Assembly: GCA_017615835.1 (NCBI GenBank) | Contig: JAFZZI010000017.1 | Span: 1 to 50,917, forward strand | DNA from: Bacteroidaceae bacterium | GTDB lineage: Bacteria > Bacteroidota > Bacteroidia > Bacteroidales > Bacteroidaceae | Length of the DNA: 50,917 nt | Direction: 5' to 3' | Part shown: positions 1 to 50,917 of the stretch, piece after piece | How positions within the stretch are numbered: position 1 is the first letter of the stretch | Layout of the letters: each line of letters opens with the position of its first letter | Program-made: the position numbers and the translations under genes | The notes under the pieces: model-generated | The model's database searches: none | What the model saw: only the letters and a program-made list of their open reading frames with translations | What the model was told of the DNA's origin: nothing

Positions 1-1680
1 GCCCTTCCTGAGCATCGTGAAGAATTTTGCCGTGTCGCTGCACACGTCACAGTCGAAACCGTTCTGCTGCAGAACGCCTTGTATCATCAGCAGCCACACG
101 TTGCTGTCGTCAACCACCAGCACACGTTTCCGCTCCTCCGAGGCTTTCATGACCTCCGCCACAACCTCATCCCCCTTGCTCTCCGCAATCTTCATCGGCA
201 GACTTACGTAGAATGTGGTTCCCTCGTCCGAAGACTCAAAATCGATCTTGCCTTTCATCAGGTCAACAAGCATCTTAGCCGTTGAGAGTCCGATGCCAAA
301 GCCCTCCTTGCCAGTGGCAACGGCATTGGAGAAGCGGGTAAAGGCAGAGAACACCCGTTCCTTATCCTCGTCCTTGATGCCAATGCCTGTGTCGCTCACC
401 TTGATGTTCAGCGTATCGTCGGCATACGAAATATCCAGTTCCACACTGCCCTTCCTGGTGAACTTGAAGGCATTGTCAAGCAGATTGGTCGCTATGTGGC
501 AGATTTTCTCATAGTCGCCGTTGAGGACGATGCCCTGCACCTTCGGCTTTACGAATTCTATCAGCCGCTCGTCGGCTCTCAGTTCGAAGGAATTGGTCAG
601 TTCGTTGGCCAGTTCCATCAAGCTGAAGTCCCTCGGCTTCAGCATGCCCTTGTTGCTCTCCAAACGGAAGTAGTCTAACAACTGGTCTATCATCCCCCTG
701 AGTTGCCGGGCGGAGAACGATATGGCACTGATGTACTTTTCATTCTTCGTTGGGCATTGTTTCGCCATATCGTTGTAGCCGATGACGATGCTCAGCGGGG
801 TACGCAGGTCGTGGACGATGGCATACATCATCTGTCGGCGCTTCTCCACAAGTTTCTTGTTCTTGTCAGATTCCTTTTCGAGTTCCTTCATCACCCTTGA
901 GCGCCGCCATGTGTTGGCCACATTCAGTAGTGTTACGAAAATGAGAAACAACATACCCCATCTGAACGTGGTTTTTCCGATACCGCTTGCCCTATCCATC
1001 AATTCTTTCTGTTTGCGTTCGGCTTTGGCATCCTCCGCATCAAGCATCTGGCTGACGTTGATGTCCAGCCAGTGGTTGACTTCGGCGAGACTGTCGCTGA
1101 GAATGCTGAGACTGATAGTATATAGTTCTTTGTCAAGAAAGGCCAGTTCGTTGATGGACGGTATGGTGACCGTCCTGTTCTTGCTTTTTGAGGTCACTTC
1201 TTCCCTGCTGCTCCTGAACACATGCCCGGTGTAATGCTTGACGTAAGTCTCCGTGTCCTTGACAGTGACCTGTCTGTCCTGTTGCAGATGTTCGTCATTC
1301 TCATTCCGCTTTACGATTGTCGCGTAGATCTCGGACAGCAGATGTCCTTTCTGGTTAAGGACGTTCTGCATGGAGTCAATCTGGCTTTTGGAGTAATATT
1401 TTCGCAGTCCGTCAAGCGAGTTGTTTGTATCAGCCAGTTTTTGTTGGTAGTCAACAGAATCTGTCGGGGACCATTCTGACACTTGTTCGCCCAAGTGGTC
1501 TAACTGTATTGTGCTTTTCAGTGCAGCATGAATGATTCTGTATTGTTCCTGGCTGTCAGTTGACTCAACAATGATATTCTCCAGTTTCTGCCACCGCCAG
1601 TAGCCAAACATAAATACACCTATAAATAGTAAGATGTTGACAGCATTTGTCAGCAAGAGGTCAAACTTTGTTCTTTTCAT
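1..1680 (-). CDS. rteA: RteA-like hybrid sensor histidine kinase (3' end outside window)
   Basis: Reading leftward from the ATG at 1680, 560 codons stay open to the window edge, so the gene is partial at its 3' end. It begins MKRTKFDLLLTNAVN with a membrane segment near residues 9-27, a periplasmic-type region, and a second segment near 232-253 (MLFLIFVTLL). Then come the phosphoacceptor H box (IVHDLRTPLS, about residue 290), N box (NLLDNAFKFT, about 397), G boxes (DTGIGI, GFGIGLSTAK) and the start of a receiver domain (RVLVVDDSNVW, about 517). In CTnDOT-type elements RteA works with the response regulator RteB to switch on excision and transfer; rteB would lie just left of this window. The position downstream of the excision operon supports the identity. 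The signal sensed here is unknown. Name by architecture and context, not by alignment. Confidence 0.85.
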   Translation of the reverse strand, partial: MKRTKFDLLLTNAVNILLFIGVFMFGYWRWQKLENIIVESTDSQEQYRIIHAALKSTIQLDHLGEQVSEWSPTDSVDYQQKLADTNNSLDGLRKYYSKSQIDSMQNVLNQKGHLLSEIYATIVKRNENDEHLQQDRQVTVKDTETYVKHYTGHVFRSSREEVTSKSKNRTVTIPSINELAFLDKELYTISLSILSDSLAEVNHWLDINVSQMLDAEDAKAERKQKELMDRASGIGKTTFRWGMLFLIFVTLLNVANTWRRSRVMKELEKESDKNKKLVEKRRQMMYAIVHDLRTPLSIVIGYNDMAKQCPTKNEKYISAISFSARQLRGMIDQLLDYFRLESNKGMLKPRDFSLMELANELTNSFELRADERLIEFVKPKVQGIVLNGDYEKICHIATNLLDNAFKFTRKGSVELDISYADDTLNIKVSDTGIGIKDEDKERVFSAFTRFSNAVATGKEGFGIGLSTAKMLVDLMKGKIDFESSDEGTTFYVSLPMKIAESKGDEVVAEVMKASEERKRVLVVDDSNVWLLMIQGVLQQNGFDCDVCSDTAKFFTMLRKG

Positions 1681-1935
1681 TTAGCCTAATCGTTTAGAGG
1701 GTGATACCCTGATATCCTTATATATAAGGGATTCCAATAAGGGGCAGACATTTCCCCTTTTTATTCCCTAATAACTTATTTACCAATTCTTTTTTCAATT
1801 TGGGGTGCAAAATTACAAAAAAAGTCGCAAAAACATACCGACCAGTATCTAAATATTTAAAAATTAGCCCTATTTCCTCGTTATTTGAAGGTAATAGGGC
1901 TAAAATGGGGTATATTTACCTTTGAAATCACATAT
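1681..1935 (-). promoter_or_regulatory. rteA promoter and leader with hairpins
   Basis: This gap lies between the methylase-helicase stop and the rteA start, both on the minus strand. A Bacteroidetes-type -7 box (TAATTTTG, minus strand) is at 1808-1815, giving rteA a leader of roughly 120 nt. The leader holds a hairpin with 6-bp GC-rich arms (AAGGGG/CCCCTT, 1739-1759) and a 14-bp palindrome CCTTATATATAAGG (1716-1729). Whether these terminate readthrough or regulate rteA is not determinable from sequence. Confidence 0.55.
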
Positions 1936-4900
1936 TTACATTTTCAAGCCTTTAACCTTTTTCGGCTCATCTTCTTTGTCAGGCGCAGGAAGCATGGAAA
2001 CTTTATGACCATCTTCATATTCCATTCTCTCTTCGGGTGTCTCTGGCCTTTCCTCCTTAGGGGCTAGTTCCATCTGGATCTTGCGGTCAAGGGCGGCGAG
2101 TTCGTTCTTCAGGTCGTGAAGTTCCTTTTCCTTTTTCCACTCCTTGTTTGCTGTAGGTGTCAGTTGGTCTATCTTCTTCTGATACCAGTCAACATCCTTC
2201 TGGTACTTCTCCACCAAGGAGGGAATCTTTTCCAGTGCGCGGATGAAACTTGTGGCAGCGGCCTCCTTATCCTTCTTGGCTACTATACCGTTGTTGTGAC
2301 GATAGACGATGTTGCCATACACTCCGAAGTTGTTCTCTCGAAATGGCAAACCACCTTTCTCCACTTCCTCGGTGCGTACCTTAATGGGGAAACCGTAGAT
2401 TTCACCAATCTCCTTTGTCTGGCCTTTCGTGTCCACTGTCTCGGCAATGTGCTGCACCTTGGCACCAAGTTCTTCAAGGTCGTTATACACCTTGCCCTCA
2501 ATTTCCACTTCAGTAACTATATTACCAAGTGCATCCCGCTTCAGATGTGCGTCTAACTGTTGCTTGTCGGCATCCAGTTTGCCCAGAATCTCTTTAGCAG
2601 ACTGCACTTCTTTCTGTGCATTCTCAATATCGAATTCAACACTTCGCCTTGCATTCATGAAACTCTTGCGTTCACTTTCCAGCGAGGCAATCTTTTTCTC
2701 AAGTTTTGCCTTGTCAAGCAGGTCGGTGTTACCCGACAGAATGGCCATGTATTCCGAGAAGTTCATGCCGTTGGCCTCGTCCATTGCTCCCTCGTCGATG
2801 GTTCGTGCACCCATAGCACCGGACTTCAGCTGTGAAATGAACGTCTGCTTGCAGTGCAACAGGTTGAACTTGTAGGCATCCAGCGTTTTCTCAACGGCAT
2901 AGATGATGCTGTCAACAGTATTGTTATTGTATTTCTTGGCGACCTCATTGCCCTTTCTGACGGCCCGGCCATTCCTTTGTTCAAGATCGCTGGGCCTCCA
3001 GGGTATATCCAAATGATGGATGGCAACTGCTCTTTTCTGCGCATTGACGCCCGTACCTAACATTGACGTTGAGCCGAATAGTACGCGTACACGCCCTTCG
3101 TTCATGGCCTCAATCACGGCTTTTCGTGCCTTTTCGCTCTTACACTCCTGAATGAAGCGGATTTCGTCAGCAGGGATGCCGTAATCCTCTATCAGTTTAC
3201 GTTTGATTTCGGAATAGACGTTCCAAGTATCACCTGGCTGATACGTTCCGAGGTCTGAGAATACAAACTGCGTACCCTTGTGTTCCTCGAACTTGTGATA
3301 GTACTCGGCAATCTTCATGGCACAGACGCTGGCTTTGTTTCCCGCATCGTCATCATAGAGCGTCGGATTTATCATACGCATGTCGAGTGCCATCTTGCGG
3401 GCGTAGTCCGTAGCAATCAGCATCTTCGCTTTCTCTTCCGTATCACTCAGGGGCAGACGACCGAGGATAGTAGCGTCACCGGATTCCGCAAACTCCATCA
3501 GCTTCTTGATAAACACCTCCTGATCAGGCGTCGGCGGGATATTGTAAAGTATCTCGTTCATCTTTGGTCTGTCCACACCCACGTCCTCAGCGGTGCGATA
3601 GTCCGTGATTTCGTTGTAGAACGTCGCCAGTTCCGGCACCTTAATGAAGTAACGGAAACGCTCCTTCTGGATGATGTTGTTTGTCACCGAAAACTCGAAG
3701 TCCGTCGATTTCTTTGCGAAGATAGCAGCCCAAGCATCGAAACACGGGATGTTCTGTTTCTCCATTTCCTTCGGACGAAGGTATTTGAACAGCAGATAAA
3801 GCTCCGTTAACGAGTTACTGATAGTCGTACCCGACAGGAAGGTGGCACAGAGGTCACGGCGCGGCTTCGTCCCGTCACCCTCCTGCATCGTGCGGATGGC
3901 AAAAAGCAGGTTAAGCGCTTTCTGGCTTCCCTGACTGTTGCCCAATCCCGCCACACGGTCATGACGGGTGTTGAACATCAGGTTCTTGAACTGGTGGCTC
4001 TCATCGATAAACAGGTGGTCAATGCCCATCTGCTTGAAGTCAATGAAGTCATCGGTTCGGCTGTTAATCTTGCTGGAAATCTCAACGAGCTTTGCCTCGA
4101 GATTGGCCTTGCGCTTCTCCAAACCCTTCAGCATCATGCCAGAAATATCCTTGCCGCTCATTCTCAGCGTCTCAAGATTGTCCTCCACACTCTGCAACTC
4201 GGCCATCAGAATTTTCTCCTGCATCTCCGGCGACTGCGGTATCTTGCCAAACTGGTCGTGCGACATAATCACACAGTCGAAGTCATTGTTCTTGATCGAA
4301 TGGAAGAACTTTACCCTGTTCTCCGTCGAGAAATCTTTTTCGCTGGCATACAGGATGCGGGCATTGGGATAGGCAGTCTGATACGTTGCCGCTATCTCAG
4401 CGACATTGGCTTTCAGTCCTATTATCATCGGCTTTTTCGCCATGCCGAGACGCTTCATTTCATGGGCGGCAATGCACATGATGAGCGTCTTGCCCGTGCC
4501 CACCTGATGGTCGCATATTCCCCCACCGTTCTGCTTGATCATCCATACACAATCCTTCTGCGAGGGATAGACGCTGCTGATGCCATATCGCAATTCCAGT
4601 CCTTTCATGTCAAGGTCTGGGAAGGTCTGGTGACTGCCGTCATACTTCGGGCGGACAAAACAATTGAACTTCTCGTTATACATCTGTGCCAGTCTGTCCT
4701 TGAACTCACGGCTCTGACCTTCAAGCCATTCTGTGAAGCCATTGCGGATTTCATCAATCTTCGAGTTTGCCAACTGGATGGCCTGTGCATCTGGTACCTT
4801 GATGTCGTTGCCGTTTTCATCCGTGCCGTTCGACTTCATGATTTTCGGTGTCGTGTTGTGCAGGGCATGACGGAGTAAAGCTATACCGTCATAGCTGCGA

Positions 4901-7590
4901 TACTCGCCCCTGACACAGAACTCGCTCCATATCTTCGCGTTCTTCCTGCTGCAACTGGCATCAAACTGGTCTATCTGCGGCGAATAGACGATGCTCACAT
5001 CCGTATCATAGAAGTCCGTCATAAAGGAGGAATAGACATTGGCGGGAATCCATCGCTCACCGAAGTTGAAGTCAAGATCCTCGAAGGGAATAGGAGTAGG
5101 CACGGCATCTTTCAGGGCGTTCAGCGACTCCATGATGCGGTCGTCCACCTCTCCGCCACGTTCCTCAATCAGGTTCTCGATGCTCTTCACCTTCTCCACG
5201 ACGTTTCCGGCAATGAACTTGTCGCGGATTTCGTAGAAGTCCGTCAGTGGATTGTAGAATATCTGCCCTTGCAGTTCGTGAATGATGTCGTCCTCGCTCT
5301 TGTCCGTGAGATACGACATATAGGGCATGTTCAGCACTCCGTATTTGTTGAGCGATGCAGAGACGGCTTCCTGCGACGTATCAACGTGCTTCAGTTCCTG
5401 CGTAGAGAATGCCACGGGGTGGTCGAGGAAGTCGGCCTTTACAAACCTGCCGTTCTCGCCACGTTCCAGAGCCAGCATGTTCCTTCCCGCTGCATCCATC
5501 AGGATCATCCGCACGTTCTTCCTGTCGTTCAGGTTGCCGTACATGGCCGTGAAGGCATCGTAGTAGCCGTTAAGTTTCTCGCGCAACTCGTCATTCGCCT
5601 GCTGGTTGTCCTGCTCGTAGGCATATAGTTCCTCATAGACGTCACGCACGGCGATATACTGGCGGATGCGGTCGGTCTGCTCCTGAGAGACAATCAAGGG
5701 GACGAAGGTGGCACCCGAGGAAGTGATCTTCTCCAGATGTCCGATGTTTCCGTCCTTATCCTCCACTATGGAGCCGTTACGGTAGTATGCCTTCATCTCA
5801 CCCTCGTAGGGTTTTGGCTCTACCAGTTTTGTCTTGGTGGTACGACGCTGCTTCGGCTCAGACGGTCTTTCTGTCTGTACTTGCAGCTTGGCTTTGGCAT
5901 CTGCATTATTCTTGATGCGCTGCTGCCCAGCCTCCAGCAACTGGCGACGACGCTCAGGGGTCAGGTCCATCATCATCTCATAGAAGCCGTTGATGGGCGG
6001 ATTCTCTTCCCAATCCAGAGAGTCATAGACGGCCAACTGCTGGTCGATATGACTTTTCTTCTCCATTGCGGCCTTCTTCTCTTGCAGTTCCCTGGCCTGA
6101 CGCTCCTTCTTACGTTCCTTCTTTGGCTTCTTAGGAACTTCCTTCGGTTTTGGCTGTTCCTGCACGGTCATGCCCCACAGGTCAAAGAGTGACAGCTGCG
6201 GGTTGTTGTCGGGTGTATGCTCAGGTACAGGCTTTTCTTCCTGCTTGGCTGGCTCTGGCATCGTCACAATCTTGGCCGTCTTTGCTGGCTCATCGTCCAT
6301 TGTAGGCTGCTGCTCTGTCTCTACTGGCTTTTGCTCTGCTTCCACAGGTTTCTGCTCTTCCGCTGGTTTATGTTCCTCAACGGGCTTCTGGGTTTTATCT
6401 TCCTTTTCCTTGCGGATAAAAGCAGGACTGTCAAGTCCCGTAAACTTACGGAAGTCCAGATGCCTGGCTAGTTCATCCTGCAGACGCTCACGGAGGTCAT
6501 GGGCAATGCCTTCGACACCTCCCGTATGGAGATACTCCAATGCAGGCTTGCCGTACTGGTCGTGTCCTCTCAGGATGCTTGTGGCAAGTACATTGTCAGG
6601 GTAATGCTCAAAATAGTCGTTGCGGACGATGCTATCATCCTCGGCAGGATACACTCTTTTCAGCCTTTCCTCATCCTCGGTCAGTCCCTGCTTGGCATAG
6701 TTCTTCTGAATGATAATCAGGTCGCTCCCTGCCTCGGTGTTAGCGTTCTCCTTGAACAGATTGTCAGGCAGACGGAAAGCGGTAACAAGGTCGGCTTGCT
6801 GAAGGAGGTGGTTGATCCTGATACCGTTCTGTTCCCTGTCGAGGTAGTTCCTCGTCGTGATGAATGCCACCATGCCACCGTTGCGCACGGCATCAAGCCC
6901 TTTCTGCATGAAGTAACCGTGAATGGACTTGGAAATCACGCGGTTGAACAGGCTCTTGCTGTCGCTGTAGAAAGGGTCGTACACCTTAGTGTCACCAAAG
7001 GGGATGTTGGAGATGGCGAGGTCGTAGGTGCCTAACTGCTCCTTGTCTATCATCTCAAACCCGGCAGTCCGTACCTTGGTTCCGTCATCTTTGTGGAGGG
7101 TGGTCAGCAACAACCCCGTCAGCTTGTCCTTCTCAAAGGCGGTCACCTCAGCATCAGGATTGACGGTGCGCATGGTGTCGATAAAAACGCCCATACCCGC
7201 AGACGGCTCCAACACCTTCTGCGGCTTCAGGTTCATCTCACCGAAAACGCTCCAGATGGCTTCGGGTATCTCTTTCGGGGTATAGAATGCCGTGAGGACG
7301 GACTGCTTCATACTGGCAACATAGCGTTTGTAGTCGGTCTCGTCCTCGGCATTCTCGCGTATCACCCTATGGAGTTCGGCGGTCAGGTCGTACAGTGAAA
7401 GGTCGTTCTTCGGCCAGACTGCTTTGTTCTCCACAGGATTCAGCACACATTTCAGCCCACCGAAGCCGCAGTAACGGGAAATGGTTTCCCGATCGGTCTC
7501 AGTGGGGACACGTACTTCCTTCCACACGGCAAAGGCTGTGCGGATAGCATTGATGTTGGCTTGCAGCCGTGCCTTCCTATTGAACGCCAT
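1936..7590 (-). CDS. Giant N-6 DNA methylase / SNF2-type helicase of ICE excision block
   Basis: 1,884 aa, cytoplasmic. An N-terminal adenine-methyltransferase-like domain shows a SAM motif I ([11 protein letters not shown], about residue 125) and a motif IV variant (ISNIPFGD, about 195; NIPF where NPPF/Y is usual). A charged, repetitive linker rich in EEQKP/EAEQKP follows around residues 400-480. The C-terminal half is a superfamily 2 helicase: Walker [10 protein letters not shown] (about 1030), DESH box IDESHQFKN (about 1195) and motif [12 protein letters not shown] (about 1540), ending in coiled-coil-like sequence. Such fusions are common in Bacteroidales ICEs, where they may modify the element or protect it from restriction; that role is inferred. 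The start overlaps the end of the DUF1896 gene by 14 bp, so the two are probably translationally coupled. No target-recognition domain is recognisable by eye. Confidence 0.85.
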
Positions 7591-8026
7591 ACTGCTCGAT
7601 GTAAAGTACCACTGAACCCGTCAACTCCGTATAGAGTTGCATATAGTCAGGCATCAGTTCAAACTCAGGTTCGGTGAGGTCGTAAGGCTCGAAGACTGGT
7701 GCCAGTAAAGGAAGCAGTTTCTCGGCAAATGTGAGGCGCTGGTCATCGTCCAGTTCGCGGGAAAACTCTTTCTCCAGTACCTCAATGAGAATACTCCACT
7801 GCGAGAGGCCAAGGTCTTTCGTCAGCACGGACATAGCCAGTTCGTGTGCTCCCTCCACGGAATAGCCGTCGAGCCGGGCCTGTTCAAAGGTCTCTGCTGC
7901 CAACTGTTCACGGCTATAGATGAAACTCAGGTCTTTGGCCTTGCGGGAATGCTGCTCCAGCAGGTAGCGAAGCAGATACAGTCCATAGTAGGACAACTCT
8001 GGTTGTTCTTGTCTTTTCATTTTCAA
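7577..8026 (-). CDS. DUF1896 family protein
   Basis: 149 aa, acidic and helix-rich ([15 protein letters not shown] near the N terminus), no signal peptide or membrane segment. The sequence fits the DUF1896 family, which is nearly always found in Bacteroidales ICEs beside the large methylase-helicase; no biochemical function is known. Its 3' end overlaps the start of the methylase-helicase by 14 bp, pointing to a linked role. A 137-bp gap with a hairpin separates it from topB upstream. Confidence 0.75.
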
Positions 8027-8065
8027 AATACGTTTAAGTGGTTATAGAATCAGCGTACAAGTAAA

Positions 8066-8092
8066 GCACCCCGGGTATCCCTCCCGAGGTGC
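8066..8092 (-). terminator. Hairpin between topB and DUF1896 gene
   Basis: Ten-base arms GCACCCCGGG and CCCGAGGTGC pair with one mismatch around a 7-base loop. No strong T-tract follows in the minus direction (TTTACTTG), so partial attenuation of the operon is more likely than full termination. Confidence 0.5.
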
Positions 8093-8109
8093 AACCACTG
8101 AATCCATTT
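8093..8109. repeat. 17-bp inverted repeat, left copy flanking topB
   Basis: AACCACTGAATCCATTT; its exact reverse complement occurs at 10250-10266. The two copies bracket the topB coding region. Confidence 0.85.
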
Positions 8110-8163
8110 CATAAAATCGTGTAAACGATGTGTGAAAATGAATGTCAGTGGCAAAGGTACGCA

Positions 8164-10242
8164 TTATTTTCGGGATTTACCTTTCTTGGGCTGACTTTTT
8201 CGCTCTGGGAAGGAAAATTCTGTCTGGAAAGTCTCGCGGTTGAGGGTGACAACGGCATCGAAGGAATTGCCCTGTTTGCTCTTGAAGCCCTTGATGATTC
8301 CCGTCCTGCCATCGGTCAGCAGAGCCTTCAACTGGTCGTTGGTTAGTTCCTTGCCAGCTTTCTCGCGGAACACATGACAGTCACAGGCGGGATTGTCGCA
8401 CTTGACGACCTTTTTGTAGAACTGCATCGTGCCTTTCCCGCACTTGGGGCATGGAATGCCGATGCCGCTGTGCTCAAACCTATCCTCCAAGGAGAGAAGT
8501 TCGCTGACGATGCTGCCCGTATAGTCCTCGATGCCCTTGCGGAAGTCCTCGGCGCTGTATTCGCCCCGTTCGATCCTGGCAAGCGACTGCTCCCACTGGC
8601 CCGTCATGGCGACATCGGCAATCTGTTTGTCTTTCAGCAGGTCGTAGATGAAAAGCCCTTTTTCGGTCGGGATAAGCTGCTTGTTCAGGCGGATCATGTA
8701 CTCGCGGTTGATAAGCGTTTCGATGATGGTGGCACGGGTGGCCGGGGTTCCGATGCCACAGTCCTTGATGGCCTGTGCCAGTTCCTCATCATCAATATTC
8801 TTGCCGCAGTGTTCCATCTCGGACAGCAGCGTAGCCTCGGTGTGGATGGCAGCGGGTTTGGTCTTGCCCTCGGCCAGTCCCCATCCCGTGACGTGCAGTT
8901 CCTGACCTTCCTTCCAGTTGGGCAAATGGTCTGTGTCTGTGTCCTCGTTCATGATGAACCGCCAACCTTGCTGACGGATGACAGTTCCCTTGGCGACAAA
9001 CGGTATTCCGTCCACATCAACGGTGACAGTAGTCAGTTCCTTGACGCACTTGTCAGAGAAGGCTTCGAGCATACGGGCGACGATGAGGTTATAGATTTTC
9101 TTGTCGTCGTTGGACGGGTACTGCGGCTTTTCGCCTGTAATCAACAGGGCGTGATGGTCAGTGACCTTCGAGGCATCGACGCTGTGGCGGTTGGGCTTGT
9201 GAATGGTCATGGAGAGTGCGCCCCACTGCTCATTGTCGGCCAATGTGCGGAGTAGCTTGGGAATCTCGTCGTACACGTCATCGGGAATGTAGCGGCTGGA
9301 TGTTCTCGGATAAGTGATGGCCTTGGCCTCGTAAAGTTTCTGCGCGATGGTTAGTGTCTGCTCGGCGGTGAAGCCATACCTGACGTTGGCATCCTTCTGG
9401 AGCGTGGTGAGATCATAGAGCAAGGGCGGTTCCTCCGTCTTTTCCTTGCACTCCACCTTGGCGATGGCTACGCTGTTGGCAGACTTCAACTTCTGATAGA
9501 CGGATTCGGCATCAGCCTTGTCTTTCCATTGGTCTGCGGTCAGAAACTTGACGGTCTTGCCGTCACCTTCGGTAGTGAAGTGCATCTGCCAGAACGGAGT
9601 CGGCACAAAGTTCTTGTTCTCCAGAAATCGGCGGCAGACCATTGCCAGTGTAGGCGTCTGCACACGTCCGAGGGAGTACGTTCCCTTTCCCGCTGCAATG
9701 GTCAGGGCCTGGGTAGCATTGATGCCTACAAGCCAGTCTGCTTCACTTCGCGCCTTGGCGGACAGGAAGAGATTGTCATAGTCGTGACCGTCCTTGAGGT
9801 TCTTCAGCCCTTCCTTGATGGCCTTGTCGGTCAGTGAACTGATCCAGAGACGCTGAAACGGGACGTGACAGCCGAGGTACTGGTAGAGATAGCGGAAAAT
9901 CAGTTCGCCCTCGCGTCCGGCATCTGTGGCAACGATGATCTTTTCGGTATGCTCGAAGAGGTTCTTGATGACGCGAAGCTGCTCCTTCACCCCGTCATCC
10001 TCTTTACCCTTGGCATCCTTGCGGTTGACGAGTTGGAAAACATCGGGGATGATGGGCAGGGCTTCACGACGGAATCCCGTCACTCCGTAGGCTTCGGGCA
10101 TGGCCAGTTGTATCAGGTGACCGAAGGCCCAGGTGACGCAGTAGTTGTTGCCTCCATAGTAGCCGACTTTCCTTTCCATGGCACCCACGCCCCGGGATAT
10201 TTGTCGTGCGACGCTCGGTTTCTCTGCGATAATGGTAATCAT
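8164..10242 (-). CDS. topB: DNA topoisomerase III, type IA (CTnDOT Exc-like)
   Basis: 692 aa, full length for a TopB-type enzyme. It relaxes or decatenates DNA through a transient 5'-phosphotyrosine bond. Visible features are the Toprim start IIAEKPSVARQI, ATDAGREGEL, the SLGRVQTPTLAMV signature, the catalytic tyrosine in ITYPRTSSRYI (about residue 311), TPATRATIIE, and a C-terminal zinc-ribbon-like segment (CPKCGKG...CDNPACDCH, about 595-625). In CTnDOT the corresponding gene is exc, the last gene of the excision operon, although its catalytic activity is reported to be dispensable for excision. Here it follows the DUF3945 gene, the orf3 position. The start is the ATG at 10242, just downstream of the right copy of the 17-bp inverted repeat. 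Confidence 0.93.
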   Translation of the reverse strand: MITIIAEKPSVARQISRGVGAMERKVGYYGGNNYCVTWAFGHLIQLAMPEAYGVTGFRREALPIIPDVFQLVNRKDAKGKEDDGVKEQLRVIKNLFEHTEKIIVATDAGREGELIFRYLYQYLGCHVPFQRLWISSLTDKAIKEGLKNLKDGHDYDNLFLSAKARSEADWLVGINATQALTIAAGKGTYSLGRVQTPTLAMVCRRFLENKNFVPTPFWQMHFTTEGDGKTVKFLTADQWKDKADAESVYQKLKSANSVAIAKVECKEKTEEPPLLYDLTTLQKDANVRYGFTAEQTLTIAQKLYEAKAITYPRTSSRYIPDDVYDEIPKLLRTLADNEQWGALSMTIHKPNRHSVDASKVTDHHALLITGEKPQYPSNDDKKIYNLIVARMLEAFSDKCVKELTTVTVDVDGIPFVAKGTVIRQQGWRFIMNEDTDTDHLPNWKEGQELHVTGWGLAEGKTKPAAIHTEATLLSEMEHCGKNIDDEELAQAIKDCGIGTPATRATIIETLINREYMIRLNKQLIPTEKGLFIYDLLKDKQIADVAMTGQWEQSLARIERGEYSAEDFRKGIEDYTGSIVSELLSLEDRFEHSGIGIPCPKCGKGTMQFYKKVVKCDNPACDCHVFREKAGKELTNDQLKALLTDGRTGIIKGFKSKQGNSFDAVVTLNRETFQTEFSFPERKSQPKKGKSRK

Positions 10243-10249
10243 ATTGTAA

Positions 10250-10266
10250 AAATGGATTCAGTGGTT
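10250..10266. repeat. 17-bp inverted repeat, right copy flanking topB
   Basis: AAATGGATTCAGTGGTT, the exact reverse complement of 8093-8109. On the minus strand it forms the immediate leader of topB, ending 7 nt before its ATG. Confidence 0.85.
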
Positions 10267-10297
10267 AATACTTATTTTATATATACGCGCGTGAGAG

Positions 10298-10330
10298 GTG
10301 GACAGCCGACAGCCATCTGCGGCTGTCCAC
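10298..10330 (-). terminator. Strong hairpin between DUF3945 gene and topB
   Basis: Perfect 10-bp arms GTGGACAGCC and GGCTGTCCAC around a 13-nt loop. No T-run follows, so it may attenuate transcription or stabilise the processed upstream message rather than terminate fully. Confidence 0.55.
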
Positions 10331-10347
10331 ACATTGCGCATCTCAGG

Positions 10348-11439
10348 TCAGAGCTTAGGGCCTCGCTTCTGTTTCTTCTCTTCCTTCTGCTCCTGCTTCT
10401 CACCCTCGGGCTTCTGTTCATTTTTCTGGTGTTCGTTCTTGGGTGCGACCTGTCCCTTCTGCAGTGGCTCGTCCACCTTCTTTGTGGCCTCGTTGGTCTT
10501 GCCCTGATGGTTCACGGCTACTTGTGTCTCGCTCTCATTGGCTGGGGCAACGACCTTGCCCTGCATCGGGTCGTTCTTCGAGGTGAACGGCTGGCCCTTG
10601 TCTGGATAGAACATCAGGTACATTGTGGCAGTCGTGCCGTCCTTCAGCGGATAGTTATCGAGTTTCACCGACTTGCCTTCACGATAGTCCTTCTGCTGCT
10701 CTTCGGTCAGCGGAATGCCCTTCCACTTGGTCAGGTTCTTGATGCTGCCGTCCTCGTTCGTCCAGTTCATCTTGGTTTTCTGGTTCTGTTCCTGCACCTC
10801 TTCCTCCTTGCGGCTACTGCCAGGGACGAAGGACACGTTCTTGCGGTCGGCATTCACTTGAAAGTCCACGGTGAACTTCTGTCCGTTCTCGCCCTCAAAG
10901 AGCTTGTCCTTCACGATGCCACCCTGCTTGAGAAGTTCCATCTCTTCGGGAGTAAACTTCACGTTACCCACACTCTCACGGAGATGCAGCTTGCTCACGG
11001 GATAGTGTACCAGTTCGTTGGTCTGCTTGTCGTAAGACACGAAGCAATTCTGCATGGTGTTGTCTTTCACGTTGAACAGCGGAACAACCTTGCCGAGGTT
11101 GCCAGTCTCTTTCAGTGCCTTTGCATCCTCCTTGGTGAAGGTGTAGCCCATGTACTCCGCATTCTCCAGCTTCTGCTCCTTGCGCACGAAGTGAGGCAGT
11201 ACACTATAAGTGCCATCCTGCAGACGTGTCAGTTGCAGGCGTGCAGCGGCCTTCACCTTCTGGTCGTAGATGAGCATTGTCACATCGAGAAGGCCGGACT
11301 TGCCAAAGTTCAGCATATTGTCTTTCGCCCCCGTTCGCTCCAGCACCTCTTTCGAGATACCAAACTTCTCTTCAATCTGGTCCCAGTTAACCTTGGACTC
11401 ATCGATGGGCTGATAGCCCTGATTCTGGTTTTGTGCCAT
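10348..11439 (-). CDS. DUF3945 family protein (orf3 position of excision operon)
   Basis: 363 aa, soluble. The N-terminal part (INWDQIEEKFGIS-type start, KSGLLDVTMLIYD) and a repeated module containing LTEEQQKDYREGKSV and FTPEEMELLKQGG match what is known of DUF3945 proteins of Bacteroidales ICEs. The C terminus is low complexity, rich in K, E and Q (about residues 310-363). In CTnDOT the gene at this place (orf3) sits between xis2d and exc and is not essential for excision. The 34-bp gap to the HTH gene upstream suggests co-transcription. Function is unknown. Confidence 0.8.
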   Translation of the reverse strand: MAQNQNQGYQPIDESKVNWDQIEEKFGISKEVLERTGAKDNMLNFGKSGLLDVTMLIYDQKVKAAARLQLTRLQDGTYSVLPHFVRKEQKLENAEYMGYTFTKEDAKALKETGNLGKVVPLFNVKDNTMQNCFVSYDKQTNELVHYPVSKLHLRESVGNVKFTPEEMELLKQGGIVKDKLFEGENGQKFTVDFQVNADRKNVSFVPGSSRKEEEVQEQNQKTKMNWTNEDGSIKNLTKWKGIPLTEEQQKDYREGKSVKLDNYPLKDGTTATMYLMFYPDKGQPFTSKNDPMQGKVVAPANESETQVAVNHQGKTNEATKKVDEPLQKGQVAPKNEHQKNEQKPEGEKQEQKEEKKQKRGPKL

Positions 11440-11473
11440 AATAGATAAAAATTTTAATTGTTAATAAATAATG

Positions 11474-11893
11474 TTATCTGTTGGCGAGAATATCGCCGTT
11501 CTTGTTTTTGTTCATATTGGCAAGGAACTCAGCAACTGCTTTCTTGTCGAGTCTGCTTCCGAATTGGGTGATTAGTTTCTCTACGTCAGACTCCTTATAG
11601 TAGGCACTGTTACGCAGGATGATATAAGGCAGATTCCCTGCATTTCGGTATCGCATGAGCGTCTTTCTGCTGATTCGCAAGCTGTTTGCCAGTTCCTGTG
11701 TGCTATACATTCTCTCGCCTCTTAGGTAAAGTACTCCTTCGTGGTTACGCATCCTCAGATCATCCACCAGTACCTGTATCATCTGTTCTTGTTTCTGCAT
11801 CCTTTTGACTACGCTACGCATACACTCAAGGAAAAAATCCTTATCCAACACTTCACTCTGCTGTTTATCTTCTGTTATGTCTGTTCCATTCAT
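11474..11893 (-). CDS. Small HTH DNA-binding protein, Xis2d-like position
   Basis: 139 aa. A MerR/excisionase-type winged helix is visible at about residues 60-115: YSTQELANSLRISRKTLMRYRNAG followed by LPYI and YYKESDVEKLI. It is separated by 2 bp from the previous HTH gene and followed by the DUF3945 gene and topB, the same order as xis2c-xis2d-orf3-exc in CTnDOT, where both small proteins are directionality factors for IntDOT. The name is by position and fold, so other DNA-binding roles are possible. It is a paralogue of the three other HTH genes nearby. Confidence 0.75.
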   Translation of the reverse strand: MNGTDITEDKQQSEVLDKDFFLECMRSVVKRMQKQEQMIQVLVDDLRMRNHEGVLYLRGERMYSTQELANSLRISRKTLMRYRNAGNLPYIILRNSAYYKESDVEKLITQFGSRLDKKAVAEFLANMNKNKNGDILANR

Positions 11894-11895
11894 AG

Positions 11896-12252
11896 TCAGT
11901 CCTCCATGTTTTCAAGGATTCTCTTTTTCTCTTCAATGCATTCCTGACGTATGGATGCAAGTAGTTTTTTGCTCAATGGGCGCATGGTGACATGTGCGAA
12001 CTCTTCAATGTCAGACAGACGGTAGCATAGTTGTTTCGCATAGCGGTGGTAGGCAATCTTTCCTTCTGATCGGTAATATTGCATTGTCCGCTTCTCCACA
12101 CAGAGCAATCGGCAAGCCTGATCATTGTTCAGGATAATGTCCTCGTCGCTGATGTTGACGGGAGCCGTAGCCTCCTTTACATATGTTTCTATTCTCTCTA
12201 TGCGGTTTAGCAATTGCTGCCAGAGACCGCTTTCAATGGTGATGACTTCCAT
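11896..12252 (-). CDS. Small HTH DNA-binding protein, Xis2c-like position
   Basis: 118 aa. HTH near residues 45-90 (DEDIILNNDQACRLLCVEKR, then YYRSEGKIAYHRY and YRLSDIEEF), the typical excisionase-like fold. It is the first gene of the minus-strand excision operon and has its own promoter 32 bp upstream. By analogy with CTnDOT it probably acts as an excision factor and may also influence transfer gene expression. The start ATG at 12252 gives MEVITIESGLWQQLLNRIER, which matches the opening of the plus-strand gene at 12468 (MDIVILEKSAFEQLLAEVRQ), supporting both starts. Confidence 0.75.
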   Translation of the reverse strand: MEVITIESGLWQQLLNRIERIETYVKEATAPVNISDEDIILNNDQACRLLCVEKRTMQYYRSEGKIAYHRYAKQLCYRLSDIEEFAHVTMRPLSKKLLASIRQECIEEKKRILENMED

Positions 12253-12283
12253 TCTTATTTCTTTTCTTGTTTGATTTCGGCAG

Positions 12284-12291
12284 CAAAATTA
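12284..12291 (-). promoter_or_regulatory. -7 box of the excision operon promoter
   Basis: TAATTTTG on the minus strand fits the Bacteroidetes TAnnTTTG element, 32 bp upstream of the first HTH gene. It lies in the 215-bp divergent gap, so the plus-strand HTH pair may share control from here. Confidence 0.55.
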
Positions 12292-12467
12292 CAGCAAGCC
12301 AGAGACAATGTTTCCCACCCTTTTAACACCTTGGAAGATAATATTTTTGAATGGCTCCAATGTCCCCGATTATTAGAGACTTTCTGGGACTTCTTCACTC
12401 TCGATGTGCTCGTTTTGATGCAATCCGACTACCTTTGCAGTTGTTTGAACCAAACCGATTTAAGAAC

Positions 12468-12755
12468 ATGGATATAGTAATATTGGAAAAGAGTGCGTTT
12501 GAGCAATTGTTGGCTGAGGTACGCCAACTGACTCAAAGGGTGGAATCGCTTTCCCGCAAGTGTCAGGACAAGCGTTTCCAGAAATGGCTAACCGGTGAGG
12601 AAGTTTGTGCTATCCTCAAGATCAGTCAACGGTCATTGCAGACTCTACGTAGCAAGCATAAAATATGCTATGCCCAGTTAGGGCGTAAGTTTTACTACCG
12701 TCCCGAAGAAGTGGAGTTGGTTATCCGTCAATCGGGCAAGTATCATAATATATAA
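12468..12755 (+). CDS. Excisionase-like HTH protein, first of divergent pair
   Basis: 95 aa from the ATG at 12468; this start was chosen over an upstream one because MDIVILEKSAFEQLLAEVRQ aligns with the start of the paralogue at 12252. The HTH is WLTGEEVCAILKISQRSLQT, followed by LRSKHKICYAQLGRKFYY and EVELVI. It is a DNA-binding regulator or recombination directionality factor of the ICE, transcribed away from the minus-strand excision operon. The next gene begins 2 bp after its stop, so they form an operon. Confidence 0.75.
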   Translation: MDIVILEKSAFEQLLAEVRQLTQRVESLSRKCQDKRFQKWLTGEEVCAILKISQRSLQTLRSKHKICYAQLGRKFYYRPEEVELVIRQSGKYHNI

Positions 12756-12757
12756 TA

Positions 12758-13084
12758 ATGTATAGGGAAATGGAAGAAAGAATACTCACAATCAAAGATG
12801 ATTTGATAGCAGAGACATTGGAGTTACTGCGAAAGGCTAACCGAAAAGTAGTTAAATTGATGGATGATTATAAGCCCGTCCTTCAAGGTGAACGGCTGAT
12901 GACAGATGGAGAACTGGCAGCGGTTCTTCGTGTCAGTCCCCGTGCATTGCGTGATTACCGTAACGAGGGCATTTTGCCTTATATCCGTATGAAGGGTAAC
13001 ATTCTCTATAAGGAATCAGACATAGAGAATGTTCTAAGAGCTCATGAACACAAGGTGTTGGACCCAATACACCTTCCGCCTTGA
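12758..13084 (+). CDS. Excisionase-like HTH protein with tail derived from aminotransferase DNA
   Basis: 108 aa (or 104 from the second ATG at 12770, MEERILTIKDDL). The HTH is LMTDGELAAVLRVSPRALRD, followed by YRNEGILPYIRMKGNILYKE and SDIENVLRAHE. Homologous positions in the paralogue at 11474 end soon after this helix. Here the last ten or so residues (LDPIHLPP) are encoded by DNA that in another frame reads as a DegT aminotransferase fragment, so the gene's natural 3' end has probably been replaced at a junction near 13050. Likely still functional because the HTH core is intact. Confidence 0.7.
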   Translation: MYREMEERILTIKDDLIAETLELLRKANRKVVKLMDDYKPVLQGERLMTDGELAAVLRVSPRALRDYRNEGILPYIRMKGNILYKESDIENVLRAHEHKVLDPIHLPP

Positions 13085-13342
13085 ATCCGAAAATCAGCGC
13101 GATGCCCTCCAAGTCTCCCTCAAGGCCCAGAGCATCCCTTCGATTGTCTATTATTCCAAGCCTAGACACGCCCAAATTCCTTCTAACTCCCTGCACCTCA
13201 AGTAGAGAGGGTTAAGGGTGGGGCAGAAATCTGTCCAACCTCCACAAAACTCTCCCAAACAGTTATGTTCCACCCTATACTTCCCTATCTAAGCAAAGCC
13301 GATATCCAGAGTGTCATAGATGCAATTATGACCCCATTTTGA
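13056..13342 (+). pseudogene. Remnant of DegT/DnrJ/EryC1-type aminotransferase C terminus
   Basis: Two frames together read like the end of a sugar aminotransferase of the DegT family (PLP enzymes of LPS, capsule and nucleotide-sugar pathways). Part one, 13056-13205, reads WTQYTFRLESENQRDALQ then SLKAQSIPSIVYYSKPRHAQ and hits a stop. Part two, about 13225-13342 in another frame, reads STKLSQTVMFHPILPYLSKA then DIQSVIDAI and stops. The order and spacing match the family C terminus (WAQYT...IPxxVYYPxPLH...HPYLS...VIDAI). Only about the last 90 codons remain, with a frameshift and an internal stop. It marks a recombination junction between ICE-type DNA and foreign or chromosomal sequence. Confidence 0.75.
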
Positions 13343-13415
13343 TGTACAAAAGAAGAAGAATATGCACAAATTCATCCAAAACGTGCATATAAACATCATT
13401 TTTTCTTCAATTTCC

Positions 13416-13446
13416 TTGTTTATTACAAAAGTTTTTCATAACTTTG
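13416..13446 (+). promoter_or_regulatory. Promoter of the 13475-14760 operon
   Basis: TTG (13416-13418) and TAACTTTG (13439-13446) are separated by 20 bp, a near-ideal Bacteroidetes promoter. It leaves a leader of about 25 nt before the ATG at 13475. Confidence 0.7.
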
Positions 13447-13474
13447 CGACGTTTTAATTTCGAAATTTACAAGA

Positions 13475-13756
13475 ATGACTACCAAAAGTATCGGGTACGA
13501 GAGCCCACTGAAGCACATCTACGAGACTAAGTGCGGAAATCTTAGTGACTTGGAAAGGAACCTGGGCAAGAGTACCGTTCGTCAGTTAGAGGCTATGGGT
13601 TTCATCATGAATGCCCCTAGTTTGCATGGCGACACATGGAAAATTTCCGACCGAGCTAGACGACTCGGTGATGTAAGTTTTAGAACTTATTCTCGTAAAG
13701 AGAGGTTTAAAGACTTCTATCGTTACAAACTTCCTCGAATGTTATTTGGAGCATGA
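13475..13756 (+). CDS. Small basic protein of unknown function
   Basis: 93 aa, soluble, basic C-terminal half (YSRKERFKDFYRYKL). No family was recognised. The middle (NLSDLERNLGKSTVRQLEAM followed by GFIMN) could form a helical DNA- or protein-binding unit of winged-helix type, but that is a guess. The stop overlaps the start of the next gene by 4 bp (ATGA), so the two products are almost certainly translated together. A strong promoter lies directly upstream. Because it is small, precedes a membrane-anchored partner and lies in ICE cargo, a regulator or antitoxin role is conceivable but unproven. Confidence 0.6.
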   Translation: MTTKSIGYESPLKHIYETKCGNLSDLERNLGKSTVRQLEAMGFIMNAPSLHGDTWKISDRARRLGDVSFRTYSRKERFKDFYRYKLPRMLFGA

Positions 13757-14760
13757 GTTCTTATTTCTACGCATTATGGATTCCCCAATTCAAGGAAGGG
13801 GAACCCTATGCAAGAAAATCCAGATTAGACAAGGCGGAACTTCGTGACAGGGACGAAGACCCAGAATTATGGGTTAGTGGCGAGATAGAAAATAATACGC
13901 TGCTAATACGGCTTGCATATACCATAGACAAGAATCCTCAAAGGACGTTAGTATTCCAAAAGACAGAATCTTCAAAAGAGGGATTTATCGTTTATAAGTT
14001 AAATCTTAACGACAATGAAAATGACTTCCTTTGCAATCGATTACGTACAACAATGCCAAAGGCAATTTACCACTATCTGAAAGAGTTCTTTCACGAGCAT
14101 CAATTTCATAATTGCGGTGATGATTCCTTGTTGGAGGCATATTTTTCTGAAGACCAAATAAACCTTAATGACGATAACCATCTGAGAAGCATTCTGAGAA
14201 CTTATCTCCAATCGTACATATACAAGTATGAGGGATGTGTTTCGCTCTGTCGTGACAGATTGTATTATGTAACAAAAAATATTAATGACGGTGTCAGAAT
14301 TAGCGATTCTCATGATGTATTGAAAATGATGATTGATAACAATCAGATTGTTCTTGACGGAGAATCTATGTATTGTGACTTTTTGATTAACAGTTTCCCT
14401 TATTTAGTTGATCAAAACCAATTACATCGTATTTATGCCCAAAGAAATGAATTGGCACGCTATGATGACAGAATGCAACGGTTAGAATCAACTCTTACAT
14501 CGCAGAAAAGTCTAAAAATTGGGTGGATTGGTTTCTTAGCGAGTTTGATTGGTGCAGTCGTTGGTGTTGCAGTTTCATTGTTTCTTGGTCAGTGCAGCAG
14601 TTCTGAGCTTGAAAATGGTGTTTCTACAATCAGGAAAGATATTCAGTTAATTGAGGCATATGACTCATTATCTAATCAGAATATATTACTTATCAAGCAG
14701 AATCAGGATAGCATCCTGAAACTGCTGAATAAACCGACTACCAAGAAATTAAGACAATAA
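13753..14760 (+). CDS. Membrane-anchored protein of unknown function, C-terminal transmembrane segment
   Basis: 335 aa. Residues 1 to about 250 look like a soluble mixed alpha/beta domain with no recognised motif. A hydrophobic segment at about residues 254-278 (WIGFLASLIGAVVGVAVSLF) is followed by about 55 residues with coiled-coil character (STIRKDIQLIEAYDSLSNQN). A cytosolic sensor-like part, a membrane anchor and a short tail would fit a membrane effector of a defence or signalling pair, but no family assignment can be made. Translationally coupled to the preceding 93-aa gene. Composition is more AT-rich than the ICE backbone. Confidence 0.65.
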   Translation: MSSYFYALWIPQFKEGEPYARKSRLDKAELRDRDEDPELWVSGEIENNTLLIRLAYTIDKNPQRTLVFQKTESSKEGFIVYKLNLNDNENDFLCNRLRTTMPKAIYHYLKEFFHEHQFHNCGDDSLLEAYFSEDQINLNDDNHLRSILRTYLQSYIYKYEGCVSLCRDRLYYVTKNINDGVRISDSHDVLKMMIDNNQIVLDGESMYCDFLINSFPYLVDQNQLHRIYAQRNELARYDDRMQRLESTLTSQKSLKIGWIGFLASLIGAVVGVAVSLFLGQCSSSELENGVSTIRKDIQLIEAYDSLSNQNILLIKQNQDSILKLLNKPTTKKLRQ

Positions 14761-15131
14761 CTTTATAACAATCGATGAAGCTGAAGTATTCTCAGACAGT
14801 ATTTCGAAGAGGCTTGTTATGTGCTGGTGTTACTTGACTCCATGATACTGATGACACCTGACACGGCACAAGTGAGACGCATAAAGGAGAAAAGGCTCTT
14901 GTCAGCGAGAAGAAAGACTATCTGTTGGCCATCCATAAAGATTTGGAATAGTTACGCGATGTGAACGGACTACGTCAGTTTGGGATAAGAAAGCGGTATA
15001 AGAAATGGTAATCACAAAGATTATTTGTGCCTTTATAGCTGATTTCCTGTTACTTATAAAGTTAAATAAAAGAACTTTTATGATTACCGATAACATCAGC
15101 TGTTATACTGGCATATTAAGTTGAAAATTAC
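14761..15131 (+). other. 371-bp gap with no supportable gene
   Basis: Short reading stretches such as GEKALVSEKKDYLLAIHKDL around 14885-14950 look gene-like, but they are interrupted by stops and have no start. This is most likely the residue of a decayed gene. Confidence 0.4.
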
Positions 15132-15701
15132 ATGAAACAAAGATTGGAAAATAACAGTTTAGATTTCGAGACGCTGCGGGAGTTCTGCAAGCGGGAGGGT
15201 GAGGTTGTCAAATATAGTAAGGGTGACCAGATGGAGCGTGAGGGTGACCCCACCCGTTGGTTCGCATTCGTTGAATACGGGTGTTTCAAGTACTTGACTT
15301 ATGGCATTAGTGATGACAAAGAGCACGTAGTGTGGTTCTCATTTAAGGACGAATTCGTAGGTGATTATCCAGCCTGTCTTAGTGGACTTCCAGCGCAGAT
15401 TACCATCAAGGCTACAATGCCCAGCCGCGTGATCAGGGTCACAAGTGAGCAGTTGAATCAGTTTTTTAACCAAAACATTGAAACAATGGAATTACGTAGT
15501 GTCATTACCGAGCACATGACCAGCCAATTCCATTTGCATTATCAAAACCTATACTGCGCCACGCCACTCGAGCGTTACGAACTTCTGCTACAGCGTTGTC
15601 CCGGCATCGTACAGGATATTGCAATGCAGGATATCGCTTCGTACCTCAATATCACACCAGCTTACCTCGGCAAACTGCGTAAGAAATCACTCTCAATATG
15701 A
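15132..15701 (+). CDS. Crp/Fnr-family transcriptional regulator with degenerate HTH
   Basis: 189 aa. The N-terminal cyclic-nucleotide-binding-like beta roll is visible: EGEVVKYSKGDQMEREGDPT, then FAFVEYGCFKYLTYG and FSFKDEFVGDYPACLSG. A long linker helix and a C-terminal HTH (MQDIASYLNITPAYLGKLRK) follow. The short C terminus after the recognition helix is typical of the many Bacteroidetes Crp-like proteins that do not obviously bind cAMP. The effector ligand is unknown. No gene adjacent on the same strand suggests a target; the flanks hold decayed sequence, so this may be a relic that kept its reading frame. Confidence 0.8.
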   Translation: MKQRLENNSLDFETLREFCKREGEVVKYSKGDQMEREGDPTRWFAFVEYGCFKYLTYGISDDKEHVVWFSFKDEFVGDYPACLSGLPAQITIKATMPSRVIRVTSEQLNQFFNQNIETMELRSVITEHMTSQFHLHYQNLYCATPLERYELLLQRCPGIVQDIAMQDIASYLNITPAYLGKLRKKSLSI

Positions 15702-16146
15702 TGGCTTAGAGTTCAAAAGCGAAGACCATAGTATTGGAAATTAAAAACAGATAATGACAGAATCCTTTTAAGACTTAAACGATATAGACGCTCATCGCCA
15801 TTACCATGGCCGCCTATGTCGGGTTAATTCCGTGGTATCTGTCGTCTGGAATCCGAGACTTTTGAGAAATGAGAGAAGTACTGTAACTTAGCAGTAATAA
15901 GAGCGACATTTCAACCTTTTTTTCTTTATAGGTAATTCATGATGATGATACATATTAAGTTCTTATTATAAAAATAAACTTGACCATGCTCGAATAAGCA
16001 GTGATCTTACAAGGATTTCAGAAGTTATTTAAGAAAAGTATAGGTATAAATTAATGTTTGCTTCCATGTTTCTTAACGAATATTAATCATTTGGTGGACC
16101 TAGTGACTGTTGGATGGATTGGTGATGATTTTTTAATGTTTTTGTA
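15702..16146 (+). other. Non-coding stretch with a short coding remnant
   Basis: No gene is supportable. One fragment, about 15790-15865, reads TLIAITMAAYVGLIPWYLSS then GIRDF and a stop, like the end of a membrane protein, but it has no start. The remainder is AT-rich and featureless up to the promoter at 16147. Confidence 0.4.
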
Positions 16147-16154
16147 TAAATTTG
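16147..16154 (+). promoter_or_regulatory. -7 box facing the left 33-bp repeat
   Basis: TAAATTTG fits TAnnTTTG. It lies 18 bp before the left 33-bp repeat and would transcribe through it into the gene at 16221. Confidence 0.5.
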
Positions 16155-16171
16155 CCCTTGTGATTATTTAG

Positions 16172-16204
16172 GGCGGTTCCTGAAAAGCCTAAGATAGAGT
16201 AAGG
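16172..16204 (+). repeat. 33-bp repeat R1 (left copy)
   Basis: Begins GGCGGTTCCTGAAAAGCCTA. The exact reverse complement of all 33 bases is at 17292-17324. It forms the leader of the plus-strand gene at 16221, ending 16 bp before its ATG. Confidence 0.9.
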
Positions 16205-16220
16205 ATTAAAAACAAAACAT

Positions 16221-16691
16221 ATGCTAACAAATTTATTAGGAGTGAATGTACCTGATTATCCCTATGAGGGGCAGGAAATATGTCATTTATTTACTGGAAA
16301 CTGGGTAATTCATCATGATCAACAAGGTAATAGATATCGATTACTTCACGAGAATGAGAATTCTTATGATTTTATCATAGAAGTATTGGAGCATTATGGT
16401 AAAATTATGCAAGATGATGTTCTAATACAACCAGGCGATATAATACTCATTGATCATCATAATCATTATATTGGTCACTCTATGGTTGCAATTAATGAAC
16501 ACGTTTGGTTCGGTGTCAATAACTCTACAACATTTGGCAAAATTTTTGAGGTTTCAGGGATACCATTTGACACTTTGCCATTAAGAAGAGAAATAGATTT
16601 CTTAGAACTTAATGACGGAGCTATCAATTATGAAACAAAAACAATTAACAAATTTGATGGTTCTCAACTTCAATATGAGATTTGGAGATAA
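16221..16691 (+). CDS. Cassette protein A, possible Cys-His hydrolase fold
   Basis: 156 aa, acidic, no signal peptide. No firm family. The segment IQPGDIILIDHHNHYIGHSM then VAINEHVWFGVNNS resembles the GD(I/V)xF...H core of NlpC/P60 or CHAP-like enzymes, with His near residue 93 and one upstream Cys (about residue 22, GQEICHLF) that could be the nucleophile; this resemblance is weak. It is convergent with the gene at 16812 and each is preceded by one copy of a perfect 33-bp inverted repeat. Its neighbours are a muramidase operon, so a peptidoglycan-related or toxin-type role is worth testing. Unknown function otherwise. Confidence 0.6.
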   Translation: MLTNLLGVNVPDYPYEGQEICHLFTGNWVIHHDQQGNRYRLLHENENSYDFIIEVLEHYGKIMQDDVLIQPGDIILIDHHNHYIGHSMVAINEHVWFGVNNSTTFGKIFEVSGIPFDTLPLRREIDFLELNDGAINYETKTINKFDGSQLQYEIWR

Positions 16692-16731
16692 AAATAGTGT
16701 TGATGATAACACTCAATTTACAGGGGAGGTG

Positions 16732-16751
16732 TTCAAATGGCACACTCCCCT
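16732..16751. terminator. Bidirectional terminator between convergent cassette genes
   Basis: Seven-base arms AGGGGAG (16732-16738) and CTCCCCT (16745-16751) are followed by TTCCTTTT. The position between two convergent stops suits a shared terminator. Confidence 0.6.
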
Positions 16752-16811
16752 TTCCTTTTAATAGAAAAACATGTATTTCACAGTAGGAGAATAATTCTCC
16801 TTAAAATGTTT

Positions 16812-17273
16812 TTACATAAAATTCTCCTCATCCTCATAAACTGCTATCAAATCCTTTGACATCTCATCTGGATGAACAATCTTTCTTAATAAATATTTTG
16901 CAAACATTTGGCAATCAGCAAAGTCATAAGAAGGAAAATCTTTGTGTAATGATTCTGCAGCTTTTCGAACTTCTCCTACTGTCAAGTTATCTTTTGCTTT
17001 AAAAAAAACAATTTCATTCCACTTCGTATGATTGAGTTCTGCATTTAAATGTATTGTATCAGATGCATTATTCCGAGAAATACGTAACCCTTTTTGATTA
17101 TCAGAATTTAATATACACATAACCTCCCAGTGTTCTCCCGTTACGCGACCATTCATGTGCAATCTAATATTACTTATCCTTATATTCAGGTCTTCCTCAC
17201 ACCATTTTTCGGATTCAGACTTTATGATTAGGGAAAAGGGGGAGGACTCATTATTTGTTTGACTATTATTCAT
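16812..17273 (-). CDS. Cassette protein B of unknown function
   Basis: 153 aa from the ATG at 17273 (an in-frame GTG at 17285 would add four residues). No signal peptide. No family recognised; the C-terminal part LHKDFPSYDFADCQMFAKYL has a Cys in a helix context reminiscent of, but not sufficient for, LRAT/PPPDE-type peptidases. The gene starts 18 bp downstream of the right copy of the 33-bp repeat (R2) and converges with cassette gene A. If the segment inverted, A would take its place. Pairing with A as toxin and immunity is one possibility; nothing in the sequence decides this. Confidence 0.55.
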   Translation of the reverse strand: MNNSQTNNESSPFSLIIKSESEKWCEEDLNIRISNIRLHMNGRVTGEHWEVMCILNSDNQKGLRISRNNASDTIHLNAELNHTKWNEIVFFKAKDNLTVGEVRKAAESLHKDFPSYDFADCQMFAKYLLRKIVHPDEMSKDLIAVYEDEENFM

Positions 17274-17291
17274 ATTTCTAATCACTTTTTC

Positions 17292-17324
17292 CCTTACTCT
17301 ATCTTAGGCTTTTCAGGAACCGCC
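17292..17324 (-). repeat. 33-bp repeat R2 (right copy, inverted relative to R1)
   Basis: Exact reverse complement of 16172-16204. On the minus strand it supplies the last codons (RRFLKSLR) and the stop of the truncated reading frame starting at 17382, then the leader of cassette gene B. Confidence 0.9.
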
Positions 17325-17382
17325 TTTTGTTAATTAAATCTCTGTTGAATAATTTATTTACTACTTTTTCATAATCGTTCAT
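17299..17382 (-). pseudogene. 27-codon truncated first exon-like cassette, cut by repeat R2
   Basis: Starting at the ATG at 17382 the frame reads MNDYEKVVNKLFNRDLINK and then enters the repeat, which adds RRFLKSLR and a stop. It follows its own -7 box and the degenerate repeat R3, the same layout as genes A and B. It therefore looks like the 5' end of a third cassette whose body was lost or exchanged at R2. Confidence 0.5.
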
Positions 17383-17391
17383 GTTTAGTTT

Positions 17392-17428
17392 CCTACTCTG
17401 TTTACTATTGGGCTTTTCGGAACCTGCC
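17392..17428 (-). repeat. Degenerate third copy R3 of the 33-bp repeat
   Basis: The minus strand reads GGCAGGTTCCGAAAAGCCC and then a diverged tail with GAGTAGG, versus GGCGGTTCCTGAAAAGCCT and GAGTAAGG in R1/R2. It is again placed just before a start codon (ATG at 17382). Confidence 0.65.
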
Positions 17429-17443
17429 AGATTGATTTTATTG

Positions 17444-17451
17444 CAAAAATA
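17444..17451 (-). promoter_or_regulatory. -7 box driving the right side of the cassette locus
   Basis: TATTTTTG on the minus strand, 16 bp before R3. Together with the terminator at 17519-17556 it separates the cassette locus from the muramidase operon. Confidence 0.5.
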
Positions 17452-17518
17452 CTCTTTGTTGACTATGTGAAGAAATCTGTTTTTCATGCTACAGTTTAGT
17501 CCACCAAGACACATAAAA

Positions 17519-17556
17519 AACTCCTGCATTGTCGTAAGTGACCAATGGCAGGAGTT
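17519..17556. terminator. Terminator of the DUF2589-muramidase operon
   Basis: Arms AACTCCTGCATTG and CAATGGCAGGAGTT pair over 13 positions with one bulged G. The left side carries A6 (17515-17520), i.e. a U-run for minus-strand transcripts. Confidence 0.7.
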
Positions 17557-17623
17557 CTGCTTTATAATCGTATGAACAAAAAGATAGGACGGAATTCGAC
17601 TAATTATTAGGAAGTTCAATTTA

Positions 17624-18424
17624 TTATTTGTACTTCATGTATGCTTTCTGCAGTTTCTCGTCGTATTTGTTCTGTGCATATTGAGGACCATTGTAGTGTC
17701 GGGCAAACTCCGTCCAGTTAAGCGTACGGAGATACTTGTCCCAACCGTTGGATTTCAGGAATGCCGTGAAGAGATCGAGTTGACCTCCTTCGTTGGCACA
17801 CATCTTTTCGACAAACTCCCTGGCATTCTTACATCTGCAAGCCTCATAGTTGAACCCCATAATCTGGAACAGTCCCCAACTTGCAGAACAGGCAGCAGCT
17901 TTCTCGTGGATGGCGAGGGCCTTTTTCAGACGTTCGTATTCACCCATGCCTCCCTTATAATGGCTCTTCGTCCATTTGGGATAGAGGATATCCTCGTTGC
18001 CTTTTACATAGTCCTCCGGGCTAAGACCATATTTCTTGAGTTGGCTCCAGAAAATATGACCTTCAAAGAGAATAGCAGGACGACCAGGAGCAAAGAAACC
18101 GCCACGGCCTCCTGTTTCCACCTCCTGTACGGCTTTCACGGCAGCCACTTCTACGCCCAGGATCTCTGCGCAACGTTTGAAATCCTCCTCAGTAAGCCGA
18201 AGGGTAGCCGTCTGGCGGGCATTCTCGTCTTGCAATTTGCTCCATGTGCCTTTGCCGACAATACCGTCAACAGCAAGTTTATTCTTACGTTGGAAATCAC
18301 GTACCATAATGTCGGTCTGCTCGTCAAAGAGTCCCGTCTCATCGACTTTGTAACCCCATTTGTTGAGAAGTTGCTGCAAGAGAACAACATCACTTCCCAT
18401 TGATCTTAATTTGATAGTTTGCAT
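17624..18424 (-). CDS. N-acetylmuramidase with N-terminal peptidoglycan-binding domain
   Basis: 266 aa. Residues 1-65 are a PG_binding_1-type domain (LRSMGSDVVLLQQLLNKWGY ... VDGIVGKGTWSKL). Residues about 75-266 match the DUF3380 N-acetylmuramidase family, with the probable catalytic Glu in VQEVETGGRGGF (about residue 103), followed by GRPAILFEGHIFW, then ASWGLFQIMGFNY and the terminal ARHYNGPQYAQNKYDEKL. It should cleave the glycan backbone of peptidoglycan. There is no signal peptide, so the enzyme must leave the cytoplasm by another route: phage-type holin, contractile injection/T6SS-type delivery, or cell lysis. It is the last gene of a minus-strand operon with DUF2589 proteins, 5 bp from the preceding gene and followed by a terminator. 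Confidence 0.85.
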   Translation of the reverse strand: MQTIKLRSMGSDVVLLQQLLNKWGYKVDETGLFDEQTDIMVRDFQRKNKLAVDGIVGKGTWSKLQDENARQTATLRLTEEDFKRCAEILGVEVAAVKAVQEVETGGRGGFFAPGRPAILFEGHIFWSQLKKYGLSPEDYVKGNEDILYPKWTKSHYKGGMGEYERLKKALAIHEKAAACSASWGLFQIMGFNYEACRCKNAREFVEKMCANEGGQLDLFTAFLKSNGWDKYLRTLNWTEFARHYNGPQYAQNKYDEKLQKAYMKYK

Positions 18425-18429
18425 AATTC

Positions 18430-18912
18430 TTATTGTTTATGTTCAACATCGTTTAACACACCTCGTTGGTAATTGACAGTGTCTTTACTTGTAACAGCTT
18501 CATAGAGATTGATCTGCCTGATGTCAGGAATCTTTTTCATCTTTACATCAATGACACCCAGCCACTCCTCACTTGTTGGCTGAAGATGGATTGTCATTTT
18601 CAATGTGTCCATATTGGAACTTATTGCTGTCCATATCACATTCGTTCCAATATGCTGCGTATCTGTTTTCAGTCCTTCAGTCAGATTCAGGAACTGCATT
18701 TCAGCGTCTTCCGCGTTTTCAACAACCTTGTAACGTGTCTTGAGATCATACTGTTCTTTTTCTTTCGTAAATGTCTGGAGTCGGTCCCGTAATCGTTCCG
18801 TCTCAATCTGTTCTTTCTGTTGTGACTGTCTGTTTGTCCGTTCTTGGGTAGCGATGAATATTCCTGCTATGGCAAGCAGAAGCACCAGCGCGAAGATAAT
18901 GATTTTCTTCAT
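18430..18912 (-). CDS. Membrane-anchored periplasmic protein of the muramidase operon
   Basis: 160 aa from the ATG at 18912, chosen because it begins MKKIIIFALVLLLAIAGIFI, a signal anchor. A basic, glutamine-rich coiled-coil stretch follows (TNRQSQQKEQIETERLRDRL), then a globular part. There is no lipobox cysteine, so it is probably a bitopic inner-membrane protein with a periplasmic domain. It lies directly before the muramidase (5 bp) and could be its partner, immunity factor or export aid; these are inferences. Its 5' end overlaps the preceding gene by 110 bp in another frame, which is unusual. Confidence 0.65.
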   Translation of the reverse strand: MKKIIIFALVLLLAIAGIFIATQERTNRQSQQKEQIETERLRDRLQTFTKEKEQYDLKTRYKVVENAEDAEMQFLNLTEGLKTDTQHIGTNVIWTAISSNMDTLKMTIHLQPTSEEWLGVIDVKMKKIPDIRQINLYEAVTSKDTVNYQRGVLNDVEHKQ

Positions 18913-19333
18913 AAGTTTGACTCTGTTTAAATAACAGCCTGACAACTATCGGCTGATGATTACTATTAAGTTTTAAGTCCACCACTCGATTGCCTCTTAC
19001 ATACCTCTCCCGCATGGTCAACTGCTGATTTTCGTTAAGTTGGGCATGATATATCAGGCAATCACTGGCCATGTGGTGCGTAATATTATCAGGGTATACG
19101 GTAGGCATCCTGATTAGAAAAAGATAGGCATCCGTCATTGACATTACCTCGCCTTTCCATGTGTTTCTGCTACCGTTTTTCCTCAACTTCATCACTTTTC
19201 CTTTGGAAAGAGTTTCCAAATGGCTGATGAGCAGTTCGCCAAATCCGTCATTCCCTTCAACTTGTACAGTAGTATCTTCTGTTTTACGGAAGAGTCTTTT
19301 CAGCCATCGAGCCAGTGAACGCAAAACACCCAT
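18803..19333 (-). CDS. Unknown protein of DUF2589 operon, 3' end possibly frameshifted
   Basis: 176 aa. The basic amphipathic N terminus (MGVLRSLARWLKRLFRK) could touch a membrane. The central part (HLETLSKGKVMKLRKNGSRN then TWKGEV) has no known family. The last about 36 residues are encoded in the same DNA as the signal anchor of the next gene and read like non-coding sequence (CHSRNIHRYPRTDKQTVTTE), so the authentic end may be near 18915, with a frameshift, or the overlap may be genuine. It starts 5 bp after the zinc-ribbon gene. Confidence 0.55.
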   Translation of the reverse strand: MGVLRSLARWLKRLFRKTEDTTVQVEGNDGFGELLISHLETLSKGKVMKLRKNGSRNTWKGEVMSMTDAYLFLIRMPTVYPDNITHHMASDCLIYHAQLNENQQLTMRERYVRGNRVVDLKLNSNHQPIVVRLLFKQSQTYEENHYLRAGASACHSRNIHRYPRTDKQTVTTERTD

Positions 19334-19338
19334 TACAA

Positions 19339-19584
19339 CTATTTGCTAAAGTGACTTGTATCTTCTACCCTTCGCTGAGCTTCGTCCACTTTTGCCAGAA
19401 TCTTCAGGGCCTTGTCCGACTTTTTCTTGTCAATGAATAAACTCAGTCCACAGACAGGACAATGCAAACTCCTGGCAAACAACAACTGATGAATTGAAAC
19501 AGGGATTAGTTGACTACAGATTGGGCATTGTATGCCTGGCATACGCTGTAGTTGCTGTTGCATTCTTGGTCTTGTTGGAATCAT
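19339..19584 (-). CDS. Small zinc-ribbon protein
   Basis: 81 aa. Two CPxC pairs (IQCPICSQLI about residue 20 and HCPVCGLSLF about 42) form a probable zinc ribbon, followed by a charged helix (KSDKALKILAKVDEAQRRVE). It sits between the second DUF2589 gene (12 bp) and the 176-aa gene (5 bp). A structural or adaptor role in the operon's assembly is plausible; function unknown. Confidence 0.65.
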   Translation of the reverse strand: MIPTRPRMQQQLQRMPGIQCPICSQLIPVSIHQLLFARSLHCPVCGLSLFIDKKKSDKALKILAKVDEAQRRVEDTSHFSK

Positions 19585-19596
19585 AGCTTTCTTCTG

Positions 19597-20211
19597 TTAT
19601 TCAGTTACTACCTCTTCTTCCTCTTCTGGAGTATCTTTCATGTCTTCAATCTGGAGATTGTTGGTAGTCAGGTTCAGCAAATTCGACAAACCTCCAGGCA
19701 TGTCAGCTTGCTGCATCTTTACTTTTACCTTCATGTTAGCGGCAAGTCCCTGTCTGACCTTCTTTTCCATATTGCCCTCAATATTTGATGCGGCCATCGA
19801 CACTCTCAGTTTGACGCCTTCTGGTATCTGGTCTTCCCCATCATTCTTCCCCTTCAGAGAAAAAGTTGAATGTTTATCGGCACTGACCGCATCGATAATC
19901 TGAATATCAAAATCGAAATCTGCTTCCTTCACCTGAAGCAAAGGCAGCGGCACCAATGTCATCAGTGGGATGCTGACGCGCTGTTGTCGTTGTGTTCCGT
20001 TATCCTGTACGTTGTAGGTGAACTCCAACATCCTCAAGTTCCCAACTTCTCCCGTTTCCGGATTATAGGAATCGAATGCCAGTTCATAGAGATAACTAAG
20101 ATATCTTCGTGTTGACATACTATCCGCATCTATCGTAGCAACCAGTGGACCGGAAATCAGATCCTTCAACTCCATGATCTGTTTGCTTACCTTGTTATAT
20201 TTCGTTTCCAT
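19597..20211 (-). CDS. DUF2589-like protein, short paralogue
   Basis: 204 aa, soluble, no signal peptide. The core RVSIPLMTLVPLPLLQVKEA then DFDFDIQI parallels the DUF2589 signature in the operon's first gene (LNVPLLTIVPIPYIAIHDID). In both, an N-terminal helical part is followed by two long beta-rich stretches, and a motif near the end resembles MPGGLSNLLNL versus MPAGLAKVLEL. The C terminus is very acidic (EEEEEVVTE). The paired paralogues suggest a hetero-oligomer. The DUF2589 family has no established function. Confidence 0.7.
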   Translation of the reverse strand: METKYNKVSKQIMELKDLISGPLVATIDADSMSTRRYLSYLYELAFDSYNPETGEVGNLRMLEFTYNVQDNGTQRQQRVSIPLMTLVPLPLLQVKEADFDFDIQIIDAVSADKHSTFSLKGKNDGEDQIPEGVKLRVSMAASNIEGNMEKKVRQGLAANMKVKVKMQQADMPGGLSNLLNLTTNNLQIEDMKDTPEEEEEVVTE

Positions 20212-20223
20212 AAGCGAGATATT

Positions 20224-21003
20224 TTATTCGTCTTTCAAATATATATTAATGTTGTTAGGTGACACCTTGAAGCGTAAAGTATGGATAGCGTCCTCAGGCA
20301 ATTTTGCAAGTTCCTCCGATGACACACAGACATCAATCGAAGGCATGAGGCGCTTGCGCTTGACATTCACGTCCTGCAATAAGGCGGGAAGCCCTTGCTC
20401 AACAGCAGTTCTCATAGCCGCCTTTACCTTCTCATCGTACTCACCGTTTACATTCTGATCAAGCATCTCCCGTATATCTCCATGGTTGAGCAGGGAATCC
20501 TCTCCAACGCTTAGGACAATTCGTGCCAAGGTCTTTTCATTGACAGAGCCGTCATCTTGAATGATGGCAGTGTACTCTTTTTGAATAGCCCTTTGAATCT
20601 TACGGCTCAGGAAAGCACTAAAATCACGTTTTGTCTTCTTGTCGTCCTCCAGAGTTTGCAAAGGAGCGGTATCTTCTGTTGCCCTGTCTGGTAAGACTTC
20701 ATTGAATATGGGGATGGCACTGTCGAGAAGCAATTTGGCGCAAGACTTGGAAATACCCTTTTCAATATCGCGCAAGGCAGGGAAATTGATTTCGTACTGC
20801 TCTACTTCGGCTGAAGAGTCTGTGATACCATACTGGATGCAAAGATCCATCTCGCCTAAAGCCACAGCAGGTAGGGCAAAACAGTCAAGTCGTCCATATT
20901 TGCTATAGATATCTTTCAGTGCTATTGCATACATGTTTGCCTGATGTTGGGCAAAAACCATATCCCGAAGGATAGAACTGATAATAGTGCTTAACTGAGC
21001 CAT
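20224..21003 (-). CDS. Unknown protein between two DUF2589 genes
   Basis: 259 aa from the ATG at 21003 (MAQLSTIISSILRDMVFAQH); an in-frame upstream start adds MKL. Mainly helical in its first two thirds (KRDFSAFLSRKIQRAIQKEY), and the end (IHTLRFKVSPNNINIYLKDE) is beta-like. No family recognised. Its N terminus resembles the start of the 204-aa paralogue in style (short hydrophobic helices with LKD), so it may be a distant relative. It is tightly packed between the two DUF2589 genes (15 and 12 bp gaps), so it probably belongs to the same complex. Confidence 0.6.
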   Translation of the reverse strand: MAQLSTIISSILRDMVFAQHQANMYAIALKDIYSKYGRLDCFALPAVALGEMDLCIQYGITDSSAEVEQYEINFPALRDIEKGISKSCAKLLLDSAIPIFNEVLPDRATEDTAPLQTLEDDKKTKRDFSAFLSRKIQRAIQKEYTAIIQDDGSVNEKTLARIVLSVGEDSLLNHGDIREMLDQNVNGEYDEKVKAAMRTAVEQGLPALLQDVNVKRKRLMPSIDVCVSSEELAKLPEDAIHTLRFKVSPNNINIYLKDE

Positions 21004-21027
21004 AAGTTTCAATTACTTTAGATAATA

Positions 21028-21885
21028 TTAAGCATTACCTTTGTCTTTAGGGGCTGATGACACTTTTACACTCAGCGTTCTGCTGCCAGCCGTAACGGTG
21101 TAAGAGCCCTCCTTAGTCAGGTCGAATACCATATTGTCTCCATCCTGTACACCGGCAACATCACCATCACCAGACTTCGCCTTGATGGCTGTCGGCTCAA
21201 AAAGTCCCTTCGGGCTCTTATAGGTTGCAATGAGTTTCACGGACTTGCCGTCTGCAGGCAGGACAATGTTGGTCTCACTGACTTCAAGCGTTCCTTCCGG
21301 ATCGCTCACATCAAGAGAACTGCCAAGCAGTTCAAGCACCTTGGCGAGACCTGCGGGCATACTATCCTGTCCGGCCTTCACAGCCACGTCCATGGTGTAC
21401 TCCACGCTGTACTGTGAACTCTGGGTGGCCTTAGAGTCCTTCTTCGACGAATAGTTTGCCTTCATGTTTGCCTGGACGCTGAACGGGCCCCAGCCGACCT
21501 TGGCGGAGATATCCGCTCCTGCTTCGAGGGATGATGAAGAACTGGTTTCGGAAACAGAGGATGACGAAGCGGAGATATTGGCCTTGAAATTGATGTCGAT
21601 ATCATGAATGGCGATATACGGGATAGGCACTATCGTCAGCAGAGGAACATTCAACTGCGCCATGCGACCATTCTGCAGAAACTCGAAGGTCACATTCACT
21701 GCTTCTTTCTTTCCTGTCTCAGGGTCTGTGTTCAGACCGACTTCCTGAATGAACTGCCATGATGTCTGCGCAGCCATAGCCTGCGCTTCAATACAAGCTT
21801 TCAAAGGTGCTCCGATAATGGAGCCAAACGGTATCGCTTGCAACGCACTGGTTGCCACTTGCGATGGAGTTGAATCAATTGGCAT
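21028..21885 (-). CDS. DUF2589 domain protein with C-terminal Ig-like domain
   Basis: 285 aa, no signal peptide. Residues 1-200 carry the DUF2589 signature (SALQAIPFGSIIGAPLKACI near the start; LNVPLLTIVPIPYIAIHDID at about 76-95; SSKKDSKATQSSQYSVEYTM; MPAGLAKVLELLGSSLDV). Residues about 205-280 look like a bacterial Ig-like domain (ETNIVLPADGKSVKLIATYK ... EGSYTVTAGSRTLSVKVSS). It is the first gene of the operon and has a well-formed promoter. Abundant serines at about 105-125 (SSSSVSETSSSSS) make a flexible linker. Probably a structural, self-associating protein; function unknown. Confidence 0.75.
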   Translation of the reverse strand: MPIDSTPSQVATSALQAIPFGSIIGAPLKACIEAQAMAAQTSWQFIQEVGLNTDPETGKKEAVNVTFEFLQNGRMAQLNVPLLTIVPIPYIAIHDIDINFKANISASSSSVSETSSSSSLEAGADISAKVGWGPFSVQANMKANYSSKKDSKATQSSQYSVEYTMDVAVKAGQDSMPAGLAKVLELLGSSLDVSDPEGTLEVSETNIVLPADGKSVKLIATYKSPKGLFEPTAIKAKSGDGDVAGVQDGDNMVFDLTKEGSYTVTAGSRTLSVKVSSAPKDKGNA

Positions 21886-21947
21886 AATTTTCTTTTTTTA
21901 ATTGTAAATAATGTTGTTAATGCTGAGCCGGACTTCAGTTTTGCTGG

Positions 21948-21977
21948 CAAAGTTAGACTTATTTGACGAACTGTCAA
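21948..21977 (-). promoter_or_regulatory. Promoter of the DUF2589-muramidase operon
   Basis: On the minus strand TTG (21977-21975) and TAACTTTG (21955-21948) are 19 bp apart, matching the Bacteroidetes consensus. The LytTR regulator gene lies directly upstream and is the obvious candidate to bind here. Confidence 0.65.
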
Positions 21978-22001
21978 TTACGTGTCCAACGTTAATCATT
22001 A

Positions 22002-22409
22002 TCATCCACCGTATTTTTGTTTTCTCTTTTCTATAACTCTTTTTCTTGAACCAATAAGAATAAAACTTTGCCTTATTGTCTCTTGATAATCCCTACCAAT
22101 AGTAATCTCTCTATCATCTATCATGCGCACAAAATTACCAACATACCTGGATACGTGTTCCAGATTGATGATATAGGAACGTTGAATACGAATGAACAAA
22201 TCTGGAGAAAAATACTCTTGCACCTCACACATTGGCACGGAAACAGTGATTTTGCTTTTGTCTACAAGATGTATAACACAATAGTTCCTTGAAGCTTCCA
22301 GATAAATCACATCATGTATGGATACCCTACGATATCCAAAATTATCCATTACGAATACATGTACATTATTCTGTACCATTTCATTTTTTACGTTTTGCTT
22401 AATTTTCAT
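22002..22409 (-). CDS. LytTR-type DNA-binding regulator
   Basis: 135 aa, essentially a single LytTR domain without a receiver domain: IHDVIYLEASRNYCVIHLVD, then ITVSVPMCEVQEYF, FIRIQRSYIINLEHV and the closing REITIGRDYQETIRQ. LytTR proteins bind paired short repeats upstream of cell-surface or bacteriocin genes. It has its own -7 box (22441-22448, TAATTTTG) and sits 116 bp upstream of the first DUF2589 gene on the same strand, so it most likely controls that operon. Without a receiver it must respond to abundance, a partner or a ligand. Confidence 0.8.
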   Translation of the reverse strand: MKIKQNVKNEMVQNNVHVFVMDNFGYRRVSIHDVIYLEASRNYCVIHLVDKSKITVSVPMCEVQEYFSPDLFIRIQRSYIINLEHVSRYVGNFVRMIDDREITIGRDYQETIRQSFILIGSRKRVIEKRKQKYGG

Positions 22410-22694
22410 ACTTTTTTTAAATCGTAACTATTATGCACGACAAAATTACTTATTTTAAAGATACCAATCAGTATTTATCCAACGACATACAGAATTATCC
22501 ACCGTTTTTGTTCCAAAAAGTATGTTTTAGCAGATATTTCTTGCTTGAGTGGATATTTTTGTATTGTAGTGGATTTATCTTTGTAATACCATAAATTTAT
22601 GTATTTTTGCCCAAAAACATATCGATAAATATGTTATTCTTGAAGATTTTATCATAATTAACATACCATACGTTATTATTAATAATTAAATATG
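22410..22694. promoter_or_regulatory. AT-rich divergent region; LytTR gene promoter
   Basis: The -7 box for the LytTR gene (TAATTTTG, minus strand) is at 22441-22448. No gene is seen in the rest of this AT-rich gap. Confidence 0.5.
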
Positions 22695-22702
22695 TATCTT
22701 TG
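22695..22702 (+). promoter_or_regulatory. Upstream -7 box of tandem promoter pair
   Basis: TATCTTTG in the context ATATGTATCTTTGCA, closely matching a second copy, ATATGTACCTTTGCA, about 225 bp downstream. It gives two possible start sites for the same rightward unit. Confidence 0.5.
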
Positions 22703-22919
22703 CAAATGAAAACAGATGATTATAGAATAGAGACTACCCGCTTCGACGAAATGAAATACAAGAGTTGGGGCTTTCGGCAAGTTAACCAGAGACCTTTTAT
22801 AGTATTCTCTGAAACATTATTTGACGATATCTTGTAATGAAGGAAATATGCAATGAACAATTTCTTACGTAAAATGAAACTTTTTTGTTTGTTACGCATC
22901 TTATTACGAATAAAATATG

Positions 22920-22927
22920 TACCTTTG
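22920..22927 (+). promoter_or_regulatory. Downstream -7 box, start of structured leader
   Basis: TACCTTTG, directly before the structured leader at 22968-23118. Transcription would begin near 22932-22935, giving a 5' untranslated region of about 260 nt before the ATG at 23196. Confidence 0.6.
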
Positions 22928-22967
22928 CAGCGGTGTTTTGCCAAAGGCACTAATTATATTGCTCAAT

Positions 22968-23118
22968 TTCTCCGACGAACTGCGACCTCGAATGAGATTA
23001 ACGAGCAAACCTACATACATAGAGTATGCGCTTTAGGCGCAGACTCTTCCATAGTATGTAGAGGCTGTCGCAGGCCTGTCGGAGAATATGGACGGGGCCT
23101 GCGCTTTCTTTATGCCTT
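22968..23118 (+). ncRNA. Candidate structured leader RNA / attenuator
   Basis: Nested complementary segments are visible: TTCTCCGAC (22968-22976) with GTCGGAGAA (23078-23086); CTGCGAC (22980-22986) with GTCGCAG (23067-23073); CTACATAC (23011-23018) with GTATGTAG (23054-23061); and an apical TGCGC/GGCGCA hairpin. A competing stem GCAGGCC (23070-23076) with GGCCTGC (23096-23102), followed by GCTTTCTTTATG, shares bases with the second and is close to the first helix. That is the usual layout of a terminator/antiterminator switch. It may be a riboswitch-like leader of the secreted-protein genes or a free small RNA (a 6S-like long hairpin is one alternative). No known class was recognised. Confidence 0.55.
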
Positions 23119-23195
23119 TGAGTTAGTGCTCTCCCCACAGAATTTGGATGAGAGAATTAACAATAAATACAAAATACAATAAAGATTTAACCATT

Positions 23196-24107
23196 ATGAG
23201 AAAACAGATTTATTTTCTGCTGCTCTCGGTATTGCTCAGCATACCTTTGGGCATGAAGGCGACCATCGTTGATGATCCAGATGTTTTTAACTTTGCTCCA
23301 TTTTACGATCCATCATCAGGTGTCATCGGTCTATCACTTACGTTTTTCCCTTCTGAGGAGGGAGACACGGTTTACATTCCTGATTATATCTATGAAAATA
23401 ATCAGTACAAATATGTAGTCAACATCAACACTGGCGCATTTTACGACTGCCATGCCAAATATATCCGTCTGCCAAACCATCTGAGATTTATTCAGGATTA
23501 TGCTTTCCACTATTGTTGTTTCCTGACCACATTGGAGTTTACAAACGATATTAGTGATATAGACTTCGGAGAAATCGATGATATAGTTGGTGGCTGTAAC
23601 TATGTGGACGAAATCATTGTGCCGCTTGAATACTTAAGTAATTATATAGAAGACCCGGATGATAGGTTTTTCCCTTTCTATTTATTCGAGCAATTAAAAG
23701 GAAAGAGAGTTCTTTCACAATATAATAAGATGATGTGGTCTGATTACAAATTTAAGGTAGGTGGAAACGCAACGCCCTTTTATTGCACAGGAATAAATGG
23801 AACAACAGCGACAACAAACAGTAACGTTAATGTTGTTCCAGCAAATACAGCTGTTTGCTTAAAAGGCAATGATGGGAGCGTCGTTTATGCAATAGCAACA
23901 ATGGACAATGCCGATAATGTAACTGTGTATAGCAATATTCATAATGTAAGTGGTACCACATGCCTTACTAACACTTTGGGTAACTATTATCATTATTACA
24001 ATGGTTCGAGTTTATTTTCAACTATTGGTACAACTGTTTGTTTTGAACCAAATTCTGCCTATTTATTAACTACATCATCTGGTTATATTACTGTACCCTT
24101 TAATTAA
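23196..24107 (+). CDS. Secreted BspA-type leucine-rich repeat protein
   Basis: 303 aa from the ATG at 23196, which begins a signal peptide (MRKQIYFLLLSVLLSIPLGM, cleavage after KA). Residues about 55-140 hold short leucine-rich repeats of the Treponema/BspA type (VVNINTGAFYDCHAKYIRLP followed by NHLRFIQDYAFHYCCFLTTL). The C-terminal half is a beta-rich, N/T-rich domain (NSNVNVVPANTAVCLKGNDG). Such proteins are surface-exposed or secreted in Prevotella and Bacteroides and often bind host or bacterial surfaces; the ligand here is unknown. It follows the structured leader and is 2 bp upstream of the 999-aa gene, so the two are co-expressed. Confidence 0.75.
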   Translation: MRKQIYFLLLSVLLSIPLGMKATIVDDPDVFNFAPFYDPSSGVIGLSLTFFPSEEGDTVYIPDYIYENNQYKYVVNINTGAFYDCHAKYIRLPNHLRFIQDYAFHYCCFLTTLEFTNDISDIDFGEIDDIVGGCNYVDEIIVPLEYLSNYIEDPDDRFFPFYLFEQLKGKRVLSQYNKMMWSDYKFKVGGNATPFYCTGINGTTATTNSNVNVVPANTAVCLKGNDGSVVYAIATMDNADNVTVYSNIHNVSGTTCLTNTLGNYYHYYNGSSLFSTIGTTVCFEPNSAYLLTTSSGYITVPFN

Positions 24108-24109
24108 AC

Positions 24110-27109
24110 ATGGAAAAAATGAAACGAACATTCAATCTCATCCTCATCCTCGCCCTCTGGCTCACGATGGCGCAGACGGCGTGGGCCGATGACGTGACAT
24201 GGTACATGAACAGCGGACAAGGCACGACTTGCAACCAGTCTGACCACCAAGCAGAATTCAGCAGCAACGGCAAAACGATGCTTTACACATGGACAGGTAC
24301 CGACCAGTTTATTTATTTTGGTCAAGTTGGTGAACAGACCATGTTCATGGATGTCCTCAATAACCATCTTTCAGTGTCATTCCCATACCTCGAAGGCACT
24401 GTGACCAAAGTCGAACTGTACAAATTGGATTTCTGGGACGCTGGCATGAAGTTTTCCGTAGGCAACGGTTCGCAGAATCTGATGAACGGGAATAGCGAAT
24501 ACTGTACTTCTGTAGATGTTAGTGGAAATACTCAGGACGTTACCTTTACGGGCAGCGTCGATGTGGATGCGAACCATCCGTTACGATTCACATTCAGCGT
24601 TAACGGGAGTGCTCCATTATATAACAGATCTTTCAGCTTTTGGAGTGGTGGATATATCAAGGTGACCTACACGCCTGCAACGGTAACCGATGCGGGACAC
24701 GTGTTCACATCTGCGAACATCAGCGCCAGCGGCAATGTGCTCACCGCAACCTGCTCCAGCACCGATGTCGCCCACACCGCCTTGTACGGTGCCAACCATC
24801 AGTACACGCTGACGCTCGTCGCCAACGATGGTATGGCAGACCCTTTTGTCAAGGTCAGTGCAGCAATCGACCCCACGTTGGGAGAATTCAACAATACGAC
24901 GCAACTCGAAGCCACGTGTACCATCGAATATGCGCCACAGGGCTCCAGCAATTGGACTACTACCGCACCTAACACCGAGGGCAACTACACCGCCCGAGCC
25001 ACCGTTGCCATCGGCGGTACGAACTACGTGCTGACAAAGAACTTCAGCGTGATAGCCGGATATAACATCACCAACAACAACCCGCAGCAGTTAAGCATCA
25101 ACAAGACAGGAGCCATGGCGGGTGAAAACATCACCGTCACCTTCACGCCGAAGATGGGCGAGAGCGTAGAAGCGCTGACTGTAACGGGTGACAACACGAA
25201 CCTGAGTATCGACAATGGCATCACCGATAACCACGACAACACCTACACATTCGCCATGCCGAATGAGGACGTAACCCTCGGCGGCACGTTCACATTCCCG
25301 ATGAATGCCGACAACTTCGCGCAGGATGGCAACATCTACACCATCAAGAACGCCGACGGGTGGGACTACTTCTGCCAGCGCATACAGTATGATGCTAACA
25401 TCGACGGCTTCAGCGGCAAGACCATCGAACTCGCTGCCGACAACATCACCGTGACGACGATGGCGGGCATGATGCATCCGTTTAAGGGAACCTTCGACGG
25501 CAAGGGCAAGACGCTGACTTTCAACCCCACTGAGGTTGGAATGTACACCGCCCCCTTCCAGAACACCGACGGCGCCACCATCTGCAACCTACATGCAACG
25601 GGACAGATTGAGGGCGGCACCAATTCCTACATAGGCGGCCTAGTGGGCAGTGCTAACGGCAACCTCACCATCCGTGACTGCCGCGTGAGCACCCAAATCA
25701 GCAGCACCGTCAGCGGCATTGCCAACAACGGTGGCTTCGTGGGCCTCCTGAGTTCGCATTACGATCAATGCCACATCACGGGCTGTGTGTTCGACGGACT
25801 CATCTACAACCCCAACTATTCCGGCTCGACCTACGGCTGCGGCGGCTTCGTCGGCTGCTTTTCGCAGTACGGATATGCCATGCTGGAAGACTGCCTCTTC
25901 CTGCACGGCCAGTACGACAACAACGGCAACAAGTGCGAACTCGACTGGGGATATGACAACGACAGGAACAGCACCTTCTTCCACCGTAGCAACGGCTACG
26001 GCGGGGGCACGTTGACCAACTGCTTCTACGTCGGCACACGCGGCTTGAAGCAAGGCTCGCCCGCTGTGGAATCGGCCGACGCTCCCGACAACTTCGCCCA
26101 CTTCGGCGACCCGACCGACCACTGCTTCATGCAGACCTACGGCCACACCATGGTCTTCGACGGCAAGTACTATACGCCGACATACGGTGACCTGGTGGAG
26201 AAGTACGACTACAGCGGGGTGAAGAGTTACATCATAGAGTACGACGACGCGCCCCTCGGCATTCCCGACATCACGTCGCCACTGTGGACGGAGAGTCTGC
26301 GCTACAACCGCTCGTTCACCTCTGGAAAGCCCGTGACGGTGATGCTGCCGTTCAACTTCACGAGAGACCGCATCACGCTGGCTGGATCCAACGCAAACCC
26401 GTCGGGAAAGTTCTACGAGTTCAAGGGCATCGAGGAGAATCTGGATCACAAGTGGGTGGCCGTGATGATAGAAGCAGGCGAGACATTATCGAACGAGGTG
26501 GGTGAGAACACGCTGCAGGCCAACCATCCGTACCTCTACGTGCCCAACGAGAGCACGAAGCATTGGGCCATGTATGTTAGCGGCGGCATCAACATCTTCA
26601 CCGAGGGCAACGAGGGCGGCACGAAGGAGACGGAGTATTACTATGGTGACGGCATGCCTTGGAACCACTGGAAGTTCAAAGGCACCTACCAGCCGCGCTA
26701 CTGGAGCGACAGCGAGAACCCTGAGGAAATTGGAAAGGTGTATGGCTTCGCAGGGAATACCAAGGTGGTGGACGGACAAACTGTCGTGGCCGGCGACTTC
26801 GTGAGGGCGAAGAGCGGCGCAAAGATTCGCCCGACGTCGTGCTACCTGGAGTGGGTAGAGCCACAGACCAACACCGCCCGCGCCCTGACCCGTGGCGCAG
26901 CGGCTGACGAGGAACTGCCACAAAGCATCACCGTCAAACTCATTTCGGCCAACGGCGAGACTACCGCCATCGGCACGCTCGACACCAAGACGGGCGAAGT
27001 GACCTTCGACAGCGAAGCCTGGTACACGCTGGACGGTGTTCGCCTGAGCGGCAAGCCCAGCAGCAAGGGTATCTATATCAATAATGGTAAAAAGGTTGTA
27101 ATCAAATAA
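24110..27109 (+). CDS. Large secreted repeat protein with Prevotella-type C-terminal tail
   Basis: 999 aa (996 from the second ATG, 24119). Signal peptide MKRTFNLILILALWLTMAQT, cleaved near AWA. The middle has beta-sandwich/Ig-like stretches (about 180-400) and a GLUG-like repeat region about 440-680 (YIGGLVGSANGNLTIRDCRV, GGFVGLLSSHYDQCHITGCV, CGGFVGCFS...LEDCLF). The end reads EAWYTLDGVRLSGKPSSKGI then YINNGKKVVIK, a tail seen on many Prevotella exported proteins and probably an export or attachment signal. It is an extracellular adhesin-like or glycan-binding protein; the target is unknown. GC content is clearly higher than in the gene before it, suggesting separate ancestry. Confidence 0.75.
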   Translation: MEKMKRTFNLILILALWLTMAQTAWADDVTWYMNSGQGTTCNQSDHQAEFSSNGKTMLYTWTGTDQFIYFGQVGEQTMFMDVLNNHLSVSFPYLEGTVTKVELYKLDFWDAGMKFSVGNGSQNLMNGNSEYCTSVDVSGNTQDVTFTGSVDVDANHPLRFTFSVNGSAPLYNRSFSFWSGGYIKVTYTPATVTDAGHVFTSANISASGNVLTATCSSTDVAHTALYGANHQYTLTLVANDGMADPFVKVSAAIDPTLGEFNNTTQLEATCTIEYAPQGSSNWTTTAPNTEGNYTARATVAIGGTNYVLTKNFSVIAGYNITNNNPQQLSINKTGAMAGENITVTFTPKMGESVEALTVTGDNTNLSIDNGITDNHDNTYTFAMPNEDVTLGGTFTFPMNADNFAQDGNIYTIKNADGWDYFCQRIQYDANIDGFSGKTIELAADNITVTTMAGMMHPFKGTFDGKGKTLTFNPTEVGMYTAPFQNTDGATICNLHATGQIEGGTNSYIGGLVGSANGNLTIRDCRVSTQISSTVSGIANNGGFVGLLSSHYDQCHITGCVFDGLIYNPNYSGSTYGCGGFVGCFSQYGYAMLEDCLFLHGQYDNNGNKCELDWGYDNDRNSTFFHRSNGYGGGTLTNCFYVGTRGLKQGSPAVESADAPDNFAHFGDPTDHCFMQTYGHTMVFDGKYYTPTYGDLVEKYDYSGVKSYIIEYDDAPLGIPDITSPLWTESLRYNRSFTSGKPVTVMLPFNFTRDRITLAGSNANPSGKFYEFKGIEENLDHKWVAVMIEAGETLSNEVGENTLQANHPYLYVPNESTKHWAMYVSGGINIFTEGNEGGTKETEYYYGDGMPWNHWKFKGTYQPRYWSDSENPEEIGKVYGFAGNTKVVDGQTVVAGDFVRAKSGAKIRPTSCYLEWVEPQTNTARALTRGAAADEELPQSITVKLISANGETTAIGTLDTKTGEVTFDSEAWYTLDGVRLSGKPSSKGIYINNGKKVVIK

Positions 27110-27112
27110 CGA

Positions 27113-27262
27113 ATGGAGGACACAGCAATGAAAAAGAGAGCATACGAGAAACCAACCTGCAGGGTCGTAGTGTTGCGACATAAGACAAATCTATTGATAA
27201 GCAGTCCCTACGACGCCACCCCGCCCAACGAAATCCCCGACTACGACGACTGGTTTGCTTGA
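27113..27262 (+). CDS. Small protein following surface-protein gene
   Basis: 49 aa (or 44 from the inner ATG at 27128): KKRAYEKPTCRVVVLRHKTN then LLISSPYDA and an acidic end DYDDWFA. Short proteins starting MKK(x)YxKPxxxVVxLxHxxxLL(I/V)xS occur commonly in Prevotella next to secreted-protein genes; a family-like pattern is recalled but no function is known. It lies 3 bp after the 999-aa gene and before a strong terminator, so it is part of that operon. Confidence 0.65.
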   Translation: MEDTAMKKRAYEKPTCRVVVLRHKTNLLISSPYDATPPNEIPDYDDWFA

Positions 27263-27327
27263 TTAAATGCTAATATGGTGAAATGACAACAATGCCCAAA
27301 GGCATCAATTGGAATGAACAATTCTAC

Positions 27328-27366
27328 AAACTCCTGCGCCTGTCACTTTGACTGGCGCAGGAGTTT
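27328..27366 (+). terminator. Rho-independent terminator
   Basis: Perfect 13-bp arms AAACTCCTGCGCC (27328-27340) and GGCGCAGGAGTTT (27354-27366) around a 13-nt loop, ending in TTTAT. It closes the secreted-protein operon. Confidence 0.85.
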
Positions 27367-27483
27367 ATCGTTAATGTAAATGCAGAGACATACCCACAAA
27401 AGACCATGCTTTTCATCATCCATCGGACAACTGTCAGCGACTTATGCGACAAGGTGATAAAAATGTAAGAAATGGCGCATAGT

Positions 27484-28413
27484 TCATATCAGCCTCCTCG
27501 GATGTTTCTTGCTTAATATTTCATGCTGCTTTTGAAGATTCACATGAGTGTATATTTGTGTTGTTACAACAGAACTATGACCAAGTAGATGTTGAATATA
27601 AGTAATGTCAACACCTTCTTCCAATAAAAGAGTTGCGTATGTATGACGAAAAGTGTGCGGGGTTATTTTCTTTTTAATTTGAGAAGATGCAACAAGATTC
27701 TTTATGAGTAGTCTCACGGATTGAGTAGAGAGTGTATTATGCAAACGGCTAACGAATAATGGAGATTGTGAGTCACAAGGACCTCGTTCGTTTAGCCAAT
27801 CTTTTATTGCTGCTAATGTGGCTTTCTGGCTGATATCTATTATTCGTTCTTTATTCCCTTTCCCAATGATTCTAACACACCCTTGCTTCATGTCAATATC
27901 GCATACACGCAGATCACACAGTTCACTGACACGCATACCAGAAGCGAACAGCAACTCGATAATAGCAATATTACGTGTTGCCATTTGATGGGAAAAAGTA
28001 TCTGAATTACAATCCATTCGTTGTTTATAAACAATGCCAAGCAATAACTTTACTTCTTTTATATTCATCACTGTGGGTAAGCGGATTGGCTCACGCATCC
28101 TGATTTTCATCTTCCGCATGGGACTGTTATACCATTCATTTTCATATTCGTAATAATTCAGCATGGCTTTAATTGTCGCAATCTTCCTTTTTATCGTTTT
28201 ATGCCGAAAGTGTGAAATGGCTTGAAGATATTTTCTTAATACATCTTTTGTCACTTCTGAAATATCAAGATCACCTATGCTACTAACGAATTGTAATAGA
28301 TCTGCTTTATAAGCATTCAATGTCTTCTCGCTTAATTTCTTCTCAAATTCGCAATGCCATAAGAATTCTTCTATGACAACGCTTACTTTTTGGTTGTTTT
28401 CATTTGCGTTCAT
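27484..28413 (-). CDS. Tyrosine recombinase (XerC/D or invertase type)
   Basis: 309 aa. The N-terminal SAM-like core-binding domain (FLWHCEFEKKLSEKTLNAYK) precedes the catalytic domain, with a full set of active-site residues: Arg in SGMRVSELCDLR (about residue 160), Lys in IGKGNKERII, His-x-x-Arg in TPHTFRHTYATLL, His in LLGHSSVVTT and the Tyr nucleophile in TQIYTHVNL (about residue 291). It is much shorter than IntDOT-type ICE integrases (about 410 aa) and resembles Xer or DNA invertases. Its start is about 62 bp from a 19-bp repeat whose inverted partner lies 3.4 kb away, so DNA inversion of the neighbouring gene pair is its most likely job here. Alternatives are integrase of a small island or a Xer paralogue. 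Confidence 0.88.
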   Translation of the reverse strand: MNANENNQKVSVVIEEFLWHCEFEKKLSEKTLNAYKADLLQFVSSIGDLDISEVTKDVLRKYLQAISHFRHKTIKRKIATIKAMLNYYEYENEWYNSPMRKMKIRMREPIRLPTVMNIKEVKLLLGIVYKQRMDCNSDTFSHQMATRNIAIIELLFASGMRVSELCDLRVCDIDMKQGCVRIIGKGNKERIIDISQKATLAAIKDWLNERGPCDSQSPLFVSRLHNTLSTQSVRLLIKNLVASSQIKKKITPHTFRHTYATLLLEEGVDITYIQHLLGHSSVVTTQIYTHVNLQKQHEILSKKHPRRLI

Positions 28414-28474
28414 TCTTCATTCATTTTGGGGATTTACATTAATAATATAAGATAAATAATGCAAATGAACGAAT
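28414..28474. other. Short gap between recombinase and left inverted repeat
   Basis: AT-rich, 61 bp. No TAnnTTTG element is seen on the plus strand here, so the gene placed at this side of the invertible segment may be poorly expressed. That is inference from absence. Confidence 0.4.
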
Positions 28475-28493
28475 GATAATAACAAATTATGGA
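28475..28493 (+). repeat. 19-bp inverted repeat, left copy, across ATP-grasp start codon
   Basis: GATAATAACAAATTATGGA; contains the ATG (28489-28491). Identical to the minus strand of 31878-31896. Similarity extends to about 25 of 28 positions outward (AACGAAT versus AACTAAC). Confidence 0.9.
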
Positions 28494-29499
28494 AACTAAA
28501 TTTAATGTTGTTTTAGTAGCAGACAGGTTATATACTGATGATATCAACACCGAATTTGATGCGTCAGATTTGGAGAAGATATCAGATGAATACTATTACG
28601 GATTGTACGAAGAACTGAAAAAGGTGTGTGGAGGAACGGTATTCCATTATCAATCGCCCAAGGATTTGGCCGACAATGCTTATAAGCATAAGGACGATAT
28701 TGTATTTACCATTTATGGAGGGGAGAAATCAAGAAACAGAATGGCCCTTGTGCCTGCTGTCTGCGAGAGTTACGGTTTGAAGTATGTCGGTGCTGACGCA
28801 TATGCGAGAATTATATGCCAAGACAAGTACTTGTCGAAGATATACTGTGAGCGATTTGGACTACGCACGGCACCGTCCTTCTTGCTTGAAGACGAGCAGG
28901 ACATCCAATTGATGAAGGACCTGACTTTTCCTTTGGTGTTGAAGCCGAACATGGAAGGCAGTTCTATTGGCATCACGGACGACTCTATTGTTTACAACAT
29001 GGAGCAAGCAAGCTCACTTGCTCGTCGTCTTTTCAAGGTTCATAACCAACCTGTACTGGCAGAAGAATTCATAGAGGGGAAAGAGGTCTCTTTCTACATT
29101 ATTGGACAAGGCGGTCATTTCTCCCTGCTGTCTGCCCTTGAAATATATATGGAGGGGGATGAAGATTTTCTGTGCAAGCACCTGTACTCGGCAGAGGTAA
29201 AGCATCATTCTGACGATATTGTGCATAGGGATATTACATATATGATTAGCCCTGAGGATATTGAAATAGTCAAGCAGATATTCATATCGCTTGGAAAAAT
29301 GGACTTTATGCGGGTTGATTGTAGACTAAGGGATAATGTCTTGTATCTGATAGAGTTGACGCCAGACGCATATATAGGCCCTTATTCTGGTTTTATTGAT
29401 GCAGCTCGCACCATTGGGAAGGACTATACAGAGGTGATAGACATGATTATTCATACTGCATATTCTTCAAATCAAAGTCAATATGCCAGTTTGAAATAA
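28489..29499 (+). CDS. ATP-grasp ligase, D-Ala-D-Ala ligase-like
   Basis: 336 aa, cytosolic. The N-terminal part has a Ddl-like Rossmann portion (NVVLVADRLYTDDINTEFDA; IVFTIYGGEKSRNRMALVPA). The ATP-grasp fold follows: CQDKYLSKIYCERFGLRTAP, then FPLVLKPNMEGSSIGIT (nucleotide-binding Lys and glycine loop), VLAEEFIEGKEVSFYIIG, and a metal region MRVDCRLRDNVLYLIELTPD. In authentic Ddl enzymes the last motif is ExNxxPG; here the Asn is Thr (ELTPDAYIGPYSGF), so metal binding or substrate may differ. It probably ligates an amino acid or peptide to a carboxyl substrate. It converges with and overlaps the STAND gene by 53 bp, and its start codon is inside the left inverted repeat. Its substrate cannot be read from sequence. 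Confidence 0.82.
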   Translation: METKFNVVLVADRLYTDDINTEFDASDLEKISDEYYYGLYEELKKVCGGTVFHYQSPKDLADNAYKHKDDIVFTIYGGEKSRNRMALVPAVCESYGLKYVGADAYARIICQDKYLSKIYCERFGLRTAPSFLLEDEQDIQLMKDLTFPLVLKPNMEGSSIGITDDSIVYNMEQASSLARRLFKVHNQPVLAEEFIEGKEVSFYIIGQGGHFSLLSALEIYMEGDEDFLCKHLYSAEVKHHSDDIVHRDITYMISPEDIEIVKQIFISLGKMDFMRVDCRLRDNVLYLIELTPDAYIGPYSGFIDAARTIGKDYTEVIDMIIHTAYSSNQSQYASLK

Positions 29500-31882
29500 A
29501 CGACAAAGCACGATTTACCGATGCATCTACCCTATTGTTGTGATTGCGGGGCAGAGGAATACCATGTAGTCGGTAATTCCAAAGCGGATCCTCGCTGGTG
29601 ACATACTTCATGGTCTCGCCGATATACTCGGCGTAGAGTTCGTCGTTTCCTGTCTTTTTGTAGAAATGGGCAATATTGAAGTATGCACATGCAACTATTT
29701 CCGTATTGTAATAGGTTCTTGTCTCCACCGCCTTGATTAAGTGTGGGATAATCTTACGTGCGGCATCATCCTCATTCCTCCAGTCTAATAGCGCTAATTG
29801 GTTCACGTGGATGGCTGTATAATCGAAACCCTCCTTGACAGTCAGGAGCGCCTGCTGCAATGCCCACTTCGTTTCGTCATCGTACAACGATTGAAACATT
29901 CTGACCACAGCAATATTATTGAATATCGAGTGTCTTTCTGTTACATCGTCATTCAACAGCTTTTTGGCAATTTCAAACTGCTTCTCTGCCTTTTTAAACC
30001 TGGCTGCAAGCGCCGATTGAACACCATAGGTCATTCTGGAATAAGCTTCCATTTTTGTGGCCCCCCTATCCCTGAAGTGTGTCACGCTCTCCCAAATTGG
30101 CGGAAGACTTTGTTCATAACGAATGTCCGAATATATTAACTCCGCATTACGAAGAATATAGCCATACTCAAACAGGTCTTTGTAGCTATCATTGCTGATA
30201 CATTCATGATACTCTGCGGCAGCCTCATTATATTTACCAACAACATAATTTAGCATTATTCTTGTGGAACGAAGTGCTATGAGATAGCCACTGGTCTTAT
30301 TGTGCGCATTATTTATTTCCTCTGTGCATATATCAAGAGCCTCTTCTTTATTACCGATTTCATCTAATACGATAATTTTCATTAATGTAAACCTCGACCC
30401 ACTACAGGTTGAGGTGCGCATAATATCATAAGCCCTATTGTAATGACCCAAGCTACAATGTAATGTAATCAGCCACAGGTCTATCCTCTCCAGTACGCTG
30501 CCATTCTTTGGCAGTGTGTCTTTTAGGCGCATGATGTTTTCAAGCAAACTGTTTGGGGAAATCATCTTAGTGGCTTCGTAGTACAGGTCATCAAGCAAAC
30601 GGAGCACCTTGCCATACTGCTTCAAACAAGCAGCATAAAATAGTTGCTTGCATAAAGCCGTAGAATTTGATACAGAAAACGTCTGACTTGGATTTGAGTA
30701 ATAATCATACCAGAACTGTTGGGCGAGTATGTTCAGGCTGTTCCATGCGTTACTGCTTCTGATGGAGGTGGAAACATAGTCATGGGTTACCAAGAAACCA
30801 CGCTGTGGGTCTTCAGTGACAAACCCCTTATCTATCAGGGACTGTAGCAATGGCTTGGTCAAGTCCCCGCCATACTTGATGTTATGAAGTAGCACAGCTT
30901 CGTCAAACACGGAATCTGGGACGGGCTCCACATGGTTCAGTATCGCCGATAGTACAAAGCGTTCATCAGAACTGAGCAGTCCTAATGCTTCTTTTGTAAA
31001 ATCATGATGTCGCACTCCTTCAACATTATACGGGCTATATTTGACCATGCACAGATAATCAATGATCGTGCGTAAGTTCTCTGGGTCAATCATCATGTCC
31101 CCCGTAATGATAGACTTTTGCGCATTGGGAATCTGTTCGATGATTTTTATAATGTCATCTTTAGACAATGCGCCGATTCTCATTGTCGTTACTGTTGCAC
31201 CATAGACTTTAAAGTTGTCAACCAGTTCTGAAAGCGGATAGTGCCCAGTCAAGTTTGTGGTATATTCAAGAATAAGCGTCGTGTCGTGTTGTTGTTTTAG
31301 TAACTCTGTGAGTGTCATCAATGAAACACTGTCTATATCCTGGATATTCTCAAAATGTAGAACTATGTTGGTTTCATGATTAAATATATACCGTACATAT
31401 TCATTAATAAGGGCAAAGGACTCCACGTCGTAAGCACTTAACACCTTTTCTTCTTTGAACGTAGCAACCTCTATTGCGCTGTCAAACAAAGCATTGACAA
31501 ACTTGATTACCCCATTGGGGATCATATCCACGATAGAAGCCCTTAAAGAATTAACCCCATTAATGGCAGCATTCTTATTCGCAACCCTTGACCTTAGATC
31601 CTGCACGAACAAAGTCAGGCTCATATCATTTGCCTTTGCGATACTTATGCTTTTAGCCAACTCACGATAAAAATAACCGTCTGCATAATCCGAAGAATGT
31701 TTTGTTTTAACATGATAAATATGTTTGTTATTTATCTTCTCCAATACGTTGTCGACTAAGGCTGTTTTTCCAATACCCGATTTCCCACATACAAAAATAG
31801 CCCTGTTGGCAGAAACATTTGTTTGGAGTAAGTTACCAAGTTGCCCTCTTTCTTTTACCCTATTTACAAATGATATATCCAT
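29447..31882 (-). CDS. STAND-like AAA+ ATPase with TPR-type C-terminal half
   Basis: 811 aa. N-terminal P-loop GKSGIGKTALVDN (about residues 33-45) with FVNRVKERGQLGNLLQ just before it, typical of Orc1/AAA_16 and STAND ATPases. IVLHFENIQDID may be the Walker B region (about 178-190). A winged-helix-like portion spans about 300-360, then helical repeats from about 390 to 790 (for example HYNRAYDIMRTSTCSG, TEINNAHNKTSGYLIALRST, ARFKKAEKQFEIAKKLLNDD) read as TPR-like. Such proteins sense a signal through the repeats and oligomerise; many are defence or transcription switches. No obvious N-terminal effector domain is present, so a partner protein may be the effector. Its start codon lies within the right inverted repeat, 39 bp after the membrane-protein gene, so it is presently the last gene of that operon. 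Confidence 0.8.
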   Translation of the reverse strand: MDISFVNRVKERGQLGNLLQTNVSANRAIFVCGKSGIGKTALVDNVLEKINNKHIYHVKTKHSSDYADGYFYRELAKSISIAKANDMSLTLFVQDLRSRVANKNAAINGVNSLRASIVDMIPNGVIKFVNALFDSAIEVATFKEEKVLSAYDVESFALINEYVRYIFNHETNIVLHFENIQDIDSVSLMTLTELLKQQHDTTLILEYTTNLTGHYPLSELVDNFKVYGATVTTMRIGALSKDDIIKIIEQIPNAQKSIITGDMMIDPENLRTIIDYLCMVKYSPYNVEGVRHHDFTKEALGLLSSDERFVLSAILNHVEPVPDSVFDEAVLLHNIKYGGDLTKPLLQSLIDKGFVTEDPQRGFLVTHDYVSTSIRSSNAWNSLNILAQQFWYDYYSNPSQTFSVSNSTALCKQLFYAACLKQYGKVLRLLDDLYYEATKMISPNSLLENIMRLKDTLPKNGSVLERIDLWLITLHCSLGHYNRAYDIMRTSTCSGSRFTLMKIIVLDEIGNKEEALDICTEEINNAHNKTSGYLIALRSTRIMLNYVVGKYNEAAAEYHECISNDSYKDLFEYGYILRNAELIYSDIRYEQSLPPIWESVTHFRDRGATKMEAYSRMTYGVQSALAARFKKAEKQFEIAKKLLNDDVTERHSIFNNIAVVRMFQSLYDDETKWALQQALLTVKEGFDYTAIHVNQLALLDWRNEDDAARKIIPHLIKAVETRTYYNTEIVACAYFNIAHFYKKTGNDELYAEYIGETMKYVTSEDPLWNYRLHGIPLPRNHNNRVDASVNRALSFISNWHIDFDLKNMQYE

Positions 31883-31896
31883 AATTTGTTATTATC
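31878..31896 (-). repeat. 19-bp inverted repeat, right copy, across STAND start codon
   Basis: Minus strand reads GATAATAACAAATTATGGA and includes the ATG at 31882-31880; exact inverted partner of 28475-28493. Confidence 0.9.
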
Positions 31897-31921
31897 GTTA
31901 GTTAAAACTAATATTTTAAAT

Positions 31922-32932
31922 TTAAAAGCTTACCTTTTCTTTGTTTAGTTCACTAAGAAGTTCCTCAGCTCTATCAATAGTTGTACTCCTATGTATTACG
32001 TAAAATATAAAACGTCTTTGAACAGATATCCAACATATAGTAAGCATAAGAACGATTTTCCCTAATAATGTTATATATGGAATGGAATACTTTAGGAATA
32101 TGCCAATCCAATCATTATCTTCAATAGCGGGCTTCTTAAAAGGAATATATGCTTGTATAATGGCGTAAATATACAAAACAAATATAAAAAAAGAAGGTAT
32201 TTTCAGATAAGAACTATTTAGTTTCCCTAAAACTAAAATAAAAGTGATAGTAGATACAGCACTAATATAGAAAGGCATCACATGAGCCATGGTAGAATTC
32301 GGATTACAACTCTCAACGATAACACCAGAAATACATATAATTAACAAGAGAGTCCATATAAAAATAGATTCCATATATGTATAATCATTTTTTACTCTTT
32401 TTTTATAATTTACAGTTACACTTGTTAATATTATATATATAGCAAACATTGCAGAGGAATTTAAGAAATCGAAGATTTGCTCGTAAATCGTAATGGTAAA
32501 AAAACAATCCATATTATATGACATAATTAATTCCCCTACGTAGCAGATTAACCAGACTATCCATACAATTAACCAGGCATAAAAGAATTGAGAAGCAGTA
32601 CCACGAACGGTTTTATATGCAGATTCAACGGTGTCATTATCATATATTTTAAGACCACAGTTTTTTTTCATATATTGTTTTATCTGTTCCTTAGAATCTA
32701 CAATATCAAACATTGTCCTTTTTCTTATTTTAATCAGAACATAAACTGTGATAATAATAAAGATACTCTGAAACAAATAATTTTCCCTGTTGTCTAAATA
32801 AAAATCTATAGTTCTATTATTTGCCCATACTGCCCATATCCCACTAATAAATACTGGAACAAGTCCTCCAATTACCGTAACCAAAATATTTGAAGTCTGG
32901 GCTTTGAAAAAAAACTTAATATTGTCGAACAT
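31922..32932 (-). CDS. Polytopic membrane protein, about eight transmembrane segments
   Basis: 336 aa. Hydrophobic segments are visible near residues 15-36 (NILVTVIGGLVPVFISGIWA), 50-66 (FQSIFIIITVYVLI), 113-135 (FFYAWLIVWIVWLICYVGEL), 150-172, 188-206 (IWTLLLIICISGVIV), 216-236, 240-262 (FFIFVLYIYAIIQAYI) and 285-306. Loops are short, and a cytosolic-looking stretch (MFDIVDSKEQIKQYMKKNCG) lies at about 72-92. No family recognised. It is 10 bp after the KaiC-like gene and before the STAND gene. A membrane effector or signal receptor for the module is plausible. Confidence 0.7.
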   Translation of the reverse strand: MFDNIKFFFKAQTSNILVTVIGGLVPVFISGIWAVWANNRTIDFYLDNRENYLFQSIFIIITVYVLIKIRKRTMFDIVDSKEQIKQYMKKNCGLKIYDNDTVESAYKTVRGTASQFFYAWLIVWIVWLICYVGELIMSYNMDCFFTITIYEQIFDFLNSSAMFAIYIILTSVTVNYKKRVKNDYTYMESIFIWTLLLIICISGVIVESCNPNSTMAHVMPFYISAVSTITFILVLGKLNSSYLKIPSFFIFVLYIYAIIQAYIPFKKPAIEDNDWIGIFLKYSIPYITLLGKIVLMLTICWISVQRRFIFYVIHRSTTIDRAEELLSELNKEKVSF

Positions 32933-32942
32933 AGTTTACTTG

Positions 32943-35078
32943 TTATTTTTTTGAATTATTATTCCAGAAATCATCCATACTGTTCACCATATGATCATCA
33001 ATCTCTTTAGAATTGAAAGAATAATATGAGTCAGTATGCTCTTTACTATCCATCATGTCATAACAAAGAAAGAGGTCTTTTACCGAAGAGACTTTCCCGC
33101 AATAGATTTTACTCGGTGTATTATTATAACCTGCAAATTTTTCAATATACATTAATAATTTTCCTTTTTCATCTCTTCCCATACATATTGTGTTGTCTGC
33201 AACTGCTCTTAATTCTTTTACCAGTAAACTTTGTTTATCACAAAGAATATAAAGAGAGATGTTCTTTTCGCGACAAACAGCAGCTAATGCCGACAAAAAT
33301 AGTTGGCTCTTTTTCAAAAAAGGGAAACAGTAATCAATAATTTCCAAATCATCCATTATAACACGTTTGACTTTTTTATCATCACGGAAACATATCTCTA
33401 ATTGACTTTGCAAGAAAAATATTAACTCGTCAGGAGTTATATTACCCATTGAAATATTCATAAAATGCATATATGAGTAACATTTTTTACATTTCTCACA
33501 AGTATTGCCCTTTCTTACACGAGCGGGACATGCCAACCGACGCCTTATCATATTGTCTTCTTTGTTTAAAAGCAAAAACAAAGTATGCTCTTGACTCACT
33601 GAAGAACTGAATGCGCTTCCAAATGATACAAAACGCTTATATGTATTGGATTCTCCAATGATTGCAGTTACACCGCCTCGAAATCCATAAATAAGATTAT
33701 TTACATCATTAGGGTTAGCTCCTAATGTGTTATATTCTTTATTACAATTCTTATCTGACAAGAAAATACGTTCAAGAATATCTATACAGTCAATGCTTAT
33801 ATCATATTGAGGGTATAATGCTCTAAAGTAGTCATCTTTCATTTGTTCTTTATCATTTTCAAATTTTTCAAAAATGATATTTTTTTCTCCGTAATAACGA
33901 TTTCTGTCTAGATATTGTTGATATGTGTCAGTAATTACATCAGAATGAGTATATACCATAGCTCTCTGAAGATATCTTCTTTGCGAGAAGTAATTATGAA
34001 TGCTTGGATATACTTCAATTCCATAATCACGTCGTTTGTATTGATGCCACCCAATAGCGCATGTTTGGGTACGTGATTTCCTAATTGAAAGGTAATTAAT
34101 CTGATAATCATTAATCAAACGGTTTTTCATTTTGATATGAATATCGACTAAATGGTCTGGTATGTCTATCGTTTCTGGAACTATTAATATCAATACCTTA
34201 TGTTTATCAGCAAATGAAGAGTTCCTATATGTATCAATATAAGAGAAAAGATCTTCGAATTCATGGCAAGATGTGTTCTGGCCATTTACCTTTAACGGAA
34301 CCATATCAATGGCCGTAACATCGTATTCATCAAGCTTTAAATTTTGCGAAGAAAAGTCTTTTTTTTGCTGTATGTCTACACCTACGAATGGGAATGAAAG
34401 GGATTTACCTAATTGACGGACTTTGTTACTTATTCTTTTGTTTTCTTGATCAGTATATACATATTGTGATATTCTATCATACTTCCTTGCAAAAAGGATA
34501 TTGTCTTCATCCGTTTTCACGTACCCTTCTAGAGGTTTTGTAATATCATCATTTTTTTGTGAGAAATATGATCTGAAATGAAGAGAGTTTGTTCTGTTAC
34601 TATAATAAATAGCTTCTTTACAAATCAATTCGTCTGTTTTATGCAAAATCTCCGAAAGAGGCAATCTTTCATAAAAATCATGTGACGTCTTTTTGCAAAG
34701 AATTTCACTCTTATCAAAAAATTCAGATGAAAAACCATTTGATAGTTGAGCCCAGTTGTTATTACTAACATACATTTCTGTCATTATCCTAATACAAGAG
34801 GAGATAATATTATCTAATAAAATGTCTTCAACAAAACTTTCTGAAAGATAATTTGATATATAGTGCAAGAACACTTTGTTTTCTGAACAATGTTCATATG
34901 CCTTGTCTTTAGAAAGAGTTTGACCTATACCATATAGTAACTGTAGGCCAAATAGTGTGCGATCAGTTGTTTTATCACCTTGGACTACAATAACAGTAGT
35001 GTTATTTGTTAAATCAACACCATCATATAACAAATAATCAAAACCAATAATATTGGTCTTTATCTTTCTGAGATACAA
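32943..35078 (-). CDS. Tandem KaiC/RecA-like domain protein with degenerate P-loops
   Basis: 711 aa from a TTG at 35078; the frame continues five further codons upstream into the IS end. The first lobe starts KTNIIGFDYLLYDGVDLTNN then VIVVQGDKTTDRTLFGLQLL, the KaiC pattern 'GFDxLLxGG...GxxGxGKT' with the P-loop lysine replaced (DRT). A second lobe at about residues 480-690 reads NLIYGFRGGVTAIIGESNTY then KRFVSFGSAFS (degenerate P-loop), a zinc-like cluster CPARVRKGNTCEKCKKC, and Walker B VKRVIMDDLEIIDYC. Together these resemble a double KaiC-like pseudo-ATPase, likely a sensor or scaffold. It is the first gene of an operon with the membrane protein and the STAND ATPase. An IS1634-type element separates it from its probable promoter, so the true N terminus is uncertain. 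Confidence 0.65.
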   Translation of the reverse strand: MYLRKIKTNIIGFDYLLYDGVDLTNNTTVIVVQGDKTTDRTLFGLQLLYGIGQTLSKDKAYEHCSENKVFLHYISNYLSESFVEDILLDNIISSCIRIMTEMYVSNNNWAQLSNGFSSEFFDKSEILCKKTSHDFYERLPLSEILHKTDELICKEAIYYSNRTNSLHFRSYFSQKNDDITKPLEGYVKTDEDNILFARKYDRISQYVYTDQENKRISNKVRQLGKSLSFPFVGVDIQQKKDFSSQNLKLDEYDVTAIDMVPLKVNGQNTSCHEFEDLFSYIDTYRNSSFADKHKVLILIVPETIDIPDHLVDIHIKMKNRLINDYQINYLSIRKSRTQTCAIGWHQYKRRDYGIEVYPSIHNYFSQRRYLQRAMVYTHSDVITDTYQQYLDRNRYYGEKNIIFEKFENDKEQMKDDYFRALYPQYDISIDCIDILERIFLSDKNCNKEYNTLGANPNDVNNLIYGFRGGVTAIIGESNTYKRFVSFGSAFSSSVSQEHTLFLLLNKEDNMIRRRLACPARVRKGNTCEKCKKCYSYMHFMNISMGNITPDELIFFLQSQLEICFRDDKKVKRVIMDDLEIIDYCFPFLKKSQLFLSALAAVCREKNISLYILCDKQSLLVKELRAVADNTICMGRDEKGKLLMYIEKFAGYNNTPSKIYCGKVSSVKDLFLCYDMMDSKEHTDSYYSFNSKEIDDHMVNSMDDFWNNNSKK

Positions 35079-35092
35079 AGAAGCCTTGTCAA

Positions 35093-37201
35093 TTAACCCA
35101 ACTTTGACACATTAGCATCGCTTTTTCTTGCTAATCAGCGATTTGCATGTTCTCGCTATGGTGACTGTGTTCTACAAACTTTGATTTTCCGGAACGGCAT
35201 TTTCTTGTAGTTCAACATGGAGTAGATATCTGCTGCCTGTTCCGTTGGCGTGCTGCATATTCTCATCTCCACCTTCTCTCCCATGGCGTTGACGGCTTCG
35301 CTTGTCACAGCCTTCTGCGTGCTCATGATGCGTACTATCTCCGTCCAGTACGGTGTCGGGTATTCCGCCTTGGGGTTGGGATCGGCCTTCTTCCGCCTCT
35401 CGTTCTCCTTCTTCATCTGGTGGCGTATGACGTTCACTATCCAGTATGATAGCAGTCCGAGGAAAAGATGAGCATCCGAGCGGTCGTCCTTCTGGTGGTA
35501 TATCGGACGTAGGCTGAGGTCGGTCTTCAACTGGCGGTTCGAGCACTCTATCTCGCGTATCAGGTTATAGTAATCCCAGGTGGTCTTCTCGTCGAGTGTC
35601 TTGACGTTGGTGCGCAGGAAATAGGTTCCGTGTACCTGCTTTTCGGGCACTTCAAGCGTCCATGTGACAGAGGTCACCGTATCGTTCTTGTCCTTCTCGA
35701 TGTCTATATTGTAGTAGCGTGCGATGGAAGGGAAATGCCCCTCAAGCTTTCCGATACGTCTGAGCACGGCCTCGTACTTCTTCGTGCCGTTCTTCTTCGC
35801 GAGCGATGCGGCTATGGCATCCAGCCCTTCTTCGAAGCGTTTTCGGAAGCTGCGGTTCATCGACTCCTCCTTCAGGGCCTTGGCCGGTGAGTCTATCTTC
35901 AGGTAGTAGTCCTCGCCCTCGGTGTGTACCTCCTGCAGTTTGATGGGCTGCTGCTTATTGTCATGTACGATGACCGTCCTGGCATCGGCATCGACCGTGT
36001 AGTCGGTCAGTACCTTGCGCGACACGCATAGATAGTTGTAGCCTTTGGCCTTTATCAGGTCGAGGTTGTCCTGCGAGGCGATGCCGGCGTCTATCACCAC
36101 GAGCACCTTCTGGTCGTCTCCGGTTCCAGTGGGATTGGTGGCTATGAGCTTGTCCACCATGTCGGGCAGCGACTTCGGGTCGGCGGTATTCCCCTCTAAT
36201 ATGGAGCTGTAGCGGATGAAACCGTCGGTGTTGATGCAGAGAGCCAGCACCAGCAGCTTGCAGTCTGAGCGCTTCTCCTTTGAGCGACCGAACTTCGCCT
36301 TCCCGCTTCCGTCCTTGCGGCCCTCGAAGTAGAAGTTGGTCAGGTCGAAGAGCATGATGCGGTTCGTGGGCTTGAACAGGTCGTCGGTCGTCCGGCAGAG
36401 GTACTCCTCTATCTTCGCCTTCTCCTTCAGGAACCAGTCGGCCACGCTGTACACCTTGCGCTGAGTGACGGCTTCTATGGCCAGGTCGATGAGCTCGCAG
36501 ACTCCCGAGTTGTCGCGCATGATGCGCATCGACTTCAGTTCCGAAGGAGTATATATGGTACGCACGATGAGATGCCCTATGGCCAGCTTCACCTGCTCCT
36601 CACTCCAGCCCAGCGAGCGGAGGAAACGGTCGAAGCCTATCTGGCGGATGGCCTGCAGGCAGAGCCACTCGGCACCGATGTCACGTGCATCCGTGTGCTT
36701 CAGCGTGTCCACGTCGATCCGGCGTTCGGCCTTTGCCTTGCTTGCCTCGAAAGCCTGATGGATGATGTCGAGCTTCTTCTCCTCGACAAGACGCTGCCAG
36801 TATTCGTCTATCTTCTGGCGTACTATATCACTATACACGGCCATCTGGTCTTCCCACAGCTCGTGCTCACCCTGATGCTCATACTTGTAGGTCAGCCCGC
36901 AGGAGATGTCGCGGATCTCCTCAGGCTTCAGCCCGTGGATGAACCCCACGTTAAGCAGAATGCGCGTACAGGCACGCCCGCTGGCATTGCGGTAGGACTC
37001 CTTCAGGCGGTAGTACTTCTCATACTCGCCAGTCTCTGGGTTGTATCTCGTCTGCGACGTGAAATTCATGACGCAAAGGTAAGCATTATTTTTCAAACCG
37101 CTGTGTTCTACAACGCGGTTTTGACCACTCCTGAGAGCTAAATGCCTGAAAATCAAATGCAACTTTTTTCAAAAAAGTTCAAAGTGTCAAAGTTGGGTTA
37201 A
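35093..37201 (-). mobile_element. IS1634-family-like insertion sequence, complete
   Basis: About 2.1 kb bounded by perfect 18-bp terminal inverted repeats TTAACCCAACTTTGACAC (35093-35110) and its complement (37184-37201), enclosing one transposase gene. The flanks share only AAT, so a clear target duplication is not visible. It lies between a -7 box at 37277-37284 and the KaiC-like gene, which begins 14 bp from its left end. Confidence 0.88.
35156..37069 (-). CDS. IS1634/IS4-type DDE transposase
   Basis: 637 aa from the ATG at 37069 (MNFTSQTRYNPETGEYEKYY). DDE elements seen: MLFDLTNFYFEGRKDG (first Asp), VVIDAGIASQDNLDLIKAKG (second Asp) and the Y-x2-R-x3-E block YYNLIREIECSNRQLKTDLS followed by RPIYHQKDDRSDAHLFLGLL. 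These match the IS1634 group of the IS4 superfamily. The frame is intact and the ends are perfect, so the element is probably still active or recently inserted. Its GC content is above that of the AT-rich module it interrupts, consistent with separate origin. Confidence 0.9.
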   Translation of the reverse strand: MNFTSQTRYNPETGEYEKYYRLKESYRNASGRACTRILLNVGFIHGLKPEEIRDISCGLTYKYEHQGEHELWEDQMAVYSDIVRQKIDEYWQRLVEEKKLDIIHQAFEASKAKAERRIDVDTLKHTDARDIGAEWLCLQAIRQIGFDRFLRSLGWSEEQVKLAIGHLIVRTIYTPSELKSMRIMRDNSGVCELIDLAIEAVTQRKVYSVADWFLKEKAKIEEYLCRTTDDLFKPTNRIMLFDLTNFYFEGRKDGSGKAKFGRSKEKRSDCKLLVLALCINTDGFIRYSSILEGNTADPKSLPDMVDKLIATNPTGTGDDQKVLVVIDAGIASQDNLDLIKAKGYNYLCVSRKVLTDYTVDADARTVIVHDNKQQPIKLQEVHTEGEDYYLKIDSPAKALKEESMNRSFRKRFEEGLDAIAASLAKKNGTKKYEAVLRRIGKLEGHFPSIARYYNIDIEKDKNDTVTSVTWTLEVPEKQVHGTYFLRTNVKTLDEKTTWDYYNLIREIECSNRQLKTDLSLRPIYHQKDDRSDAHLFLGLLSYWIVNVIRHQMKKENERRKKADPNPKAEYPTPYWTEIVRIMSTQKAVTSEAVNAMGEKVEMRICSTPTEQAADIYSMLNYKKMPFRKIKVCRTQSP

Positions 37202-37276
37202 ATCTTTCGTATTCATTTGAAAATAAAAAGGTAAATATAAGTTATATTAGCTGATATCAGTATCATTATCACACCG

Positions 37277-37284
37277 CAAAGATA
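37277..37284 (-). promoter_or_regulatory. -7 box, probable original promoter of the KaiC-like operon
   Basis: TATCTTTG on the minus strand, followed by GCGG. Without the IS, transcription starting near 37271 would reach the KaiC-like gene after about 85 nt; the IS now lengthens this by 2.1 kb. Confidence 0.55.
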
Positions 37285-37404
37285 CTAATTAGTATTTAAT
37301 TATTATAGGAAAATCTCAAACCAATGCGCTATTTTTCGTTTTTTTAACCAAAAAGTATTTGAATCACTATTATTGCCTCAAAGAATTCTTAAAGAACCAT
37401 TTGG

Positions 37405-37579
37405 TTGCGAAAGCGATTGTTGCCGCCCGAAGCAGTCATCAGACGGGCAGATGACATCTTTGGGCTGTCTGGGGAATAACCGCAATTCAGAGTGCCACCG
37501 CTTGATCGAACACGTTCGCTTCAGCCGACGCGCACACTGAATTGTGGTTGTCCCCTTTTCTGTAGGTAGGCTTTCGCAA
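37405..37579. ncRNA. Candidate structured RNA or DNA element with nested inverted repeats
   Basis: Outer 10-bp arms TTGCGAAAGC (37405-37414) and GCTTTCGCAA (37570-37579) enclose a long imperfect hairpin: GGGGAATAACCGCAATTCAG (37471-37490, continuing AGTG) pairs with the complement at 37533-37555 with only a few mismatches, and a small CGAAC-ac-GTTCG hairpin sits in its loop. CCCC is followed by TTTTCT at 37556-37559, terminator-like on the plus strand. Candidates are a small regulatory RNA of the ICE or a replication/transfer site. CTnDOT encodes the small RNA RteR that lowers tra expression; equivalence is only a hypothesis. Confidence 0.45.
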
Positions 37580-37724
37580 TCTGCAAAGTCAAGCCCAAAT
37601 AAGCATCAAGTAATCGTAAGCCTATCCGCTTCATAGTCAATCGTCAGCCTCAGACATCATCATCTAATACCGAAAAGCACATCCGACCGTCGTAAAAGCG
37701 TTAATGTCGTCGGGCAAGACTTAC

Positions 37725-37757
37725 AGCCTTGTCGGTGTGCAAGACACTGATAAGGCT
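37725..37757 (+). promoter_or_regulatory. Hairpin in radC-operon leader
   Basis: AGCCTTGTCGGTGT (37725-37738) pairs with ACACTGATAAGGCT (37744-37757) over 14 positions with two G-U pairs when read as RNA; 5-nt loop. Confidence 0.5.
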
Positions 37758-38152
37758 ATAAGACACACCCGACTGTCAGCGAACGAGAGAAAACGGCTGT
37801 CCTCACTTGCAAACTGGAAACCGCAAGGGCATTCAGTATCGCAGGTGGTGACAGCCGATTTCTTATTCTCATCCGCTCTGTTCTGGTTGCTTATACGAAC
37901 ACTAACCACATACAGCATAATCATCTGTTCGCCTTGGCGAAGAGGGGGGACCAGGAGTAGCCCGAATGTGCGAATCCGTTTCCCGAACGCACCGCTTTTG
38001 TCCCCTCTCGCCTGATGTTTGATTGTTCCTGTGGCAAAGGTAAAACGCAAATTGGAATGGCAAAGTTTCAAGCCCTGAAGGGTTTCGGGGAAATCTCCAC
38101 ACCCGCAAGGGGGTAGTATTTCGCCGAAAAAACTTTGCGAATCCAATTCTGC

Positions 38153-38160
38153 TACCTTTG
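38153..38160 (+). promoter_or_regulatory. -7 box of the phosphoribosyltransferase-radC operon
   Basis: TACCTTTG, with TTTG at 38134-38137 upstream (15-bp gap, slightly short). The leader to the ATG at 38289 would be about 120 nt. Confidence 0.5.
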
Positions 38161-38288
38161 ATCAGGCCGCAGGAACAAACAAACGGCGATAGGAGACGCA
38201 GAAAAAAAACGGTGGATTCGAGGAAACGGATTGGTTCATTAGGAACTTCACTTCACAGCTCCTGGATCCACATAAAAAAATAAAGATT

Positions 38289-38462
38289 ATGGCATACAAC
38301 AGTACAACAACATTAGCGGTTATGGGTTACTTCCTCTTCCGCTTCATCCTTTGGGCAGTCCGCATCCTGTGGCATTGCTTCAGGGCAGTCGCAAACCTCG
38401 TCCTATGGCTCATTGCAGCCGCTTTCTGGACGGTGTTATTCCTTGCACGTATCATCGTCTAA
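38289..38462 (+). CDS. Small hydrophobic membrane protein
   Basis: 57 aa: MAYNSTTTLAVMGYFLFRFI then LWAVRILWHCFRAVANLVLW and LIAAAFWTVLFLARIIV. Almost entirely hydrophobic with aromatic residues and a few Arg, so one or two membrane helices. It is 12 bp before the phosphoribosyltransferase gene and leads the operon after a consensus -7 box, so it is likely real. Function unknown. Confidence 0.65.
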   Translation: MAYNSTTTLAVMGYFLFRFILWAVRILWHCFRAVANLVLWLIAAAFWTVLFLARIIV

Positions 38463-38474
38463 TCCCTTTCAGAT

Positions 38475-39008
38475 ATGTTCAAATACGCCATTATGCAGTA
38501 CACTCCGCAGCGTTATATGCGCCATGCAGACTTCGAGACGCAGGACACTATGCGCCACTTGCTCGACTTCAAGGCTGGCAGGAGGTATGCAACCAAGTGG
38601 GCAGCAGACCTTGTGGCAAAGACACTTGCATCGATGGACTTGACAAATACCATCATCGTGTGCATCCCCGCCAGTTGTGAGCAGACCAACAAGCGCAGGT
38701 ATAAGCGTTTCTCTGCCAGTGTTTGCGCCAAGTGCAATGCCATCAACGGCTTTGAGCATATCCAAGTTATCGGCAAGCGTGAGAAAGTGCATATCAGCAA
38801 GAAGCACGGACAAAAGAGCAACGTGCAGATAGACACCGACTATTTCAACGGCAAGCGTGTGTTGCTGATAGACGACATTTGCACCACTTGTGCCACCGCC
38901 AATGCCTTTATCGAGCAGATGCAGGCAGCAGGGGCAGACGTGCGGATGACCCTCTTTCTCGCCAAGACAAAGAACTATCACAGAACATCAAATTATCAAT
39001 ACAACTGA
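38475..39008 (+). CDS. Phosphoribosyltransferase-like (ComF-type) protein
   Basis: 177 aa. The type I phosphoribosyltransferase PRPP loop is clear in VLLIDDICTTCATANAFIEQ (about residues 133-152), preceded by a beta/alpha core with IVCIPASCEQTNKRRYKRFS, the pattern of ComF/GntX-like proteins, which usually have an N-terminal zinc finger that is absent here. Such proteins bind PRPP and may take part in DNA uptake or nucleotide salvage; in ICEs the role is unknown. The next gene, radC, starts 3 bp later, so both are co-translated. Confidence 0.78.
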   Translation: MFKYAIMQYTPQRYMRHADFETQDTMRHLLDFKAGRRYATKWAADLVAKTLASMDLTNTIIVCIPASCEQTNKRRYKRFSASVCAKCNAINGFEHIQVIGKREKVHISKKHGQKSNVQIDTDYFNGKRVLLIDDICTTCATANAFIEQMQAAGADVRMTLFLAKTKNYHRTSNYQYN

Positions 39009-39011
39009 ATT

Positions 39012-39713
39012 ATGAGCACAGCAGCAACAATGAGACTCCCCATTAGCAGATGGAGCATTGAGGACAGACCCACCGAGAAACTACAGCGTTTAGGCACCGA
39101 CAGCCTCACGGACGCAGAGTTATTAGCCATCCTTATCGGCAGCGGAACTCAGCAGTATAGCGCAGTGGATATTGCCAAACACGTTATGGGCAAGTTCAAC
39201 AACAACCTCAACACACTGGGCAAGGCACGTTTCGACGAGTTTGAGGACATTGAGGGCGTAGGCACTCAGACCGCATGTAAGATAATGGCAGCAGTGGAGT
39301 TAGGCAAGCGCAGACAATTAGCAACCGCAGAACTCCGCCCCGACATGAGCACCGCCACACGCATCTACAACTACATGCTACCGAAGATGCAGGACTTGAA
39401 CCACGAGGAATTTTGGGTACTGTTGATGAATCAGAACTACAAACTTCTGAAAGCAGAGCGTATCAGCATTGGCGGTATTACCGAGACCTCTGCCGACATC
39501 CGAATCATTATGCGTGAGGCAGTCCTCAATAATGCCACCATCCTCGCAGCCGTACACAATCACCCAAGCGGAAGCCTTACACCCAGCAGGGCAGATGATA
39601 CGCTAACAACGGCAATCAAGAACGCATGTTCCATAATGAGAATGTATTTCCTCGACCATGTTATCGTAACGGACGGTGCATATATGAGCTATCATGAGCA
39701 GGGCAAACTATAG
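39012..39713 (+). CDS. radC: RadC-like JAB-domain protein
   Basis: 233 aa. The N-terminal helix-hairpin-helix part is LTDAELLAILIGSGTQQYSA then FEDIEGVGTQTACKIMAAVE; the C-terminal JAB/MPN-like metal-binding motif is ATILAAVHNHPSGSLTPSRA followed by DDTLT (H-x-H-P-S-G...D, about residues 178-197). Despite the name, RadC proteins are not proven DNA repair enzymes; they are frequent passengers of mobile elements and may be metalloproteases or nuclease-like. Full length for the family. Lies in the accessory operon next to the transfer region. Confidence 0.9.
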   Translation: MSTAATMRLPISRWSIEDRPTEKLQRLGTDSLTDAELLAILIGSGTQQYSAVDIAKHVMGKFNNNLNTLGKARFDEFEDIEGVGTQTACKIMAAVELGKRRQLATAELRPDMSTATRIYNYMLPKMQDLNHEEFWVLLMNQNYKLLKAERISIGGITETSADIRIIMREAVLNNATILAAVHNHPSGSLTPSRADDTLTTAIKNACSIMRMYFLDHVIVTDGAYMSYHEQGKL

Positions 39714-39739
39714 TATTCACATTATAAGCAGATAACATT

Positions 39740-39997
39740 ATGAAAGTACAGATTGAAAACCTAATTTGCGAGTGGGAAAGTGAAGCCACCGCAGAAGTAT
39801 TCGTGAGATTCTGCAACCTTATCCTGCTGCAGAGAGACCGCCACGACCTCGAAAGGGCACTGAAGTTCAGCCCCTACCGCAGCGTATTCGAGAAGAACTT
39901 CATTTGGGGATTTGGCGCACACCACTTTTGGGTAAATCAGCGCAAGCCGTACAGCGGTGCCCCGATGGAGAAGCGTTTACTTATTGTTGAACTCTAA
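39740..39997 (+). CDS. Small protein of unknown function in radC operon
   Basis: 85 aa, soluble, mixed charge (NLICEWESEATAEVFVRFCN; LILLQRDRHDLERALKFSPY). No family recognised. Placed 26 bp after radC and 12 bp before the next small gene on the same strand, with conserved-looking composition, so it is probably a real operon member. Confidence 0.6.
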   Translation: MKVQIENLICEWESEATAEVFVRFCNLILLQRDRHDLERALKFSPYRSVFEKNFIWGFGAHHFWVNQRKPYSGAPMEKRLLIVEL

Positions 39998-40009
39998 CAG
40001 AAAGAAAAG

Positions 40010-40246
40010 ATGTGTTACGCAGGAAGATTTATCATCCCCATATGGGCAATAGCACCCCTCTGCTATGGGGACTACAGCGGACTGGACGATTTGGATTCAG
40101 AGTTGGTAAATGCCTTTATCGACACCAACTTTCCAAAAGGCTATAGTGTTGAATGGACGGGAATCAATGAGCCGTACATTTGTTCCCATCCCGATATTGG
40201 CGATATGACAAGCGAAGTGGTAGAAGCAGACTTCTTTCACGCATAA
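40010..40246 (+). CDS. Small protein of unknown function in radC operon
   Basis: 78 aa, acidic: RFIIPIWAIAPLCYGDYSGL then DDLDSELVNAFIDTNFPKGY and a C-terminal YICSHPDIGDMTSEVVEADF. The hydrophobic stretch near the N terminus is too short and polar for a clear membrane segment. No family recognised. It follows the 85-aa gene by 12 bp and precedes the DUF2851 gene by 54 bp. Confidence 0.6.
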   Translation: MCYAGRFIIPIWAIAPLCYGDYSGLDDLDSELVNAFIDTNFPKGYSVEWTGINEPYICSHPDIGDMTSEVVEADFFHA

Positions 40247-40300
40247 TATTAACTAAGGTGGGAGTGGGCAGCTATTCCCACCACTAAAGACAAACAGACA

Positions 40301-41695
40301 ATGGCAAGGATAAAAGCAATCAGCAGAACGAGAACCGCCAAGACAAGGCAACTGCAATTCGTTTGGCGGCATAAGATGATGGAGGACAACGGACAGACCA
40401 CGGACGGAAAGGTCGTGGAGGTCATAGACGCAGGACTATACAACCGCCGAGGCGATGCCCCCGACTATTTCAATGCCAAGTTGAAGTTGAACGGTGTACT
40501 TTGGGTAGGCAATGTCGTAGTGACCGAGAACGCATCTGACTGGTATCTGCACGGAATGGACAAGGACAAGGCGTATGACAACGTAATCCTCGCAGTGGTG
40601 GGCAATGCCGATACAGACATCATCAACTCCGAGGGACAACCCGTCAGCGTCATGCCGATGGAGATACCACAGGAAGTTGCAAAACGATATTTGATACTCG
40701 CATCCGACCAAGGGCAGACGGTGTGCCATCAGAACGTAAAGGAGAACTGCCCCCGCCTCACCGTCAATTCATGGCTCTGTGCCTTACAGACTGAGCGCTT
40801 GGAATGGCAGACCGAGGAAATAAGACGCAGGGCAAAGGAGTTTGGCAGTTGGGATGCAGCCTATTTCGTGACCATTGCCCGCACTTTCGGGATGGGCATC
40901 AACGGTGACTTGATGGAGCAGTGGGCGAAGACGCTGCCAATGTCAGTGATAGACTTCCATACCGATGACCTTTTTCAATTGGAAGCCCTCTTTCTCGGAC
41001 AGGCAGGACTATTGGAACTCGAAACCATTCCCGAACGCTTTCAGCACGATGCACTCAACGAGGGCTATTTTGCCAAACTCCGCAACGAATATCTCTACCT
41101 TGCCCACAAGTATTCACTCCATCCCCTTGACGGCAAGCAATGGCAACCGATGGGCAACGGACGCAACCGAACACCGCACCTTGCTTTCTCATTCCTTGCC
41201 AACATGTACTATCAGCGCAAGACCGCGCTACACACCATGCTCACATGTGATACGCTGAAGGAGGTACGGAATCTTTTGAAAGTCAACGCTACCCCCTATT
41301 GGCAGACACACAACCACTTTGGAGCAACAACCAGGACGGGCATCAACCAACTGAGTGCAGAGCGTCTGAATCTGATAGTCATTAACGCAGTTGTGCCCAT
41401 GCTCTTCGCATACGGTCGTGAGATGGCGCAGGATACCTATTGTGACCAAGCCTTCGACCTCATTGAAATTTGCAAGGCTGAGAAGAATGCCATCACTAAG
41501 CACTGGCAGCAGTACGGCATCAATGCCGACAGCGCAGGACAGACACAGGCACTTATCCAACAACAGCGTGAGTATTGTGACAAGCGCCAGTGCCTCCGCT
41601 GCCGTTTCGGTTATCAGTATCTCAAAGGCACCACGAAGTTGGAGGGCTACAGAAACATGGTGATAGAACCCGACCTTTTCGCAGAATTGTATTAA
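40301..41695 (+). CDS. DUF2851 family protein
   Basis: 464 aa. The opening LQFVWRHKMMEDNGQTTDGK followed by VEVIDAGLYNRRGDAPDYFN, then GVLWVGNVVVTENASDWYLH and YDNVILAVVGNADTDI match the DUF2851 family, which is widespread in Bacteroidetes. The C terminus holds a Cys-rich motif YCDKRQCLRCRFGYQYL (about residues 425-441) that could bind a metal or cluster. The N-terminal part recalls nuclease-like or lipoate-like folds, but no activity has been shown. The chromosomal form usually stands alone; here it closes the accessory operon of the ICE and is followed by two overlapping hairpins. Confidence 0.8.
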   Translation: MARIKAISRTRTAKTRQLQFVWRHKMMEDNGQTTDGKVVEVIDAGLYNRRGDAPDYFNAKLKLNGVLWVGNVVVTENASDWYLHGMDKDKAYDNVILAVVGNADTDIINSEGQPVSVMPMEIPQEVAKRYLILASDQGQTVCHQNVKENCPRLTVNSWLCALQTERLEWQTEEIRRRAKEFGSWDAAYFVTIARTFGMGINGDLMEQWAKTLPMSVIDFHTDDLFQLEALFLGQAGLLELETIPERFQHDALNEGYFAKLRNEYLYLAHKYSLHPLDGKQWQPMGNGRNRTPHLAFSFLANMYYQRKTALHTMLTCDTLKEVRNLLKVNATPYWQTHNHFGATTRTGINQLSAERLNLIVINAVVPMLFAYGREMAQDTYCDQAFDLIEICKAEKNAITKHWQQYGINADSAGQTQALIQQQREYCDKRQCLRCRFGYQYLKGTTKLEGYRNMVIEPDLFAELY

Positions 41696-41705
41696 TTCAT
41701 GATTG

Positions 41706-41759
41706 AGCCGAGGAAAGCGTAATTTCTCGGCTTCTGTTTCTTTCGTGAGGGAACAGAAG
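41706..41759 (+). terminator. Two mutually exclusive hairpins after DUF2851 gene
   Basis: AGCCGAG (41706-41712) pairs with CTCGGCT (41726-41732), and CTTCTGTT (41731-41738) pairs with AACAGAAG (41752-41759). They share bases 41731-41732. The first is followed by TCTGTTTCTTTC, a weak terminator tract. Confidence 0.6.
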
Positions 41760-41801
41760 CGAAAATATTGTAAAATTGATTAATTTTTGTACTGAATTGT
41801 C

Positions 41802-41963
41802 CTACTCTTTCTTTGAATAGAGATAGCCACTATATATCATTAAAACTAATCCTAAAATAATTCCAAACCATGCTTGCAAATTACATGGTAACAGAGCCAA
41901 TATCCCCGATACCAAGAGGGGAGTCCCAAAACTCCAGATAAAAATTGCATTCTTTTTGTTCAT
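41802..41963 (-). CDS. 53-aa two-helix membrane protein
   Basis: From the ATG at 41963: MNKKNAIFIWSFGTPLLVSG then ILALLPCNLQAWFGIILGLV and LMIYSGYLYSKKE. Two hydrophobic helices with a basic start and charged end make a convincing small inner-membrane protein. It is alone on the minus strand between the DUF2851 gene and the AbiE pair. No family recognised; similar tiny proteins can be toxins or stress peptides, but nothing here shows it. Confidence 0.55.
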   Translation of the reverse strand: MNKKNAIFIWSFGTPLLVSGILALLPCNLQAWFGIILGLVLMIYSGYLYSKKE

Positions 41964-42187
41964 AACTTCATTTTTAATCGAAAATTCCCAGTTACGCTGG
42001 TTCGTGTTTGCAAAAATAGAATATGAGAGTCAAATAACCAAGAAAAATGATAATATTCTCTTGATTTAACATATTCAAGACGTATTTTTAGTAATTTAGA
42101 ATAAAAACCTCCCAACTCTTTTTTACAAAAGAACTATATTGATAAAAATGCTTTTTCTATTAAAGAGTGTTAAATAGCTGAATTCTT

Positions 42188-42231
42188 GTTCGGTTTTCTG
42201 CGCAGTTTACCGAACATTTTTATTATCTTTG
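42188..42231 (+). promoter_or_regulatory. AbiE operon promoter with nested palindromic operator
   Basis: GTTCGGT (42188-42194) and ACCGAAC (42209-42215) are inverted repeats enclosing the 8-bp palindrome CTGCGCAG (42198-42205); TTT flanks each side, so the 28 bp are symmetric except for those triplets. The -7 box TATCTTTG follows at 42224-42231. AbiEi proteins are known to repress their own operon through inverted repeats, so this is the probable binding site. Confidence 0.75.
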
Positions 42232-42257
42232 TCGCTGATTATACAATAGATTCATTT

Positions 42258-42983
42258 ATGATTGTATCGAATGAGATAGAAAAAAGAGTGCAAGGGATGA
42301 ATATTGATCAGGTATTTTCCATTGCTGATTTGGGCTTTCCTGCCGATTGTTATGATAACGTACGGATTAAACTCAGCCGGATGGCAGCACAAGGTCTGAT
42401 AGTAAAAGCAGGTAAAGGCCGATACTACAAACCGCGCCAAACGGTATTCGGTTCACTACAGCCGAGTAGGGAAGAAATAGTAAAGGACTTGCTCGTTAAG
42501 GACGGTAAAGTTTCTGGCTATCTTACAGGCTATGCTATCTGGAACAAGATGGGACTGACAACCCAAATACCAAACATTATTGAGATTGGAAGCAACATTC
42601 ACCGCAACAAGACAAAACGGGGTGTTTATACCATCCGTTTTGTCCTCCAGCCAAACAACATTACCCGTCCCAACATTCCACTGTTGCAGATTTTGGATGC
42701 CATAAAGTCAGTAAAGTTTATACCAGACACAACCATTGGCGAATCTATATTAAGGCTTTCAGTTATAATTGGTAACCTTTTAGAGAAAGACATCACTCTC
42801 TTGGCAACGCTTGCATTGAAATACCCGCCACAAACGAGGGCTATCATTGGGGGAATACTCGAAACCAAAGGCTATGATGAATCAGCGATGAAGCTTCATC
42901 GAACACTCAACCCTATGACTATATATAAAATAGGTATATCAGAAGACGTACTCCCCAATCATAAATACTGGAATATCGTATGA
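42258..42983 (+). CDS. abiEi: AbiEi-like antitoxin/repressor (DUF6088)
   Basis: 241 aa from the ATG at 42258 (MIVSNEIEKRVQGMNIDQVF). The N-terminal winged helix is IDQVFSIADLGFPADCYDNV then RIKLSRMAAQGLIVKAGKGR and YYKP, as in AbiEi/DUF6088 antitoxins; the rest is the C-terminal domain (SGYLTGYAIWNKMGLTTQIP). It should bind the operator upstream and counteract AbiEii. It overlaps the toxin gene by 4 bp (ATGA), the usual arrangement. It provides phage-induced growth arrest and stabilises the mobile element. Confidence 0.82.
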   Translation: MIVSNEIEKRVQGMNIDQVFSIADLGFPADCYDNVRIKLSRMAAQGLIVKAGKGRYYKPRQTVFGSLQPSREEIVKDLLVKDGKVSGYLTGYAIWNKMGLTTQIPNIIEIGSNIHRNKTKRGVYTIRFVLQPNNITRPNIPLLQILDAIKSVKFIPDTTIGESILRLSVIIGNLLEKDITLLATLALKYPPQTRAIIGGILETKGYDESAMKLHRTLNPMTIYKIGISEDVLPNHKYWNIV

Positions 42984-43957
42984 AATTACATGAGAACAGA
43001 CAACTTTTTGCCGATGCTGTAAGAATGACGGCAGAGACAATGGGCATAGCCCCTGAATTTGTAGAGAAGGACTACTGGATTTGCCTGATATTACAAAAAC
43101 TGTCACGACATCCCAACTCTGATTGTATCGTATGGAAAGGTGGGACCTCACTATCAAAGGCATATTCTCTTATTCAGCGTTTCTCCTCCGATGTCGATTT
43201 TGCCGTCATTGCTGAAGGACTAAGCCAAAATCAACTCAAAAAACTGGTGACACGCATTGGCAAAGAAACAACCGAAGATCTGACAGAAAAAGAGGTTGAA
43301 GGCCAGACACATAAGAGTACTCGTTATCGTAAGACCTACCATCAATATGATAGTATCATTGCAGAACGTAATGCTCGTTATAAATTTCTGGGTAACCATG
43401 TTGTTGTGGAAATCAATACCTATGGAAATCCATTCCCCTATGTAAGAAAGGAAATCTACCCATTCATTACCGATATGATGGCTCAACGGGGACTTAATGA
43501 TATTATCCACGAAATGGATATGGAGCCTTTCACGCTAAATGTCCTTGATAAGCGACGCACCTTGTGCGAAAAAGTCGTTTCACTTCTTCGTTTCTCCTTT
43601 GAGGACGATCCCATACAGGGATTATCTGCCAAAATTCGCCATTTCTATGACCTACATTTCCTGACGCATGACCCTGAATGTATGGAATACCTGAAGGCAG
43701 AGTTTACCCAAAATCTTCTCGACCTGATTGAACATGACAAACGTGAATACGACCGTCCACCATTATGGCGTGATGCAGACCTTCGTACTTCAGTCCTGTT
43801 CACCGATTTCGATAATCTTTGGCAGAAGTTATCACCACTGTATCAAACAGAAGTCGGTGCATTGTCATACAGTGTTATTCCCGACAAAGAAATCATAGCA
43901 GAATCTATAAAAAACTTGCTATTCCATGTGATCAATATTCTTAAAAATAAAATGTAG
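42980..43957 (+). CDS. abiEii: AbiEii-family nucleotidyltransferase toxin
   Basis: 325 aa. Diagnostic motifs: FVEKDYWICLILQKL, then CIVWKGGTSLSKAYSLI and RFSSDVDFAVI (the GGTS...D-x-D nucleotidyltransferase core, residues about 52-76), and a helical C-terminal half with KRRTLCEKVVSLLRFSFEDD followed by KIRHFYDLHFL. Family members are type IV toxins; some relatives transfer pyrimidine nucleotides to tRNA acceptor ends and stop translation when phage infect. All core residues visible by eye are present. Its stop is within the terminator stem. Confidence 0.85.
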   Translation: MKLHENRQLFADAVRMTAETMGIAPEFVEKDYWICLILQKLSRHPNSDCIVWKGGTSLSKAYSLIQRFSSDVDFAVIAEGLSQNQLKKLVTRIGKETTEDLTEKEVEGQTHKSTRYRKTYHQYDSIIAERNARYKFLGNHVVVEINTYGNPFPYVRKEIYPFITDMMAQRGLNDIIHEMDMEPFTLNVLDKRRTLCEKVVSLLRFSFEDDPIQGLSAKIRHFYDLHFLTHDPECMEYLKAEFTQNLLDLIEHDKREYDRPPLWRDADLRTSVLFTDFDNLWQKLSPLYQTEVGALSYSVIPDKEIIAESIKNLLFHVINILKNKM

Positions 43958-43984
43958 CCTGATGAATAATTACACATCAGGCTA
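43955..43984 (+). terminator. AbiE operon terminator
   Basis: Perfect 10-bp arms TAGCCTGATG and CATCAGGCTA around 10 nt; the left arm begins with the abiEii stop codon. TTTCGTTATTTTTGG follows. Confidence 0.8.
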
Positions 43985-44050
43985 CTCATATAGTGTTTCG
44001 TTATTTTTGGTGGAGGGGAATAACATACTCATTTGTTGAACTCAGTATCT

Positions 44051-44296
44051 CTACATTGTCTCCATTTCCCTCAACATTTTGAAAGGTCTCACCATAATAT
44101 TATTGTTCCGATACGTGTTTTCAAGTTTTACCATAACCATTGATTTTTGATTGTTTATAAATAATTTAATCATCATTCTCAGTATAGCAGATGTGACTTG
44201 GAAACTCACAGGTAATACAGGCTCAACAATTTCAATTAACGAGCATATCCATTGATAGGTCAATTTCTTTGTTGCAAATTCTGTGCCAGACTCCAA
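44051..44296 (-). CDS. Doubtful small protein after the tra operon
   Basis: 81 aa on the minus strand, 20 bp after the lysozyme gene: ICSLIEIVEPVLPVSFQVTS then AILRMMIKLFINNQKSMVMV. The amphipathic composition looks protein-like and the operon direction fits, but no family, Shine-Dalgarno-like signal or motif supports it. It may be a decayed tra-region gene. Confidence 0.35.
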   Translation of the reverse strand: MESGTEFATKKLTYQWICSLIEIVEPVLPVSFQVTSAILRMMIKLFINNQKSMVMVKLENTYRNNNIMVRPFKMLREMETM

Positions 44297-44316
44297 TCTC
44301 TAGACAAATTGTCATA

Positions 44317-44832
44317 TTAAAGTGAAAAGAACAGGTCAAACTCTATTTGCCTACGGAACTTGATGGACTTCACTTGTCGGCCATGCCATCGGCAGAAGGC
44401 TATGTAGTCATTGTAGATGTTCCTGTCGCCACGTTCTATCTTTCGCAGTAGTCGGCTTTTCGGACGTTTGGAGGTTCCGAGGATGGCGTATGGCCCGACA
44501 TTGTAAGCCAGTACCGAGAGCAGTAGCGCATCCTTGCCGTAGCCACGGAACAGGTAGATGTTTCGCATCAGGTCGAGACGGAGCAGTAAGTCACCCTGTT
44601 TTTTAGTAAGAGTCCTTGCTGAATAGCGTTCACCCTTCTGAAGCTGATGGCCATAGCCGACATAGGGATAGTTTTTGACAGTGTGCCAGCCCTCGAAGTG
44701 CTTGATACAGGCGACGGCCATTTCAAACTGCTTTTCCGTGTATGGCAAACTGTTATGCCTTGGTGTTGCCCTCGCGTAGCCTACCGAGCAGAGGCACAGC
44801 AGTGATAGTAACTTAATCCTTGTCTTCATCAT
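44317..44832 (-). CDS. Conjugation-associated lysozyme (GH24-like)
   Basis: 171 aa. A signal peptide (MMKTRIKLLSLLCLCSVGYA) leads to the periplasm. The catalytic region is IKHFEGWHTVKNYPYVGYGH followed by QLQKGE, with the Glu of the GH24 motif (about residue 47) and the YxGYGH element; LLLSVLAYNVGPYAILGT follows as in T4-type lysozymes. It should open the peptidoglycan locally for assembly of the mating channel. It overlaps traQ upstream by 20 bp and is the last confident gene of the transfer operon. Confidence 0.85.
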   Translation of the reverse strand: MMKTRIKLLSLLCLCSVGYARATPRHNSLPYTEKQFEMAVACIKHFEGWHTVKNYPYVGYGHQLQKGERYSARTLTKKQGDLLLRLDLMRNIYLFRGYGKDALLLSVLAYNVGPYAILGTSKRPKSRLLRKIERGDRNIYNDYIAFCRWHGRQVKSIKFRRQIEFDLFFSL

Positions 44833-45259
44833 CCTTCTTGTTCTCGTTGTTGAAATTGAACGTCAGCGTCTGGCTGTTGCCGTTGGAATCCTCAATGACT
44901 ACGATGAACTTATGCGCATCCGTACTGGCCGAGGTGTAATAGAGCCGGAAGGTCTCGTTCTCCAGCAGGTAGCGGTCGTTGGGCAGGAGTACCGTGCCGT
45001 TCTCCATGCGAAGCGAACCCGTGCCGTCGTAGAGGAACCAACGGATGGTATAGAGCGTATTTTTGTAGTCGCCCTCCTTCGCTAAGTGGCAGCGGATTTC
45101 CACCGTCTGCCCTCGCAGCACCTTCGTCGGTACGGGCATCACCTCCACCTCAAACGGGTAGTTCGTCTGAATGTCCAGATCATCCTCGCAGGAAGTAAAA
45201 CCCACCAGTGCGGCCATCATCGTGGCGCATATCATCACTTTTTTCAATAGTCTCTTCAT
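44813..45259 (-). CDS. traQ: Conjugative transposon protein TraQ (DUF3872)
   Basis: 148 aa. The signal/lipoprotein-type N terminus MKRLLKKVMICATMMAALVG ends in FTSC, with a Cys fitting a lipobox, then EDDLDIQTNYPFEVEVMPVP and a beta-sandwich; the highly charged end is NNENKKDDEDKD. Fits the DUF3872/TraQ family of CTnDOT-type elements by size, position and lipoprotein signal. Probably anchored in the outer membrane as part of or beside the mating apparatus; its precise role is unknown. It overlaps traP by 4 bp and the lysozyme by 20 bp. Confidence 0.8.
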   Translation of the reverse strand: MKRLLKKVMICATMMAALVGFTSCEDDLDIQTNYPFEVEVMPVPTKVLRGQTVEIRCHLAKEGDYKNTLYTIRWFLYDGTGSLRMENGTVLLPNDRYLLENETFRLYYTSASTDAHKFIVVIEDSNGNSQTLTFNFNNENKKDDEDKD

Positions 45260-46137
45260 AATTTCAGTTTCGATTTTGTTTGTTGTTTGTTCGTTAATTG
45301 CTGTTGCAGGTATTCGTTCACGTCCTTGCAGGGACGGAAAACGACGGAGAAGTCCTTCACTCTGTCACCGTATCGTTTTTGCAGGGCAGCGAGGCATTTC
45401 TTTCCGGCATCGTCATTGTCGAGCCAGCATTTTATCAGTTCATAATTGTCTAAATGCTTGTACGCCTTTTCCTTGTTGGCTACAGAGTTCAATACAAGAT
45501 TGTCCTCCGTCCTACCATATCCCAACGTCAAGCCTGAGAGATAATCAATGAATCCCTCATAGACGTTGACCGTAGCCGAGCCGTGCCTGATGAGCGACAC
45601 TGCCTTTGGCGGGATGCTGCCCTTGAAGAACCTGTTGCGAATCTCGTAGCCGCCGTCCTCATTGGGGAATCCGACGGCAAAATAGCTCTTGTCGTGCAGC
45701 CTGTAGTGAATCTCCACGCAGTTCGCCGATGCGATGTCCGAGGGTATGCCCCTCTCCCGAAGGTAGGCCAGCAGTGCCGGATGTCCCAACGGTTTCACCT
45801 CCACGTCCGTGAATTGAGGCACCGCTGGCTTTGGCTCATACTTCGGAGGCTCTGACCGTTCTATCGGATTGTTCGTCACCTCGCCGATATACCTCGCCTG
45901 TGCCATGAAGTCGCTGGAGTTGATCATCAGCCCCGCCAGCGTAAAAATGTCACCGCCGACACCCGCCCCGAAGTCATTGAAGATGTTCTTCTCCGTATTC
46001 ACACAGAACGACGGGGTGCTGTCCGAGCGATATGGCGCATGGAACCACACTTCCTTGCCCCGCTTCTTCGTTGACTTGCAGCCGAGTCGGTGCATGAAGT
46101 CCGTGATAGGCATATCCCGTATTTCCTCTATCGTCAT
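45256..46137 (-). CDS. traP: Conjugative DNA primase TraP (CHC2 zinc finger, Toprim)
   Basis: 293 aa. The N-terminal DnaG-like zinc-finger region has a Cys at GCKSTKKRGKEVWFHAPYRS and SFCVNTEKNIFNDFGAGVGG (the CHC2 set is partly altered). The Toprim-like domain has YEGFIDYLSGLTLGYG (Glu) and CWLDNDDAGKKCLAAL (D-x-D), followed by VVFRPCKDVNEYLQQ. It may prime complementary-strand synthesis in the recipient, as other conjugative primases do. It lies between traO (6 bp) and traQ (4-bp overlap). Confidence 0.85.
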   Translation of the reverse strand: MTIEEIRDMPITDFMHRLGCKSTKKRGKEVWFHAPYRSDSTPSFCVNTEKNIFNDFGAGVGGDIFTLAGLMINSSDFMAQARYIGEVTNNPIERSEPPKYEPKPAVPQFTDVEVKPLGHPALLAYLRERGIPSDIASANCVEIHYRLHDKSYFAVGFPNEDGGYEIRNRFFKGSIPPKAVSLIRHGSATVNVYEGFIDYLSGLTLGYGRTEDNLVLNSVANKEKAYKHLDNYELIKCWLDNDDAGKKCLAALQKRYGDRVKDFSVVFRPCKDVNEYLQQQLTNKQQTKSKLKL

Positions 46138-46143
46138 GGCCCG

Positions 46144-46707
46144 TCAGTTGATTATCAGTTTCAGCCCCACGCCGTACAGCGTATGGAAATGCCCCGTGTC
46201 ATTTCCCCACAGGCAGCGTTCACGAACACTGCCAGTCAGCGCCAGACGGTCTGACAGATACACCTCAATGTTCAGCGTCAGCGCACCGCCATAGACGAAA
46301 GCATCCCTGTCCTGTAATGTGGCACCGTCAGGCAGCAGCGTCTTACCCCAATTCACACTCTCGTACCCGGCCAGTGCCGACACACCGCCATATATAAACA
46401 AGGTCTTACTGGCATCCGTGAGCAACTTCTGATAGTAACCGCCCTCCGCCGTGAACTGAGCGACGGGAATGGTCGTGTCCTCATCGTAGCCGTATTCACG
46501 CTGCAGGTACTCGCCGCCGAACACCCACTTGCTGCCGTTCTTCGTGTAGGTGGACAGCGCCACGCCGCCACTGAAGGCTGCACTCAACGGCTTACCGTCC
46601 ACGAAAGCACCGCTAACCTCAATGCCCTGCATCTTGGGCAGACATCGCTGTGCGGAGGCTTGCCCCATAGTCAGGGCAAGCACTCCAATCATCAATAGTT
46701 TCTTCAT
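46144..46707 (-). CDS. traO: Conjugative transposon protein TraO
   Basis: 187 aa. Signal peptide MKKLLMIGVLALTMGQASAQ, then alternating amphipathic strands with aromatic residues (GGEYLQREYGYDEDTTIPVA, TLFIYGGVSALAGYESVNWG, GALTLNIEVYLSDRLALTGS), the style of an outer-membrane beta-barrel. In CTnDOT-type systems TraO is essential for mating and is thought to be in the outer membrane. The position between traN and traP agrees. There is no resemblance to VirB proteins at sequence level. Confidence 0.85.
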   Translation of the reverse strand: MKKLLMIGVLALTMGQASAQRCLPKMQGIEVSGAFVDGKPLSAAFSGGVALSTYTKNGSKWVFGGEYLQREYGYDEDTTIPVAQFTAEGGYYQKLLTDASKTLFIYGGVSALAGYESVNWGKTLLPDGATLQDRDAFVYGGALTLNIEVYLSDRLALTGSVRERCLWGNDTGHFHTLYGVGLKLIIN

Positions 46708-46732
46708 CTTTTGTTCCTTTTTTGTTCCGTTT

Positions 46733-47668
46733 CTATTTCACTTTGAGTTCGCTGATTAACTTCGCACGTATCAGATCCGAGTTCTCAATGACGAACTGCT
46801 GATTACGCCCGCCGTTCTTCTCCGCCAGTTCCACTACCAGGCACTTGTCATCGGGCAGCGTAAACTTATCCATCGTCCACACCGTGCGCTCCGACGAGTT
46901 GCCCGATACGTTCAGCACAAAGTTCTGTGTACGCAGGGGCTGGATCACCTGCTCCTGAATGGCCGTGCGCTTCACCACCTTCTTATCCACAATCTTCCAT
47001 GTCACGTAGTCCACGTCGAACGGCACATTGCTGGAGTTCTTGATTTCCGTGTGGAAGTACAGCAGCCCGTTGTGCGTATAGATGCCCTTCAGCAAGAAGC
47101 GGATGCCGAAGCCCTTGCTGCCGATGTGTTTTACTATTCGCTCGTTCTGCTTCCAGATGCTCTTCATTACCAACCGCACCAGTACGGGACTCTCCGAGCC
47201 GAGTTCCTTCAGATAGATGTCCATCGAGTTATTGGGCCTGTTCACTGCCGAACCGTCGTGGATGAAGTCCTTCATCTCGATGTTCAGTTTGTCCGGCTCC
47301 TTGGCATACTTCACGTTAAAGGCATAAAAACTGCCGTCCTCCGTGATGACGCTCATGTTCGTCTCGCCCTTGAGCCAACGCTTGGTGGCCTTTACTCGGA
47401 TGACATTCTCCGCCCCGTCAGCCTTGCCCGCCATGATGTTTGCCGACCCCAAATCAACGTAGGTCACGGAGGCAGGGAAGATAATATGCACGGTCTTGTC
47501 GAAGGTCACCTGCAATCCGTGAGGCGGAATCATGCGGTCGTAGGTAATACTGCGCGTCAGCCCCTGATACAAGTCGCCGTCCTGTGGCAGTGTCGTTTCC
47601 TGTGCGCTCACTGCGCTTGCGCCCACCATCAGGGCGCAAGCCATCATCAATACTTTCTTCATTCTCAT
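46733..47668 (-). CDS. traN: Conjugative transposon protein TraN (VirB9-like)
   Basis: 311 aa from the ATG at 47668 (MRMKKVLMMACALMVGASAV, cleavage after SAQ); frame-open codons upstream of it are not needed. The sequence has two beta-rich halves (ITYDRMIPPHGLQVTFDKTV then HIIFPASVTYVDLGSANIMA; and NGLLYFHTEIKNSSNVPFDV), the pattern of VirB9/CagX proteins that form the outer-membrane core complex with TraM. Co-transcribed with traM (gap 33 bp) and traO (25 bp). Probably periplasmic and outer-membrane associated. Confidence 0.87.
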   Translation of the reverse strand: MRMKKVLMMACALMVGASAVSAQETTLPQDGDLYQGLTRSITYDRMIPPHGLQVTFDKTVHIIFPASVTYVDLGSANIMAGKADGAENVIRVKATKRWLKGETNMSVITEDGSFYAFNVKYAKEPDKLNIEMKDFIHDGSAVNRPNNSMDIYLKELGSESPVLVRLVMKSIWKQNERIVKHIGSKGFGIRFLLKGIYTHNGLLYFHTEIKNSSNVPFDVDYVTWKIVDKKVVKRTAIQEQVIQPLRTQNFVLNVSGNSSERTVWTMDKFTLPDDKCLVVELAEKNGGRNQQFVIENSDLIRAKLISELKVK

Positions 47669-47701
47669 TGTCGTTTGTCTGTTTGTTAATTGGTTATACA
47701 C

Positions 47702-49078
47702 TTATTTTTCCTTCTGGTAGAGCAGCACCTGATACCCGGCCTTCAGATGCACCTTTACGGTTCGCATCTTCTTTGCCACATACTGGCTCGTCCCCTGAAT
47801 CAGTCCCTTGCCAACGTCAGAGACCAGTTGCGCCTTGGCATCCGACGAGATATTGATGCTGCTGCCCATCGACCCGCCCATGTTGGCGGCAACCTCCTTG
47901 GCGGCACTCACCTCCATCGAGTTGGGAATGAAGATACCCTCCTGTCCGTCCGTGTCATACACCGAGAGTTCCACGGGAATGATCATCCTGCCGTTCTCTA
48001 TTGAGGTAATGGTGATGCAGAGCCGTTCGCCCTGGATCTTCGTCGAGCCGACCACGATAGAGTTCTTCGGGATGATGCGCTCGTCCACCGCCATCGGTTC
48101 CAAAAGCCGGAGTCTCACCGTCTGCCCGTCAGTCACGGTCTGGTAGCCATAGACCGATGCCGAAATGGTGTTCTTGCGACTGACACCGCCACCCGAACCT
48201 ACCGCAGTATTGAATGAGTTGAAGGCAAAACCGCCATCGTCATCCTCACTGTCATACACCTGATTGCTCAGTGCCGAGACCACCGTCTTTGCCACCTGCT
48301 GCACGGGCGAGACCTTGCGCTTCTTTCCCTGCTGGTCCGAAGTTCCCTGTTCGCCTGCTCCTGCGTATGCAACCTGACCGTTTCCAACCTGTGCCGCTGG
48401 CATATACTTGGCAGCGAGTTGATAGGACTTTTCCATCAGTGCCATTTGGTCATCTACGGTGTTGTTAGCCAAGGTCTGAGAGGATAGTTTCTGCTCCAGT
48501 TCCGCTATGCGGTTCTTCAGTTCCTCGTTGGCAGCATCGCCCGAGGGCTGGTAGAAACTGCCGAGCGTCTGGCTCAGTTCGTTGCATGCTGCCGCCGACT
48601 GCTGCACCCTCTGCTTGGCTGGCGACACCTCTTCGTCCTTGTGTTCAGCTTTTGCCATCAGGTTCATGTCGTCAGTCACTGCGACGGAATCCGTCTCACT
48701 CACCGAGTACGCCCCCAGGTCGTGCCGTGCCTGCTGGTTTTTCTTCACGCCGTCCATCTCGTAGGCTTTGCTCTTGTCGGCAATGCCAGTGCTGCCCTTG
48801 TCAGCGTCAGGCATCTCGGTATTGAAACCGCTTCTGCCCACCGCATCGTCACTACCGCCTCCCAGAGAGCTGAACAGCCAGAGCACGATGACCACCATGC
48901 CGATGACGGCAGCACCGAGCACCATCATCTTGTTACGCTTCAGTTTCTCTTCTTCCGTCAGTTCCTTCCTAGGCTTCGGTTCCTGCTTCTGACTCTCATT
49001 CTTCTGCCCCTCCGGGGATGAGCTGTCCGAGGCCCCGCCTTGCGACTGCTCCAGTTCCTTCTTTTCTTCCTGTTCCAT
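47702..49078 (-). CDS. traM: Conjugative transposon protein TraM (VirB10-like)
   Basis: 458 aa. A cytosolic charged N terminus (EQEEKKELEQSQGGASDSSS) is followed by one membrane segment (MMVLGAAVIGMVVIVLWLFS, about residues 51-70), a long low-complexity periplasmic linker with Q- and S-rich coils, and a C-terminal beta-barrel-type domain (TVRLRLLEPMAVDERIIPKN; IVVGSTKIQGERLCITITSI), the hallmark of VirB10/TrbI. It spans the envelope and links the inner and outer parts of the type IV secretion channel. Its 5' end overlaps traL by 83 bp in another frame. Confidence 0.88.
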   Translation of the reverse strand: MEQEEKKELEQSQGGASDSSSPEGQKNESQKQEPKPRKELTEEEKLKRNKMMVLGAAVIGMVVIVLWLFSSLGGGSDDAVGRSGFNTEMPDADKGSTGIADKSKAYEMDGVKKNQQARHDLGAYSVSETDSVAVTDDMNLMAKAEHKDEEVSPAKQRVQQSAAACNELSQTLGSFYQPSGDAANEELKNRIAELEQKLSSQTLANNTVDDQMALMEKSYQLAAKYMPAAQVGNGQVAYAGAGEQGTSDQQGKKRKVSPVQQVAKTVVSALSNQVYDSEDDDGGFAFNSFNTAVGSGGGVSRKNTISASVYGYQTVTDGQTVRLRLLEPMAVDERIIPKNSIVVGSTKIQGERLCITITSIENGRMIIPVELSVYDTDGQEGIFIPNSMEVSAAKEVAANMGGSMGSSINISSDAKAQLVSDVGKGLIQGTSQYVAKKMRTVKVHLKAGYQVLLYQKEK

Positions 49079-49358
49079 TTACCATTTCTTTAAGTTGTGA
49101 ATAATCCTGTTTCCCATCCACGATGATGGGACTGTCAATGTGTTCAATCACGATGTTCGTGCTTTCTTTCCTGTCGGCAATGTCTGTCACCGTCTGCCAG
49201 ATGCAGTAGAGGAATAGCACCACGAGGATGCCGAACATCCCGATGACTACGTGCAGCCTCTGCTCAGGCGAGAGCGCATCAAGCCTTTCCCTGATGCCTC
49301 TCACCACATTCTGCCTCACCTCCTTCAGAAAGGAGACTCCCGATTCCACGTCCTTCAT
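48996..49358 (-). CDS. traL: Conjugative transposon protein TraL (DUF3989)
   Basis: 120 aa from the ATG at 49358, chosen because it overlaps the traK stop by 4 bp (ATGA) and yields MKDVESGVSFLKEVRQNVVR. One transmembrane segment VIGMFGILVVLFLYCIWQTV (about residues 37-56) is followed by a short, charged C-terminal tail. TraL-type proteins are small inner-membrane components of Bacteroidales conjugation systems with no proven biochemical role. The unusually long 83-bp overlap with traM suggests coupled translation. Confidence 0.8.
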   Translation of the reverse strand: MKDVESGVSFLKEVRQNVVRGIRERLDALSPEQRLHVVIGMFGILVVLFLYCIWQTVTDIADRKESTNIVIEHIDSPIIVDGKQDYSQLKEMVNGTGRKEGTGAVARRGLGQLIPGGAEE

Positions 49359-49978
49359 TTCTTCACCGTCCTGATGTCCTTGTTCTCGATGATCGTGAAG
49401 TTCCGTATCTGGAAGCCGTTGGGGTTGTCGTCCGAGCGACTGGAGTTCATCAGTCGGCACTCCGTCACCAGCGTCCTCTCCGTCACGTTACTCTCACGGA
49501 TGATCGTCTGCCTTGCGAACGTCCTCACCTGATACGGGTAGCTGTCGAAGTCGCACACCACGCTGTCCACCCTCACCGTCTGGTTGATGTTGCCCGCGAT
49601 GACGCGGTTATAGAATCCCTGTTCCGCGAAGTCGCGGTAGTAGTTGTAGGCACTCTTGTCGGCCATCACCAGTGCACGCTGCACGTTGCTCTCAATGGCG
49701 CTCTTCTCCGGTGCCAGCGTGAAGAAGAGTTCGTGGAAGCGACGCACGTGTTCCCTCGCCTCTGCCGGACGGTTCTGTGAAAGGTCCTGCGAGAGTGCCA
49801 GCATCAGCGACTTGCCGCCGTCGAGCACATAGATTTTCTCCCGCTGCTTCTCCGCGAAGTTGTACGAACTCCACACCGACCACACCGTGACCACCGTACA
49901 CGAGGCCAGGAAGATCATCCCGAACAGCCGAAGCTGCCGGAATGACGATTCGATGTTCCTTAATGACTTGAATTCCAT
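49355..49978 (-). CDS. traK: Conjugative transposon protein TraK (VirB8-like)
   Basis: 207 aa. The short cytosolic N terminus MEFKSLRNIESSFRQLRLFG, a single membrane helix (FGMIFLASCTVVTVWSVWSS, about residues 19-38) and a periplasmic NTF2-like domain (RRFHELFFTLAPEKSAIESN; SAYNYYRDFAEQGFYNRVIA) give the VirB8/TrbF architecture. It should nucleate assembly of the inner-membrane complex. Located between traJ (42 bp) and traL (4-bp overlap). Confidence 0.88.
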   Translation of the reverse strand: MEFKSLRNIESSFRQLRLFGMIFLASCTVVTVWSVWSSYNFAEKQREKIYVLDGGKSLMLALSQDLSQNRPAEAREHVRRFHELFFTLAPEKSAIESNVQRALVMADKSAYNYYRDFAEQGFYNRVIAGNINQTVRVDSVVCDFDSYPYQVRTFARQTIIRESNVTERTLVTECRLMNSSRSDDNPNGFQIRNFTIIENKDIRTVKK

Positions 49979-50020
49979 TTTCTGTTTCTCTCTTTTGTCG
50001 TTACTGTTTTCTGTTACACA

Positions 50021-50917
50021 TTACTTGACCAGCCACAGCGCACCGCTCTTCACGGCCCCGCCGCTCTTGGTCATGGTCTTGTTCACGTTGCGGTTGTAGT
50101 TGCCGATGCCGCCCGCCTGTATCACCCATCCGGCCACCGTAGGCACGGTGAAGTAGCCGATGATGCCGATGAGCATCATGATGAGGTACACCCCGTCCGA
50201 CGAGTCGAGCGAGAAGCCCGGATCCGTCTGCATCTGCACGATGTCATGCTCGATGCTCAACTGCTGGATTCTCGCCAGTATGCAGCTGAACAGATCGGCG
50301 ATGGGCAACCAGAGATATACCTGTATATACCGGCACATCCACCCCGTGAGCGTACTCTGGAATCCGTCATAGACTGCTATTCCGAACGCCAGCGGCCCGA
50401 GTATCGACAGCACGATGAGGAAGAACGTCCGCAGCACGTCGATCATCAGCGACACCGCCTCGAACACCAGTTCCAGAATGTAGCGGAAGCCGTCGCGTAT
50501 CATCTTCTGCAGCTTGTACAGCCCGCGCTCCGCATACATCCCCGCCATCGTCGCCAGGTCCGACGGCGATATGCCGAGATTGTCCAGTTCCTTGTCAAAC
50601 GCTGCATCGTCCACCAGATAGGCCGTCTCAGGGTTGCGCTTCATCATCTCCGTCTCCAGTTCGTCCTTCTGCTGCCTCAACTGGTCGAGGTCCAGTTTCT
50701 GCCCTTCGAGCATCGTGCTCACGCCCTGCACTATCGGACTCATCACACTGTTCATCGTGCCGAGCACCAGCGACGGGAAGAGCAGGATGCAGATGCCGAT
50801 GGCGAACGGGCGCAGCATCGGGAACACGTCTATCGGCTCAGCCCTCGCCAGCGACTGCCATACCCTGTAGGCGATGTAGAAGAGCGCACCGAACCCGGCC
50901 ACCGCCCTCGCCACGCC
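50021..50917 (-). CDS. traJ: Conjugative transposon protein TraJ (VirB6-like), 5' end outside window
   Basis: 299 codons are visible and the frame is open to the right edge (VARAVAGFGALFYIAYRVWQ), so the N-terminal portion is missing. Multiple membrane segments: ALFYIAYRVW, FAIGICILLFPSLVLGTMNS, FFLIVLSILGPLAFGIAVYD, YIQVYLWLPIADLFSCILAR and VYLIMMLIGIIGYFTVPTVA. This is the polytopic TraJ of CTnDOT-type systems, comparable to VirB6/TrbL, thought to form part of the inner-membrane channel. An internal acidic coiled segment (QLRQQKDELETEMMKRN) is in the expected place. Confidence 0.88.
   Translation of the reverse strand, partial: GVARAVAGFGALFYIAYRVWQSLARAEPIDVFPMLRPFAIGICILLFPSLVLGTMNSVMSPIVQGVSTMLEGQKLDLDQLRQQKDELETEMMKRNPETAYLVDDAAFDKELDNLGISPSDLATMAGMYAERGLYKLQKMIRDGFRYILELVFEAVSLMIDVLRTFFLIVLSILGPLAFGIAVYDGFQSTLTGWMCRYIQVYLWLPIADLFSCILARIQQLSIEHDIVQMQTDPGFSLDSSDGVYLIMMLIGIIGYFTVPTVAGWVIQAGGIGNYNRNVNKTMTKSGGAVKSGALWLVK

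Follow-up and report, generated by a model that had tools for sequence, protein, structure and literature searches.

To our knowledge, known inversion switches either invert a promoter or exchange related forms of one gene. In the Mu G and P1 C segments (Gin/Cin) and in the E. coli e14 P segment, as is proposed for the segment described here, inversion selects the coding sequences for expression; in the Mu/P1-type systems serine recombinases invert tail-fibre genes, those of P1 being termed 'two related sets' in the excerpted part of the source (PMC12529663). Our segment differs from these in its XerD-like tyrosine recombinase, its unrelated whole genes and the start codons at its sites. The Bacteroidales invertible promoters of capsule and other loci belong to the same order, also place a recombinase near inverted repeats and are likewise expected to create heterogeneity, but the inverted regions are roughly 180-345 bp long (excerpt of PMC12118408), whereas our segment consists of two complete genes. 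Bacteroidota invertons are primarily intergenic, and 952 of 1837 community invertons touch coding sequence, so two-gene cases could be among those (excerpt of PMC11892184). In hsdS inversion systems and shufflons, inversion also alters the expressed coding sequence; however, the pieces that trade places there are versions of a single gene (PMC4948785; PMC11868660). Unlike these or a tail-fibre swap, the partners studied here lack similarity to each other. In the open-licence PMC literature, as excerpted (including PMC5903667, PMC11868660, PMC11892184, PMC7272460, PMC12529663, PMC12118408 and PMC7159879), we found no description of an inversion that swaps unrelated whole genes. In the present case, the exchange at the start codon appears to involve entire, unrelated genes, and the same pairings persist across phyla.

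The window, a 50,917-nucleotide stretch of Bacteroidaceae DNA, holds the following features around a putative invertible segment of about 3.4 kb:

27484..28413, minus strand: XerD/XerC-like tyrosine recombinase of 309 aa, putative invertase (Pfam Phage_integrase, 8.5e-44), pointing away from the segment
28414..28474, no strand: recombinase-side outer flank, without TAnnTTTG facing the segment
28475..28493, plus strand: left recombination site, core GATAAT-AACAA-ATTAT, holding the ATP-grasp start codon
28489..29499, plus strand: ATP-grasp ligase, D-Ala-D-Ala ligase-like, 336 aa (Pfam Dala_Dala_lig_C, 5.6e-18), recombinase-proximal in this assembly, predicted OFF
29447..31882, minus strand: STAND-type ATPase, 811 aa (Pfam AAA_16, 3.2e-10), distal in this assembly, predicted ON, as it follows 31922-32932
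31878..31896, minus strand: right recombination site, inverted copy, holding the STAND start codon
31922..32932, minus strand: 336-aa protein, membrane-type by sequence (open reading frame), immediately preceding the right site on the STAND strand
32943..35078, minus strand: 711-aa protein (open reading frame), first gene of a putative operon that runs up to the right site
35093..37201, minus strand: IS1634-family insertion sequence (open reading frame 35156-37162, NCBIfam IS1634, 8.1e-74), directly upstream of the putative operon

The segment is bounded by inverted recombination sites: the repeat GATAATAACAAATTATGGA at 28475-28493 (plus) and 31878-31896 (minus) is perfect over 19 bp, and an extended repeat of 26 nt (28468-28493/31878-31903) is 92% complementary. 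Coordinates and reading frames bear out the first-pass annotation, which had placed both start codons inside the repeat copies and described a convergent, 3'-overlapping gene pair (the overlap is 53 bp) of unrelated sequence; no blastp match at 1e-3 was found between the partners in the window or in the related loci L061, L062, L063 and L064. Because coding sequence reaches the repeats at either end of the segment, promoter inversion was rejected for the window.

Since the repeat does overlap start codons, it might have arisen by chance or mark translation starts in general, and the occurrence of such repeats before unrelated start codons elsewhere had been named by the first-pass annotation as part of what would refute the inversion. 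With up to 3 mismatches, the 19-bp repeat has 2 matches in the whole window, where shuffles expect 0.02, and these same 2 alone in the genome's own assembly (2.34 Mb, 32 contigs, 82% complete), so that this refutation fails. Across related recombinase loci, the site tracks the recombinase: an exact inverted repeat of at least 16 bp lies beside the recombinase in 27 of 38 loci, 9 of the 11 misses being contig ends, and in none of 17 control loci, where the longest exact inverted repeat is 13. (L068, at 30%, was excluded from the locus counts, and L094 from the 38-locus site count, being identical to L098 over that stretch.) A translation-signal role was rejected on these counts, and we regard the chance or signal reading as practically negligible.

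The 27 loci share a consensus core, RATAAY-N5-RTTAT, and, with few exceptions, first start codons fall between -2 and +16 nt relative to it. Among 11 genomes, the 16-mer core of the window is found as one forward and one reverse copy in 4, singly in 1 and not at all in 6, and a reversed-pattern control gave 0 in 11/11. The recombinase points at the segment in 14 loci, in all of which the repeat begins at most about 30 bp from its stop codon; in L116, L117 and L119 the stop codon is in or overlaps the repeat. So close a position allows one transcript to cover both the recombinase and the proximal gene. Three of 14 phage-collection records were examined (H6-H8), and sites were present in H7 (L096) only, being absent from L095 and L097. 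An 18-mer site search of viral contigs returned five stretches, L053 and L057-L060, the latter four of which were set aside because their flanking sequence is unrelated; L069, from a second site pattern in viral contigs, was dropped for open reading frames unlike the locus. The junction in L053, ATGGATA, matches the flipped state of the window, a match of a few bases that we left uncounted.

A gap of 61 bp, put at about 60 bp in the first-pass annotation, separates the left repeat from the start of the complete recombinase gene. The recombinase carries the tyrosine-recombinase catalytic motifs HTFRH and TTQIYTH and aligns to XerD (1a0p). Assignment to housekeeping XerD or XerC was rejected (237 and 235 bits against NCBIfam cut-offs of 330 and 335, respectively), as was an integron IntI-type integrase (127 bits, cut-off 265). 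Its relatives at 86-96% adjoin the same site wherever the contig extends to the site, and in the tree 31 family recombinases fall on one side of a 99/99 branch and the 17 controls on the other. The recombinase clade plus inverted RATAAY-N5-RTTAT sites gives a search rule, applicable both to modules of this kind and to defence-type genes that are phase-variable.

Segment inversion at such sites was seen directly twice, in comparisons of relatives. L061 and L062, from Prevotella-type genomes with a SIR2-STALD/TIR pair, have collinear flanks (55 bp at 100%, 75 bp at 98.7%) around an inverted alignment of 2219 bp at 84% identity; their SIR2 genes are under purifying selection (dN 0.14, dS 1.69). 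The Aliarcobacter plasmids L102 and L093, with a STAND/ATP-grasp pair like that of the window, have flanks of 988 bp (99.9%) and 1441 bp (99.8%) around 3458 bp that are inverted at 99.91% identity. In both comparisons of these two-gene inversions the breakpoints are the repeats. The opposite orientation that the earlier reading proposed to seek in related genomes therefore exists, and it is in relatives only that both orientations were found. Different cassettes lie between like flanks on the Streptococcus plasmids described below, and also in L063 and L064, whose distal flank is identical at 82 of 83 positions while no similarity was found inside. By comparison of related loci, we show that segments invert, that cassettes differ between like flanks and that gene pairs are kept; related segments in both orientations suggest a mobile either/or two-gene switch. 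We consider it likely that the window's segment is a two-gene inversion cassette, on whose inverted sites a XerD-like recombinase would act to exchange one gene for the other, and the whole-gene inversion switch first proposed for it is supported by the sequence data.

In the mechanism that we propose, the adjacent XerD-like recombinase would act on the two inverted RATAAY-N5-RTTAT sites and carry out the inversion, which would exchange the complete gene that joins, at its start codon, the leader and upstream transcription of the expression side; a single gene of the pair would presumably be expressed at a time. In the window, the expression side would be the right, downstream of the 711-aa and 336-aa genes, so that STAND is predicted to be ON and ATP-grasp OFF. 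Neither upstream protein (32943-35078, 31922-32932) matched a family in Pfam, PADLOC, NCBIfam or PHROGs, and the label 'KaiC-like' for the former found no counterpart there. The spacing of 39 bp reported on this side separates the stop of the membrane-protein gene from the start of STAND; 25 bp lie between that stop and the repeat itself.

Alternatively, both genes may always be on from promoters on their own sides, with inversion trading promoters and thereby shifting the ratio of two cooperating proteins. Interference between the convergent, overlapping genes would be expected, which argues against this. TAnnTTTG facing the segment was found on the distal flank of 4 of 7 Bacteroidota loci (the flanks of L061 and L062 being nearly the same) and on the recombinase side of 0 of 7, a weak contrast, since the stretches scanned were shorter on the recombinase side (22-61 bp) than on the distal side (39-100 bp). 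The claim that no promoter lies outside the left repeat held for TAnnTTTG, the only motif scanned. This motif is also missing from the distal flanks of the window, L063 and L064, so the expression side of the window rests on gene order. When the Streptococcus locus was scanned for the sigma-70 consensus, the result was no better than with shuffles.

In favor of co-expression, pairs are inherited together across phyla, which suggests a joint function. STAND/ATP-grasp, SIR2-STALD/TIR and FAD enzyme/membrane protein recur across phyla in both orders, and methyltransferase/GNAT is probably a further such pair. The ATP-grasp protein of the window is 40-41% identical to those of the flip segments L091, L093/L102 and L116, and its STAND protein 23-25% identical to the partner gene in L091, L102 and L116; this co-inheritance across phyla goes beyond what the first-pass annotation could know. 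When 151 genomes sampled from the family were searched for STAND, one (G217) had it besides the window's own genome, and the ATP-grasp search of 101 relatives returned mostly distant ligases, the best beyond the own genome at 29%. Searches of viral contigs yielded no STAND relative and ATP-grasp relatives at 24-28% only.

One recurring cassette, SIR2-STALD (ThsA-like) plus TIR, resembles Thoeris, to which the window's own pair does not belong. The SIR2 proteins matched the SIR2-SLOG protein ThsA of PADLOC (L061, 2.8e-94; L062, 6.9e-93), and those of L061 and L096 matched ThsA structures. Unlike Thoeris, the cassette is convergent and invertible, and its TIR is only weakly ThsB-like: in L061, the only locus concerned, ThsB (3.9e-10) was outscored by PDC-S66 (7.9e-16). 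Moreover, the SIR2 proteins of L061, L062 and L096 have Asn at the position of the His that belongs to the ThsA NAD site in the aligned ThsA-type structures, as judged from one alignment each for L061 (7uxt) and L096 (8wc0) and, for L062, from the same VYKINGD sequence. The excerpted Thoeris study describes a role for His152 in that site and a requirement of B. cereus Thoeris for ThsA and ThsB together (PMC7272460). The latter is awkward for a strict either/or and favors co-expression, whereas the Asn makes classical Thoeris cooperation doubtful. Taken together, we consider constant co-expression unlikely. Under the either/or exchange, it becomes a testable puzzle why a cell should express ATP-grasp or STAND ATPase, or likewise SIR2 or TIR, but not both partners. 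Several partner genes are defence-type, and the switch may serve to diversify defence-type or surface/metabolic functions within a population.

The sites might instead serve mainly for cassette capture and exchange, inversion being a by-product of their inverted orientation. One Streptococcus plasmid family carries three unrelated two-gene cassettes at the same site. From the recombinase start onward, L053 and L063 agree at 99.4% over 1771 bp, yet the few bases of L053 visible inside its site match neither L063 junction, and L066, a single site without a segment, resembles an empty site. However, homologous recombination in the flanks could also exchange cassettes, the same pairs recur in both orders, and start codons just inside the sites and convergence, found in nearly all loci, are unneeded for capture alone. 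We therefore hold capture as the main role to be distinctly improbable. Returning to the either/or exchange, we see about an even chance that it extends to a reusable module, a mobile family of two-gene toggles spread over Bacteroidota, Campylobacterota and Bacillota, where a single XerD-like recombinase subfamily with a single type of site would serve pairs of co-inherited, sequence-unrelated genes that are expressed exclusively, cassettes would be traded between loci and the partners would be two alternative states of one, often defence-type, system.

Against a switch stand the insertion sequence upstream of the window's putative operon, with terminal inverted repeats of 21 nt that are 95% complementary, and related copies that are not intact. 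The ATP-grasp genes of L074 and L076 are broken by inserted elements, the STAND frames of L076 and L093 are split, one open reading frame of L099 is shorter than its L100 twin, and the segments of L075 and L122 have no open reading frame of 100 aa. Both the IS1634 element just upstream and this decay (L074/L076, L075) would fit a locked relic, in which relatives inverted and the window no longer does. We judge this very unlikely, as the recombinase, both genes and both sites of the window are intact, and its copy presumably still inverts.

A 19-bp inverted repeat, two convergent genes and a complete recombinase gene had been claimed in the first-pass annotation, and all were confirmed at those positions in the window. 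The features of the locus are as follows.

About 26000-27365: stretch just past the 3' end of the recombinase gene
27484-28413, minus strand: XerD-like tyrosine recombinase, adjoining the left site
28475-31896: segment bounded by the inverted 19-bp sites
28489-29499, plus strand: ATP-grasp ligase
29447-31882, minus strand: STAND-type ATPase
31922-32932, minus strand: 336-aa gene, second of a putative operon leading into the right site
32943-35078, minus strand: 711-aa gene, first of that operon
35093-37201: IS1634-family element

When up to three mismatches are allowed, the repeat occurs just twice in the window, against 0.02 expected, and just twice in its own genome (2.34 Mb, 82% complete). 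The two segment genes, identified by Pfam, overlap by 53 bp. The label "KaiC-like", proposed earlier for the gene upstream of the right site, found no match in Pfam, PADLOC, NCBIfam or PHROGs to support it. The IS1634-family element, at which no target duplication of 3-10 bp was found, lies directly upstream of the apparent start of the 711-aa gene; the promoter of the operon may therefore be lost or changed. The stretch past the recombinase aligns over 1365 bp, at 82% identity, with positions 5109-6444 (from the recombinase start) of L062, a related locus (handles L053-L127 denote loci from other genomes, plasmids or viral contigs), so in some genomes the surface-protein-like neighbour and the module may move together.

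The opposite orientation was sought in related genomes and was present in two pairs of loci. In L061 and L062 the flanks are collinear (55 bp, 100% identity; 75 bp, 98.7%), and the segment between them is inverted (2219 bp aligned, 84% identity). L102 and L093, two Aliarcobacter cryaerophilus plasmids with the same recombinase accession, share flanks of 988 bp (99.9%) and 1441 bp (99.8%) and carry an inverted stretch of 3458 bp at 99.91% identity, with breakpoints at a 17-bp repeat. This stretch encodes an AAA/STAND-type protein (its frame split in two in L093) and an ATP-grasp protein, 25% and 41% identical to those of the window. From these sequence comparisons, it can be regarded as established that segments of this kind invert at sites of this kind; the window's own segment very likely does so too. 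Both plasmids also carry, between the stop codon of the recombinase and the recombinase-side site, a further partial copy of the site in inverted orientation, whose transcript could fold into a hairpin.

In each of 38 family loci, all with related recombinases, we looked for an exact inverted repeat having an arm next to the recombinase. A repeat of at least 16 bp was found in 27; some of these represent the same locus or sister loci (L074/L076, L099/L100, L093/L102, L061/L062) and so do not count independently. In eight of the 11 misses (L053, L054, L065, L067, L077, L090, L118 and L123), no more than 128 bp of contig remains on the side (inferred for L118 and L123) where sister loci have the segment. 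The other three were L066, with a single site; L097, whose contig ends at the 3' side; and L095, in which no repeat was found and the upstream stretch, only 758 bp, is too short to test that side. The 17 control loci, comprising all non-own matches of one search (XerC/D-like, 32-36% identity), yielded no repeat of at least 16 bp (longest, 13 bp); a few had little flanking sequence on one side. When 31 family and 17 control recombinases were placed in one tree, a 99/99 branch separated the two sets, which is no surprise because the family rows were mostly chosen by similarity; three Streptococcus rows of ~36% identity still fell on the family side.

RATAAY-N5-RTTAT was present at both ends of all 27 segments. 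Convergent ORFs started from both arms in 24 of the 27 by the ORF rule, or 25 counting an annotated gene of L098; the L075 and L122 segments had no ORF of 100 aa. First start codons lay -2 to +16 nt from the core, except at -18 in two ORFs (the L061 TIR gene and one in L091), where the ORF finder chose an upstream start, and at +73 in L120. The ends of the L122 segment (10584-12375, recombinase-oriented) share further inverted blocks of 40, 26, 21 and 19 bp, and this segment is a different or decayed cassette.

Two layouts were observed. The recombinase points at the segment in 14 of 27 loci, the repeat starting within ~30 bp of its stop codon and, in L116, L117 and L119, overlapping or enclosing it; thus, the recombinase side naturally reads into the segment. 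In the other 13, including the window, the recombinase points away, and we infer that the distal flank reads in. TAnnTTTG is a Bacteroidota promoter motif. Among the seven Bacteroidota loci of the pointing-away layout, four have it on the distal side, directed at the segment (the window is one of the other three), and none has it so directed on the recombinase side, where the stretches are shorter. In Streptococcus loci, the repeat contains a Shine-Dalgarno-like AGGAG, so that either gene would get the same ribosome-binding site. On this anatomy, each orientation would probably express one gene exclusively.

GTDB genomes contained seven recombinase relatives (86-96% identity), titled Prevotella, Prevotellaceae, Bacteroidaceae or Bacteroidales and, in one case, Lachnospiraceae; an eighth match, L068 (30%), was dropped. 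IMG/VR added two, and 36 other genomes of the window's genus gave no match at E 1e-50. L061-L064 have the same site before the recombinase, two convergent ORFs that differ from the window's genes, and an inverted second site. The L053 contig ends a few bases inside the segment; those of L054, L065 and L067 stop before it. Among 11 whole genomes searched, the 16-mer core occurred once forward and once reverse in four, singly in one (that of L066), and was absent in six, four of a Bacteroides-type lineage with a differing core and two with contigs ending inside the recombinase gene. L066 has no segment; half by half, its site (~9923-9941) corresponds to the outer portions of the two usual sites, and it resembles an empty site. 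In the adjacent recombinase gene, the frame is interrupted by an early stop and changes again late in the gene.

Like flanks can also enclose different cassettes. Three unrelated ones occupy Streptococcus plasmids whose recombinase sides are 95% and distal flanks (208-210 bp) 97-98% identical: methyltransferase with a 327-aa protein, polyprenyl synthetase with a 330-aa protein, and an SHMT-type enzyme with an AAA/TPR protein. L063 and L064 share the distal flank (82/83 positions), and no similarity was found inside their segments. The recombinase occurred in 5/399 genomes of its own family (E 1e-60), in 6/393 of the order and 8/395 of the phylum (E 1e-55), the own genome being counted in each of these three, and in 3/398 of the genus of L061's genome, a low, patchy occurrence expected of a mobile module; several damaged copies indicate that it is also lost. 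L053, L054 and L064 have two tandem ORFs (448 and 409 aa, with matching DNA in L067) downstream of the recombinase gene; by eye these resemble tyrosine integrases, which suggests a mobile element. Beside the L053 module (1306-2754) lies a Radical SAM/SPASM protein with a PqqD-like domain, possibly of a peptide-modifying cluster. The L063 record is titled Lachnospiraceae and its recombinase groups with Prevotella ones in the tree; its contig may thus be misbinned. Upstream of its distal site (1500-6297) are a PDC-M49A candidate defence gene and PtuA/PtuB-like (Septu) genes.

The window ATP-grasp is 40-41% identical to those of L091, L093/L102 and L116, whose partners are 23-25% identical to the window STAND; L074/L076 hold a damaged version of this pair.

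Gene pairs of the cassettes and their order (proximal, recombinase side)
STAND/ATP-grasp: ATP-grasp proximal in the window, L093, L116; STAND proximal in L091, L102, L074/L076
SIR2(-STALD in L061/L062)/TIR: TIR proximal in L061, L096; SIR2 proximal in L062
FAD enzyme/membrane protein: membrane protein proximal in L125; FAD enzyme proximal in L127
Methyltransferase/GNAT-type: GNAT-type proximal in L063 (333 aa, 30% identical to the annotated GNAT protein of L092) and L092; methyltransferase proximal in L098 (327-aa partner without Pfam match, paired by position only)
Mrr_cat-AAA protein/glycosyltransferases: L124; L120 has homologues of both
Glycosyltransferase/1017-aa AAA protein: L064
Spermine-synthase-like protein/unknown: L126
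Methyltransferase/EamA-domain protein: L121

The paired inheritance of partners suggests cooperation, against a simple story of exclusive expression. Given the STAND, SIR2, TIR and Mrr-type proteins and the Septu-like genes adjoining L063, we offer a role in phage defence or in surface or metabolic bet-hedging as a tentative guess. Bacillus cereus Thoeris requires both genes (PMC7272460). The flip-module SIR2 proteins have Asn at the position where aligned ThsA-type chains have His, and so may not work as Thoeris.
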